Assembly: GCA_030610655.1 (NCBI GenBank) | Contig: JAUWRG010000007.1 | Span: 1 to 42,129, forward strand | Reading direction: 5' to 3' | Length of the DNA: 42,129 nt | Origin: Dehalococcoidia bacterium | GTDB lineage: Bacteria > Chloroflexota > Dehalococcoidia > E44-bin15 | In this document: positions 1 to 42,129 of the stretch, piece by piece | How positions within the stretch are numbered: the stretch's first letter is position 1 | Layout: every line of letters starts with the position of its first letter | Program-made: the position numbers and the translations under genes | Notes under the pieces: generated by a model | Seen by the model: only the letters and a program-made list of their open reading frames with translations | Told to the model about the DNA's origin: nothing | The model's database searches: none

Positions 1-147
1 ATGGGCAACAAGATAAATCGTGGTTATATAAAATTCATGGTAGGATTCGACCCGATTTTGCGATTCGTAACAGCCTTGCATCTTTCCCTGGTAACCCCTG
101 AGGAAATGTGCCGCATCAAAGTGTTCCCGAACCGATACCTCGAACAT
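1..147 (-). pseudogene. QueD/6-pyruvoyl-tetrahydropterin synthase-like N-terminal remnant, cut by the window edge
   Basis: This is not in the ORF track. From ATG at 147-145 the minus strand reads FEVSVREHFDAAHFLRGY and then GK. That is the typical start of the 6-PTPS/QueD family, including the first zinc-ligand His in DAAH. The expected continuation (KC..LHGH, with the other zinc ligands) does not follow. The next residues read MQGCYESQNRVESYHEF, so the gene appears scrambled or frameshifted soon after codon 22, and the window ends before the rest. QueD makes 6-carboxytetrahydropterin for queuosine; the relatives make biopterin-type cofactors. I infer a decayed copy. The family match is by eye on about 20 residues. 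Confidence 0.5.
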
Positions 148-469
148 CAAAAGCCCCGCAAAGAAAACTGCCTACATCTCTTAGTGGCCTTGTTATTCTA
201 ATCCCTCGACCTCCATTCAGCTATATTTCGGGAAGCCGACCTTTGGTCTTCCCTCCGATTTTTCAAGTATCTGACCGAACCCTATGGACGATTGTGCAAC
301 TAGGTAACAAAACAAGCAATTGTGCAGGCTTTTCAGATCGTCTAGCGTTCCGGGGCTTTGCGAAGTGTCCCAAAGGGTATTTGGGTGAGCGCACCGAACC
401 GCAAACACGCTGTTGACCGATGCGGCAGCATTAGCTTGGTCTATTATTATGACTGTACAACCACTGACC
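148..469. other. Gene-poor stretch
   Basis: No convincing gene is seen. The 86-aa minus ORF at 217-477 starts inside the end of the nuclease gene but resembles nothing and has no clear protein-like pattern. A small imperfect hairpin lies at 230-253 (GGGAA, three-base bulge, GACC, TTT loop, GGTC, TTCCC). It could terminate or merely fold transcripts that run off the nuclease operon. Confidence 0.4.
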
Positions 470-1012
470 TTAAGCATGCGATGTCGAACTTTGCTTCTTG
501 TTTATCTCCTCTTTTAATAATCTGCTGGTAACAAATTGTGCTTTGCCTTTACTAGCAGATAAAATCTGGTTGCCAAATTCTTTGACTATTGACGGGAAGA
601 CCTTGTTTATGTCATCCTCCAGCGGCAAAATTCTGCGAGTACTGAACCTGCCGAGGCGAACAGCACCCGATTTGATATTCTTGCTTGAGGCTATGAACCA
701 ATCAGATAATAGACTAACCTTTAAAATTGCATAACCAGTTACTCCTCCATGTAGTAGCTCGCATTGTTTCAAACCACTAACATCTTTTCCCCCTATGATG
801 ACTTCGTCTTGGTCAGTTGTTTTAACCTCGAGCCAATATTTCAAATCATTCTTCACTGCCTCTATATCCACGTCTTGGACACTGCGTTCCTTTACTTCAA
901 AGCACAGTCGACAAAACGCGATGGCAAGAAGCTTTTGTGCAACTTTGCCAAATTCACCGGGGCCATGCTTGTCCCTTATTTGTCTCAGAGTTTCAAAAAC
1001 GATCGGTTCCAT
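470..1012 (-). CDS. PD-(D/E)XK-type nuclease-like protein of the Rad50-like cluster
   Basis: 180 aa. An N-terminal helix (GEFGKVAQKLLAIAF) is followed by DVDIEA and then WLEVKTT. This spacing of E, D and ExK is typical of Mrr/restriction-endonuclease-like folds, where the D and ExK residues bind the catalytic metal. No transmembrane segment or extra domain is visible, and the rest is mixed alpha/beta. The gene lies 9 nt downstream of the Rad50-like ATPase on the same strand, so co-transcription is very likely. I infer that it is the DNA-cutting partner of that ATPase. The protein is short for a Lamassu LmuA effector, and I cannot place it in a named family. The ribosome-binding site is weak (TAGTAGGGC), so translation may be coupled to the ATPase. 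Confidence 0.72.
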   Translation of the reverse strand: MEPIVFETLRQIRDKHGPGEFGKVAQKLLAIAFCRLCFEVKERSVQDVDIEAVKNDLKYWLEVKTTDQDEVIIGGKDVSGLKQCELLHGGVTGYAILKVSLLSDWFIASSKNIKSGAVRLGRFSTRRILPLEDDINKVFPSIVKEFGNQILSASKGKAQFVTSRLLKEEINKKQSSTSHA

Positions 1013-1021
1013 GCCCTACTA

Positions 1022-3169
1022 CTAAATCTCCTTGGGTTGAGCACCCCTATCATTAGACCGTAGATCAAACCGATAGCACTTCTTTTTCCTAACTACATTT
1101 GTTAGAATCAAATGACTAAAGTCGGCTTCGGAAGTCGAAATCAAAATTTGTTTATCATCGGGTATAGAGTTCAAGATGCCAACCAGATTTTCCTTATGCA
1201 AACTATCTAGGCTTTGTGAAGGATCGTCCAAAATAATGAACCCAAGGTTATGCGATAAATCTTGTGCTACCCCCAGACCAAGAAAAATACTTAATCCGGC
1301 ACAATTCAAATCACCTTGGTTAAAAATCGACAGAGCTGGAATTTTTTCACTGCCTTTGACTGCAAAAATCTCAAAGTTATCGGGGTCAATTTCTAGTTCC
1401 GAAAAATCAGCCCGGTTTGCCAAGTTCTTAAATATACTAGCAATACTATCTTTTGCAGCTTCTAATTTTGCCTCAGCGCTTGTCTGAAGGACGTTCTCTA
1501 TAGCTTGACCGATTAACTCAACGCCTTCAGCAAACTTCTCAAGCTTGAATTTGTAATTTTCCACCTCTTCATATTCATCTGTTTCTTTTATCTTCACTAA
1601 ATTGTAGCTCTCGGCTTCTAAGGTCAACACCCTTAATATCTGCTCCAACTTAGAAATATCATCTTCAATAGCATTCAGCGTCTGATTGCTTTCTTTTACT
1701 ACACTTTCGAGTTTTTTAAGTTCCTCTTGGATATTTTCGAGTTCCTTTCTCACAACAACAATAGGATCCTCTGTCTCTTTTATTTCATATCCAAGTGCGG
1801 TCTCTGTATCTGATTTGTGTTTTATAAGCAGTTCAGTTTTACTGTTTATCTTTTTGTCCAAACCGTTTAGGCTTTCTATTAAATCTTCCAAACGCTTAAT
1901 TTCTAGCCCATATTTCTCGATCTCTTCCCTAATTGGGGCTAAATCGTCATCCAAATTTGCCCTCAATTCTTTTAGATGTGTCTGTAAGTGCATTATATCA
2001 TCAATAGGTTTATCGCAGACGGGACAAGGCTGCTTTTTGGTGGGAGGTTTGAGAGCCTCGAAGTATTTGATAGCCTCTTCAATCGTGCCGGCTCGCTTAT
2101 CGATCTCATTCCGCCTGTCTTTTGCGTCATCAAGTTTAGGATTCAATTCATTTGATATTCGGAGGCGCATTTTCTCCTGATCGCCGTCGGTTTCGTGGAT
2201 ATGCTTTCTCTCTCCATTAAGCTCCTGAAGTCCACCTAATAGATCTTTATAGGTTTGTTGTGCCTTTTGCAATTGACTCTGTTTTTCAAGCAACTCCTTT
2301 TGCCGTTGTAGGTCGGGCTGTTCATCACGAAGCCTTCTAAGCGATTGCTTAGCTGAATCGGCAAAGTTTTGTTGCTCATCTAATGTGCGCGCCAAAGGTA
2401 GATCCGGCATAGTTAGGCCAGTCTGATTCGCAAAGTTAACAAGCGCAGTTTTTACCGTCTCACACTTCTGACCGGCACCAGTTTCTGAGAAGTCACTAGA
2501 TGTAAGACCTTTCAGGATTCCTGTCTCTTTCTCTCTTTGAATATCAGTCTGTTTGCTTGTTATAACAGCGTTTAGTTTGGTTTCGATTAGTCCAAATCTA
2601 TAATCGACATCCTTCAGAGTCTCAGAAATCTTTGCCGATTTTATCCCCTCAATGATATTCCGCAATTCTGATAGTCCCAATAGTCGATCGAGTGAATCCC
2701 GTCGGCTCTTTGGTTCCTCAGTGAGAAACGCTCTTATGATTTCTTGGTGTAGGTGGACTGAACTGAAATAGTCCTCGGGTTGAATTCCGAGCATCGCTCG
2801 CAATTTCTTTTCATCTGTGTCCTGAATCCTATTCAGCTCAAAATAGAAATCTGAACCGCTCCTCCTTTTCTTATCTGAACGAACAATCTTAAGAATGTCT
2901 TGTTCCTTCTGTAAAACCATTTCGACCCGAGCTTCATCTGCGTTGGTATTCCGAATCTTCCAACCTCTACGCTCATCAATCCCAATGGCTTTCTTCGCAA
3001 TCTCGTCGCCAAAGAGCCCCCACTCTATGGCAACTAATGCACTGCTTTTTCCTGAACTCTGGGGACCATCAAAAAGGATAAGAGGTTCCGAAGTCGAGAA
3101 AGTTTTTTCTTCAATAAAACCTCTAAACCCTTTAATAGTTATTTCTTTTAGTATCCAACGGTCTCCCAT
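1022..3169 (-). CDS. Rad50/SMC-like ATPase with zinc hook
   Basis: 715 aa. The Walker A motif GPQSSGKS is at residues 35-42, after an ITIKGFRGF strand typical of Rad50/SbcC/RecF-type ATPases. A Q-loop-like region lies near residue 142. Long coiled coils (about 160-360 and 400-570) flank a zinc-hook CPVC at 382-385. Near the C-terminus a noncanonical signature (FNQGDLNCAG, about 616) precedes Walker B FIILDD and a SQSLD D-loop (about 644-655). The protein is shorter than Rad50/SbcC, and the signature lacks SGGE. Such proteins hold or scan DNA and control partner nucleases. It lies between a 71-aa gene (15 nt upstream) and a nuclease gene (9 nt downstream). The start ATG has a good AGGAGA site 6 nt upstream. 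Similar parts occur in Lamassu, ABC-three-component and DndD systems, but the full gene set fits none of these by eye. Confidence 0.85.
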   Translation of the reverse strand: MGDRWILKEITIKGFRGFIEEKTFSTSEPLILFDGPQSSGKSSALVAIEWGLFGDEIAKKAIGIDERRGWKIRNTNADEARVEMVLQKEQDILKIVRSDKKRRSGSDFYFELNRIQDTDEKKLRAMLGIQPEDYFSSVHLHQEIIRAFLTEEPKSRRDSLDRLLGLSELRNIIEGIKSAKISETLKDVDYRFGLIETKLNAVITSKQTDIQREKETGILKGLTSSDFSETGAGQKCETVKTALVNFANQTGLTMPDLPLARTLDEQQNFADSAKQSLRRLRDEQPDLQRQKELLEKQSQLQKAQQTYKDLLGGLQELNGERKHIHETDGDQEKMRLRISNELNPKLDDAKDRRNEIDKRAGTIEEAIKYFEALKPPTKKQPCPVCDKPIDDIMHLQTHLKELRANLDDDLAPIREEIEKYGLEIKRLEDLIESLNGLDKKINSKTELLIKHKSDTETALGYEIKETEDPIVVVRKELENIQEELKKLESVVKESNQTLNAIEDDISKLEQILRVLTLEAESYNLVKIKETDEYEEVENYKFKLEKFAEGVELIGQAIENVLQTSAEAKLEAAKDSIASIFKNLANRADFSELEIDPDNFEIFAVKGSEKIPALSIFNQGDLNCAGLSIFLGLGVAQDLSHNLGFIILDDPSQSLDSLHKENLVGILNSIPDDKQILISTSEADFSHLILTNVVRKKKCYRFDLRSNDRGAQPKEI

Positions 3170-3184
3170 TATGTATCTCCTATG

Positions 3185-3400
3185 CTACAAGCCCATTTTC
3201 TTTAAGAGCTTGGTATGCGCATCATCAAACTTATCCTTTATAGGGTTAAGCTTTCCTTGCAGGAAGTCAGATACAGCTTGCTTAGTCCCCTCATCATATG
3301 CCGCAAAAATTGCGTCGCAGATACTGAGTAGACGGTTTTGCTCGTCTACTCCTGTAATGTTCTTTTCTAACTCCCCTATGATTTGTTCCCTATCAGTCAT
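3185..3400 (-). CDS. Small helical protein encoded ahead of the Rad50-like ATPase
   Basis: 71 aa, charged and predicted mostly alpha-helical, with no cysteine motif beyond a single Cys and no membrane segment. ATG at 3400-3398 has a strong GGGGAG ribosome-binding site. The gene ends 15 nt before the ATPase start, so both are probably on one transcript. Its start overlaps the end of a broken reading frame (3393-3708). I do not recognise the family. By position it could be a small adaptor or 'middle component' of an ATPase-nuclease defence system; that is inference from context only. Confidence 0.6.
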   Translation of the reverse strand: MTDREQIIGELEKNITGVDEQNRLLSICDAIFAAYDEGTKQAVSDFLQGKLNPIKDKFDDAHTKLLKKMGL

Positions 3401-3708
3401 GAAATAAGCTCCCCTTTAATGCGTAATGGTTATATGATACCGTCGTTTCGCGAACTCCTATCGTCTTCCTCTCATCTACATAAAATGAAATAGGAAACAC
3501 GACCCGCCTCCCCTACTACTTTACGGATAGATAGTCCTTTAACATCATTCTTGGCTCTCATTCTTTCCACATTTGATTTGAATAATCCCATTTCTGACAA
3601 TTTAGCTCTTCCAACCCGTCGAGTCAAGGCAAGCAGGATAGGAGGATTTTCCCCAGTAAGTACTTAACATTCCGCCCAATTGTTCAGGCTTCTAGTATTA
3701 CACGGCAT
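3393..3708 (-). pseudogene. Broken small gene at the head of the Rad50-like operon
   Basis: Not in the ORF track. From ATG 3708-3706 the frame reads MPCNTRSLNNWAEC, meets TAA at 3666-3664, then continues in the same frame for 63 codons (GENPPILLALTRRVGRAKL..., GLSIRKVVGEAG). A one-base frame change near 3500 gives a protein-like tail (VVFPISFYVDERKTIGVRE...) ending at TGA 3395-3393, inside the start of the 71-aa gene. With one stop and one frameshift repaired it would be about 105 aa and translationally coupled to the next gene. The family is unknown. The protein-like composition across both lesions supports a recently damaged gene or sequence error. Confidence 0.45.
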
Positions 3709-3757
3709 GGAACCTGACCAGCAGCGCAGGGCATACTATCTGGGCTTGCTAGGAAGC

Positions 3758-4573
3758 TCAAAAAGTAATCCCGCCGTCTTTATGAACAGTAAGTCCACCA
3801 CCATGTTTGAAGCAGCATGAAACTACATTATTCAGAGGGCCAGTAGTCTGCTTGGATGTCAGGTTCACCTGAATAGGCCAAACGAAAACCCCTTCGATTG
3901 TGCAAACTGCAACGGGCCATTCCGAAATGCACCCACGTATTGGTTCCCAGATGAAATACGTACATTTTTGTATTATTCTCTCACGCAACTTGACCTCTGT
4001 GAGGGAGCGAAATCTAAGGTTTAGCCTGATGCCTTTCTTGGGGACTCGGATAAGGAGCACATTCGCACTGGGTGGGCACTCCACGTCCTCCACTTCACCT
4101 AGAAGTACCCAATCATTCGCTTCCATCTTCAAGATAGAGTCGCCATTCGCTGTCCGTAAATTCAGGGAAACAGCCTGTAGTCCAAAGCTGTCATGACTTA
4201 TCCATATGACATCCTTATCAGCAATGCGTAGTATGTGATTAGGGCTTATATAGTAATTGCTGCCCACCTCCAAGAGTATTAGTTGTCGTCGCCAGTTGAA
4301 CTTCGCTGTTAGCTTCGCGTTTCTCAGATATGGATACCTCTTCAGGGCTTTAAGCTGCGGTATTGTGTAAGCACCGGCATCAGCTTCCTTGTGGTGCTGT
4401 AGGCATAACGCTACCATACCCTCTGGCCTATAATGAGGGGAAACCCGCTTCGGAGGATCGAAGTGATGCCAAGTCAGGAAAGGACTCCCGCATACCGGAC
4501 AACCGAAGTTGACCTCCTGCCTAAGGATCTTTCTCACTTCTGCTGGGGGCGTTTGAGGAACCGCTCTATCCAT
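3758..4573 (-). CDS. HNH-type nuclease domain protein
   Basis: 271 aa. Near residue 25 a CPVCG pair is followed by LTWHHFDPP and, about 30 residues on, VALCLQHHKEAD. Together these give the two Cys pairs/His pattern of a zinc-stabilised HNH (beta-beta-alpha metal) nuclease domain in the first 70 residues. The following 200 residues are beta-rich and unrecognised, possibly a DNA-recognition or sensor part. The gene follows a zinc-ribbon gene by 24 nt on the same strand, and a 184-nt gap plus the broken gene separate it from the Rad50-like cluster. It may be an independent restriction-type nuclease or part of the same island. Substrate is unknown. Confidence 0.7.
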   Translation of the reverse strand: MDRAVPQTPPAEVRKILRQEVNFGCPVCGSPFLTWHHFDPPKRVSPHYRPEGMVALCLQHHKEADAGAYTIPQLKALKRYPYLRNAKLTAKFNWRRQLILLEVGSNYYISPNHILRIADKDVIWISHDSFGLQAVSLNLRTANGDSILKMEANDWVLLGEVEDVECPPSANVLLIRVPKKGIRLNLRFRSLTEVKLRERIIQKCTYFIWEPIRGCISEWPVAVCTIEGVFVWPIQVNLTSKQTTGPLNNVVSCCFKHGGGLTVHKDGGITF

Positions 4574-4597
4574 GTCTCTTGTTACTCACTCAGAAGA

Positions 4598-4780
4598 TTA
4601 TGCCTCTTCCCTCCAAACCATGTCCTTCTTATCGTAGCTTTCTAATCTCCCTGTCTTTGGGCACTGGAAACTATTGCCAACCAGAGTGCTCGATTCAAAG
4701 GATTTCTTATCGCTAAACGCTATCGGGGACCGGTGTTCTTCACCACATATCTTACATTTATAGTGGACGGTCATCATCAC
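4598..4780 (-). CDS. Small zinc-ribbon-like protein
   Basis: 60 aa with YKCKICGEEH near the N-terminus and FQCPKTGRL about 30 residues later. The visible ligands are CxxC, a following His and a single later Cys, so the site may be an incomplete or Cys/His-mixed zinc ribbon. It is 24 nt upstream of the HNH gene and probably co-transcribed with it. Possible roles are nucleic-acid binding or a partner of the HNH protein. No family name can be assigned. Confidence 0.55.
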   Translation of the reverse strand: MMMTVHYKCKICGEEHRSPIAFSDKKSFESSTLVGNSFQCPKTGRLESYDKKDMVWREEA

Positions 4781-4930
4781 TACCTCTTGCGGTGTAACGA
4801 TTCGAATTTCTCCCTATGGCTCTCATTCTACGCTGGCGCTTCCTTGATGGCAATAGGGAAAGCAGTGAGGCTACCCAATTGAACGAAACGCTATTTTGTT
4901 AAATCCTCTCCTTTGATACTGGCACAGGCA

Positions 4931-5413
4931 TTATAGCTTGCCCATCTTTTTCACATCCTCTTTACCGGGAACCCTGGCCGCCAGATCACTGATACTCTCA
5001 CCGCTTACTGGATGGACTAGCTGGGGGGCGATCTCAAGGAGGGGGATAAGCACAAATGCACGTTCCTTGATCCGAGGATGTGGGATTGTTAACTCTGTTG
5101 TCTCCACAACCAGGTCGCCATAAAATAGTATGTCAACATCTATTGAGCGAGGGCTGTTAGCGAAGCCGGGCACCCTGCCCAAGGTGGCCTCGATGCCCTT
5201 TATCAATGAAAGCAACTGAAGAGGGCCGAGCTCTGTTTCAGCGCGGCAAACGGCATTGAAAAACATGGGCTGCTCCGCATGTCCCACAGGCTCAGTCTCA
5301 TAAAAGGAAGAGACCTGCTCTATTTGGAGCCGCTCGCCAAGTAGTTGAAGTGCCTTTTTCAGATTTGCCTTACGGTCCCCCAAATTCGAGCCAAGACCAA
5401 GATAGACTTTCAT
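4931..5413 (-). CDS. folK: 2-amino-4-hydroxy-6-hydroxymethyldihydropteridine pyrophosphokinase
   Basis: 160 aa, normal family length. It transfers pyrophosphate from ATP to 6-hydroxymethyl-dihydropterin in cytosolic folate synthesis. Seen: LGSNLGDR at the N-terminus, FYETEPVG, FFNAVCRAET, and the signature RSIDVDILFYGD with the two Mg-binding Asp residues, followed by IPHPR. It lies 6 nt downstream of folP on the same strand, with a GAAGG site before ATG, so folP-folK form a two-gene operon carrying consecutive pathway steps. The C-terminus ends normally. Confidence 0.95.
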   Translation of the reverse strand: MKVYLGLGSNLGDRKANLKKALQLLGERLQIEQVSSFYETEPVGHAEQPMFFNAVCRAETELGPLQLLSLIKGIEATLGRVPGFANSPRSIDVDILFYGDLVVETTELTIPHPRIKERAFVLIPLLEIAPQLVHPVSGESISDLAARVPGKEDVKKMGKL

Positions 5414-5419
5414 CTAATG

Positions 5420-6259
5420 TTACCTTCTTCGGACGATGGCATCAGTCATTTTTGAGACGCGCACCATCTGGAGCACATCGTGCACCCGCACTATATCAGC
5501 GCCATTGGCAATGCCAACAGCGATAGTGGCTGCCGTCCCCTCCAAACGCTGGTCGGCAGGCAGGTCTAAGACGAGCCCAATCACAGATTTACGCGATGTG
5601 CCCAACAGGATTGGCCTACCCAGCACCTTGAGCTCACCCAACCGTCGAATAAGCTCCAGATTTCCCTCCATGGTTTTGCCAAAGCCGATGCCCGGGTCAA
5701 TGATAATGTTCCCCCAAGCGACCCCAGCGTCAAGCGCCAGATTAATGCCCTTCCTCAAAGAAGCAATGACCTCGGGGACGATCTCCTCATAGGTGATTTC
5801 CCGTTGATTTGATGCAATTACCAATGGCACCCCCCACTCAGCGGCCACCTCGGCAAGTTTGGGATCGCGCCTTAGACCCCAGACATCGTTGACCATCACC
5901 GCCCCTGCCTCAAGGGCACACCTTGCCACCTCAGGCCTGTAGGTGTCGATGCTTATCGGCACAGTTGCCTCTTTCGCTAGCTTGTCGATCAGCGGTATTA
6001 CTCTTTTTAGTTCCTCATCAGCCGAGGTGGGGGTTGACTCAGGACGGGTGGACTCGCCGCCCACATCGATGATATCGGCTCCCTCTTCAATGAAGCGCCT
6101 CGCCTGAGCCAGAGCAGCCTCGATATCGTTCCCCAGCCCATCGCCGGAGAAAGAGTCCGGGGTAAGGTTTACCACCCCCATGATGAAGGTGCGCTGTCCC
6201 CACCTGAACTCTTTATCTCCGCACCTTGTAATGCCAAGCTCGCCGTTCATCACCGTCAC
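5420..6259 (-). CDS. folP: Dihydropteroate synthase
   Basis: 279 aa from a GTG at 6259; GTG 6253 or ATG 6250 are possible alternative starts. It condenses the pterin pyrophosphate made by FolK with p-aminobenzoate. Visible TIM-barrel motifs, in order: GVVNLTPDSFSGDG, GADIIDVGGESTRP, ISIDTYRPEVA, VNDVWGL, IIDPGIGFGKT, LLGTSRKSVIG and IVRVHDV. The pterin-binding Asp and the sulfonamide/pABA-loop residues are present. It is the first gene of a folP-folK pair and diverges from the CitE-like gene across fewer than 100 nt. Confidence 0.95.
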   Translation of the reverse strand: MTVMNGELGITRCGDKEFRWGQRTFIMGVVNLTPDSFSGDGLGNDIEAALAQARRFIEEGADIIDVGGESTRPESTPTSADEELKRVIPLIDKLAKEATVPISIDTYRPEVARCALEAGAVMVNDVWGLRRDPKLAEVAAEWGVPLVIASNQREITYEEIVPEVIASLRKGINLALDAGVAWGNIIIDPGIGFGKTMEGNLELIRRLGELKVLGRPILLGTSRKSVIGLVLDLPADQRLEGTAATIAVGIANGADIVRVHDVLQMVRVSKMTDAIVRRR

Positions 6260-6344
6260 ACTCAGATTCTAGCACAAGCCTGGGCAGTTGAGAATACTTG
6301 ACACAAACTGGCTAAAAAAACATACTAGCTCGATGGAGGGAAAG

Positions 6345-7232
6345 GTGGAACCACTCAGAACACTATTATCTGTCCCTAGCAATCGACAAAATATGATAGA
6401 AAAGGCAGGCAGTCTGCCCACCGATGTTCTCGTCCTGGACCTGGAAGACTCAGTGCCTGCAGCAGAGAAAGCCAATGCCAGAGCCATGGTAAGAGATGCC
6501 ATCGCCGGCCCATCTCTGAAGGGGCAAATGGTCTTTGTTCGCATTAACTCCATAGGTAGCGGGTTAGCGGAAGAGGATCTGGAGGCGGTGATTACGCCAG
6601 GTATCGATGGTATCAACATTCCCAAGCCCAAGTCAGCGGATGATATAAAGAAAGTTGAGGCGATCGTCGAGCGGTTGGAAAAAGAGAGAGGGATCGAAAA
6701 GGGCCATATTAAGCTCACTCCCTGGGTGGAGACCGCAAAGGGACTCATTAATGCCTTCGAGATCGCAAGCGCCTCGCCCAGGATTGTGGGCATCATCTTC
6801 GGCGCTGAGGATTTCACTCTGGACACAGGCATGCAGCGCACCGAAGGGGAAGATGAGCTTCTTTATCCCAGGACTATGGTGGTCGTCGCTGCCAAGGCTG
6901 CCGACGTAATAGCAATAGACACCCCCTATAACAATTTTAGAGATGATGAAGGGTTGATTAAGGAGGCAACGCTAGCACGAAGGCTTGGCTTTGAAGTCAA
7001 ATACATAATTCACCCCAGCCAAATAGAGCCGGTAAACCAGGCTTTCCGCCCCACATTTGAGGAGGTGGAACAGGCCAGGAGAATTGTGGAAGCATTTGAG
7101 GCGGCCGAGGCCCAGAGCTTCGCCTCCACCTCCGTTGATGGCAGGATGATCGATATCCCCCAAGCAAACAGGGCGCGAAAGCTGCTCATGGTGGCGGATT
7201 CCATTGAACGCAGAGAAAGAACCACGAGATAA
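6345..7232 (+). CDS. HpcH/HpaI-CitE family CoA-ester lyase
   Basis: The ORF opens at 6288, but a GTG at 6345 with GGAGG 5 nt upstream gives VEPLRTLLSVPSNRQNM, the usual family start, so I place the start there (295 aa). Seen: VLVLDLEDSVP, VRINS, GINIPKPKSADDI, WVETAKGLINAFEI (catalytic/metal Glu), FGAEDFTLDTG (metal Asp) and VKYIIHPSQIEPVN. These are the TIM-barrel motifs of citrate lyase beta, malyl-CoA, methylmalyl-CoA and citramalyl-CoA lyases. It would cleave or form a (methyl)malyl- or citramalyl-CoA; the substrate cannot be read from sequence. No CitD/CitF genes are nearby, which argues against citrate lyase. An acyl-CoA carboxyltransferase gene follows at 7600. Confidence 0.85.
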   Translation: MEPLRTLLSVPSNRQNMIEKAGSLPTDVLVLDLEDSVPAAEKANARAMVRDAIAGPSLKGQMVFVRINSIGSGLAEEDLEAVITPGIDGINIPKPKSADDIKKVEAIVERLEKERGIEKGHIKLTPWVETAKGLINAFEIASASPRIVGIIFGAEDFTLDTGMQRTEGEDELLYPRTMVVVAAKAADVIAIDTPYNNFRDDEGLIKEATLARRLGFEVKYIIHPSQIEPVNQAFRPTFEEVEQARRIVEAFEAAEAQSFASTSVDGRMIDIPQANRARKLLMVADSIERRERTTR

Positions 7233-7276
7233 TACTGCTGATCTGGGCCAACTGGATAAGGATGTTCAAAGATTGG

Positions 7277-7353
7277 TAGGGTGGGTGGAGCGAAGCGAAA
7301 CCCACCATAAATGAAGGCGGTGGGTTTGCCCCTTTACGGTAGAACCCACCCTA
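7277..7353. repeat. Palindromic intergenic repeat
   Basis: TAGGGTGGGT (7277-7286) and its exact complement ACCCACCCTA (7344-7353) bound a segment that contains inner GGTGGG/CCCACC pairs and GGAGCGAAGCGAAACC. This resembles the widespread GTGGGTTTCGCTTCGC-type REP/MITE repeats of many bacteria. It lies in the 367-bp gap between the CitE-like and carboxyltransferase genes. The rest of that gap holds no gene I can see. GGAGGG at 7591-7596 is the ribosome-binding site of the next gene. Confidence 0.7.
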
Positions 7354-7599
7354 CAATAACTTATCCCGAACGAAGTTGCCCGTTCCGGTAGGGGCGTTCA
7401 ATTGAATGCCCTTACTATTTCATAGGTTTCAGGGAAAGTCCAAAAGGGACACCTCTAGCGGGGGCCTGAGGGTGCCCACCAGGAATACACCTCGCAACGG
7501 GTGGGCAAACATGGGATTGCACCGCATAATCTCGGTTGCGTTTTGAGGGTCAGCATAATAAAATAGGCGTGATACAGTGTACAAAACATGGAGGGATAA

Positions 7600-9150
7600 A
7601 TGGCAATTGAACACAAAATAGAGAATCTGGCCCAACTCAGAACGCAGTCAAAACTAGGCGGAGGCCAGAAGCGGATCGAGGCTCAACATGAGAAGGGAAA
7701 GCTTACCGCCAGGGAGCGCATCGCTCTTTTCCTTGATGAGGGGAGCTTTATGGAGCTCGACGCCTTTGTTACTCATCGTGCTACAGAGTTCGGCCTTGCC
7801 GATAAGAAATTCCTGGGTGACGCTATAGTTACCGGATATGGCAAGGTAAATGGGAGGCTCGTTTACCTCTTCGCTCAAGATTTCACCGTTTTTGGAGGAT
7901 CGCTGTCGAAAGTGGTGGCAGAGAAGATATGTAAGGTCATGGATCTGGCAGCCAAGAACGGGGCCCCTTTTATCGGACTGTTAGATTCCGGTGGAGCAAG
8001 AATCCAGGAGGGAGACGACAGCCTCGCAGGATATGGGGACATATTCTACCGTAATACCATATATTCTGGAGTGATCCCACAGATCTCGGTGGTCATGGGA
8101 CCTGCCGCTGGGGGGGCGGTATATTCACCAGCGATCACCGATTTCATCTTTATGGTGGAAGGAACAGGGCAGATGTATATCACCGGTCCTGATGTGATCA
8201 AAGCGACCACTGGCGAAGAGGTAACCCACGAAGACCTCGGAGGGGCGATGGTTCATGCCGAAACAAGCGGTAATTGCCACTTCGTCGCTGAGAATGATGA
8301 GGAATGCCTGAAGATGGTGCGCCAGCTTCTCAGCTACATTCCTCAGAGCAACAGGGAAACGACCCCCTTGGTACAACCAACAGATGACCCCAATAGAATG
8401 GATGAGGAACTCCTCCATATTATTCCAGATGATCCTACTAAACCCTACGATATGAAGGACATCATCCGGAGAGTGATAGACAATGGTGAATTTATGGAGG
8501 TTCATGAGAACTATGCCCCCAACATTATCACCGGCTTTGGCAGACTCAATGGTCAATCGGTGGGCATCATTGCCCAGCAGCCCTCGATGGCAGCAGGGTG
8601 TCTCGATATCGATGCCTCAGATAAAGCCGCCAGGTTTGTGCGTTTCCTAGATTGCTTCAATATCCCCATAATTACCTTCGTCGATGTCCCTGGATACATG
8701 CCCGGTGTTGAACAGGAATATGGGGGCATCATCAGGCATGGAGCGAAGGTGATCTTTGCCTACGCCGAGGCTACCGCTCCCAAAATTACCACCATTACCC
8801 GCAAAGCCTATGGCGGTGCTTATGTAGCGATGAGCAGCAAGCACCTCGGGACCGACATAAACTATGCCTGGCCCACAGCAGAGATTGCAGTGATGGGGCC
8901 AGACGGTGCGGTGAACATCATCTACAGAGATGCTATCAAAAATTCAGAGAACCCTGAGGAAACTCGCAAGAAACTCGTTGCCGAATACAAAGAGAAGTTC
9001 GCCAATCCCTATGTAGCCGCAGGCAAGGGATACATCGATGATGTCATCGACCCCAGGGAGACACGTCCCATGCTGATAAATGCCTTGGAAATGCTCCAAA
9101 ACAAGCAGGACTCACTCCCTCCCAAGAAGCATTCGAACATCCCTCTCTAG
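7600..9150 (+). CDS. Acyl-CoA carboxylase/decarboxylase carboxyltransferase subunit (propionyl/methylmalonyl-CoA type)
   Basis: 516 aa, full length. It moves CO2 between biotin and an acyl-CoA (propionyl-CoA to or from methylmalonyl-CoA). Seen: [54 protein letters not shown] (first CoA/biotin oxyanion region), [57 protein letters not shown] and the C-terminal ARG-like [10 protein letters not shown]. It matches PccB/MmdA. No biotin carboxylase or biotin carrier gene adjoins, so the partner subunits lie elsewhere. If membrane-linked (MmdA type), it would use a sodium-pump partner not present here. Good GGAGGG site before ATG. Confidence 0.93.
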
Positions 9151-9482
9151 AGGGCAATGAGCTAGCATTCGGTCTCGGCTCACGCAGGGAGCACACCGCT
9201 GTCGTCATCAAGATGGCCACGGGCAGCGTTGTCATAGCGAAATCAGCAGCGCACATCTTCTTTAGAAACGCCACCAACGTAGGGCTGCTTGTTCTCATCT
9301 ATGACGGCGATAAGATATACAATTGAGATGAGCTTGAATTCGACCTAGAGTGCAGGACGATCAGGGACCTTACCAATGGAGCCAAGCTTTCCCTGAGCAA
9401 GCTGCCCGATACAATGCTGATATTTATTGACAAGGGTAGTCTTATTTTGTATACTAGAAAGTACGGAGGCAGCGATTTCTAA
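9150..9482 (+). pseudogene. leuD-like (3-isopropylmalate dehydratase/homoaconitase small subunit) remnant
   Basis: Missing from the ORF track. Reading from 9150, just inside the end of the carboxyltransferase gene, the frame gives GLGSRREHTAVVIK, SVVIAKSAAHIFFRNATNVG, then a TGA at 9324-9326, then DELEFDLECRTIRDLTNGAK and a C-terminal KGSLILYTRKYGG to TAA 9480-9482. This follows the LeuD small-subunit (swivel) consensus GCGSSREHA..AI, VIAKSFARIFFRNAIN.G, then D.LEVDLE.G.I.NLT.G, to the C-terminus. The first third is missing, the Cys of GCGSS is Leu, and there is an internal stop, so it cannot work. It lies directly upstream of a dehydrogenase remnant, the gene order of leucine or homocitrate-type pathways. 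Confidence 0.75.
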
Positions 9483-9526
9483 ACTCGGATAAGGAAGTGT
9501 ATCCACGTGTATAGTGTCGCTCTCAG

Positions 9527-9778
9527 GGGGCGATCAGCAACCCGGTACGGTCAGGCTTTCGCGGCGTTAATGAAGCGCTCAGAAAGAAGCTTGGCCTGTT
9601 TCTTTGTCCTCGTATTAGCAAGACGTATCCCGAAATACCTTCATAGCACATTGGTGTGTACATCATAGTAGTCAGAGAGAATACAAGAGACCTGTGCATC
9701 GGGACCCACCGCAGTGACCCCACAGCGGTGGGCACCTCCGAGCTAGCTGGTGTAGTAATCCAGAAAATGAACGATTAG
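9527..9778 (+). pseudogene. Isocitrate/isopropylmalate dehydrogenase-like remnant
   Basis: Missing from the ORF track. Frame 9527 onward reads GAISNPVRSGFRGVNEALRKKL, GLFLCPRISKTYPEIPS, TAG at 9644-9646, then in the same frame HIGVYIIVVRENTRDLCIG... to TAG at 9776-9778. The family consensus is KGP..TPVG.GFRS.NVALRK.L.LY...RP.....PS, then D.V.VRENTE.LY.GIE. The N-terminal nucleotide-loop region and the C-terminal half are lost. VRENT favours the isocitrate/homoisocitrate branch over classic LeuB. With the leuD remnant it marks a lost two-gene hydro-lyase/oxidative-decarboxylase unit. Confidence 0.7.
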
Positions 9779-9831
9779 AGCCATATCAACCTGCGATGTC
9801 ACGCTCTCGGCATAAGGAGGCAGCACTTTAG

Positions 9832-10239
9832 ATGAGAATAGAGATTTCAACTGAGACACTGTACAGTGATTTTGTCAAGAAGGTTGAGGCTATCAGCGAG
9901 CAAACGCTCATCTCTTGTTATCAATGCGGCAAGTGCTCAGCAGGGTGCCCCATGTGCTTCGCTATGGACCTACTTCCAAGTCAGATTATCCGATTGGCGC
10001 AATTAGGGTTGGAAGATGATATCGCCAAGGCAAACACCATCTGGATATGTGCTTCATGCATCACCTGCTCGGTTCGTTGCCCCAAGGGAGTGGACTTAGC
10101 TAGGGTGATGGAAGCCCTAAGGCTTATCACTTCGAGGAAGAATATCGATCAAGTACAAATACCAGAAATCCCTAAGGAAACCATCGCCCAACTTCCCCAG
10201 GTTGCCATGGTCGGAGGCTTCAGGAAGCTTACTGCTTGA
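9832..10239 (+). CDS. hdrC: Heterodisulfide reductase subunit C-like (first copy)
   Basis: 135 aa, soluble. Two [4Fe-4S] sites are seen: CYQCGKCSAGCP (Cys 29, 32, 35, 39) and CASCITCSVRCP (Cys 73, 76, 79, 83). The spacing is that of HdrC, which relays electrons between HdrA and the catalytic HdrB. AAGGAGG lies 11 nt before ATG. It is the first gene of the eleven-gene Hdr/Frd run and is followed by hdrB after 10 nt. The C-terminal 30 residues are poorly conserved, as in HdrC generally. A second hdrC lies at 19423. Confidence 0.92.
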   Translation: MRIEISTETLYSDFVKKVEAISEQTLISCYQCGKCSAGCPMCFAMDLLPSQIIRLAQLGLEDDIAKANTIWICASCITCSVRCPKGVDLARVMEALRLITSRKNIDQVQIPEIPKETIAQLPQVAMVGGFRKLTA

Positions 10240-10249
10240 GGAGAAAAAG

Positions 10250-11131
10250 ATGAGTCTGAGCTATTATCCAGGATGCACCCTAAAGACAAAAGCCAAGAAC
10301 GCGGAGGATTCTGCAATCGCCGCTATGGCAGCGCTGGGGATAGAGTTGGTGGAATTACCAAGGTGGAACTGCTGCGGGACGGTGTATTCCTTTGCCGGCG
10401 ATGAAGAACTACACCAGTTGGCTCCAGTTCGTAATCTCATCAGGGTGAAGGAAACGGGTGGCGACAGAGTAGCAACCATCTGCTCCTTCTGTTATAACAC
10501 GTTGAAGAGAGCCAACCTGCTGGTAACCAGCAATCCTGAGAAGATGCACACTATCAATACCTTCATGGAGGAAGAGATAGACTATGAAGGTGATGTTGAA
10601 GTGGTTCACCTTCTGGAGGTATTGAGGGACGATATAGGGTGGGAAACCATCGCTGAGAAGGTGCAGGTCCCCCTGACTGGACTGAAAGTGGCACCCTACT
10701 ACGGATGCACCCTGCTCCGACCACAAGAAATAGCTATAGATGATGTGGAAAGACCCACCATAATGCACGATTTGCTCAAAGCTCTGGGCGCTGACGTTGT
10801 AGACTTCCCCTACGCCACCGAGTGCTGCGGCTCTTATCAAATTATAAGCAATCCAGATTATGTTTCGCAGCGTGTCTGGGATATTCTGAGTTCGGCAATG
10901 CGTAGGAAAGCCGATGCAATAGTCCTGAGCTGCCCGCTTTGCGATGCCAACCTCGGTCAAACGCAGAAGGAGCTGATGCAAACGCACAGCGAGTTCAAAG
11001 GAATACCGATACTCTATTTTACCCAGCTTCTCGCTCTGGCACTGGGACTGGATCCTGAGATTTGCCGGCTTGAGCTGAACTACGTAGACCCACGACCACT
11101 ACTGGAAAGTAAGGAACTATTGAGGCAGTAA
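10250..11131 (+). CDS. hdrB: Heterodisulfide reductase subunit B-like (first copy)
   Basis: The ORF track starts at 10202, but ATG 10250, behind GAGGAG, gives MSLSYYPGC, the normal HdrB start (293 aa). Two CCG domains are complete. The first has Cys 9, 31 residues, then CCG at 41-43, and later CSFC. The second has YYGC, ECCG and CPLC. In HdrB these bind two noncubane [4Fe-4S] clusters that cleave heterodisulfides or similar disulfides. The family also reaches into other CCG-domain Fe-S oxidoreductases, so the substrate in a bacterium without CoM/CoB is unknown. Followed after 1 nt by hdrA, consistent with a tight complex. Confidence 0.92.
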   Translation: MSLSYYPGCTLKTKAKNAEDSAIAAMAALGIELVELPRWNCCGTVYSFAGDEELHQLAPVRNLIRVKETGGDRVATICSFCYNTLKRANLLVTSNPEKMHTINTFMEEEIDYEGDVEVVHLLEVLRDDIGWETIAEKVQVPLTGLKVAPYYGCTLLRPQEIAIDDVERPTIMHDLLKALGADVVDFPYATECCGSYQIISNPDYVSQRVWDILSSAMRRKADAIVLSCPLCDANLGQTQKELMQTHSEFKGIPILYFTQLLALALGLDPEICRLELNYVDPRPLLESKELLRQ

Positions 11132-11132
11132 C

Positions 11133-12860
11133 ATGGAACGGATTGGTGTTTTCGTCTGCCATTGTAAACTTATGGCATATATGGACACTGGGACAGTTGT
11201 GGAGGCCATCAGTAAGAAACCAGACGTAGTTCATGCTGCAGCTTACGAAGATCTGTGCCTTGCGCCAGGGCTGGAGCAGGTCAAAGACACCATTAAGAAC
11301 GAAAAGCTAGACGGAGTATTGATCACCAGTTGCTCCCCGGTTCTTCACCAAGAGGTCTTGCGCCAGGCTGTAACCGCCGCTGGCCTTGAGGCTCACCAGA
11401 TGCAAGCTGTCGACATCAGAAGCCAGAATGGCGTCAAAGAGAATACAGAGAGAGCTATTGAGGCCATCTCGAGCGCCTTGGACAAGCTGAAGGCAAGCCT
11501 GCCCCCTGTGCGCACCAAGGTGCCTATCACCAAGAAGGTCCTGGTTATCGGCGGTGGCATTGCCGGGATCCGAGCATCTTTGGACATCGCTGATGGTGGC
11601 TACGAGGTTATTCTGGTGGAAAGGACCCACAGCATCGGAGGACACATGATCCAGTACTCGGAGACATTCCCCACACTGGACTGCCCCCAGTGTATTGAGA
11701 CCCCGCTGATGACGGATACCGGCCAGCACGATAACATAACCATCTATGCCTATAGCGAGATTGAGGAAGTCACGGGAAGTATCGGAAAGTTCAAGGTTAA
11801 GATAAGAAGAAAGGCAGCCTATGTCGATTGGGACAAGTGCAATGGCTGTTTAATGTGCATAGAGAAGTGTCCACCCAGGGTCTTGTCCGAATACGAACGA
11901 TATCTGGATATGCCAAAGAGACAGGCCCATCGCAGGGCAATTTGGGTCCCTCACGCTCAAGCCGTCCCCATGAGACCCATCATAGATAAGGATCATTGCC
12001 TTTACTTCACCAAAGGGAAATGTCGGGTATGTGAGCAGGCATGCCCCAGTAAGGCTATCGACTTCACTCAACAAGAGAGCTTCGTAGAAATAGAAGTTGG
12101 AGCAATCGTTGTAGCTTCAGGCTTTGACCTCATGCCCAAGAGTGCGATTAAAGAATATGAACTGGACAAAGACATCCTCGAGGGCATTGAGTTCGAGCGC
12201 ATCCTTTGTCCGGCAGGCCCCACTGCAGGCAAAGTCATAAGGCCATCCGATGGCAGGGAGCCAAAGACAGTGGCATTCATCTCCTGCTGCGGCTCCCGCG
12301 ACCCAGAGCATGGCGTCCCCTATTGCTCCAAGGTGTGCTGCATGTACTTGGTGAAGATGGCACTTCTATACATGCACGCTGTTCACGACGGTCAAACATT
12401 CATCTTCTATATAGATATTCGTACCACAGGTAAGGGGTATGAAGAGTTCGTTCAAAGAGCAGTGACGGAGGATAACGTCCTCTATCTCAGGGGCAAAGTA
12501 TCCAAAATTTTTCGGGATGGCGATAAGATCAAGGTCTGGGGCGCAGATACATTGACCGGAAAAAGAATAGAGATGGCTGTTGACCTTGTTGTCCTGGGGA
12601 TGGCGATGCTGCCCAGCGAGGGAGTAAAAGAGCTTGCCGATAAACTGGGTATCGCCACTGACGAACATGGATTTATGGTTGAGCTACATTCCAAGCTTCG
12701 TCCTATGGAGAGCTCAGTTCCCGGGATATACCTCGCTGGCTGCTGCCAGGGACCAAAAGATATCCAAGATACAGTGGCTCAGGGAGGAGGAGCAGCAAGC
12801 AAGGTTCTGGCACTATTCGCTCAAGATGAAGTTATATTGGAAGAGGCGGCAGTACGCTAA
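11133..12860 (+). CDS. hdrA: HdrA-like flavoprotein, short form
   Basis: 575 aa. The N-terminal domain has VCHC (9-11) and later single Cys residues (42, 67) as in the HdrA atypical-cluster domain. The FAD site GGGIAG is at 140-145, and CPQC at 184-187 lies near the flavin. An inserted ferredoxin carries CNGCLMCIEKCP (236-246) and a second site with Cys 289, 297, 300 and 304. The HdrA hallmark CGSRDPEHG..YCSKVCCMY follows. It lacks the C-terminal two-cluster ferredoxin of the next gene product, so it may hand electrons on through a partner. FAD in HdrA is the bifurcating flavin in archaea; whether this copy bifurcates is not shown. Its TAA overlaps the next ATG by one base (TAATG). Confidence 0.92.
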   Translation: MERIGVFVCHCKLMAYMDTGTVVEAISKKPDVVHAAAYEDLCLAPGLEQVKDTIKNEKLDGVLITSCSPVLHQEVLRQAVTAAGLEAHQMQAVDIRSQNGVKENTERAIEAISSALDKLKASLPPVRTKVPITKKVLVIGGGIAGIRASLDIADGGYEVILVERTHSIGGHMIQYSETFPTLDCPQCIETPLMTDTGQHDNITIYAYSEIEEVTGSIGKFKVKIRRKAAYVDWDKCNGCLMCIEKCPPRVLSEYERYLDMPKRQAHRRAIWVPHAQAVPMRPIIDKDHCLYFTKGKCRVCEQACPSKAIDFTQQESFVEIEVGAIVVASGFDLMPKSAIKEYELDKDILEGIEFERILCPAGPTAGKVIRPSDGREPKTVAFISCCGSRDPEHGVPYCSKVCCMYLVKMALLYMHAVHDGQTFIFYIDIRTTGKGYEEFVQRAVTEDNVLYLRGKVSKIFRDGDKIKVWGADTLTGKRIEMAVDLVVLGMAMLPSEGVKELADKLGIATDEHGFMVELHSKLRPMESSVPGIYLAGCCQGPKDIQDTVAQGGGAASKVLALFAQDEVILEEAAVR

Positions 12861-14818
12861 TGGAGAAAAGGATTGGTGTTTTTGTCTGTCACTGCGGCTT
12901 GAACATCGCCGGCACCGTGGATGTGGAGCAGGTTGTGGAGGCGGTCAAGGATTATCCTGATGTGGTCTATGCTGGCAACTACATCTATATGTGCTCCGAC
13001 CCCGGGCAGGAACTGGTGAGGACGACAATAAGAGAACAAAACCTAAACGGCGTTGTGATGTCGAATTGCTCCCCCCTAATGCACGAGAAGACCTTCCGCC
13101 GCGTGGCAACCAAAGCGGGTTTAAACCCCTATCTCCTTGAGATAGCCAATATCAGGGAGGATGTCAGTTGGCCTCACGAAAACGAGAAGGAGCTAGCCAC
13201 TAAAAAGGCCATATCCATTGTCAAGATGGCAATTGAGAAGCTGAAGCGAAATGTAGAACTGACCCCCATGGTCGTCCCTCTTCATAAGAGAGCGCTAGTA
13301 GTCGGGGGAGGGATCGCTGGCATAACAGCAGCGCTTGAAATCGCTAGCGCTGGTTATGAGGTAATAGTGGTGGAAAAACTACCCTACGTAGGTGGACACG
13401 CCGCACAGCTAGCAGGAACTTTCCCCACCCTTGATCGCGTGCCGTGCCTTATGGCCCCCATGATAGCTAAAATGATCTCACATCCCAAAATAAAGGTCTA
13501 TACCAATGCAGAGGTGGACGAGGTCTCAGGCTATGTGGGTAACTTCATAGTAAAGATCAAGACAAGCCCTTCCTACATAGACGAAGGAAAGTGCAATAAT
13601 TGCGGGCTCTGTTTAGAAAAATGCCCTGTTACCTGCCCCTCCGAGTTTGACTGCGGGCTCGCTGAGAGGAAAGCTATCTATATCACACCACCGGAAACGA
13701 TGTCCCAAAAGGTGCTTATCGACCCTGGAAACTGCCTTCATTTGAATGGTGATGAGTGCCGCGCTTGTGAGGAGATTTGCCCTACAAAAGCCATCGACTT
13801 CCTCCAGCAAGGAATCACTGTGGAGAAGACAGTGGGGGCCATCATCGTGGCTACGGGATATGGACTCTGGGACAAAAAGAATATCCCCGAATATGAATCA
13901 GACCCCGATGTCATCGATGGGCTCCAGTTCGAGAGGATACTCTCACCCTCGGGTCCCACTGGAGGCGATATCCGAAGGCCGTCGGATGGCAAGGTCCCCA
14001 AGCAGATAGTGTTTATCTCCTGTTGTGGCTCCCGCGACCCAGAGCATGGCTTCACCTATTGCTCCAGAGTTTGTTGCATGTATATAGCGAAGCAGGCGGT
14101 GCTTTATAGCAGGACTGTGCCCGGCGGACAGGCCTATGTCTTCTACATGGATATCAGGTCTGATTCAAAGGGATACGAAGAATTCGTCAAGAGCGCAATG
14201 GAGGAGGAACGGGTATTGTACCTCAGAGGGAGGGTATCCAAGCTCTTCAGAGATGGAGATAAGATCAAAGTCTGGGGATCCGATACCCTGAGTGGCAAGA
14301 GTGTTGAGATCTCCGCTGACCTTGTAATCATGGCCACAGCTATGACGCCAAGAGAGGGAGCTATCGCGCTGGCGAGGAAGCTGAATGTTACCGTCGATGC
14401 CATAGGCTTCTTGACCGAAGCACATCCCAAGCTCCAGCCAGTGGAAACACTAACAACCGGCATTTATCTAGCTGGTACTGTGCAATGGCCGAGGGATATC
14501 CCAGATTCAATTGCTTCAACCGGCGGCGCAGTCAGCAAAGTGCTCTCCATGTTCTCCAGGAAGGAGCTGCTTCATGAGCCTACGATAGCTTGGCCCGATG
14601 AAGAGGTTTGCAGCGGGTGTGGGATTTGCGCCTCCGTTTGCACCTATAATGCCATAGAGATCGACCCAATAAAGAGGGTAGCAAAGGTCAATGAGGCGGT
14701 CTGTGAGAGCTGTGGTGCTTGCATTGCATCCTGCCCCTCAGGGGCGATGCGGCACAAGAACTGGAATGCAAGGCAGTTTATGGACATGATAGACATAGCT
14801 ACAGGAGCATATGTATAA
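12860..14818 (+). CDS. hdrA: HdrA-like flavoprotein, full length
   Basis: 652 aa, close to archaeal HdrA length. It has the N-terminal VCHCG domain, FAD site VVGGGIAGITAAL (about 145-157), an inserted ferredoxin (CNNCGLCLEKCP and a second site ending CRACEEICP), the hallmark CGSRDPEHGFTYCSRVCCMY, and a C-terminal ferredoxin with CSGCGICASVC and CESCGACIASCP. The motif near the flavin is TLDRVPC, so one Cys of the CxxC in the first HdrA is replaced. The two proteins may therefore differ in cluster content. Translation is coupled to the previous gene (TAATG), and the next ATG follows the stop with no gap (TAAATG). Confidence 0.93.
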   Translation: MEKRIGVFVCHCGLNIAGTVDVEQVVEAVKDYPDVVYAGNYIYMCSDPGQELVRTTIREQNLNGVVMSNCSPLMHEKTFRRVATKAGLNPYLLEIANIREDVSWPHENEKELATKKAISIVKMAIEKLKRNVELTPMVVPLHKRALVVGGGIAGITAALEIASAGYEVIVVEKLPYVGGHAAQLAGTFPTLDRVPCLMAPMIAKMISHPKIKVYTNAEVDEVSGYVGNFIVKIKTSPSYIDEGKCNNCGLCLEKCPVTCPSEFDCGLAERKAIYITPPETMSQKVLIDPGNCLHLNGDECRACEEICPTKAIDFLQQGITVEKTVGAIIVATGYGLWDKKNIPEYESDPDVIDGLQFERILSPSGPTGGDIRRPSDGKVPKQIVFISCCGSRDPEHGFTYCSRVCCMYIAKQAVLYSRTVPGGQAYVFYMDIRSDSKGYEEFVKSAMEEERVLYLRGRVSKLFRDGDKIKVWGSDTLSGKSVEISADLVIMATAMTPREGAIALARKLNVTVDAIGFLTEAHPKLQPVETLTTGIYLAGTVQWPRDIPDSIASTGGAVSKVLSMFSRKELLHEPTIAWPDEEVCSGCGICASVCTYNAIEIDPIKRVAKVNEAVCESCGACIASCPSGAMRHKNWNARQFMDMIDIATGAYV

Positions 14819-17800
14819 ATGGTAGGAGCAGTACTCGTTATAGGTGCTGGGATCGGTGGCATTAAATGCTCCTTAGATCTCGCCGAATCGGGATTCAAGG
14901 TCTATCTCGCCGACCAAAGCCCTTTTATAGGAGGAACGCTCGCCCAATTGGATAGATGGTTTCCCGACAATCACTGTGGGATGTGCAAGATACTGCCCAT
15001 CTTCTCCAGGGATGAATCCTCCCAGTTTTGCCTCCGCCGAGGACTGTATCACCCCAATATCGAGCTTTTACCCCTTTCTACTGTGAGTCAGATAGATGGT
15101 AACACCGGCAATTTCCAGGCCACTTTAAGTATCAAGCCCCGAGGGGTGAGGAAGGAGCTTTGCGTAAGCTGTGATCTCTGCGCCCAGGTCTGTCCTGTGG
15201 AGGTACCCAGCGAGTTTAACGAAGGGCTGGAAAATCGCAAAGCAATCTACCTTCGTAACCCCCTGGCAATATCCAGTGGCTATGCTATTGATTGGGGCTC
15301 GTGCACCAAATGCGGTGCCTGTGTGGAGAAGTGCCCCACTGATGCCATAGACCTGTCACAGGAAGAGGAGACGAGGAAGCTTGACGTAGGCGCCATCGTC
15401 CTGAGCGCTGGCTTTGAGGAATTCAATCCTCGACCCTGGAGTCAGTACGGTTACAAACGCCATCCTAATGTGATAACCAGCATCCAGTTCGAGCGAATGC
15501 TTAGCGCCAGCGGACCCACGGCAGGAGAAATCCTCCGACCATCCGATAATCAGCCTCCTAAGTCCATAGCATTCCTGCAATGCGTCGGCTCCAGAACTAA
15601 GGAGAGAGATTATTGCTCTTCCGCCTGCTGTATGTATGCCCTCAAAGAAGCGGTACTGGCTAAGGAGAAAAACCCTGAGCTTGATACCGAGATCTTCTAC
15701 ATGGATTTGAGAGCCTTTGGCAAAGGCTATTACCGCTATTATGAGCAGGCAAAAGGGGAGTTTGGGGTCAAGTTTACCCGCTGCCGCATCCCCACCATAA
15801 AGCAAGACCCCGCCACTAAGAATCTGTTTTTCACCGCCATAGGTGAGGATGGTGGGTTGGTGAGACGAGAGTTCGACCTAGTGGTGCTATCTGTTGGCCA
15901 AACCCCATCGCCTCGTTTCCTTGAGTTAGGCGAAGTCTTGGGCATAGAACTCAATAAGTGGGGATTTTGTAAAACACAGGAGCTTTCTCCTACAGAAACC
16001 TCCCAAGATGGCGTATTCGTATGCGGCTCTGCCTCTGCTCCCAAAGACATCGCTGATACCCTGGTGGAAGCTAGCGCTGCGGCATGTCAGGTCTCCAAAC
16101 TGCTTTCCTCCCAGCGTGGTCAATTGATAACCACGAAAGACTATCCTGAAGAGCTGGATCTTAGCGAGGCGGAGGCACGGGCTGCTATTTTCCTCTGCAC
16201 TTGTGGTGAGGAGATCGCATCAATGCTAGATATGGAAGAGATGCTTGATTTCGCAAAAGGTCTCCCTGGTGTAGTTTATGTTGAACAAACTCCCTACCTT
16301 TGCCAAAAAGATGCCTTGGAGCAAGTGAAGGGGAAAATAAAGGAGCACGAAGTCAATCGTGTGGTCTTCGCCGCCTGTTCCGACATCACCTATGAGAAGC
16401 TTTTCATTGATGCAATGAGAGATGTGGGGCTAACCCCCTCCCTTCTAGAGTTGGTGAATTTTCGGGAGCAGCTTTGCTCGATTAATCCAGATCACAAAAA
16501 GCAGGCAATGGAAAAGGCAAAAATCCTGGTTGCTATCGCCTTAGAACGGGTTAGAACCCAAGAACCTTTGCACCTTGTCTCTCAGAATGTCGAACACCAA
16601 GCACTGGTTATTGGTGGTGGCCTGGCTGGATTGACCGCTGCTCTGTCACTGGCGGAGCAGGGTTTCGAGGTTCAGCTAGCCGAGAGAACGGCCGAATTAG
16701 GTGGTAACCTGAGGCATATTTTTTCTATCCTAGAGGGCGGCGATCCCCAAGCTCTACGCCAGAATCTAATCAAGAGGGTGGAGGAAAACCCGCTCATTCG
16801 CCTTCACACAGAAACTGAGGTCATCGAGGTCTCGGGCTATGCCGGGAACTTCGAGGCAGTCCTCAAAGACACGGACTCGACACATGAACCCATAAAGGTA
16901 GGGGCAATCATCATTGCCACCGGCGGCGAAGCCTATGAGCCCAATGAGTATTGCTATGACCAAAGCGAAAGTGTCATGACACAAGCCGAACTGGAACAGC
17001 AACTGGCCTCTGGCAAACTTGATGTCACGGAGCTCGGCTCAGTGGTGATGATTCAGTGCGTTGGTTCCAGAGACAAGGAGAGGCCATATTGCAGCCGAGT
17101 CTGCTGTTCTCAGGCAATCAAGAATTCCCTAAGTCTAAAAGAGAGAAACCCTGAGATCGACATATTTGTCCTTCATCGGGATGTTATGAGCTACGGGTTC
17201 AAAGAAGAATATTATTCTCAGGCCCGAGAAAAGGGTGTCCTTTTCGTTAATTATGACTTGGATCGCAAGCCAGAAGTGACAATCGAAGGAGAAAGGCTCA
17301 TTGTCCAGACCATTGAGCCTACAACGGGCGGCGTCCTGAAAATAGAGCCCGATTTATTAATACTGAGTACAGGAATTGTCCCCAACGATAATAATATACT
17401 TGCCCAAATGCTCAATCTGGAACTGACTGAAGATGGATTCTTCAAAGAGGCAGAGGTAAAATTCCGCCCTGTGGATTTCGTGATTAATGGTATCTTTTTG
17501 TGCGGGCTTGCCCATTCGCCGAGAGGCATCACCGAGACTATAGCTCAGGCCCAGGCTGCAGCGCAGCGGGCAGCATCTATCCTTTCCCGAGAGCGATTGG
17601 AGTCGGGGAGAGTCGGCTCTGAGGTCAATGAGAGGCGCTGCAGCGGCTGTGAGCTTTGCGTCTCAGCTTGTCCCTATAATGCGCGGTTTAAAGATACCGA
17701 TAAAGGAGTGGTTGTTGTAATTGAGGCGCTTTGTCAGGGCTGCGGCGCTTGCGTCGCCATCTGCCCTAGCGGTGCAGCAAAGCTAAGGGGATTCACCGAT

Positions 17801-17836
17801 AAGCAGGTCTTCTCGGTGATGGATGCCGTGATCTAA
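14819..17836 (+). CDS. Tandem HdrA-HdrA fusion flavoprotein
   Basis: 1005 aa. Module 1 starts directly at an FAD site (VLVIGAGIGGIKCSL, residues 5-19) without the usual N-terminal domain. It has FPDNHCGMCKILP, two ferredoxin sites (CVSCDLCAQVCP, CTKCGACVEKCP) and CVGSRTKERDYCSSACCMY. Module 2, from about residue 455, has its own N-terminal domain (LCTCGEE), a second FAD site (VIGGGLAGLTAAL), CVGSRDKERPYCSRVCC and a C-terminal ferredoxin (CSGCELCVSACP, CQGCGACVAICP). Module 2 lacks the inserted ferredoxin and the flavin-near CxxC. Such double HdrA proteins can branch electrons between two flavins. No frameshift joins the modules. Confidence 0.9.
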   Translation: MVGAVLVIGAGIGGIKCSLDLAESGFKVYLADQSPFIGGTLAQLDRWFPDNHCGMCKILPIFSRDESSQFCLRRGLYHPNIELLPLSTVSQIDGNTGNFQATLSIKPRGVRKELCVSCDLCAQVCPVEVPSEFNEGLENRKAIYLRNPLAISSGYAIDWGSCTKCGACVEKCPTDAIDLSQEEETRKLDVGAIVLSAGFEEFNPRPWSQYGYKRHPNVITSIQFERMLSASGPTAGEILRPSDNQPPKSIAFLQCVGSRTKERDYCSSACCMYALKEAVLAKEKNPELDTEIFYMDLRAFGKGYYRYYEQAKGEFGVKFTRCRIPTIKQDPATKNLFFTAIGEDGGLVRREFDLVVLSVGQTPSPRFLELGEVLGIELNKWGFCKTQELSPTETSQDGVFVCGSASAPKDIADTLVEASAAACQVSKLLSSQRGQLITTKDYPEELDLSEAEARAAIFLCTCGEEIASMLDMEEMLDFAKGLPGVVYVEQTPYLCQKDALEQVKGKIKEHEVNRVVFAACSDITYEKLFIDAMRDVGLTPSLLELVNFREQLCSINPDHKKQAMEKAKILVAIALERVRTQEPLHLVSQNVEHQALVIGGGLAGLTAALSLAEQGFEVQLAERTAELGGNLRHIFSILEGGDPQALRQNLIKRVEENPLIRLHTETEVIEVSGYAGNFEAVLKDTDSTHEPIKVGAIIIATGGEAYEPNEYCYDQSESVMTQAELEQQLASGKLDVTELGSVVMIQCVGSRDKERPYCSRVCCSQAIKNSLSLKERNPEIDIFVLHRDVMSYGFKEEYYSQAREKGVLFVNYDLDRKPEVTIEGERLIVQTIEPTTGGVLKIEPDLLILSTGIVPNDNNILAQMLNLELTEDGFFKEAEVKFRPVDFVINGIFLCGLAHSPRGITETIAQAQAAAQRAASILSRERLESGRVGSEVNERRCSGCELCVSACPYNARFKDTDKGVVVVIEALCQGCGACVAICPSGAAKLRGFTDKQVFSVMDAVI

Positions 17837-17848
17837 AAGGAGGCCGCC

Positions 17849-18277
17849 TTGCAAGAAGACGAGTTTGAACCTAATATCGTGGGTTTGCTATGTCACTGGT
17901 GTACATATACCGCTGCCGACTTGGCTGGCACTACGAGAACGCAATATCCCACCAATATCCGCCCAATTCAAACCATGTGCAGTGGAATGGTGGACCCTGT
18001 TTACGTGCTATGGGCTCTCCTCGGTGGAGCCGACGGAGTTATGATCGGGGCATGTCACCCCGCCGACTGCCACTACGTATCGGGCAACTATAAGTGTAGA
18101 AGGAAGACCGCCGTCCTTAAAAGCATTCTCAATACCTTGGGGCTCGAGGATGATCGCGTTTGGCTCTGCTGGATTAGCGCCGCTGAAGGGCAAAAGTTCG
18201 CCAATACGGTGGCCAAGATGGTCGATGAACTGAAGAAAAAGGGGCCTAACCCCATAAATGCATATTGGTCTACTTAG
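17849..18277 (+). CDS. mvhD: MvhD/FlpD-like [2Fe-2S] electron-transfer protein
   Basis: 142 aa from a TTG start, supported by AAAGGAGG 5 nt upstream. The usual MvhD cysteines are visible: VGLLCHWCTY, IRPIQTMCSGMVDP, GVMIGACHPADCHYV and KCRRK. In methanogens MvhD links hydrogenase or formate dehydrogenase to HdrA. Here no hydrogenase subunit adjoins; a FrhB/FdhB-like gene follows 9 nt later and is the likely electron donor. Intact and of normal length. Confidence 0.93.
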   Translation: MQEDEFEPNIVGLLCHWCTYTAADLAGTTRTQYPTNIRPIQTMCSGMVDPVYVLWALLGGADGVMIGACHPADCHYVSGNYKCRRKTAVLKSILNTLGLEDDRVWLCWISAAEGQKFANTVAKMVDELKKKGPNPINAYWST

Positions 18278-18286
18278 GAAGATACA

Positions 18287-19423
18287 ATGACGAGATCTGC
18301 AATATTAGAGGTTCAAAACGGAAATCTGATCGAGACCCTTAACAACCTTTGGCGTCAGCTATTGGAAAAAGGGCTTGTAGATGCCCTACTTATTCCCCAG
18401 GAGCTTCCTTCTGGAATCAATGTAGTGCAAACTCTAGTGAGCGACGTCCAGAAGCTTGAGTCCCCTAATCCCCTTTCTCCAGTTATGCCGGTAAACACGG
18501 CGAGGATCGTCTCCCAGATGACTAAGGTTACACCTAGCCCAAAGAAAGTGGGGGTGGTACTCAGATCATGCGAACTTAGGGCTCTCATCGAGTTGGTAAA
18601 ACTGAAGCAGGCATCGCTGGAGAACATAGTTTTGATAGGGATAGATTGCTTCGGCACCTATTCTGTGAAGGACTATAAGAACCTTGCCCAAGACGGTTCC
18701 TCTCCCAAAGACGCTTTCATAAAGGCGGTAAGGGAGGGAAAGGAAGACCCATCCCTGAGGCAGGTTTGCCAGATGTGCGAATACCCCATCCCTATGAACG
18801 CCGACATAACAATTGGACTGATAGGTATTGACTTTGAGAAAAGCATCCTTATCCAGGCATCCAGTACAGAGGGAGAGGCAATCCTAGAAGCCCTGGAGCT
18901 TACGGACAGCCCAGAAGCAGAGGTTACCAAGCGAGACGAAGCCATCGCCAAACTTATCGAACAACGAACTAAAAAGAGAGACGAGATTCTGGAGCAGACC
19001 CAAAAAGATATATCTGGGATAGACAATCTCATGAGGACACTCGCCCCCTGCATCAATTGTCATAATTGCAGGGATGTCTGCCCCCTTTGCTTCTGCAAGG
19101 AATGCTTCTTTGATTCACCCACCTTCGAAATGGAATCAGAGAAGTATCTGGGCTGGTCGGAGAGGAAAGGAACAATAAGGATGCCCACCCATACCCTGCT
19201 ATTCCATCTCACCAGGATGTCCCACATGGTCACCTCCTGTGTAGGATGTGGAATGTGTTATGAGGCTTGCCCTAATGAGGTACCTGTCGCCAATATCTTC
19301 CGCCTCGTTGGCCTAAATACACAGAAGATATTTGACTACGTCCCGGGTCGAAGCCTGGAGGATGAACTTCCTGTAACCACGTATCAAGAGCGCGAGCTCC
19401 TGGGCGTCCCGGAGAAATTGTGA
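18287..19423 (+). CDS. FrhB/FdhB-type Fe-S flavoprotein (F420 hydrogenase/formate dehydrogenase beta family)
   Basis: 378 aa. The N-terminal 200 residues include VGVVLRSCELRALIEL and IVLIGIDCFGTY, typical of the FrhB/FdhB C-terminal domain family. Near residues 250-275 is a Cys-rich CINCHNCRDVCPLCFCKEC, and near 320 CVGCGMCYEACPNEVP. Members couple F420H2, formate dehydrogenase, hydrogenase or ferredoxin to Hdr. No catalytic formate dehydrogenase or hydrogenase gene lies in the window, so the true donor is open. AGGAAG precedes the ATG. Its TGA overlaps the next hdrC start (TGATG arrangement), so it belongs to the same operon. Confidence 0.85.
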   Translation: MTRSAILEVQNGNLIETLNNLWRQLLEKGLVDALLIPQELPSGINVVQTLVSDVQKLESPNPLSPVMPVNTARIVSQMTKVTPSPKKVGVVLRSCELRALIELVKLKQASLENIVLIGIDCFGTYSVKDYKNLAQDGSSPKDAFIKAVREGKEDPSLRQVCQMCEYPIPMNADITIGLIGIDFEKSILIQASSTEGEAILEALELTDSPEAEVTKRDEAIAKLIEQRTKKRDEILEQTQKDISGIDNLMRTLAPCINCHNCRDVCPLCFCKECFFDSPTFEMESEKYLGWSERKGTIRMPTHTLLFHLTRMSHMVTSCVGCGMCYEACPNEVPVANIFRLVGLNTQKIFDYVPGRSLEDELPVTTYQERELLGVPEKL

Positions 19424-20007
19424 TGCAGCTTGTATGCGATCAATTCCAAGAGACAGGCGATCCCGCCTTCTCAAAGAGGGTAAAAGAGGTAAGTGAGTCT
19501 GGGCTTGAGCGCTGCTATCAATGCCTTACATGCACTCTGAGTTGCCCAGTTGCTTTCGCTATGGATTATCCCCCTCACCAGATAGTAAGGATGGTGCAAC
19601 TTGGACTCAAGGAGCAGGTGCTTAGGAGTTCCACCATTTGGATTTGTGCTTCATGCCTGAGTTGTGTTACTAGGTGTCCTAACGAAATCGACATACCACA
19701 CCTCATGGACACTTTGCACCAGATCGCGCTGCACGAGGGGGTGGCAGCCAAAGAGCCGGCGGTAGCAATGTTTCATGAGGCGTTCTTGGCTCCAATTAAG
19801 AAATATGGTCGGCAATATGAAGCGATGATGACGATTGGATATATGCTGAGGGCGAGGCAGTTCTCGCCAAAAGACCTCCTCAACAATGCCTTGCTGGGAT
19901 TCAAGATGATTACAAAACGGAAGCTGAAGCTTCTGCCTCCCCATTCGATCAAGGGGGCTAAGGAGATAAGAGGCATTTTTGAGAAAACCGAGGAGCGGGG
20001 GAAATAG
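19423..20007 (+). CDS. hdrC: Heterodisulfide reductase subunit C-like (second copy)
   Basis: 194 aa from ATG 19423, which overlaps the preceding TGA. A GTG at 19420 is a possible start. Clusters are CYQCLTCTLSCP and CASCLSCVTRCP. It is about 60 residues longer than the first HdrC at the C-terminus, with a basic helical tail (MITKRKLKLLPP). The tail has no clear membrane segment, so this is unlike membrane-bound HdrE-linked forms. It directly precedes hdrB2-frdB-frdA and probably feeds the reductase module. Confidence 0.9.
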   Translation: MQLVCDQFQETGDPAFSKRVKEVSESGLERCYQCLTCTLSCPVAFAMDYPPHQIVRMVQLGLKEQVLRSSTIWICASCLSCVTRCPNEIDIPHLMDTLHQIALHEGVAAKEPAVAMFHEAFLAPIKKYGRQYEAMMTIGYMLRARQFSPKDLLNNALLGFKMITKRKLKLLPPHSIKGAKEIRGIFEKTEERGK

Positions 20008-20009
20008 GC

Positions 20010-20864
20010 GTGCGGTATAGCTTCTACCCCGGGTGCACCCAGGAGTCAACGGCAAAGGAATTCGGAGATTCCAGCAGGGCGGTTTGCCGTGAGTTGGGAA
20101 TAGAACTGAAGGAGATTCCCGACTGGAACTGCTGCGGTGCCTCCTCCGGCCATTTCTTAAACGATGACCTCTCTCATGCTCTGCCGGGAAGGAATCTAGC
20201 AATTGCAGAGAGAGAAGGGCTTGACACTGCTGTTGTCTGCGCTGCATGTTATTTGAGGCTGAGGACGACTCAGCACGAGGCGAAGAATTCGCCTGAGTTC
20301 AGAAAACGGCTGGAAGACCTGATCGGCATGCCCTATGAGGCAAAATATGACGTGAGGCATCTGCTGGATATTTCGGTCAACGAGCTTGGAATTGAAGAGA
20401 TAGAGAAGAGAGTCAAGCACTCGCTTACAGGACTCAAAGTCGTGGCATATTATGGATGTTACCTGGTCCGCCCGCCCAAGATCGTGGCATTTGATGATCC
20501 CGAGAACCCCACCACAATGGACAGACTACTACAAGCCCTGGGAGCAGAAGTGCTCGATTGGGGAGCCAAGGTGGATTGTTGCGGGGGGAGCCTCACCCTC
20601 ACAAAAACAGGAATTGTTGAAAACCTGGTTAAAGGCCTCGCTGCGAGCGCACAGGAGGTTGGAGCTGAAGCAATCGTCGTTGCCTGTCCCATGTGTCACG
20701 CTAACCTAGACGGAAGGCAGTCGGGGAAAGATAAGCTGCCAATCCTTTATTTCACCGAGCTTATGGGACTTGCTTTCGGCGTAAGCAAAGGGGAAACCAA
20801 GGGATGGTTTCAAAAGCACCTTGTAAGCCCGTTTGCTTTGTTAGCCTCGCATAGCTTATTATAG
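20010..20864 (+). CDS. hdrB: Heterodisulfide reductase subunit B-like (second copy)
   Basis: 284 aa from GTG 20010, giving MRYSFYPGC, 2 nt after hdrC2. Both CCG domains are complete: YPGC, WNCCG, CAAC; and YYGC, VDCCGG, CPMC. It differs clearly from the first HdrB (about half the residues differ by eye), so the two copies are old paralogs. In archaeal thiol:fumarate reductase an HdrB-like part is fused to the Fe-S subunit (TfrB). Here this HdrB is a separate gene ending 20 nt before the FrdB-like gene, so the same parts are present but split. Confidence 0.92.
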   Translation: MRYSFYPGCTQESTAKEFGDSSRAVCRELGIELKEIPDWNCCGASSGHFLNDDLSHALPGRNLAIAEREGLDTAVVCAACYLRLRTTQHEAKNSPEFRKRLEDLIGMPYEAKYDVRHLLDISVNELGIEEIEKRVKHSLTGLKVVAYYGCYLVRPPKIVAFDDPENPTTMDRLLQALGAEVLDWGAKVDCCGGSLTLTKTGIVENLVKGLAASAQEVGAEAIVVACPMCHANLDGRQSGKDKLPILYFTELMGLAFGVSKGETKGWFQKHLVSPFALLASHSLL

Positions 20865-20884
20865 AATTGCAAGGAGGACTGTGG

Positions 20885-21676
20885 ATGAGTAGCACAGAGA
20901 CCAAAAATGAGACGGCAACTGAGGAGATAGCAGCAGAGATAAAGGGGAAACTTATCCCTATATATATCATGGGGCACAAGTATGAGGTTCCCGAGACACT
21001 TACCATCATGAAAGCAATGGAATATGCTGGCTATAAGTTCATTCGGGGCTGCGGCTGTCGTGATGGGAAATGCGGGGCATGCTCCACAGTCTATCGCAAA
21101 CCAGGGGATTACCACATATATAACGCGCTAGCTTGCCAAACTCAGGTTGAACCCGAGATGTACCTGACACAGATCCCTTTCTATCCCGCCAATAGGGCTA
21201 TCTATAACTACGAAGAGCTGACACCTGTTCCTGAGGAGATATTCAAATTATATCCTGAGTTATTCCGCTGCGTTGCCTGCAATGCCTGCACCAAGATTTG
21301 CCCTAAAGATATCCCAGTTATGGATGTTGTCTCTTATCTAAAGCAGGGCAATATTACCAAAGCTGCTGAACTTTCCTTCGACTGCATTCAATGTGGGTTG
21401 TGTGCCAGTAGATGTATGGGGGAATTGCCCCAGTATCACATTTTCCAACTTGCGAGAAGGATTTATGGAGGCAAAATTGCCCCCAAGGCGAAGCATTTAG
21501 CTGAAGCAGTAATAGTGATTAAAGATGGTAAATATGATGAAATGCTACATGAGTTGATGAACACGGATGAGAAGGAGCTTAGAAAGATATATGAGGAGCG
21601 AGAGCTAGAACCAGAGATAACCGGTGAGGATTGGAGACCGAAGGACAGAAAGTTTCTTCTCGAAGTGGAGAGTTAA
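20885..21676 (+). CDS. Fumarate reductase/succinate dehydrogenase-type iron-sulfur subunit
   Basis: The ORF track begins at 20867, but that codon precedes the ribosome-binding site; ATG 20885 after AAGGAGG gives 263 aa. Seen: a plant-type [2Fe-2S] site (GCGCRDGKCGAC and a later LAC), CVACNACTKICP and CIQCGLCASRC. This is FrdB/SdhB-like but has two [4Fe-4S]-type motifs and no [3Fe-4S] pattern typical of SdhB. The N-terminal part matches the first half of TfrB. It would carry electrons from HdrBC to the flavoprotein encoded 17 nt downstream. No SdhC/SdhD membrane anchor gene is present, so the enzyme is predicted to be cytosolic. Confidence 0.85.
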   Translation: MSSTETKNETATEEIAAEIKGKLIPIYIMGHKYEVPETLTIMKAMEYAGYKFIRGCGCRDGKCGACSTVYRKPGDYHIYNALACQTQVEPEMYLTQIPFYPANRAIYNYEELTPVPEEIFKLYPELFRCVACNACTKICPKDIPVMDVVSYLKQGNITKAAELSFDCIQCGLCASRCMGELPQYHIFQLARRIYGGKIAPKAKHLAEAVIVIKDGKYDEMLHELMNTDEKELRKIYEERELEPEITGEDWRPKDRKFLLEVES

Positions 21677-21693
21677 CTTTATAAGGGGGGATT

Positions 21694-23364
21694 ATGGCTT
21701 ATACAGAGGAGCTTAAAAATCTAATCAAGGTTGTGGAAAAGACCAGGCCAGAACGTGTGGAAACAAAGCGAATGGGTGGAGGTTTTCCTCCTATGTCGCT
21801 AGAGGAACGCGCTGATATTTTGAAATATCATCCTGATTTCAAGGAGGAAGGGCGGAGGGAGATTAAGATAGGACCAAGCAAGGGCTATAGAATACCCAAT
21901 GAGATGGTTGATCTTCTAGAGGCTAGAAGCAGGGTTGACCCTGATGCAATCGATCTTTCTCAGATCGATTATGAGACAGATGTGCTGATAATTGGAGGAG
22001 GTGGGGCTGGCACCGCCGCTGCCCTCCTTGCTCAAGAGCATGGGGCTAAGGTCATCATAGCAAACAAGCTTCGCCATGGTGATTCCAATACCATAATGGC
22101 TGAGGGTGGGATTCAAGCAGCGAGCAAACTGGAGAAGGATTCCCCTGCCTATCACTATCTAGATACAATAGGAGGAGGACATTTCAAGAACGACCCTGAG
22201 CTACTTTTTACACTGGTTACTGAAGCCCCTGATGTTATCCAGTGGTTGGAAGACCTTGGAACTATGCTTTACAAGTTTCCCGATGGAAGACTGGAAACAT
22301 TACCTCTCGCTGGGTTTTGTCGGAAACGAGGACACACCGCCGGTGATACTACTGGTATGGAAATTATGCGAACAATACGCGATGAGGCGAGAAACCGCCC
22401 CGATGATATCACCGTGCTCGAGTTTTCGCCGGCAGTGGAATTAATCCTCAACGAGCAAGGGCATTGCGCTGGCGTCGTGCTCTACAACATGGAGACCGAG
22501 GAGTATTTCATTGCTAAGGCGAAAGCAGTAATCATGGCCACCGGAGGATGTGGTAGACTCCATATTCAGGGGTTTATGACCACTAATCACTATGGCGCCA
22601 CCGCTGATGGCTTGGTCTTGTGCTACAGAGTAGGAGTAGGGCTTCGCTTCCTTCATACGGTTCAATACCACCCCACAGGAATTATTTTCCCTGAGCAGAT
22701 AGAAGGTGCCTTAGTTACTGAGAAATTCAGAGGCGCAGGAGCCAATGTGGTAAATATCGATGGGGAGCAGTTCGTTTATGAGCGTGAGCCCCGCGATGTA
22801 GAGTCATCAGCTATTATTCGGGAATGCATGGAAAGAGGTAAAGGGGTCCCTACTCCCATTGGTAGGCTTGGAGTTTGGCTTGATTCACCTATGATTGACA
22901 TACTTCTCGGTGAGGGAACAGTGAAGAGACAATTCCCAGGGAAAGTCAATCAATTCGAGCGATATGGAATCGATATCTCAAAAGAGCCCATGTTGATCTA
23001 TCCAACTCTTCATTATCAAAATGGCGGGCTGGAATATAAGTTCAGCGGCGAAACCTCAGTACCTGGACTCTTTGTGGCTGGGGAAGTGGGCGGAGGGGTT
23101 CATGGGGAGAATCGGCTCTTCGGCAATTCGCTGTTAGATGTCTTGGTCTTCGGCAGAATCGCCGGTACAAACGCCGCCACCTATGCCCAGGAGAAAGCCA
23201 AGGAGGGGAAGCTGACTCTGGAGCATGTTAAGGCCTATCATAAGCAGCTAGAGGAGGCGGGAATAGTTACTGACAGGGTAGCCCCCATGCTCCTCCCCGA
23301 TTACACCGATCCCAAAGTTAGAGAGCGGCAGCTCACCGCCCACTATGTGGGGACCTTAAGGTAG
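21694..23364 (+). CDS. Fumarate reductase-type flavoprotein subunit (TfrA-like), C-terminally short
   Basis: 556 aa. The first 95 residues are an unusual extension. The FAD site is IIGGGGAG (about 100). Catalytic motifs present: HPTGIIF, TEKFRGAG (Arg), HYQNGG (about 440) and HGENRLFGNSLLD (Arg). At the covalent-FAD His site (RSHT in FrdA) the sequence is DSNT, so FAD should be noncovalent, as in TfrA. The protein stops about 80 residues after the last catalytic Arg, so the usual C-terminal helical domain is missing. The core geometry is intact, and fumarate or a similar enoate is the likely substrate; direction cannot be told. It ends the Hdr/Frd run. Confidence 0.85.
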   Translation: MAYTEELKNLIKVVEKTRPERVETKRMGGGFPPMSLEERADILKYHPDFKEEGRREIKIGPSKGYRIPNEMVDLLEARSRVDPDAIDLSQIDYETDVLIIGGGGAGTAAALLAQEHGAKVIIANKLRHGDSNTIMAEGGIQAASKLEKDSPAYHYLDTIGGGHFKNDPELLFTLVTEAPDVIQWLEDLGTMLYKFPDGRLETLPLAGFCRKRGHTAGDTTGMEIMRTIRDEARNRPDDITVLEFSPAVELILNEQGHCAGVVLYNMETEEYFIAKAKAVIMATGGCGRLHIQGFMTTNHYGATADGLVLCYRVGVGLRFLHTVQYHPTGIIFPEQIEGALVTEKFRGAGANVVNIDGEQFVYEREPRDVESSAIIRECMERGKGVPTPIGRLGVWLDSPMIDILLGEGTVKRQFPGKVNQFERYGIDISKEPMLIYPTLHYQNGGLEYKFSGETSVPGLFVAGEVGGGVHGENRLFGNSLLDVLVFGRIAGTNAATYAQEKAKEGKLTLEHVKAYHKQLEEAGIVTDRVAPMLLPDYTDPKVRERQLTAHYVGTLR

Positions 23365-23402
23365 AGGGTGAATTAGAGGGGAAAGCCAACGGATATTACT
23401 AC

Positions 23403-23440
23403 ACCGCCTGGGTAGAGTTGCATAACAACGCCTGGGCGGT
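23403..23440 (+). terminator. Possible weak terminator or repeat after the Frd gene
   Basis: ACCGCC (23403-23408) and GGCGGT (23435-23440) can pair, followed by AGGTATTTT. The segment also holds a direct repeat of CGCCTGGG. The stem is short and the loop long, so termination is uncertain. The same bases read as a protein-like string in one frame. Confidence 0.2.
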
Positions 23441-23454
23441 AGGTATTTTGCGAC

Positions 23455-24228
23455 ATGGATTTGAAGGTTGACCTCGATTGGGACGACGAGGAGGTAGTAT
23501 CGGGGGTTCACTACCTGGATACCGTCTTTCTCTTTAACAGGATGACCGAGGGAACTCAGTCGATGGTTGCCCCACGAAAGGGGGAATGGATTTTGGATAT
23601 CGGTTGCGGCAAAGCTGCCGATGCACTACAGCTCGCCGAATGCGGAGGGAAGGTTGCGGGGCTTGATCCATCAGGGAGAATGCTTAGGGAGGCAAAAGAC
23701 TATTTGACCAAGTGCGATAGCGCGGTTGCCTTGGTGCGCGGCATCGGTGAGGCTTTACCCTTTAAAAAGCATTCCCTAGATAAGGTTGTATGCAAAGGCG
23801 CTCTGGACCACTTTCCCGATCCTCAGAGGAGCATTAAGGAGATGTCTCAAGTTCTTAAGCCAGAGGGAGAGGCAGTAATCGCCATTGCCAATTTCGAAAG
23901 CCTTAGTTGCCGGTTCGGAAGAGCCTCGCATTCGATAATTAAGAAGTTCATCAAAGGAGACCACCCGAGAACCCCTTGGGAGATCCCTCTAGATCATACT
24001 TACAAGTTTGATTATCCGATGATCATTGGCTTGGTAGAACGTCATTTCGAGGTTAAAAAAATCCTGCCAATCTCGTTATTGTGGACCACTCCTTATTGGG
24101 GCAAGATTATTTCGATACCGCCCAGAAGGATTTCCCAGACCATCCTGGTTTTTCTTGATATGATCGCCCGCAGGGTCCCATCGCTGAGCGATGTAATCAT
24201 CATCAAGGGCACACCTAGGTGTGATTAG
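23455..24228 (+). CDS. Class I SAM-dependent methyltransferase (type 11)
   Basis: 257 aa. Motif I ILDIGCGKAADALQLA (about 43-58), acidic motif II AGLDPSG, then ALPFKKHSLDKVVCKGALDHFPDP and LKPEGEAVIAIANFE. This is the layout of UbiE/type 11 methyltransferases. A substrate such as a lipid, quinone or sugar cannot be assigned. The ribosome-binding site is poor. It follows the Frd gene after 90 nt and converges with the glycosyltransferase gene, overlapping its 3' end by 14 nt. Its relation to the Hdr operon is open. Confidence 0.85.
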   Translation: MDLKVDLDWDDEEVVSGVHYLDTVFLFNRMTEGTQSMVAPRKGEWILDIGCGKAADALQLAECGGKVAGLDPSGRMLREAKDYLTKCDSAVALVRGIGEALPFKKHSLDKVVCKGALDHFPDPQRSIKEMSQVLKPEGEAVIAIANFESLSCRFGRASHSIIKKFIKGDHPRTPWEIPLDHTYKFDYPMIIGLVERHFEVKKILPISLLWTTPYWGKIISIPPRRISQTILVFLDMIARRVPSLSDVIIIKGTPRCD

Positions 24229-25471
24229 AGCCCGATTGAACCTCTTCATAAACGCTGAGAGTCTGCTTTGCCGCCAGTTCCCAGGAAAAGCACTTCTCCA
24301 CCCTCCTCCTTCCTTCACTGCCCATCCTGCGGCGCAAATGCTCATCCGCCTGCAGCAGTTTGATTGCCCTGGCAAGCGCAAAGGGGTCCCCCGGCGGCAC
24401 CAAAATTCCCGTCTCTCCATCTTTCACCACCTCAGGGAGCGCCCCTGAACGAGTGGCGATCACTGGAACCTCACAGGCCATTGCTTCGGCAGCAGGCAGA
24501 CCAAAACCTTCGTAGACAGACGCTGTGACCGCGATCTCTGCCCTTGAATACTCTCTCACCAACTCATCAGTGCTTACCCTACCGGTAAACTTGACCACAT
24601 CCCCAAGTCCATACTCTTTGACCAGCTTAGGGGCAAAGTTTTCGGGGATCACGTTGTCCACCACGGTTAGATTTATGTCAACATTGTCACTCTTGAGTAG
24701 CCGCAATGCCTGAAGCAGGTAGAGAATGCCTTTCTTCCGGTCTTCAGTTCTACCCACCACTATCAAGCTATTAGCCCTCTTTCCATGCCCATCGATGCCC
24801 CTAAACGCATCCGTGTCAACACCCACATAAACCATCCTCATCTTGCTCTCAGGGACCTTGAATACCCCACCCACCTCTTCTGCCGAGCTCCAGGAGTCCA
24901 CGATTACCCTATCCAACATTCTGGCCACAATGCCCTGCATCATTGGAGGGTAGAACAGACATTGCCTAATCGCCTCGAAAACGTGCCGGGCTTGGACAAT
25001 GTCTGCCTTCAAGTCAATGGGCAAGGGGTGGTGAATAGTGCCCACAACGGGAATGTTCAAGGCCTTTATGAGAAGAAGGCCGTAAGCCAGGCATTGATTA
25101 TCATGGACGACATCGAAGCGATGTCCAGGGAGGAGCTGGCGCACCCTCTGATAAGCCCTGAGGCTAAAGGTAAGCATCTCAGGGAACATGCCCATCTTCG
25201 TTGCCGCAAACTCAAAGAGATTAAAAGGACTGAAGATGCGATAGGGGTTCTCCAGTGGCAGCCAGCTTCTGCCCTCAATACTGCAATCGTACAGGTTCAA
25301 ACTCTCCAGCTTGTGCACCCTGATGCCTTCAGCGATCTCGGGGTACGGCGGCCCCACCATGACATCCACTTCGTGCCCCATCCTCTGAAACTCGCGGGTC
25401 AGGTAATACATATAAATGCCCTGGCCGCCACAATACATATTCCCTCGATAGCAGAGGAAGCATATTTTCAC
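24215..25471 (-). CDS. Glycosyltransferase family 4-like (GT-B fold)
   Basis: The ORF runs to 25549, but GTG 25471 behind AGGAGG gives VKICFLCYRGNMYCGGQG, matching the start of the paralog at 27414, and makes a 4-base GTGA overlap with the upstream methyltransferase. 418 aa. Seen: an N-terminal GGQGIYMYYL acceptor-side loop, DVVHDNQCLAYG, VVGRTEDRKKGILYLLQAL, and the donor-site EGFGLPAAEAMACEVPVIAT (EX7E). Transfers a sugar from a nucleotide-sugar, probably onto a cell-surface glycan or lipid. It is last in a seven-gene run. Confidence 0.9.
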   Translation of the reverse strand: MKICFLCYRGNMYCGGQGIYMYYLTREFQRMGHEVDVMVGPPYPEIAEGIRVHKLESLNLYDCSIEGRSWLPLENPYRIFSPFNLFEFAATKMGMFPEMLTFSLRAYQRVRQLLPGHRFDVVHDNQCLAYGLLLIKALNIPVVGTIHHPLPIDLKADIVQARHVFEAIRQCLFYPPMMQGIVARMLDRVIVDSWSSAEEVGGVFKVPESKMRMVYVGVDTDAFRGIDGHGKRANSLIVVGRTEDRKKGILYLLQALRLLKSDNVDINLTVVDNVIPENFAPKLVKEYGLGDVVKFTGRVSTDELVREYSRAEIAVTASVYEGFGLPAAEAMACEVPVIATRSGALPEVVKDGETGILVPPGDPFALARAIKLLQADEHLRRRMGSEGRRRVEKCFSWELAAKQTLSVYEEVQSGSNHT

Positions 25472-26193
25472 CTGAGGTCCTCCTGAATCTTCCTCGTATA
25501 GACGACTATGCTCTTGGGGAAGAAGAAATTTAAGATTCGTTCCATCCAAGGAACAAACTTGGATCTGGTGGTTATTGGCAGCTCAAGGAACTTACGGTAC
25601 AGCGCAGGAATCCTTGCCTGCTCATTCTTGAGCCCAAAGATGCAACGAAGAAGCCAATAGATAGAATGAAACGCATGCTCATAGCGGATGGCATAAACCG
25701 CCAGATTGTTCCTCCTTAGAGCAGCCGTTAACTCCTGGGCTGTAAAAATCCTGACATGGCCACCAGGATGGTGGTAGTAGTCCTCATCGAGTGCCCAGTA
25801 TACCGTTTCTGTAAGATAGGTAGGAACAGTGACCGCCAGCGCCCCACCTGGCTTCAATACCCTCACGAACTCCCTGACCCCTTGCTCTTCATCGTTGACA
25901 TGCTCCAGGACCTCAGAGCAGATAATCTTATCGAAGGAGGCGTCCTTGAATGGCAAATTCAAGGCATCACCAAAAAGCACATTCCAGTTACCATTGGCCT
26001 GCTGTTGGGAATCCATGTAGTGCAGTACATAGTGTGTCTTCCTCAAGCTCAAATCATCAAGGTCCATGGCACACACGATGCCACGATTGTTGCGGCGGCA
26101 TGCCTCAAAGCTATGCCTTCCCTCGCCACAGCCTGCGTCTAAGAATATATCGCCATCTTCTACCTTGAACATGCTGAAGTTAACCGTGAGCAC
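25468..26193 (-). CDS. Class I SAM-dependent methyltransferase
   Basis: 241 aa from GTG 26193. Motif I FLDAGCGEGRHSFEA, then MDLDDLSL, LPFKDASFDKIICSEVLEHV and VLKPGGALAVTVP. A C-terminal stretch rich in aromatic residues (IYWLLRCIFG) may touch membrane. It lies between two paralogous glycosyltransferases with no gap upstream and a 4-base overlap downstream, so it probably acts in the same surface-glycan pathway. The exact acceptor is unknown. Confidence 0.88.
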   Translation of the reverse strand: MLTVNFSMFKVEDGDIFLDAGCGEGRHSFEACRRNNRGIVCAMDLDDLSLRKTHYVLHYMDSQQQANGNWNVLFGDALNLPFKDASFDKIICSEVLEHVNDEEQGVREFVRVLKPGGALAVTVPTYLTETVYWALDEDYYHHPGGHVRIFTAQELTAALRRNNLAVYAIRYEHAFHSIYWLLRCIFGLKNEQARIPALYRKFLELPITTRSKFVPWMERILNFFFPKSIVVYTRKIQEDLR

Positions 26194-27414
26194 CTAGAGC
26201 ACCTCCTGATACACCTCAAGCGTCTTCCTTGCCGCCTCCCTCCAGTCAAATTGCCTTTTCACCCGCCGCCTCCCCTCCTCACCCATCGCCGTACGCAAAT
26301 GCTCATCGTTGAGCAAGCGTTTAATCGCACCCGCTAGGGCATACGAGTCCCGAGGAGGCACCAGAATGCCACCCTTGCCATCTTCTACAACCTCAGGAAG
26401 CGCCCCAGCAGTAGTAGAGACCACAGGAACGCCACAGGCCATCGCTTCAGCAGCCGGTAGACCGAACCCTTCATAAAGGGAGGGGACCACGGCAACCTCA
26501 GCCCTGGCATAATGCCTGACCAGATCCTCTAAACTCAATCTGCCGGTGAAAGAGACACTGCCATCAAGCCCGTACCTCTTTACCAAAGCCGGTGTATACT
26601 TATTTCCCGGGGCACCCTCGTCAACGATGGTGAGTTTTACATCCATCTCTTGTCTAAGCAATTGAACAGCTCGAAGCAAATAGACAACGCCCTTTTTCCG
26701 ATCCGCGCTATTAGCCACTACTATAAGACGACCACGCTCCTTCTCCTCGCCGTTAAACCCCTGAAACATCTCAGTATCGATGCCATTATAAACCACCCTT
26801 ATCTTTTCCCGCGGAACCTTAAAGGCACTCATGGTCTCCTTAGCGGCATCCTCTGAGACCGTGATTATCCGATCCATCCTTTTAGTAACTATGTGCTGCA
26901 TCACAAAGGGGTAGAAAAGTATCCTGTGTATCCTGTCTCCAACCCTCTCCATGTAGGCCAGATCGGTCTTTTTATCTATGGGTAGTGGGTGATGCACTGT
27001 AGCCACAATGGGGATACCAAAAGACTTCATAAATAACATGCCATATCCCAGGGTCTGATTGTCATGAATAATATCGAAGTGCTGATTGCGGAGGAGCTGC
27101 CGCAACTTGTCATAGGCCCTTAAGCTGAAAGAGAACATCTCGGTAAACATGCCAATTTGCGTCAACCCAAGTTCATAGAGGTTGAGGGGGGTGAAGACTT
27201 TGAACGGGTCTTGTTTGGGAAACCCGAACTCAAGGAAGTTCAGGTTTTCCACCCTATGTTCCGTGACACCGTCGGGAATATCTGGATAGGGGGGGCCGAC
27301 GATTACATGAACCTCATGCCCTAATCTTTGCAGTTCTCGGGCCAGGTAATAAAGGTAAACCCCCTGACCGCCACAGTACATATTGCCCCTATTACATAAG
27401 AGGCATATTCTCAC
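26194..27414 (-). CDS. Glycosyltransferase family 4-like (GT-B fold), paralog
   Basis: 406 aa from GTG 27414, which overlaps the NUDIX stop as GTGA. It has the same architecture as the 24215-25471 product, with matching segments GNMYCGGQGVYLYYL, GPPYPDIPDG, RKKGVVYLLRA and EGFGLPAAEAMACGVPVVST. The two proteins are clearly paralogs by tandem duplication around a methyltransferase gene. They probably act in sequence, or alternatively, on the same glycan. Confidence 0.9.
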   Translation of the reverse strand: MRICLLCNRGNMYCGGQGVYLYYLARELQRLGHEVHVIVGPPYPDIPDGVTEHRVENLNFLEFGFPKQDPFKVFTPLNLYELGLTQIGMFTEMFSFSLRAYDKLRQLLRNQHFDIIHDNQTLGYGMLFMKSFGIPIVATVHHPLPIDKKTDLAYMERVGDRIHRILFYPFVMQHIVTKRMDRIITVSEDAAKETMSAFKVPREKIRVVYNGIDTEMFQGFNGEEKERGRLIVVANSADRKKGVVYLLRAVQLLRQEMDVKLTIVDEGAPGNKYTPALVKRYGLDGSVSFTGRLSLEDLVRHYARAEVAVVPSLYEGFGLPAAEAMACGVPVVSTTAGALPEVVEDGKGGILVPPRDSYALAGAIKRLLNDEHLRTAMGEEGRRRVKRQFDWREAARKTLEVYQEVL

Positions 27415-27950
27415 TTCTTTACCTCTTCACAGCTGAAAGCAACGGTGAAGAGGCCGACGATGCTCTTTGCATCACAAACCTCGCCTGCTACGATAAGGCC
27501 TAGTATCTGCTCCCATGGGATGGATACCACCTCAATAATCTCATCCTCGTCGGGACGAGTGGACCCCCTTTGGAGATCGGTAGCCAAGAAGAGATGCAGA
27601 AACTCGGTTGAGTATCCCGGGCTACTATAGAACCCGCCAATCCTCTCCATCTTCCCGGCCATATATCCAGTCTCCTCTTCAAGCTCCCTGAGGGCACACT
27701 GCTGCGGCTCCTCACCAAGTTCAATTACACCGGCTGGGATCTCCAGAAGTACACCCTCTACTGGCTTACGAAACTGGCGCACCATAACTACATTATCCTC
27801 TGAATCTATAGCAACGATGGCTACGCAGTTGGGATGCTCCACCACCTCCCGCACCGTCTCCCGCCCGCTGGAAAGCACCACAGCATCTTGACGAAGATTC
27901 ACCAGGCGTCCTTCATATATCCGTTCACTCTTTAAAGTCTTCTCCTCCAT
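27411..27950 (-). CDS. NUDIX hydrolase, ADP-ribose pyrophosphatase type
   Basis: 179 aa. The Nudix box is GVIELGEEPQQCALRELEEE with the trailing TGY, matching GX5EX7REUXEEXGU. The N-terminal part (LKSERIYEGRLVNLRQD, VVEHPNCVAIVAI) and QFRKPVEGVLLEIPAG match the ADP-ribose pyrophosphatase/NudF subgroup, which hydrolyses ADP-ribose or ADP-sugars. The gene starts 6 nt after the GNAT gene stop and overlaps the glycosyltransferase start by 4 nt. A role in trimming nucleotide sugars for the neighbours is possible. Confidence 0.9.
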   Translation of the reverse strand: MEEKTLKSERIYEGRLVNLRQDAVVLSSGRETVREVVEHPNCVAIVAIDSEDNVVMVRQFRKPVEGVLLEIPAGVIELGEEPQQCALRELEEETGYMAGKMERIGGFYSSPGYSTEFLHLFLATDLQRGSTRPDEDEIIEVVSIPWEQILGLIVAGEVCDAKSIVGLFTVAFSCEEVKK

Positions 27951-27956
27951 CGAACT

Positions 27957-28415
27957 CTATTTCTCCAACGGATAAACCAAGGCCACCTCGTCACAGTCGG
28001 GAAACTTGGGGCACTTCAGGCATTCCCCCCAAATCTTGTGTGGCAGCTCTTTCTTATCCACCTGGCGAAAGCCGAAGCGCTCAAAGAAATCGGGCTTATA
28101 GGTCAGACAGAAAATAGTATTAATACCGAGCTTTCTCGCCTCGTCAACGCAAGACTCTATAATCACAGCGCCGACCCCCTGATCTTGCATCTCATCAACC
28201 ACAGCGAGCGCCCTTATCTCAGCCAAATCCGACCAGAATACATGAAGCGCAGCGCAACCAATGACATCCTCACCACTGCGGACGACATAGAAGTCCCTGA
28301 CGTTCTCATAGAGCTCGCTCAAGGCACGGGGCAGCATCTCCCCTTTAGCAGCGAAGTGATTCACCAGCTTTTGAATTTGGGCAATATCGGCTATGCGCGC
28401 CTTTTCAGCCTTCAC
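27957..28415 (-). CDS. GNAT acetyltransferase, short ArgA-like type
   Basis: 152 aa from GTG 28415, overlapping the nadK stop as GTGA. The acetyl-CoA loop is DEMQDQGVGAVIIESC; before it is LAEIRALAV, after it the FFERFGFRQVDKKELPHKIW signature of stand-alone N-acetylglutamate synthase-like proteins. Two Cys near the C-terminus (CLKCPKFPDC) are typical of this subgroup. It could make N-acetylglutamate for arginine synthesis. No other arg gene is near, so the assignment rests on the family signature. Confidence 0.82.
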   Translation of the reverse strand: MKAEKARIADIAQIQKLVNHFAAKGEMLPRALSELYENVRDFYVVRSGEDVIGCAALHVFWSDLAEIRALAVVDEMQDQGVGAVIIESCVDEARKLGINTIFCLTYKPDFFERFGFRQVDKKELPHKIWGECLKCPKFPDCDEVALVYPLEK

Positions 28416-29227
28416 TTCTGCACCAATCTATTCATTAAAGTGCTGTAGAAAAAGGTGGGTGGCTGAGCCCTCAAGAATCGAGCAACGTGAGGGCTGAGCC
28501 TCACTTTAACAGAGTCCCCATCTTCTAAGTCGAGGTTGACCTGGCCATCAATGCTGAGCATCGCCTGCTGGCTAGTGTGCACCCTCAGTTCTACCGCAGC
28601 CGTGGATGGAAGCACCAGGGCATTGGCAAAGGTGAGGTGGGGGGAAATGGCGTTTAAAATAATTTCCTTAGCTTGAGGATAGAGAATAGGGCCACCGGCG
28701 GCAAGAGAATAGCCCGTGCTACCCGTCGCGGTGGACACAATCACACCATCGGCCTTGTAAGTGGTCAAATGAGCACCATCTATATAGGTGTCTACATACA
28801 CCACTCGAGGTATAGCGCCACGCCCTATAAAGAGGTCGTTGAGGGCATGAAAGGGGCCCTTGCCATCAAGCTCTACCTCAAGCATAGCTCGTTCGTCAAT
28901 CCAACCCTCCCCTTTCAGGTAAATGGGGAGCTTCTCGCGAGCCTCCGTAGGCCCAAGCTCGGTCATAAAACCGAGCCTCCCAAGATTTACTCCGACGATG
29001 GGAACAGAACACCCGAGGGCAGCGCGAACCGCCCTTAAAATGGTGCCATCACCGCCAACACTAAGCAGCAAATCTGTCCCCTCCATCTGAGCCCTTGCCC
29101 TCTCCTCTTCCCAAGCAGAACAAAGCCAAACAGTAGCTTCAAGTGAGGGCAAAAAATCTGCTAGCTCCTCGGCGAGAGCCCCCGCAGCAGCGACCTTTGG
29201 ATGATAGAGGATGCCCACCTTCTTCAA
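28412..29227 (-). CDS. nadK: NAD kinase
   Basis: 271 aa from a TTG start (29227-29225) that overlaps the upstream TGA as TTGA. It phosphorylates NAD to NADP. Seen: GGDGTILRAVR (from residue 58), NLGRLGFMTEL, LNDLFIGRG, and TATGSTGYSLAAGGPI with the catalytic/NAD-binding loop, then SIDGQVNLDLEDGD. Full length. In the middle of the seven-gene minus operon. Confidence 0.95.
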   Translation of the reverse strand: MKKVGILYHPKVAAAGALAEELADFLPSLEATVWLCSAWEEERARAQMEGTDLLLSVGGDGTILRAVRAALGCSVPIVGVNLGRLGFMTELGPTEAREKLPIYLKGEGWIDERAMLEVELDGKGPFHALNDLFIGRGAIPRVVYVDTYIDGAHLTTYKADGVIVSTATGSTGYSLAAGGPILYPQAKEIILNAISPHLTFANALVLPSTAAVELRVHTSQQAMLSIDGQVNLDLEDGDSVKVRLSPHVARFLRAQPPTFFYSTLMNRLVQK

Positions 29228-30669
29228 TGGACTAGCTCTCTCCCGATTTCCTCGATGAACTTATTATACTGGATAAGTCTGCTTACCGCTTTAGCTGCGG
29301 CCTCTATAGTAGGGTAGACAGGCAGCCGTGCCTCCAGGCACCTTTGCTGGGCTTGAGCTACGGCAGCGAGCGCATCTGGGCGAGCGCCAGGGTAGAGAAC
29401 CACGACTACCGGCTTGGTCATGGTTTTCACCGTCTCAATCAGAATATCCATAGTCTGTTCCAGTTGCTCGGCCAGCGAAGAAAGACCAACGCCACCGTAA
29501 ACATCCACCCCAATATGGATGAGGATAAAGTCGACCTGGGGGTCAGCACCGACCATCCTTAGACCCTCCTGGTAAAACTGGGAGGCACCGGCAAGCCCCA
29601 GAGCGGTCTCCACAGGATTTCTTACACTGGCCCCGGCCTCAGGGAGGACCTTCTCCAATTGACTCCTGGTCTCCTCGGTGAAGGAAGGAACGGCTAGGCC
29701 AACCTTCTCGCAACTATCAGTGCCGATAACCCCGAAACCACCACCACGGCACACAATACCCACCCTGGGCCCCCTGGGGCACGGGAAGTGCATCAGGGCA
29801 AGCACCACATCGATAATCTCCTCCAGGCTTTCCACCGATATTGCCCCTGTTTGCCTGAAAAAGGCCTCCCATACCCACTGGCTGCCGGCTAGGGCTGCGG
29901 TGTGAGATGCCGCTGCTGCCGCGCCCCCCTCAGTTACCCCAGCCTTCAATATCACTACCGGCTTCCGCTTCATGCATTTCTTGACTACTTCAAAGAATGC
30001 CCTCCCATCTCTAACCCCCTCGATGTAGCAGGCGATAACCTCAGTTTCCTCATCGTCAGCTAGGTAGTCAAGGAAGTCGGTGCCATCCAGGTCGCAGCCA
30101 TTACCATAGCTAATCACCTTGCTAAAACGAATGCCCCGTTCATTGGCCAGGTTAACAAGGCGAACAGCGCCGGCCCCACTTTGAGTGACGAAAGCAACAC
30201 TACCCGCCTCCTTGGAGAAGGTAGGAAAGAAGGTCAGGCCCTCTTTAGGGTAATAAATCCCCATGCAATTTGGACCGATAACGCGTATCCCACCCTCGCG
30301 AGCGATACTGCTGAGCTCTTCCTCTAGCCTTCTCCCCTCCTCCTTGCCTGTTTCGCTGAAGCCTGCGGTGAAAACATGAACCGCCTTCACCCCTTTAGCA
30401 GCGCAGTCGGCCATGATTTGAGGGGTGAGCCGCGCCGGGATGTTGAAAATAACGTAGTCCACAGGCTCTGGAATATCCCCGACACTGGGATAGACCTTGA
30501 GCCCCATGACCTCCGATGCCCGAGGATTAACTGGGTAAATCCGACCTTGGTAGCCAAAACTCAATAGCCTGGGTAACCACCCCATGCAGTTTTCCCTGAA
30601 CTCATTGGCGGAGACCCCCACCACCGCTATAGAGCTGGGATGAAAGATGCCATCTAACGTGGCAAACAA
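29224..30669 (-). CDS. ADP-forming acyl-CoA synthetase, alpha-type subunit (CoA-binding and ligase-CoA domains)
   Basis: 481 aa from TTG 30669. An N-terminal CoA-binding Rossmann domain (IFHPSSIAVVGVSAN, RIYPVNPRASEVMGLKVYPS) is followed by two succinyl-CoA-ligase-like domains (VRVIGPNCMGIYYP-type segment, VAFVTQSGAGAVRL, ISYGNGCDLDGTDFLDYLADD). SHTAALAG carries the phospho-His of the family. The ATP-grasp beta domain is absent, so a separate beta subunit is needed and is not in the window. Such enzymes make ATP from acyl-CoA plus ADP and phosphate in anaerobes. First gene of the minus-strand run. Confidence 0.88.
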   Translation of the reverse strand: MFATLDGIFHPSSIAVVGVSANEFRENCMGWLPRLLSFGYQGRIYPVNPRASEVMGLKVYPSVGDIPEPVDYVIFNIPARLTPQIMADCAAKGVKAVHVFTAGFSETGKEEGRRLEEELSSIAREGGIRVIGPNCMGIYYPKEGLTFFPTFSKEAGSVAFVTQSGAGAVRLVNLANERGIRFSKVISYGNGCDLDGTDFLDYLADDEETEVIACYIEGVRDGRAFFEVVKKCMKRKPVVILKAGVTEGGAAAAASHTAALAGSQWVWEAFFRQTGAISVESLEEIIDVVLALMHFPCPRGPRVGIVCRGGGFGVIGTDSCEKVGLAVPSFTEETRSQLEKVLPEAGASVRNPVETALGLAGASQFYQEGLRMVGADPQVDFILIHIGVDVYGGVGLSSLAEQLEQTMDILIETVKTMTKPVVVVLYPGARPDALAAVAQAQQRCLEARLPVYPTIEAAAKAVSRLIQYNKFIEEIGRELVH

Positions 30670-30751
30670 CGCTTTTATCTAAACCTAACCAAATCGACGA
30701 AATCTCTACAGTGATTTGCATTGCCAAGTCTATCACCGTAGATAAGCGCTG

Positions 30752-31359
30752 TCAAGGAAACATGCTAACAGCTGTCTCCGCAACCCTCAGGAGTACCCAG
30801 GGGTAAATCCCGAGCACCAAGACGCCGAGGCAGGCGAAGGAGAGAGCACCTCGGAGTGCCCCCGAGGAGGGCACCCGCTCCTCCGATAACGGAGCGCCCA
30901 GATACATCACGCGCACTACTAGGAGATAGTAATATGCGGAAATCACGGCAATGATCACCAGCCAGAGTAGCCCAAAGTCAATGCCGGCGCTGAAGATGTA
31001 GACCTTGGCCATGAACCCTGCGGTGAGCGGGATGACGGTAAGGGAGATGAGGCAAAGTGCCACGGCAAGGGCAAGTAACGGAGCCCGCCGCGCCATTCCA
31101 GAGTAGTCGGCGATCTGGTCGCTATCGATCTTATTGGAGATGGCGATAAATGCCCCCAGATTGGTGAGGGCGTAGCACACTAGGAAGAAGACTAAATCGC
31201 TGCTCCCCGTGTTGGTAACCAGGCACAATGAGCCCCGCAATGCTCACCACCCCCAGGAGCCACTTTCGCCCAATGAACAGGTCGAGGAGGATCACCACCA
31301 GAGCCAGGGCCAATAGGCTTACTTCAGGTGCTAATAGATAAAAGTCTAATGCTCGCTCC
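30752..31359 (-). pseudogene. nuoN: nuoN remnant with internal deletion and frameshift
   Basis: Two ORF-track pieces are parts of one decayed gene. The 5' piece (about 31359-31240) reads DFYLLAPEVSLLALALVVILLDLFIG..., the N-terminal membrane segment of NADH-quinone oxidoreductase subunit N. In another frame the 3' piece (to 30752) reads SSDLVFFLVCYALTNLGAFIAI..., AGFMAKVYIFSAG and further membrane helices, matching the C-terminal third. About 280 residues between are missing and the frame changes near 31225. A start codon is not evident. It cannot form a working proton-pumping subunit. It adjoins a NUDIX gene, not other nuo genes. Confidence 0.72.
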
Positions 31360-31770
31360 TTAAACCACCTCTGCTATCTCCATCAACCTTCGGGTGTCCT
31401 CATGGAGCTCCCCCCAAATCCTGGGGATGTCTCCTTTAGGCACCCAGATACCTTCGCCGACATCGCTGTCAAGGCGAATCTCTCCACCCACCAGTTTCGC
31501 CAAAAAGTCGATATAAATGACATGAAGCGTCGTTTTGCCCTCAGCTTTGACGATCCGCTCGAAGGGTATGAGCGGGGTGGTGAGGCTTATCTCAAGATTG
31601 GTTTCCTCCATAACCTCCCTTTCAATCCCATCCCTGATGCTCTCCCCCAGCTCCAACTTCCCCCCGGGACATATCCACTTCCCCTGCCAGAATCCCTCTC
31701 TTTCAGGCACATGCTTTACCAGTAGGATTCTCCCTTCATCGTCCTCAATCACCGCCCCCACAGCAACCAT
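31360..31770 (-). CDS. NUDIX hydrolase (MutT/ADP-ribose-type)
   Basis: The ORF begins at 31782, but GGAGG lies 5 nt before the ATG at 31770, so I use that start (136 aa). The Nudix box is GGKLELGESIRDGIEREVME with ETNLEI following. The N-terminal VAVGAVIEDDEGRILLVKH is a typical MutT-like beta strand region. Substrate may be an oxidised nucleotide or a nucleotide sugar. Its 3' end abuts the nuoN remnant. It is read away from the PHP gene across a 270-bp gap with no clear promoter I can defend. Confidence 0.88.
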   Translation of the reverse strand: MVAVGAVIEDDEGRILLVKHVPEREGFWQGKWICPGGKLELGESIRDGIEREVMEETNLEISLTTPLIPFERIVKAEGKTTLHVIYIDFLAKLVGGEIRLDSDVGEGIWVPKGDIPRIWGELHEDTRRLMEIAEVV

Positions 31771-32042
31771 TATTTCCTCCATAAAAAGTCACCACCTCTC
31801 TAATCAAACCTAAACACGAATCAACACCCCATCCTCTTGATATGCCTTGTATTGAGCTTGCTTCCATTATAATCGATTATTGCAGAAAGTGAATCTATCT
31901 CATAAATGAGGGCATCTGCTTGAAGTAGCCATTGTGTCCATCACAGTTGCCCGCTCAAGCGAATCTATGATAACATATGCCTAGCTAGACAGAAAGGGCT
32001 ATGCGCCTACCTTTTTGGGATGGCTATCGTTAAGAACATCAA

Positions 32043-32681
32043 ATGCTCATTGACCTTCATACGCATACCACACCTGAGTCCGAGGATAGTTATCTGACCC
32101 CTGATGAACTCATCGTTAATGCCAAAAACACCGGCCTCGATGCCATCTGTTTCACCGAGCATGACAGGTTTTGGGATGATGAGGACATTGCAAAGCTGTG
32201 CAAGAGGCACAACTTCCTCATTTTCCCCGGTGTCGAAATAACCACTGAAGAGGCACACCTTCTGGTCTTTGGACTCAAAAAGTATGTCTTTGGCATGCAC
32301 TGTGCCGCGTTTGTGAGGCGGTTGGTCGATGAGGCTGGTGGCGTCATCATCGTCGCTCATCCCTATCACCGCGGCTCCCGTGAGGATCTCGGAGGCGAGC
32401 TATACTATGCTGCACTCACTCGCGCATGTGAAAGCCCCGTTTTTAAACTGGCAGATGCTATCGAGGTATTCAATGGCAGAGGTTCGGAGAATGAAAATGC
32501 TTTCTCAAAGGAAATCTCTGAGAGATTAAACATACCGGGCATCGCCGCTAGCGATGCCCACGAGGTCAAAGACATCGGTCGCTGTGCCACCCTCTTCGAA
32601 AGAAGAGTCACCAACCTTCGGGAGTTGATCACCGAGCTAAAGGAGGGAAGGTTCAGGGTGGCAAACCTTGACAAGGCTTAA
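32043..32681 (+). CDS. PHP-domain metal-dependent phosphoesterase
   Basis: 212 aa. The four PHP motifs are present: DLHTHTTPESEDS, CFTEHDRF, PGVEITTEEAHLLVFG, and VIIVAHPYHR plus IAASDAHEV. These bind a trinuclear metal centre. Stand-alone PHP proteins hydrolyse phosphoesters such as nucleotides or histidinol phosphate; this one is close to the general PHP/YciV-like group. Its TAA overlaps the convergent holA stop (shared TTAA). Confidence 0.88.
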   Translation: MLIDLHTHTTPESEDSYLTPDELIVNAKNTGLDAICFTEHDRFWDDEDIAKLCKRHNFLIFPGVEITTEEAHLLVFGLKKYVFGMHCAAFVRRLVDEAGGVIIVAHPYHRGSREDLGGELYYAALTRACESPVFKLADAIEVFNGRGSENENAFSKEISERLNIPGIAASDAHEVKDIGRCATLFERRVTNLRELITELKEGRFRVANLDKA

Positions 32682-33628
32682 GCACATAGCTCGGCAACTA
32701 GGAGGTCAAGGGCAAGATCGCCCTTCCACACCCCCTTCTTTATAGAGAGGTCGGTCTCCAGTAGTTTATGGTATACCTGTTCTAGTCGTTTCATGGAATA
32801 ACGATTACTCTGTTCAATCGCCTTCGTCAACACATAATCTGAGGTTAAACCCAGTCGACCCTTAATTTCGGCCATAGACGCCCCCCTTCGACTAAGCTCC
32901 TTTGCTTGAACCAGCATGCGAAGCTGCCTGGTAATCATCACTATCAAATAGGGTGCTGATGCGCCTTGCTGAAGCAATTGGTGCAACAATGACGCCGCTG
33001 TTGGAGATCTCCCCTCTATAAGCGCATCAACCATAGCAAAAACGCTCGCCTCCCGAGCGTAGCTAACCACCTCCCTCACATCCCCGACGTCGATGCGTCG
33101 CCCCAAGGTATATAGGAGCAGTTTTTCGATCTCGCTGGCCAAGACCCACAGATTCTCCCCAACAAGCGAGGCAATCAATCTTACCGCCTGGGGGGACATG
33201 TTACCCCCTTTTTCCTTTGCTCGCCGCTGGATCCACTCTTGCAACGCTGTCCCTTTGAGGAGAGGGAATTCTTTCACCGAAGCCACCGCTTCAAGCTTTC
33301 GGAGTAGTGCATTATCCCTCTTTATCGAACCATCGATTAAGATAAGCACCGTGGTCGGGGGCATGTCAACAACTCGTTCCTTGAGAGCCACCCATTCGGT
33401 ATTGCCCCCCTTAAAGCGACCAAGCAGCCCCTCAGCAATTACGAGACGGTGAGAACCCAAGAAGGGCATCGCCATGCAGGCATCCATCAATTGGTTTAAC
33501 CCCAACCGCTGCCCTTCAAAAACTGTAGTATTGTACGCTAAGGAATCCCTATCACCCAAACCCGCCTTGATCTTTTCCACCTCCTCCTTGATGGAGAAAT
33601 CATCGGCACCAAAAAGTATGTAACGCAT
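32678..33628 (-). CDS. holA: DNA polymerase III delta subunit
   Basis: The ORF opens at 33682, but MRYILFGADDFSI at 33628 is the family start (316 aa). It is the clamp-loader delta subunit that opens the beta clamp. Seen: LFGADDFSIKEEVEKI, MAMPFLGSHRLVIAEG, VLILIDGSIKRDNALLRKL, FPLLKGTALQEWIQRRA, VGENLWVLASEIEKLLLYT and the C-terminal helical RYSMKRLEQVYHKLLETDLSIK. Full length. Convergent with the PHP gene; upstream lies the tandem-repeat region. Confidence 0.92.
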   Translation of the reverse strand: MRYILFGADDFSIKEEVEKIKAGLGDRDSLAYNTTVFEGQRLGLNQLMDACMAMPFLGSHRLVIAEGLLGRFKGGNTEWVALKERVVDMPPTTVLILIDGSIKRDNALLRKLEAVASVKEFPLLKGTALQEWIQRRAKEKGGNMSPQAVRLIASLVGENLWVLASEIEKLLLYTLGRRIDVGDVREVVSYAREASVFAMVDALIEGRSPTAASLLHQLLQQGASAPYLIVMITRQLRMLVQAKELSRRGASMAEIKGRLGLTSDYVLTKAIEQSNRYSMKRLEQVYHKLLETDLSIKKGVWKGDLALDLLVAELCA

Positions 33629-33674
33629 CCCTTCACTCTGTCCTTGATTCGAACATAGGATGTTTCCCATATCT

Positions 33675-33882
33675 CCTGTCATTCTGAGCCGCTTCGGCTT
33701 CCTGTCATTCTGAGCCGCTTCGGCTTCCTGTCATTCTGAGCCGCTTCGGCTTCCTGTCATTCTGAGCCGCTTCAGCTTCCCGTCATTCTGAGCCGCTTCA
33801 GCTTCCTGTCATTCTGAGCCGCTTTGGCTTCCTATCATTCTGAGCCGCTTCGGCTTCCTGTCATTCTGAGCCGAAGGCGAAG
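33675..33882. repeat. Eight 26-bp tandem repeats
   Basis: CCTGTCATTCTGAGCCGCTT plus CGGCTT recurs with an exact period of 26 bp: unit starts at 33675, 33701, 33727, 33753, 33779, 33805, 33831 and 33857, with single-base changes in some. No spacers separate the units, so it is not a CRISPR. CTGTCATTCTGAG is also the left end of the inverted-repeat element at 33857-33964; the array looks like an amplified element end. It lies just upstream of holA. Confidence 0.95.
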
Positions 33883-33964
33883 AATCTCTGCTCGTCCACT
33901 TGAAAAGATTCTTTGGTCGCGGAGTTTACCCTGAGTCAAACGAAGGACTCCCTCAGAATGACAG
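33857..33964. repeat. Inverted-repeat (MITE-like) element
   Basis: Its left end CTGTCATTCTGAG (33858-33870) is exactly complementary to the right end CTCAGAATGACAG (33952-33964). Inside, GAAGAATCT and AGATTCTTT form a second pair. About 107 bp with no coding potential. The form matches small nonautonomous palindromic elements found dispersed in bacterial genomes. The left end is continuous with the tandem array. Confidence 0.8.
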
Positions 33965-34127
33965 CCTATTTTATACCTGCTTCGCAGCCGTGATTTGTTG
34001 GCCGGCAGCCGCCCATGATGTCTGCTCTCCTATTCTAGTGCATAACCTGACTCCCGACTAGACCTATAACCAAGGGATTATGCCTTTTCACGATAGAAAA
34101 CTGAAAGCTCCTCATTACCCACATCTT

Positions 34128-34201
34128 CCCCCCTTTTGTAAAGGGGGCAAGGGGGATTATGCGAGAGAACACCAGTCTAAAATCCCCCTTTGTAAAGGGG
34201 G
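34128..34201. repeat. Pair of CCCCCTTT-GTAAAGGGGG palindromes
   Basis: Two copies, CCCCCCTTTTGTAAAGGGGG (34128-34147) and CCCCCTTTGTAAAGGGGG (34184-34201), are 36 nt apart, with GGGGGATT and AATCCCCC also paired between them. This is a known style of dispersed intergenic repeat. The minus ORF at 34035-34247 is built from this repeat and is not a gene. Confidence 0.75.
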
Positions 34202-34218
34202 TAAAGAACCATCTTTTC

Positions 34219-34318
34219 AGGCCGTCCAAAAAGGGTAGCGTAGCCACTCCTGTGGCTACGAATTCTTCGTCGTGACAGGAGTCACGACGCTACGCGGAAT
34301 GAGGTTTTTAGACAGCCT
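34219..34318. repeat. 100-bp element with 14-bp terminal inverted repeats and two perfect hairpins
   Basis: Ends AGGCCGTCCAAAAA (34219-34232) and TTTTTAGACAGCCT (34305-34318) pair at 12 of 14 positions. Inside are two hairpins with 9-bp perfect arms: CGTAGCCAC-TCCT-GTGGCTACG (34239-34260) and CGTCGTGAC-AGGA-GTCACGACG (34268-34289). The two loops, TCCT and AGGA, are complementary. GTAGCG and CGCTAC frame the pair. Non-coding; likely a mobile palindromic element. Confidence 0.8.
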
Positions 34319-34387
34319 GTTTTGGAATATGTTATCATAAGTTTGAGCAGGTCATGCGATATTACCTAGAATAGCGGTGAGAACACA

Positions 34388-34537
34388 ATGTTACTGGACA
34401 GAAAATCGTATGTATGGATTTACGACAGGATTCACTGCCGTTACTATAACCTTCTAATCAAATTTTTGTCTTCTGCCCTTTTGGGGCGAAGAGAAATAAA
34501 AGCTTGCCATGCAACGGGAACCAGCAATAAAGTGTAG
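34388..34537 (+). pseudogene. Short methyltransferase-like N-terminal fragment
   Basis: A 49-aa frame, too short for the ORF track, reads VWIYDRIHCRYYNLLIKFLS and ends 9 nt before ychF. It resembles the start of UbiE-like methyltransferases (YDRIAPFYDLL...), but the SAM-binding region that should follow is absent, and it ends in CHATGTSNKV. It may be a truncated gene or a short upstream ORF. No strong ribosome-binding site is visible. Confidence 0.35.
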
Positions 34538-34546
34538 AGTGAGAAA

Positions 34547-35641
34547 ATGGAGATCGGGATCATTGGGCTGCCCAAAAGTGGCAAGACCACTATTTTCAAC
34601 GCCTTGACCAAAGGCAAGGCTGACATTGGCTCTTATACTACAGGGGGACCAAATTTTGGGGTGGTCAAGGTGCCAGACCCCAGACTCGACGGTCTGGATG
34701 AGATATTTCACCCCAAAAAGAAGACCGCCGCCGAGGTGCGATATGTCGATGTCGGGGTTCCTCCCAAGGGCTTGGGCAAGACAGAAGGGCTCGGCGGTCA
34801 GTTCTTCGTGCATATGAGCCAAGCAGATGCCCTTCTACACGTGGTGCGCACCTTCGATGATGACAGCGTACCCCACATCGAAGGAAGCATAGATCCAGCG
34901 AGGGACATCGACATCATGAACATGGAGCTTACCTTCTCCGACCTTTCCATCTTGGAAAAGAGACTACAAAAGATTGAGCTCTCCCTCAAAGCGGCGAAAC
35001 CTCATGAGCGAGAAGGCCTTCCCAAGGAGCAATCACTTCTGGAAAGAATCAAAACGGCGTTGGAAGAAGATGTCCCGATTAGAGAGCAACAGCTACCCGA
35101 TGACGAGAAGAAACTTATCTCAGGCTATCAATTTCTCACCGCCAAGCCGCTTCTCCTAGTGGCTAACATCGGAGAAGAAAGCCTACCCCAAGCAGGCTCG
35201 CTGGAGGAAGAGTGGCGCACCCGATACCTGCGCCCTCAAGTGAACGTTGCTGCCCTTTGTGGCAAGCTTGAGATGGAACTGGCTCAGCTAGAAGATGCCG
35301 ATGCCCAGGAGTTCCGCTCCTCCATGGGACTGGAAGAGGCAGCACTAGACCGCATGATCAGGCTTTCCTATGACCTACTGGGGCTCATCTCGTTCTTCAC
35401 TGTGGTGTCTGACGAAGTGAAGGCTTGGTCTATCCAGAGAGACACCCCTGCAATAAAAGCAGCAGGGAAGATTCACTCAGACATGGAAAGAGGCTTCATC
35501 CGGGCGGAGGTCATCGGCTACCATGACATGGTGAGATACGGTAGCATCGCCGAAGGAAGAAAGAAGGGACTTGTACATGTAGAAGGGAAGAGCTATATCG
35601 TCAAAGATGGCGATGTAATCACATTCCTCTTTAATGTCTGA
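34547..35641 (+). CDS. ychF: YchF/OLA1-family ATPase
   Basis: 364 aa, normal length. Seen: P-loop GLPKSGKT (7-14), FGVVKVPDPRLDGL, VRYVDVGVPPKG, the long helical insertion, NxxE-type specificity motif KPLLLVANIGE, and a C-terminal TGS domain (LLGLISFFTVVSDEVKAWSI, ... VEGKSYIVKDGDVITFLFNV). YchF binds ribosomes and prefers ATP. The P-loop has KSGKT where most have NVGKS. Intact. Confidence 0.92.
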   Translation: MEIGIIGLPKSGKTTIFNALTKGKADIGSYTTGGPNFGVVKVPDPRLDGLDEIFHPKKKTAAEVRYVDVGVPPKGLGKTEGLGGQFFVHMSQADALLHVVRTFDDDSVPHIEGSIDPARDIDIMNMELTFSDLSILEKRLQKIELSLKAAKPHEREGLPKEQSLLERIKTALEEDVPIREQQLPDDEKKLISGYQFLTAKPLLLVANIGEESLPQAGSLEEEWRTRYLRPQVNVAALCGKLEMELAQLEDADAQEFRSSMGLEEAALDRMIRLSYDLLGLISFFTVVSDEVKAWSIQRDTPAIKAAGKIHSDMERGFIRAEVIGYHDMVRYGSIAEGRKKGLVHVEGKSYIVKDGDVITFLFNV

Positions 35642-35900
35642 TCTCTCACCGTCGCAACTCGTTCGGTCACAACATTACAGGCCTACTCCCTAACGCGCCA
35701 CACATTCTGACGTTTCGTGCAACCTGTCATTAGGGTCCTGAGGCTAACCCATGGTTATGATTGGCATTGGCCAAAACTAATTCCTCATTGAATTATACGC
35801 CCACCAAGGTGTAAGATGAGGATTGATTATGTAGGCTACGTACTTCATACAATTATCGTCGTATTTGAAAAATAGGGAGTATGAATTGGGGATTGCGTTT

Positions 35901-38900
35901 ATGGTTGACTTGGAGCGTCAGCAATCTGTGCATAACCTACTCAAGCGATTTACCGGACTGGAACCACTGAAGCAGTTGCTCTGGTCCGAGTTGAATTATC
36001 AGCGTGTTAATCAACCTCTTTCTCGACGGGATTGGGGCACTACAGCCGCTACGGCTCTTGCCGAAGACCCGATCCTTTTCGCCAGCGGCGGGCAAGACGA
36101 TGATTTTCATGTGATCTATGCCCGGCTAGCAAATAACCAGTTACTTCTAGGGCAAGAACGTCCGGTCATCTCCAGATTATTGCGTGACCACCCCTATGCT
36201 TTATTCGTTTGCTCTAATACAACGCAGGACCGCTGGCATTTTATTAACGTTAAGTATGAAGAGGATAGCACCAAGCGGCGTTCATTCCGTCGTATAACCG
36301 TAGGTACTGAGGAACGACTACGGACAGCATCGGAGCGGTTGGCCATGCTTGACCTGGAAACTATTAGCAGTGATCTTTTTGGTCTCCCACCGCTGTTAGT
36401 TCAGGAACGCCATGATGAGGCGTTTGATGTTGAAGCGGTAACACGAGAGTTTTTCAAAGCATATCGCGAAATATTTGAGGGCGTTGAAGAGCGTATCGAA
36501 GGGTTTGATGATCCTGGCAGCAAGAGGCTTTTCACCCAGCGATTATTCAACCGCCTCATGTTTATCGCCTTTGTCCAGAAGAAGGGATGGCTGAAATTCG
36601 ATTTGCAAACAAACTATCTCTCGGCACTATGGAAGGCTTATGGGCAAGATGCATCCTCAAAGACAAATTTCTATAGTGACCGGCTAAAGCTTCTCTTCTT
36701 CACCGGGCTCAATACCCCCAACGAAGTCAATATCGTAGACATCAATCGAAACGGCGTGCTTAAAAAACTGATTGGCGATGTGCCCTACCTCAATGGTGGG
36801 CTGTTCGAGGAGGACGAGGACGACCATAACCCCGAAATCGTTGTGCCTGATGAGTGCATTGAGGCTGTGCTCAGTGAACTCTTTAACCGATTCAATTTCA
36901 CAGTTACCGAGAGCACGCCACTGGATATCGAGGTTGCAGTCGATCCGGAGATGCTGGGCAAGGTTTTCGAGGAATTAGTTACCGGCAGACATGAAACAGG
37001 TAGTTACTACACACCTAAGCCAGTGGTCTCTTTTATGGGTCGGGAGGCGTTGAAAGGCTATCTGGAAACAACTCTCCGCAATGAATCACCCTCAGCCATA
37101 CAGCAATTCGTGGAGGAACACGACCCAGCAGAACTCCGAAACCCTGAAGCAGTTTTGGAGGCACTCCGCAGTGTCAGGGTCTGCGACCCCGCCTGTGGCA
37201 GCGGGGCATATCTACTGGGCATGCTGCATGAACTGCTGGACTTGCGAACATGCCTCTTTGCCACGAGGAATCTTGACCCCATTTCCTCCTATGAGCGCAA
37301 ACTGGAAATCATCCAGAACAATGTTTACGGCGTGGATATGGACCCCTTTGCTGTCAACATCGCCCGGCTGCGTCTATGGCTCTCCCTAGCGGTGGAATTC
37401 GAGGGTGACCGCCCACCACCGCTACCCAACCTGGACTTCAAGATAGAGGACGGCGACAGCTTGGCTGCCCCTGACCCTTCCGCTAAGATGCAGGGCAGCT
37501 TTCGCCAGCACCAGATCGAGGATTATTTGCGTCTGAAGGCTACCTATATGACAGCGCACGGTGGCGAGAAGCTGACACTGCGGAAGCAAATCAACGTTCT
37601 TAAAGGGGAAATCTCCGCCTGGACTCACGGTGGGAATCCGGTCATCGGGTTTGATTGGCCGGTTGAGTTTGCCGAGGCGTTCGCTGACGGTGGCTTCGAC
37701 ATCGTGCTGGCTAATCCACCTTATGTCCGCGCCGACGCACAGTTCAAGCACCTCAAAGATGAAGACGAACGTCAAGCTGCTATTGCCGAATGGAAGGACT
37801 ACCGCGCTACGCTTCTCAAGAGCGGCGTCTACCAGACACTCTACGAGAAGTGGGACCTGTATTTGCCATTCCTGGAACGCGCTCACCAACTGCTGCATAC
37901 AGGCGGGCGCATGGTGTTTATCATTTCCGACGCTTACAATGCTGCCAAATACGCTTACAAATCACATGAGTTCTTTTTCAGCAACGCCTGCATCGACCGC
38001 ATTGACTTCTGCACCGATATCCCGCTCTTCAAGGCGGGCATCAGCAATACCATCGTCCACTTTGCCAAAGCAACTCCTGATGCCAACCACCAACCCATCC
38101 GCGTCCACCGCTGGGGAGAGAAACAAGAGGACTTTGAGCAAAACGCTGAGGTTTTGCCCACCGCCTTGCAAGCCAAGTTTGGCAGGACGATCTTCCGAGT
38201 GGATGCGACCGAAGCAGATGGAGTAGGGGAATTCGTGCCCTTGGCTAAGGTTTGCTACCTCAGTTGGGGACTTAGACCAAACAGTGATGAGAGATACTAT
38301 CAAGGTGCATTCACAACTAGAGATATGATTTCAGACGTCGAGGATAAAGCCCACCCAAAGCCATTCGTTCAGGGTAAAGACACAGTGAAGTGGTGGGCTT
38401 ATCGTATTCGTTACTTGGAGTGGAACACAAAGCGCGCACCCGCAATGTTTGCCCGCCCTACCTTCCCTGAACTTTATGACGTGCCAGAGAAACTCTTGGT
38501 GGTAAAGGTTAGTGGTGTTGCTCCCAGAGTCGTTTTCGATAATCGTCAACTCATTTGCACAGATTCCTTTTGCTGTTGTGTGCCGTGGCACTATCTCAAG
38601 GGTGTTCGGAACAAGTCCATCCAGAAGACAGCAAGGTATCGAGATGAGCTAAAGCACAACGAAGCCTCACCCACCATATTCCGTGAGGAGTTGGAGGAAC
38701 TGTCGCAGCAATTCGCACCGAAATATTTACTGGCAGTGATGAACTCCACCTTTGCCAGGGAATGGCTGGCGACACGACGACGGCACAAAATACAACTCTA
38801 TCCCGACGACTGGAAGCAATTGCCCATTGCACCCGCTACGGCAGAGGAGCAGGCAGCGATTGTAGCGCTGGTAGACCAAATCCTTGCGCTCTATGCGAAA

Positions 38901-38993
38901 CATGGCTACCCATTGCCACCACAGGCTCAGGTGCACTTGCAGGAACTGGAAAAGGCGATAGATGAGAAAGTAGCAACGCTCTATAGTCACTAG
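35901..38993 (+). CDS. Eco57I-type N6-adenine DNA methylase (possible type IIG restriction-modification enzyme)
   Basis: The ORF opens with TTG at 35865; ATG 35901 fits the family start (MVDLERQQSVHNLLKRF) and gives 1030 aa. The N-terminal 350 residues are the conserved unknown part of this family (QDDDFHVIYARL, RLLRDHPYALFVCSN, FRRITVGTEERLRTASERLA). The methylase core has GSYYTPKPVV, motif I CDPACGSGAYLLGML (about residue 440 of the long ORF), NVYGVDMDPFAVNIARLRLW and motif IV ANPPYV (about 615). The C-terminal third is TaqI-like target recognition. I cannot see a sure nuclease motif, so it may be a lone methylase or type IIG. It opens the second accessory island. Confidence 0.82.
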   Translation: MVDLERQQSVHNLLKRFTGLEPLKQLLWSELNYQRVNQPLSRRDWGTTAATALAEDPILFASGGQDDDFHVIYARLANNQLLLGQERPVISRLLRDHPYALFVCSNTTQDRWHFINVKYEEDSTKRRSFRRITVGTEERLRTASERLAMLDLETISSDLFGLPPLLVQERHDEAFDVEAVTREFFKAYREIFEGVEERIEGFDDPGSKRLFTQRLFNRLMFIAFVQKKGWLKFDLQTNYLSALWKAYGQDASSKTNFYSDRLKLLFFTGLNTPNEVNIVDINRNGVLKKLIGDVPYLNGGLFEEDEDDHNPEIVVPDECIEAVLSELFNRFNFTVTESTPLDIEVAVDPEMLGKVFEELVTGRHETGSYYTPKPVVSFMGREALKGYLETTLRNESPSAIQQFVEEHDPAELRNPEAVLEALRSVRVCDPACGSGAYLLGMLHELLDLRTCLFATRNLDPISSYERKLEIIQNNVYGVDMDPFAVNIARLRLWLSLAVEFEGDRPPPLPNLDFKIEDGDSLAAPDPSAKMQGSFRQHQIEDYLRLKATYMTAHGGEKLTLRKQINVLKGEISAWTHGGNPVIGFDWPVEFAEAFADGGFDIVLANPPYVRADAQFKHLKDEDERQAAIAEWKDYRATLLKSGVYQTLYEKWDLYLPFLERAHQLLHTGGRMVFIISDAYNAAKYAYKSHEFFFSNACIDRIDFCTDIPLFKAGISNTIVHFAKATPDANHQPIRVHRWGEKQEDFEQNAEVLPTALQAKFGRTIFRVDATEADGVGEFVPLAKVCYLSWGLRPNSDERYYQGAFTTRDMISDVEDKAHPKPFVQGKDTVKWWAYRIRYLEWNTKRAPAMFARPTFPELYDVPEKLLVVKVSGVAPRVVFDNRQLICTDSFCCCVPWHYLKGVRNKSIQKTARYRDELKHNEASPTIFREELEELSQQFAPKYLLAVMNSTFAREWLATRRRHKIQLYPDDWKQLPIAPATAEEQAAIVALVDQILALYAKHGYPLPPQAQVHLQELEKAIDEKVATLYSH

Positions 38994-39110
38994 AAGCTGG
39001 ACAGGGTGGTCTTCGAAGTCCTGAGGCTTATTGAAGAGGAGCAGCTAGCGGTCTATCAGGCGGTTGTTGAGCTGGTGAAGAACCGCTTGTCGAAGGCAGG
39101 AAGCATCTAA
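38994..39110 (+). pseudogene. Methylase C-terminal tail fragment, in frame after the methylase stop
   Basis: Directly after the methylase TAG the same frame runs 38 codons to TAA: KLDRVVFEVLRLIEEEQL, VYQAVVELVKNRLSKA. This resembles the last 40 residues of many Eco57I-type/N6 methylases (LDR.VF..LGLT.EE...VY.AVVELVKNRL.KA). It lacks its own start and gene body. Either the methylase lost its tail by a stop mutation, or this is the remnant of another methylase. Confidence 0.5.
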
Positions 39111-39141
39111 TGGCGGGCACATTAGGAAGAAGGTAGACAAC

Positions 39142-40176
39142 ATGCCTAGAGGATTGCCCAGGATAGTGAAAAGCCTGCTAGATAAGGCACGAGAAGCAGC
39201 GCTTCTCGCAGTGGAGACATATAACAGACCAAGCACTGTCTTTCACTCAAGAGCGTATATCGTTCTCATGCAAATTGCATGGACATCTCTTTTTCTAGCG
39301 ATTTTCCACAGGCAGGGAATAAAACCATACTACCGGAAAAGAAATTCGCGCCGCTTCGAGAGGATTGATGAGGAACCTAAACCATGGGATCTCAGTGAAT
39401 GCATTCGACAATATTGGAAAGGCGCTGACAACGCTGTAGCGCAGAACCTGCGATTTTTCATTAAATTGCGCAACAAGATTGAACACAGGCTCCTACCAGA
39501 GCTAGATATTGAGATATTCGGCGAGTGTCAGGCACTCCTTTTCAACTTCGAGGAGATGATAGAGAAAGAATTCGGAATAAAGTATGCTTTGAATGAAAGC
39601 CTTGCTATTTCCCTTCAGTTTTCACGCATGAGGCAGACTGAGAAAGACAAGTCGGTACGGCAATTAATGAAGCCTCTCGCAGATGATGTTACCAGCTTCA
39701 TAGAAAAGTTTCGTAGCTCATTGAGCGATGACATCGCTGGCGATATGGATTACAGTTACAAGGTTTTTCTGTTTCCTAACACAGGTAGTCACCGTTCACG
39801 CGATTCGCTTGCTGTTGAATTCATACCCTATGATCCGAATGACCCAGAGCAGGTAAGGAAGGTGATTGCCCTTGTGAAGGAAAGGCATGTTTCCGTTGCG
39901 AATCTAGATAAACTCAAGCCGTCTGATGTAGCAGAACAAGTAGCGCAAGCATTGGGACCGCAGAAGAGGTTTAGCGTAAGTCACCATCATGTCAAGTGTT
40001 GGCGCTATTTTGAAGTGAGGCCTCCAAAAGATAGCGATAATCCTGCACAATGTAAGACTGAGTACTGCCAGTATGACGAACTTCACGAAGACTACGGTTA
40101 CACAAAGAAGTGGGTTGAATTTCTTATCGCTGAACTCCAGGATGATAACAAATACCGCACCATTCTTGGCAAGTAG
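39142..40176 (+). CDS. DUF3644-like protein
   Basis: 344 aa, predicted soluble. The N-terminal part (LLDKAREAALLAVETYNRP, IVLMQIAWTSLFLAIFHR, KRNSRRFERI) and AVAQNLRFFIKLRNKIEHR match the DUF3644 pattern by memory, a family common in accessory islands. FIKLRNKIEH may be a HEPN-like R...H motif, but that is a guess. No transmembrane segment. ATG has GAAGG upstream. Flanked by two methylase-tail fragments. Function unknown. Confidence 0.7.
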   Translation: MPRGLPRIVKSLLDKAREAALLAVETYNRPSTVFHSRAYIVLMQIAWTSLFLAIFHRQGIKPYYRKRNSRRFERIDEEPKPWDLSECIRQYWKGADNAVAQNLRFFIKLRNKIEHRLLPELDIEIFGECQALLFNFEEMIEKEFGIKYALNESLAISLQFSRMRQTEKDKSVRQLMKPLADDVTSFIEKFRSSLSDDIAGDMDYSYKVFLFPNTGSHRSRDSLAVEFIPYDPNDPEQVRKVIALVKERHVSVANLDKLKPSDVAEQVAQALGPQKRFSVSHHHVKCWRYFEVRPPKDSDNPAQCKTEYCQYDELHEDYGYTKKWVEFLIAELQDDNKYRTILGK

Positions 40177-40203
40177 GACGTCTTGATAGTGGAGATGCTT
40201 ATG

Positions 40204-40260
40204 ATGGTAGAGTCCAATGAATTGGTGAGGAATCGGCTGGTTAAGGCGAGATCCACATAA
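40204..40260 (+). pseudogene. Second methylase-tail-like fragment
   Basis: An 18-codon frame ending ELVRNRLVKARST and TAA. It is recognisably like ELVKNRLSKAGSI, the end of the fragment at 38994-39110, at both protein and DNA level (about 70% by eye). It follows the DUF3644-like gene. Too short to be a gene; likely a leftover tail of a lost methylase copy. Confidence 0.4.
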
Positions 40261-40277
40261 AAGGAGTTTGATTTAGA

Positions 40278-40841
40278 ATGAGCGATAAAATGGAAACAGT
40301 ACCTTTCAGAATAGTCTTACAAGGTGACGTGGGGGAAGAGCCTCCCTTGGAGAATATTGCCAGCTTGCTAAGGCATTTGGTCTACTTGCATGATAGGTTA
40401 GTCATTCTAGCTTCGCCGAAGTATCGCTCTACTGCTTGGAGCTCCTATTTCTTTTACAGGACCGGAAGGCCTTTGAAAGATGACGAGCTTTTGAAGGTTT
40501 ACTATTTGAAACAAGAATCCCCTATTGAGATAGGGATAATAATCTCTGCAGCATTAGCCTTACCTTTAGCTGCAAAAGCCTTTGTAGAACTATTAAGAAT
40601 GATACGAGACAGGAGTTTAGACAGGGAATACAAAATCCTTCGAAATGAACAGCTGCGATTGGAAGTAGAGCGCCTAATAGGAAACGCAGGCATAGAAGAC
40701 GAGTATCTTCTCAAACAAGGACAAGATAATAAAAGAGAGCGACCTTCTGATGTGGTTACTAAGGATGTAATCAGAATTGCAAGGGATGAAATAAAAATCA
40801 AGGAAATCAAAGTCATAGAGACCGTTCAGCGGTCAAGATAA
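40278..40841 (+). CDS. Unknown protein with one hydrophobic segment
   Basis: 187 aa, family not recognised. The first 85 residues are a soluble alpha/beta-like part (RIVLQGDVGEEPPLENI, YRSTAWSSYFFYRTGRP). Residues about 78-103 (ESPIEIGIIISAALALPLAAK) form one likely membrane helix, followed by a charged helical or coiled-coil tail (LRMIRDRSLDREYKIL...). AAAGGAG lies 11 nt before ATG. Between a DUF3644-like gene and a nucleotidyltransferase/HEPN pair. A membrane effector of the island is possible but unproven. Confidence 0.6.
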   Translation: MSDKMETVPFRIVLQGDVGEEPPLENIASLLRHLVYLHDRLVILASPKYRSTAWSSYFFYRTGRPLKDDELLKVYYLKQESPIEIGIIISAALALPLAAKAFVELLRMIRDRSLDREYKILRNEQLRLEVERLIGNAGIEDEYLLKQGQDNKRERPSDVVTKDVIRIARDEIKIKEIKVIETVQRSR

Positions 40842-40885
40842 AAAGGTTAAAGAAAGCGGGAAGTGTTTAGGGGTTATCACTATTA

Positions 40886-40914
40886 TTGACTTCAGGAGTT
40901 GCGCAGTATAAAAT
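40886..40914 (+). promoter_or_regulatory. Predicted sigma70-type promoter of the MNT/HEPN pair
   Basis: TTGACT (40886-40891) and TAAAAT (40909-40914) are 17 nt apart, close to consensus, and 41 nt before the nucleotidyltransferase ATG at 40956. The -10 box lies inside a 17-bp palindrome, which would let a bound repressor block polymerase. Confidence 0.6.
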
Positions 40915-40940
40915 ACTGCAATAGCAGTAAAAAGGACTGC
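40903..40940 (+). promoter_or_regulatory. Two matching 17-bp operator-like palindromes
   Basis: GCAGTATAAAATACTGC (40903-40919) and GCAGTAAAAAGGACTGC (40924-40940) share GCAGT-N7-ACTGC. Their starts are 21 bp apart, about two helical turns, so bound dimers would face the same side. The first covers the -10 box. The downstream protein begins with a winged-helix domain, so autorepression is the simple reading. Confidence 0.65.
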
Positions 40941-40955
40941 AATGTGAAGTAGGCA

Positions 40956-41579
40956 ATGCTAGAGACGATTTTAGGGTCAAAGCTCAGGGTAAAAGTACTG
41001 GGGTGGTTATTTACTCATCCTGATGAGCGCTATTTTGTTCGCCAACTCACCAGCTTAGTGAAAGAAGATTCAACAAATGTAAGCCGTGAGCTTATTCGCT
41101 TGGAGAAGACCGGCGTTCTTGTTTCAACTAAAGAGGGGAAACAAAAATATTACCAGGCAAACAGGAAAAGCCCTATTTACGATGAGCTTCATGGATTGAT
41201 TCTCAAGACTGTGGGTGTAGCAGATATTATCAAGAAGGCTTTGGAGCCCCGCATTGTAGATATTAAGCTGGCGCTTATCTTCGGCTCAGTAGCCAAGAGA
41301 ACCGAGAATAGGTTCAGTGATATAGACCTGCTCGTGGTAGGAAATATCACCTTTGGTGAAGTAGTTGATCTTATTTCAACTGCAGAAGGGACTTTGAACC
41401 GTGAATCGAACCCGGTGGTGTATACGCTGTCAGAGTTCAATAAGAGATTGTCGGAAAACCATTACTTTATCAGTGATATATTATCAGGCGATAAAATATT
41501 CGTAGTCGGGGATGAGAATGAGCTTCAGTCTCTGGTTGGAAAAAGGCTGGTTAAAGGAACATACGCCGACATCTCGTGA
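40956..41579 (+). CDS. Winged-helix plus minimal nucleotidyltransferase (MNT) protein
   Basis: 207 aa. The N-terminal about 75 residues are a winged helix (RVKVLGWLFTHPDERYFVRQ, VSRELIRLEKTGVLVSTKEG). The C-terminal part has the Pol-beta MNT signature FGSVAKRTENRFSDIDLLVVG (GS...DxD). In MntA-HepT pairs the MNT protein AMPylates and silences the HEPN toxin. Here the added DNA-binding domain suggests it also represses its own promoter through the paired palindromes. The next gene overlaps its 3' end by 68 bp. Confidence 0.85.
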   Translation: MLETILGSKLRVKVLGWLFTHPDERYFVRQLTSLVKEDSTNVSRELIRLEKTGVLVSTKEGKQKYYQANRKSPIYDELHGLILKTVGVADIIKKALEPRIVDIKLALIFGSVAKRTENRFSDIDLLVVGNITFGEVVDLISTAEGTLNRESNPVVYTLSEFNKRLSENHYFISDILSGDKIFVVGDENELQSLVGKRLVKGTYADIS

Positions 41580-41964
41580 AATTGCTGAGCTACTGGCAGT
41601 AGCTGATCGCTCTCTAAAGGATTGCCAGGTCGCTGGGCTAAGCAATGCGGGTAAGCTGGATATGGCGCATAATGCTGCCCTGCAATCTTCCGCTGCAGCG
41701 CTAGCTGCTGCCGGGTACAGAGCAAGTCGAGAAGCTTACCACTATTATGTTATCCAATCTCTTTCTTTTACTCTGCAGCTGGAAGAACGCATCATCCGCA
41801 GGCTTCATAAACTACGCCGCAAACGAAATATTAGCGACTACGAGCGCCCCGGCGTAGTTACTGAGCAGGAAGCATGGGAGATGGTTGAACTGGCAAAACA
41901 AATACGCCAGCAGGTTGAGGCGTGGATACGAAATAACCACTCAGAACTTGCCAGGGAGATTTGA
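41512..41964 (+). CDS. HEPN-domain protein, partner of the MNT protein
   Basis: 150 aa from ATG 41512, overlapping the MNT gene by 68 bp. ATG 41518 and TTG 41536 are other possible starts. A helical HEPN protein: WLKEHTPTSREIAELLAVADRSLKDC, then AYHYYVIQSLSFTL, and LRRKRNISDYERP. The last matches the RN..DY form of HEPN rather than the catalytic RX4-6H of toxic HEPN RNases; no His is present. So toxin activity is uncertain, and it may be an MNT-modified substrate (Tyr in the motif) or a scaffold. Confidence 0.8.
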   Translation: MRMSFSLWLEKGWLKEHTPTSREIAELLAVADRSLKDCQVAGLSNAGKLDMAHNAALQSSAAALAAAGYRASREAYHYYVIQSLSFTLQLEERIIRRLHKLRRKRNISDYERPGVVTEQEAWEMVELAKQIRQQVEAWIRNNHSELAREI

Positions 41965-42054
41965 ATGCCGACGCACGACATCATAGATAATCGCAGGGAG
42001 AAATTGACTGGCTGCACCCGGCTACATAATCCTGTCTCCCACTGGCAAAACTGA
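41965..42054 (+). pseudogene. Possible helicase/PLD-type N-terminal fragment
   Basis: Immediately after the HEPN TGA, ATG 41965 reads MPTHDIIDNRREKL and then diverges to a stop after 29 codons. DIIDNR.EKL resembles the start of phospholipase-D/helicase-type accessory proteins. Only 14 residues support this, so it is tentative. Confidence 0.2.
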
Positions 42055-42071
42055 GACAAGTTAAACAGGAC

Positions 42072-42129
42072 ATGAGTTTAATGAGCCAGCCAAAGAAGCG
42101 AGCCTTGCATTCCGTAACCAAAAAGGGTA
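42072..42129 (+). CDS. Possible gene start cut by the window edge
   Basis: An open frame from ATG 42072 (or 42081) reads MSQPKKRALHSVTKKG and runs off the window. It has a basic N-terminus and a weak AGGAC site upstream. Too short to identify. Confidence 0.2.
   Translation, partial: MSLMSQPKKRALHSVTKKG

Follow-up and report, generated by a model that had tools for sequence, protein, structure and literature searches.

Complementary HdrA modules in a Dehalococcoidia operon, putative one-armed heterodimers of a proposed soluble electron-bifurcating fumarate reductase

The tandem and fused HdrA pairs of ANME are complementary in their N-terminal domain and Cys197, and a heterodimer has been proposed for them (Chadwick et al. 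2022, PMC9012536). Here we describe an operon in a 42,129-nt stretch of a Dehalococcoidia genome (contig JAUWRG010000007.1; the whole stretch is called the window below), which resembles the ANME HdrA3/HdrA4 fusions and the tandem HdrA5/6 and 12/13 in its paired modules with complementary N-terminal domain and Cys197. In the ANME fusions, however, the N-terminal domain belongs to the N-terminal half and Cys197 to the C-terminal one, whereas the order in the window fusion is reversed. Unlike ANME, the window operon holds a pair of separate HdrA genes (A1/A2) and a fusion together, along with SdhAB and two HdrBC.

The fusion is also similar to type II HdrA (classes A3/A4; PMC12054007), which has two thioredoxin-reductase (TrxR) domains per chain, and the type II clusters likewise contain MvhD and an FdhB/FrhB-like protein, sometimes with another HdrA (PMC12054007). 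That study dealt with archaea and proposed F420H2 as donor (PMC12054007), whereas no F420 biosynthesis genes were found in the genome of the window and its operon is without a molybdopterin subunit. The HdrA of the MetVF-HdrABC-MvhD methylene-THF reductase of Moorella and Sporomusa has its halves in the same order as the window fusion (PMC9430772). Its first TrxR half in Moorella contains the inserted ferredoxin and GltD, the second half lacks the inserted ferredoxin but has a C-terminal one, and in Sporomusa E and K are kept by the first flavin only (PMC9430772). In these enzymes the partner is MetVF, not SdhAB, and no second HdrA pair is described (PMC9430772); the window, in turn, lacks GltD.

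In domain content, ligands and FrhB/MvhD-type input the window system is like the HdrABC-MvhAGD, Elp-Hdr and Fdh-Hdr-Fmd complexes (5odc, 8rvu, 7bkb), but in these HdrA is a symmetric homodimer that has two arms and two cores. With the thiol:fumarate reductase TfrAB it shares an SdhA-like flavoprotein and a CCG-type partner; in contrast to TfrAB, the cut-offs for TfrA and TfrB were missed, and the window has separate HdrB, HdrC and SdhB genes as well as HdrA bifurcation modules. Heterodimeric or fused HdrA is already published as a kind. Added here are a bacterial test of the partner rule, a K409 loss confined to the half with the N- and C-terminal cluster domains (the arm), the link to SdhAB, and an A1/A2 stage in which only the C-terminal ferredoxin has been lost. 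A limited search of the open literature yielded no description of a Dehalococcoidia operon combining an HdrA fusion with SdhAB.

Gene order and HdrA modules

The source genome (1.68 Mb, 99.8% complete) contains a tight run of eleven genes on the forward strand (9832-23364; intergenic gaps -4 to 17 nt) in the order hdrC1, hdrB1, hdrA1, hdrA2, double hdrA, mvhD, FrhB/FdhB-like, hdrC2, hdrB2, SdhB-like and SdhA/TfrA-like; all gene coordinates of the operon given here refer to this strand. The first gene (9832-10239, 135 aa) is hdrC1-like, as judged from two [4Fe-4S] motifs (Fer4_8/Fer4_17) and its operon position. It is followed by an hdrB1-like gene (10250-11131; TIGR03288, 172 bits; CCG domain) with both CCG motifs complete (CCG/CxxC twice). 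After a gap of 1 nt hdrA1 begins (A1, 11133-12860, 575 aa), overlapping by 1 nt with hdrA2 (A2, 12860-14818, 652 aa), and the double hdrA (14819-17836, 1005 aa) is joined to the latter with 0 nt between them. Alignment to HdrA divides the fusion into a first half, FM1 (residues 1-452, 14819-16174), and a second half, FM2 (residues 453-1005, 16175-17833). An earlier note on this DNA had described a short HdrA, a full HdrA and a 1005-aa tandem fusion in one operon; its coordinates and lengths were right, and all three match HdrA profiles.

Scores against the HdrA profile NF040770 were 563 (A1), 706 (A2) and 849 bits (fusion), below the NCBIfam equivalog cut-off of 1100, and those against NF041778 were 437-685 bits compared to a cut-off of 1400. 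Judged by these scores, A1, A2 and the fusion are relatives, not equivalogs, of the two families. All three also matched solved methanogen HdrA (5odc and others), with E-values down to 1e-180 for A2. We used methanogen HdrA 5odc as alignment reference, and the numbering E356, K409, Cys194 and Cys197 is taken from it (source Methanothermococcus thermolithotrophicus according to the PDB entry, M. wolfeii according to Chadwick et al.). In this alignment a TrxR-type FAD domain, the HA2 cysteines and E356/K409 are present in 4/4 modules, and the fusion combines two TrxR domains on one polypeptide, as in type II HdrA.

The modules differ in their other parts. A1 has the N-terminal domain, FAD domain, inserted ferredoxin, HA2 cysteines and E355/K408 and, as the earlier note had also observed, no C-terminal ferredoxin, which A2 does have. 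A2 (E358/K411) comprises the full domain set, i.e. N-terminal domain, FAD domain, inserted and C-terminal ferredoxin. FM1 has the FAD domain, the inserted ferredoxin (15143-15361), the HA2 cysteines and E225/K276 and is without N-terminal domain and C-terminal ferredoxin. FM2 carries an N-terminal domain with four Cys (16178-16561), the HA2 cysteines, E726/K768 and the C-terminal ferredoxin (17612-17818), and lacks the inserted ferredoxin as well as Cys194 and Cys197. The domain losses of FM1, the loss of the inserted ferredoxin from FM2 and the functional second Cys retained in the RVPC motif of A2 go beyond what that note had reported. For the fusion, an AlphaFold model (pLDDT 79.5, pTM 0.79) matched known HdrA in Foldseek, with the loop around the CGMC motif of FM1 among its least certain parts (block means 40-53).

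Cys197 and the N-terminal domain of the partner

The CxxC site comprises residues 194-197 of methanogen HdrA, the first Cys being Cys194 and the second Cys197. The motifs previously named for it are indeed located there: CPQC in A1 (residues 184-187, 11682-11693), RVPC in A2 (193-196, 13436-13447), CGMC in the fusion (53-56, 14975-14986) and none in FM2, where the aligned residues are DPQAL. By alignment Cys197 is retained in A1, A2 and FM1 and absent from FM2; in A2 an R replaces Cys194, and the second Cys of RVPC is Cys197. In methanogen HdrA, Cys197 crosses the dimer and is a ligand of the N-terminal cluster of the partner subunit (PMC9012536), so that its absence is informative about the partner rather than about the flavin next to it. 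This is the pattern in the fusion, in which FM2 is without Cys197 and FM1 without the N-terminal domain needing that Cys.

To sample further pairs we used loci on genome contigs along with 60 regions of genomes belonging to the same class, with a single pairing criterion: a first module without and a second module with C-terminal ferredoxin, less than 400 bp apart. After dropping identical sequences, 93 pairs were obtained, of which 72 share a reading frame and 21 are separate genes. In 88/93 the N-terminal domain is absent from the first module and Cys197 from the second; in the other 5/93 (window A1/A2, L010, L013, L017, L026) the first module has the N-terminal domain and the second has Cys197. 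Mixed combinations occurred in 0/93 adjacent pairs; the published idea of an unequal-pair heterodimer has thereby been tested on bacterial sequences with 0 exceptions. The two features are complementary in the window fusion and in 72/72 distinct fused pairs. Among the split-gene pairs only, the counts are 5/0/0/16 (Fisher p = 5e-5, relatedness ignored), and the arm is without inserted ferredoxin in 8/21 of them. Four stand-alone full HdrAs retain all parts. The same fusion recurs at 40-93% identity in many genomes and is therefore not a chance product. Two such double-HdrA fusions even stand in tandem (L073 and L074; G138:C89, G368:C1).

One split pair, L070, looks transitional and is the most informative individual example. 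Its A1 begins directly at the FAD domain, without the N-terminal domain, and its A2 reads RIPG where relatives have RVPC; on the module tree this A2 is the sister of the L010 A2 (RPAC).

The earlier note had read the CxxC next to the flavin as a hint at flavin role. This hint survives in part for Cys194, which is present in 93/93 cores, i.e. the first modules of the pairs, and in 0/93 arms, with R at position 194 in every A2 retaining Cys197, but not for Cys197, for which we rejected a local redox switch because it is a ligand of the partner's cluster. The distribution of Cys194 is also what speaks for a redox-active dithiol beside the flavin, the presence or loss of which would set the role of that flavin. 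However, Cys197 is reported to ligate a cluster of the opposite subunit, and RVPC in A2 is no CxxC, yet Cys197 is held in just those pairs whose other member possesses the N-terminal domain. A dithiol therefore appears very unlikely to us.

The four modules are mutually 29-49% identical and fall into separate clades, which rules out a recent duplication; the recent, undiverged duplicates that would have spoken against split roles in the earlier note were not found. A1 and A2 form sister clades, separated before the lineage of the window arose. In the tree of split pairs the five cases with N-terminal domain and Cys197 are one clade, and equal-rate parsimony therefore counts the co-variation as one change, while a loss-only reading of the same tree gives five changes. 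Several independent co-losses presuppose a symmetric HdrA as ancestral. On the module tree, several A1/A2 pairs appear to go back to independent duplications (L014-16/L071; L068), an argument for repeated loss.

Selenoproteins are known from the HdrA family. Core modules of L073, L087, L103, L104, L105, L111 and L029 have an in-frame TGA exactly at position 197 (e.g. NDCSMUILSPK), which suggests selenocysteine as the trans cluster ligand, a role that the position would fit. Contig C86 of the window's own genome encodes a further split core/arm pair of 941 and 559 aa (L030:7856-10681 and 5961-7640, both on the minus strand). In the N-terminal CHU motif of its arm there is an in-frame TGA, with a hairpin predicted behind it; a selenocysteine is plausible here, as the genome has selB and tRNA-Sec matches.

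Bifurcating sites and pairing of the modules

E356 and K409 are used to tell bifurcating from non-bifurcating HdrA flavins. Their equivalents are present at 4/4 flavin sites of the window, FM2 included, so that on the residues alone all four would count as bifurcating. We did not accept this assignment because of the K409 losses in arms. While both residues are present in 72/72 fused cores, the fused arms have K409 in 40/72 (lost in 32/72) and E356 in 58/72; the HA2 relay-cluster cysteines are kept in 71/72. On the tree, K409 was lost from arms in 13 (Fitch) to 15 (loss-only) separate changes. Confined to the arm, this loss offers a way to tell the bifurcating flavin in a double HdrA, where the E/K test can mislead. 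In the residue comparison around each FAD of the window that had been proposed earlier, the CxxC differs between the modules, while E356/K409 and the HA2 cysteines do not.

In published structures the N- and C-terminal HdrA domains make up a mobile arm together with the MvhD-type subunit, and this arm works on FAD' and HA5' in the opposite subunit (PMC12350162). The arm parts of the fusion are on FM2 and the inserted ferredoxin is on FM1, which together with the uneven retention of K409 makes FM1 the likely bifurcating site and the FM2 flavin a likely relay or structural one. The suggestion that some flavins bifurcate and others relay is in this way supported for the fusion by core and arm domains and the uneven E356/K409, though not on the basis of the CxxC. 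For A1/A2 this reading is weaker, since the inserted ferredoxin, E and K are all preserved in A2 too. FM2, with its E356/K409, and A2, with its inserted ferredoxin, may be bifurcating sites as well. Taken to its end, this would mean that A1, A2, FM1 and FM2 all split electron pairs in up to four bifurcation events, as the residues would allow and as has been proposed for both type II HdrA sites (PMC12054007) and, according to the discussion in PMC9430772, for the benzoyl-CoA reductase complex of Geobacter. But FM2 has neither an inserted ferredoxin nor a partner arm, and fused cores, unlike the arms of the same family, have never lost K409. We consider four bifurcating flavins unlikely.

We think it probable that A1-A2 and FM1-FM2 are one-armed heterodimers and that the whole is most likely a soluble electron-bifurcating fumarate reductase. 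A1 would pair with A2, and FM1 with FM2, tied together in one chain. One HdrA dimer would be divided into a core with FAD, inserted ferredoxin and Cys197 and an arm with the N- and C-terminal cluster domains, and this division would lead to the CxxC differences. At the core, the FAD would bifurcate, the inserted ferredoxin would pass the low-potential electron to ferredoxin, and the HA2 cluster would lead towards HdrC/HdrB. From the arm module, the FAD of the core would borrow the C-terminal ferredoxin and the N-terminal cluster domain together with the docked MvhD. Cys197 would persist in an arm only where there is still an N-terminal domain in the partner for it to ligate, and would otherwise be lost. 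Having no arm to serve it and no inserted ferredoxin, the flavin of the fusion arm would at most act as a relay.

Alternatively it might be that A2 is an ordinary homodimeric HdrA and A1 a separate truncated homodimer, giving three independent HdrA assemblies, as A1 and A2 of the window each have an N-terminal domain and Cys197 and could self-pair. This is improbable in view of the 16 split pairs whose first gene is without the N-terminal domain: the second gene there lacks Cys197, and its product could not form a canonical homodimer. Moreover, A1 of the window and its relatives is without C-terminal ferredoxin, and A1 and A2 stay adjacent. From these features we infer the physical pairing of A1 with A2 and of FM1 with FM2.

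Electron donor and acceptor

Electrons would enter through an FrhB-like and an MvhD subunit, encoded directly behind the fusion, and the high-potential branch would run through HdrC2-HdrB2-SdhB-SdhA. The mvhD-like gene encodes a [2Fe-2S] adaptor (17849-18277; FlpD PF02662, 159 bits). It is followed by the putative electron-input subunit (18287-19423; 9t1s_M 1e-38, ElpB 8rvu_E 1e-28, FdhB 7bkb_E 5e-26), an FdhB/FrhB/ElpB-type protein. Genes for F420 synthesis were not detected, however: neither CofD (TIGR01819) nor CofE (PF01996) had a match in the 99.8% complete genome. F420 as electron donor is therefore unlikely, and we dropped it as unsupported. In L010, NuoE-, NuoF- and NuoG-like genes are located between hdrB1 and hdrA1 (L010:4161-7155) and would provide an NADH input. 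In other relatives A1 contains a long insertion (alignment gaps near 490 residues) with a second FAD-domain match, which we take as GltD-like and another NAD(P)H route. The window's operon has neither the Nuo-like genes nor the insertion.

The distal part of the operon consists of an hdrC2-like gene (19420-20007; TIGR03290, 80 bits), an hdrB2-like gene with both CCG motifs complete (20010-20864; TIGR03288, 159 bits), an SdhB/FrdB-like gene (20867-21676) with [2Fe-2S] and two ferredoxin motifs (Fer2, Fer4; weak TfrB/SdhB matches) and a gene for an SdhA/FrdA/TfrA-like flavoprotein (21694-23364, 556 aa). The two HdrBC pairs match the two cores in number. The SdhA-like protein has the HPTG, HYxxGG and NRLxxNSL catalytic motifs of fumarate reductase and succinate dehydrogenase flavoproteins as well as the FAD fold (PF00890, 242 bits; alignment to SdhA 7d6v/6lum), but with 329 bits remains below the cut-off of 718 for the TfrA equivalog NF004900. 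The operon ends with sdhB-sdhA also in L010, L013, L017 and L018. Directly upstream of the operon, L018 has genes for malic enzyme, two malate dehydrogenases and both fumarase subunits, and in L010 a malate dehydrogenase and one fumarase subunit are encoded at the operon. A class II fumarase-family protein is encoded in the genome of the window along with several genes for methylmalonyl-CoA mutase, in agreement with a succinate/propionate pathway.

From this gene content we infer that the product would be a soluble bifurcating fumarate reductase or, working in reverse, a succinate dehydrogenase. Fumarate reduction, with an E0' of about +30 mV, offers ample driving force for bifurcation from NADH. 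An acceptor other than fumarate, with SdhA/SdhB repurposed and HdrB reducing a disulfide or passing electrons elsewhere, is a less favoured but serious possibility. It would agree with the complete CCG motifs in both HdrB, with the SdhA score below the TfrA cut-off and with L025, where acyl-CoA dehydrogenase, HdrD-like and ETF genes (L025:2519-6593) precede the HdrA set and no SdhAB match was found downstream, suggesting that the high-potential module is exchangeable. Fumarate is favoured by the fumarase and malate enzymes that L018 and L010 encode next to the operon and by the conserved SdhA motifs. If the link to fumarate is true, fumarate reduction would allow these small-genome Dehalococcoidia a membrane-free reduction of ferredoxin.

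More tentatively, A1-A2 and FM1-FM2 might work in series, each with its own HdrBC, in an F420-free soluble fumarate-reducing complex in which one fumarate would serve two ferredoxin-reducing bifurcations, the one-armed heterodimers having evolved repeatedly from a symmetric homodimer by co-loss of the N-terminal domain and the trans-Cys.

About 680 nt upstream of the operon, genes for a CitE/HpcH-like lyase and a carboxyltransferase (MmdA/PccB type) are encoded on the same strand (6288-9150). Further downstream, the window contains a gene for an Eco57I/MmeI-like DNA methyltransferase of 1042 aa (35865-38993).
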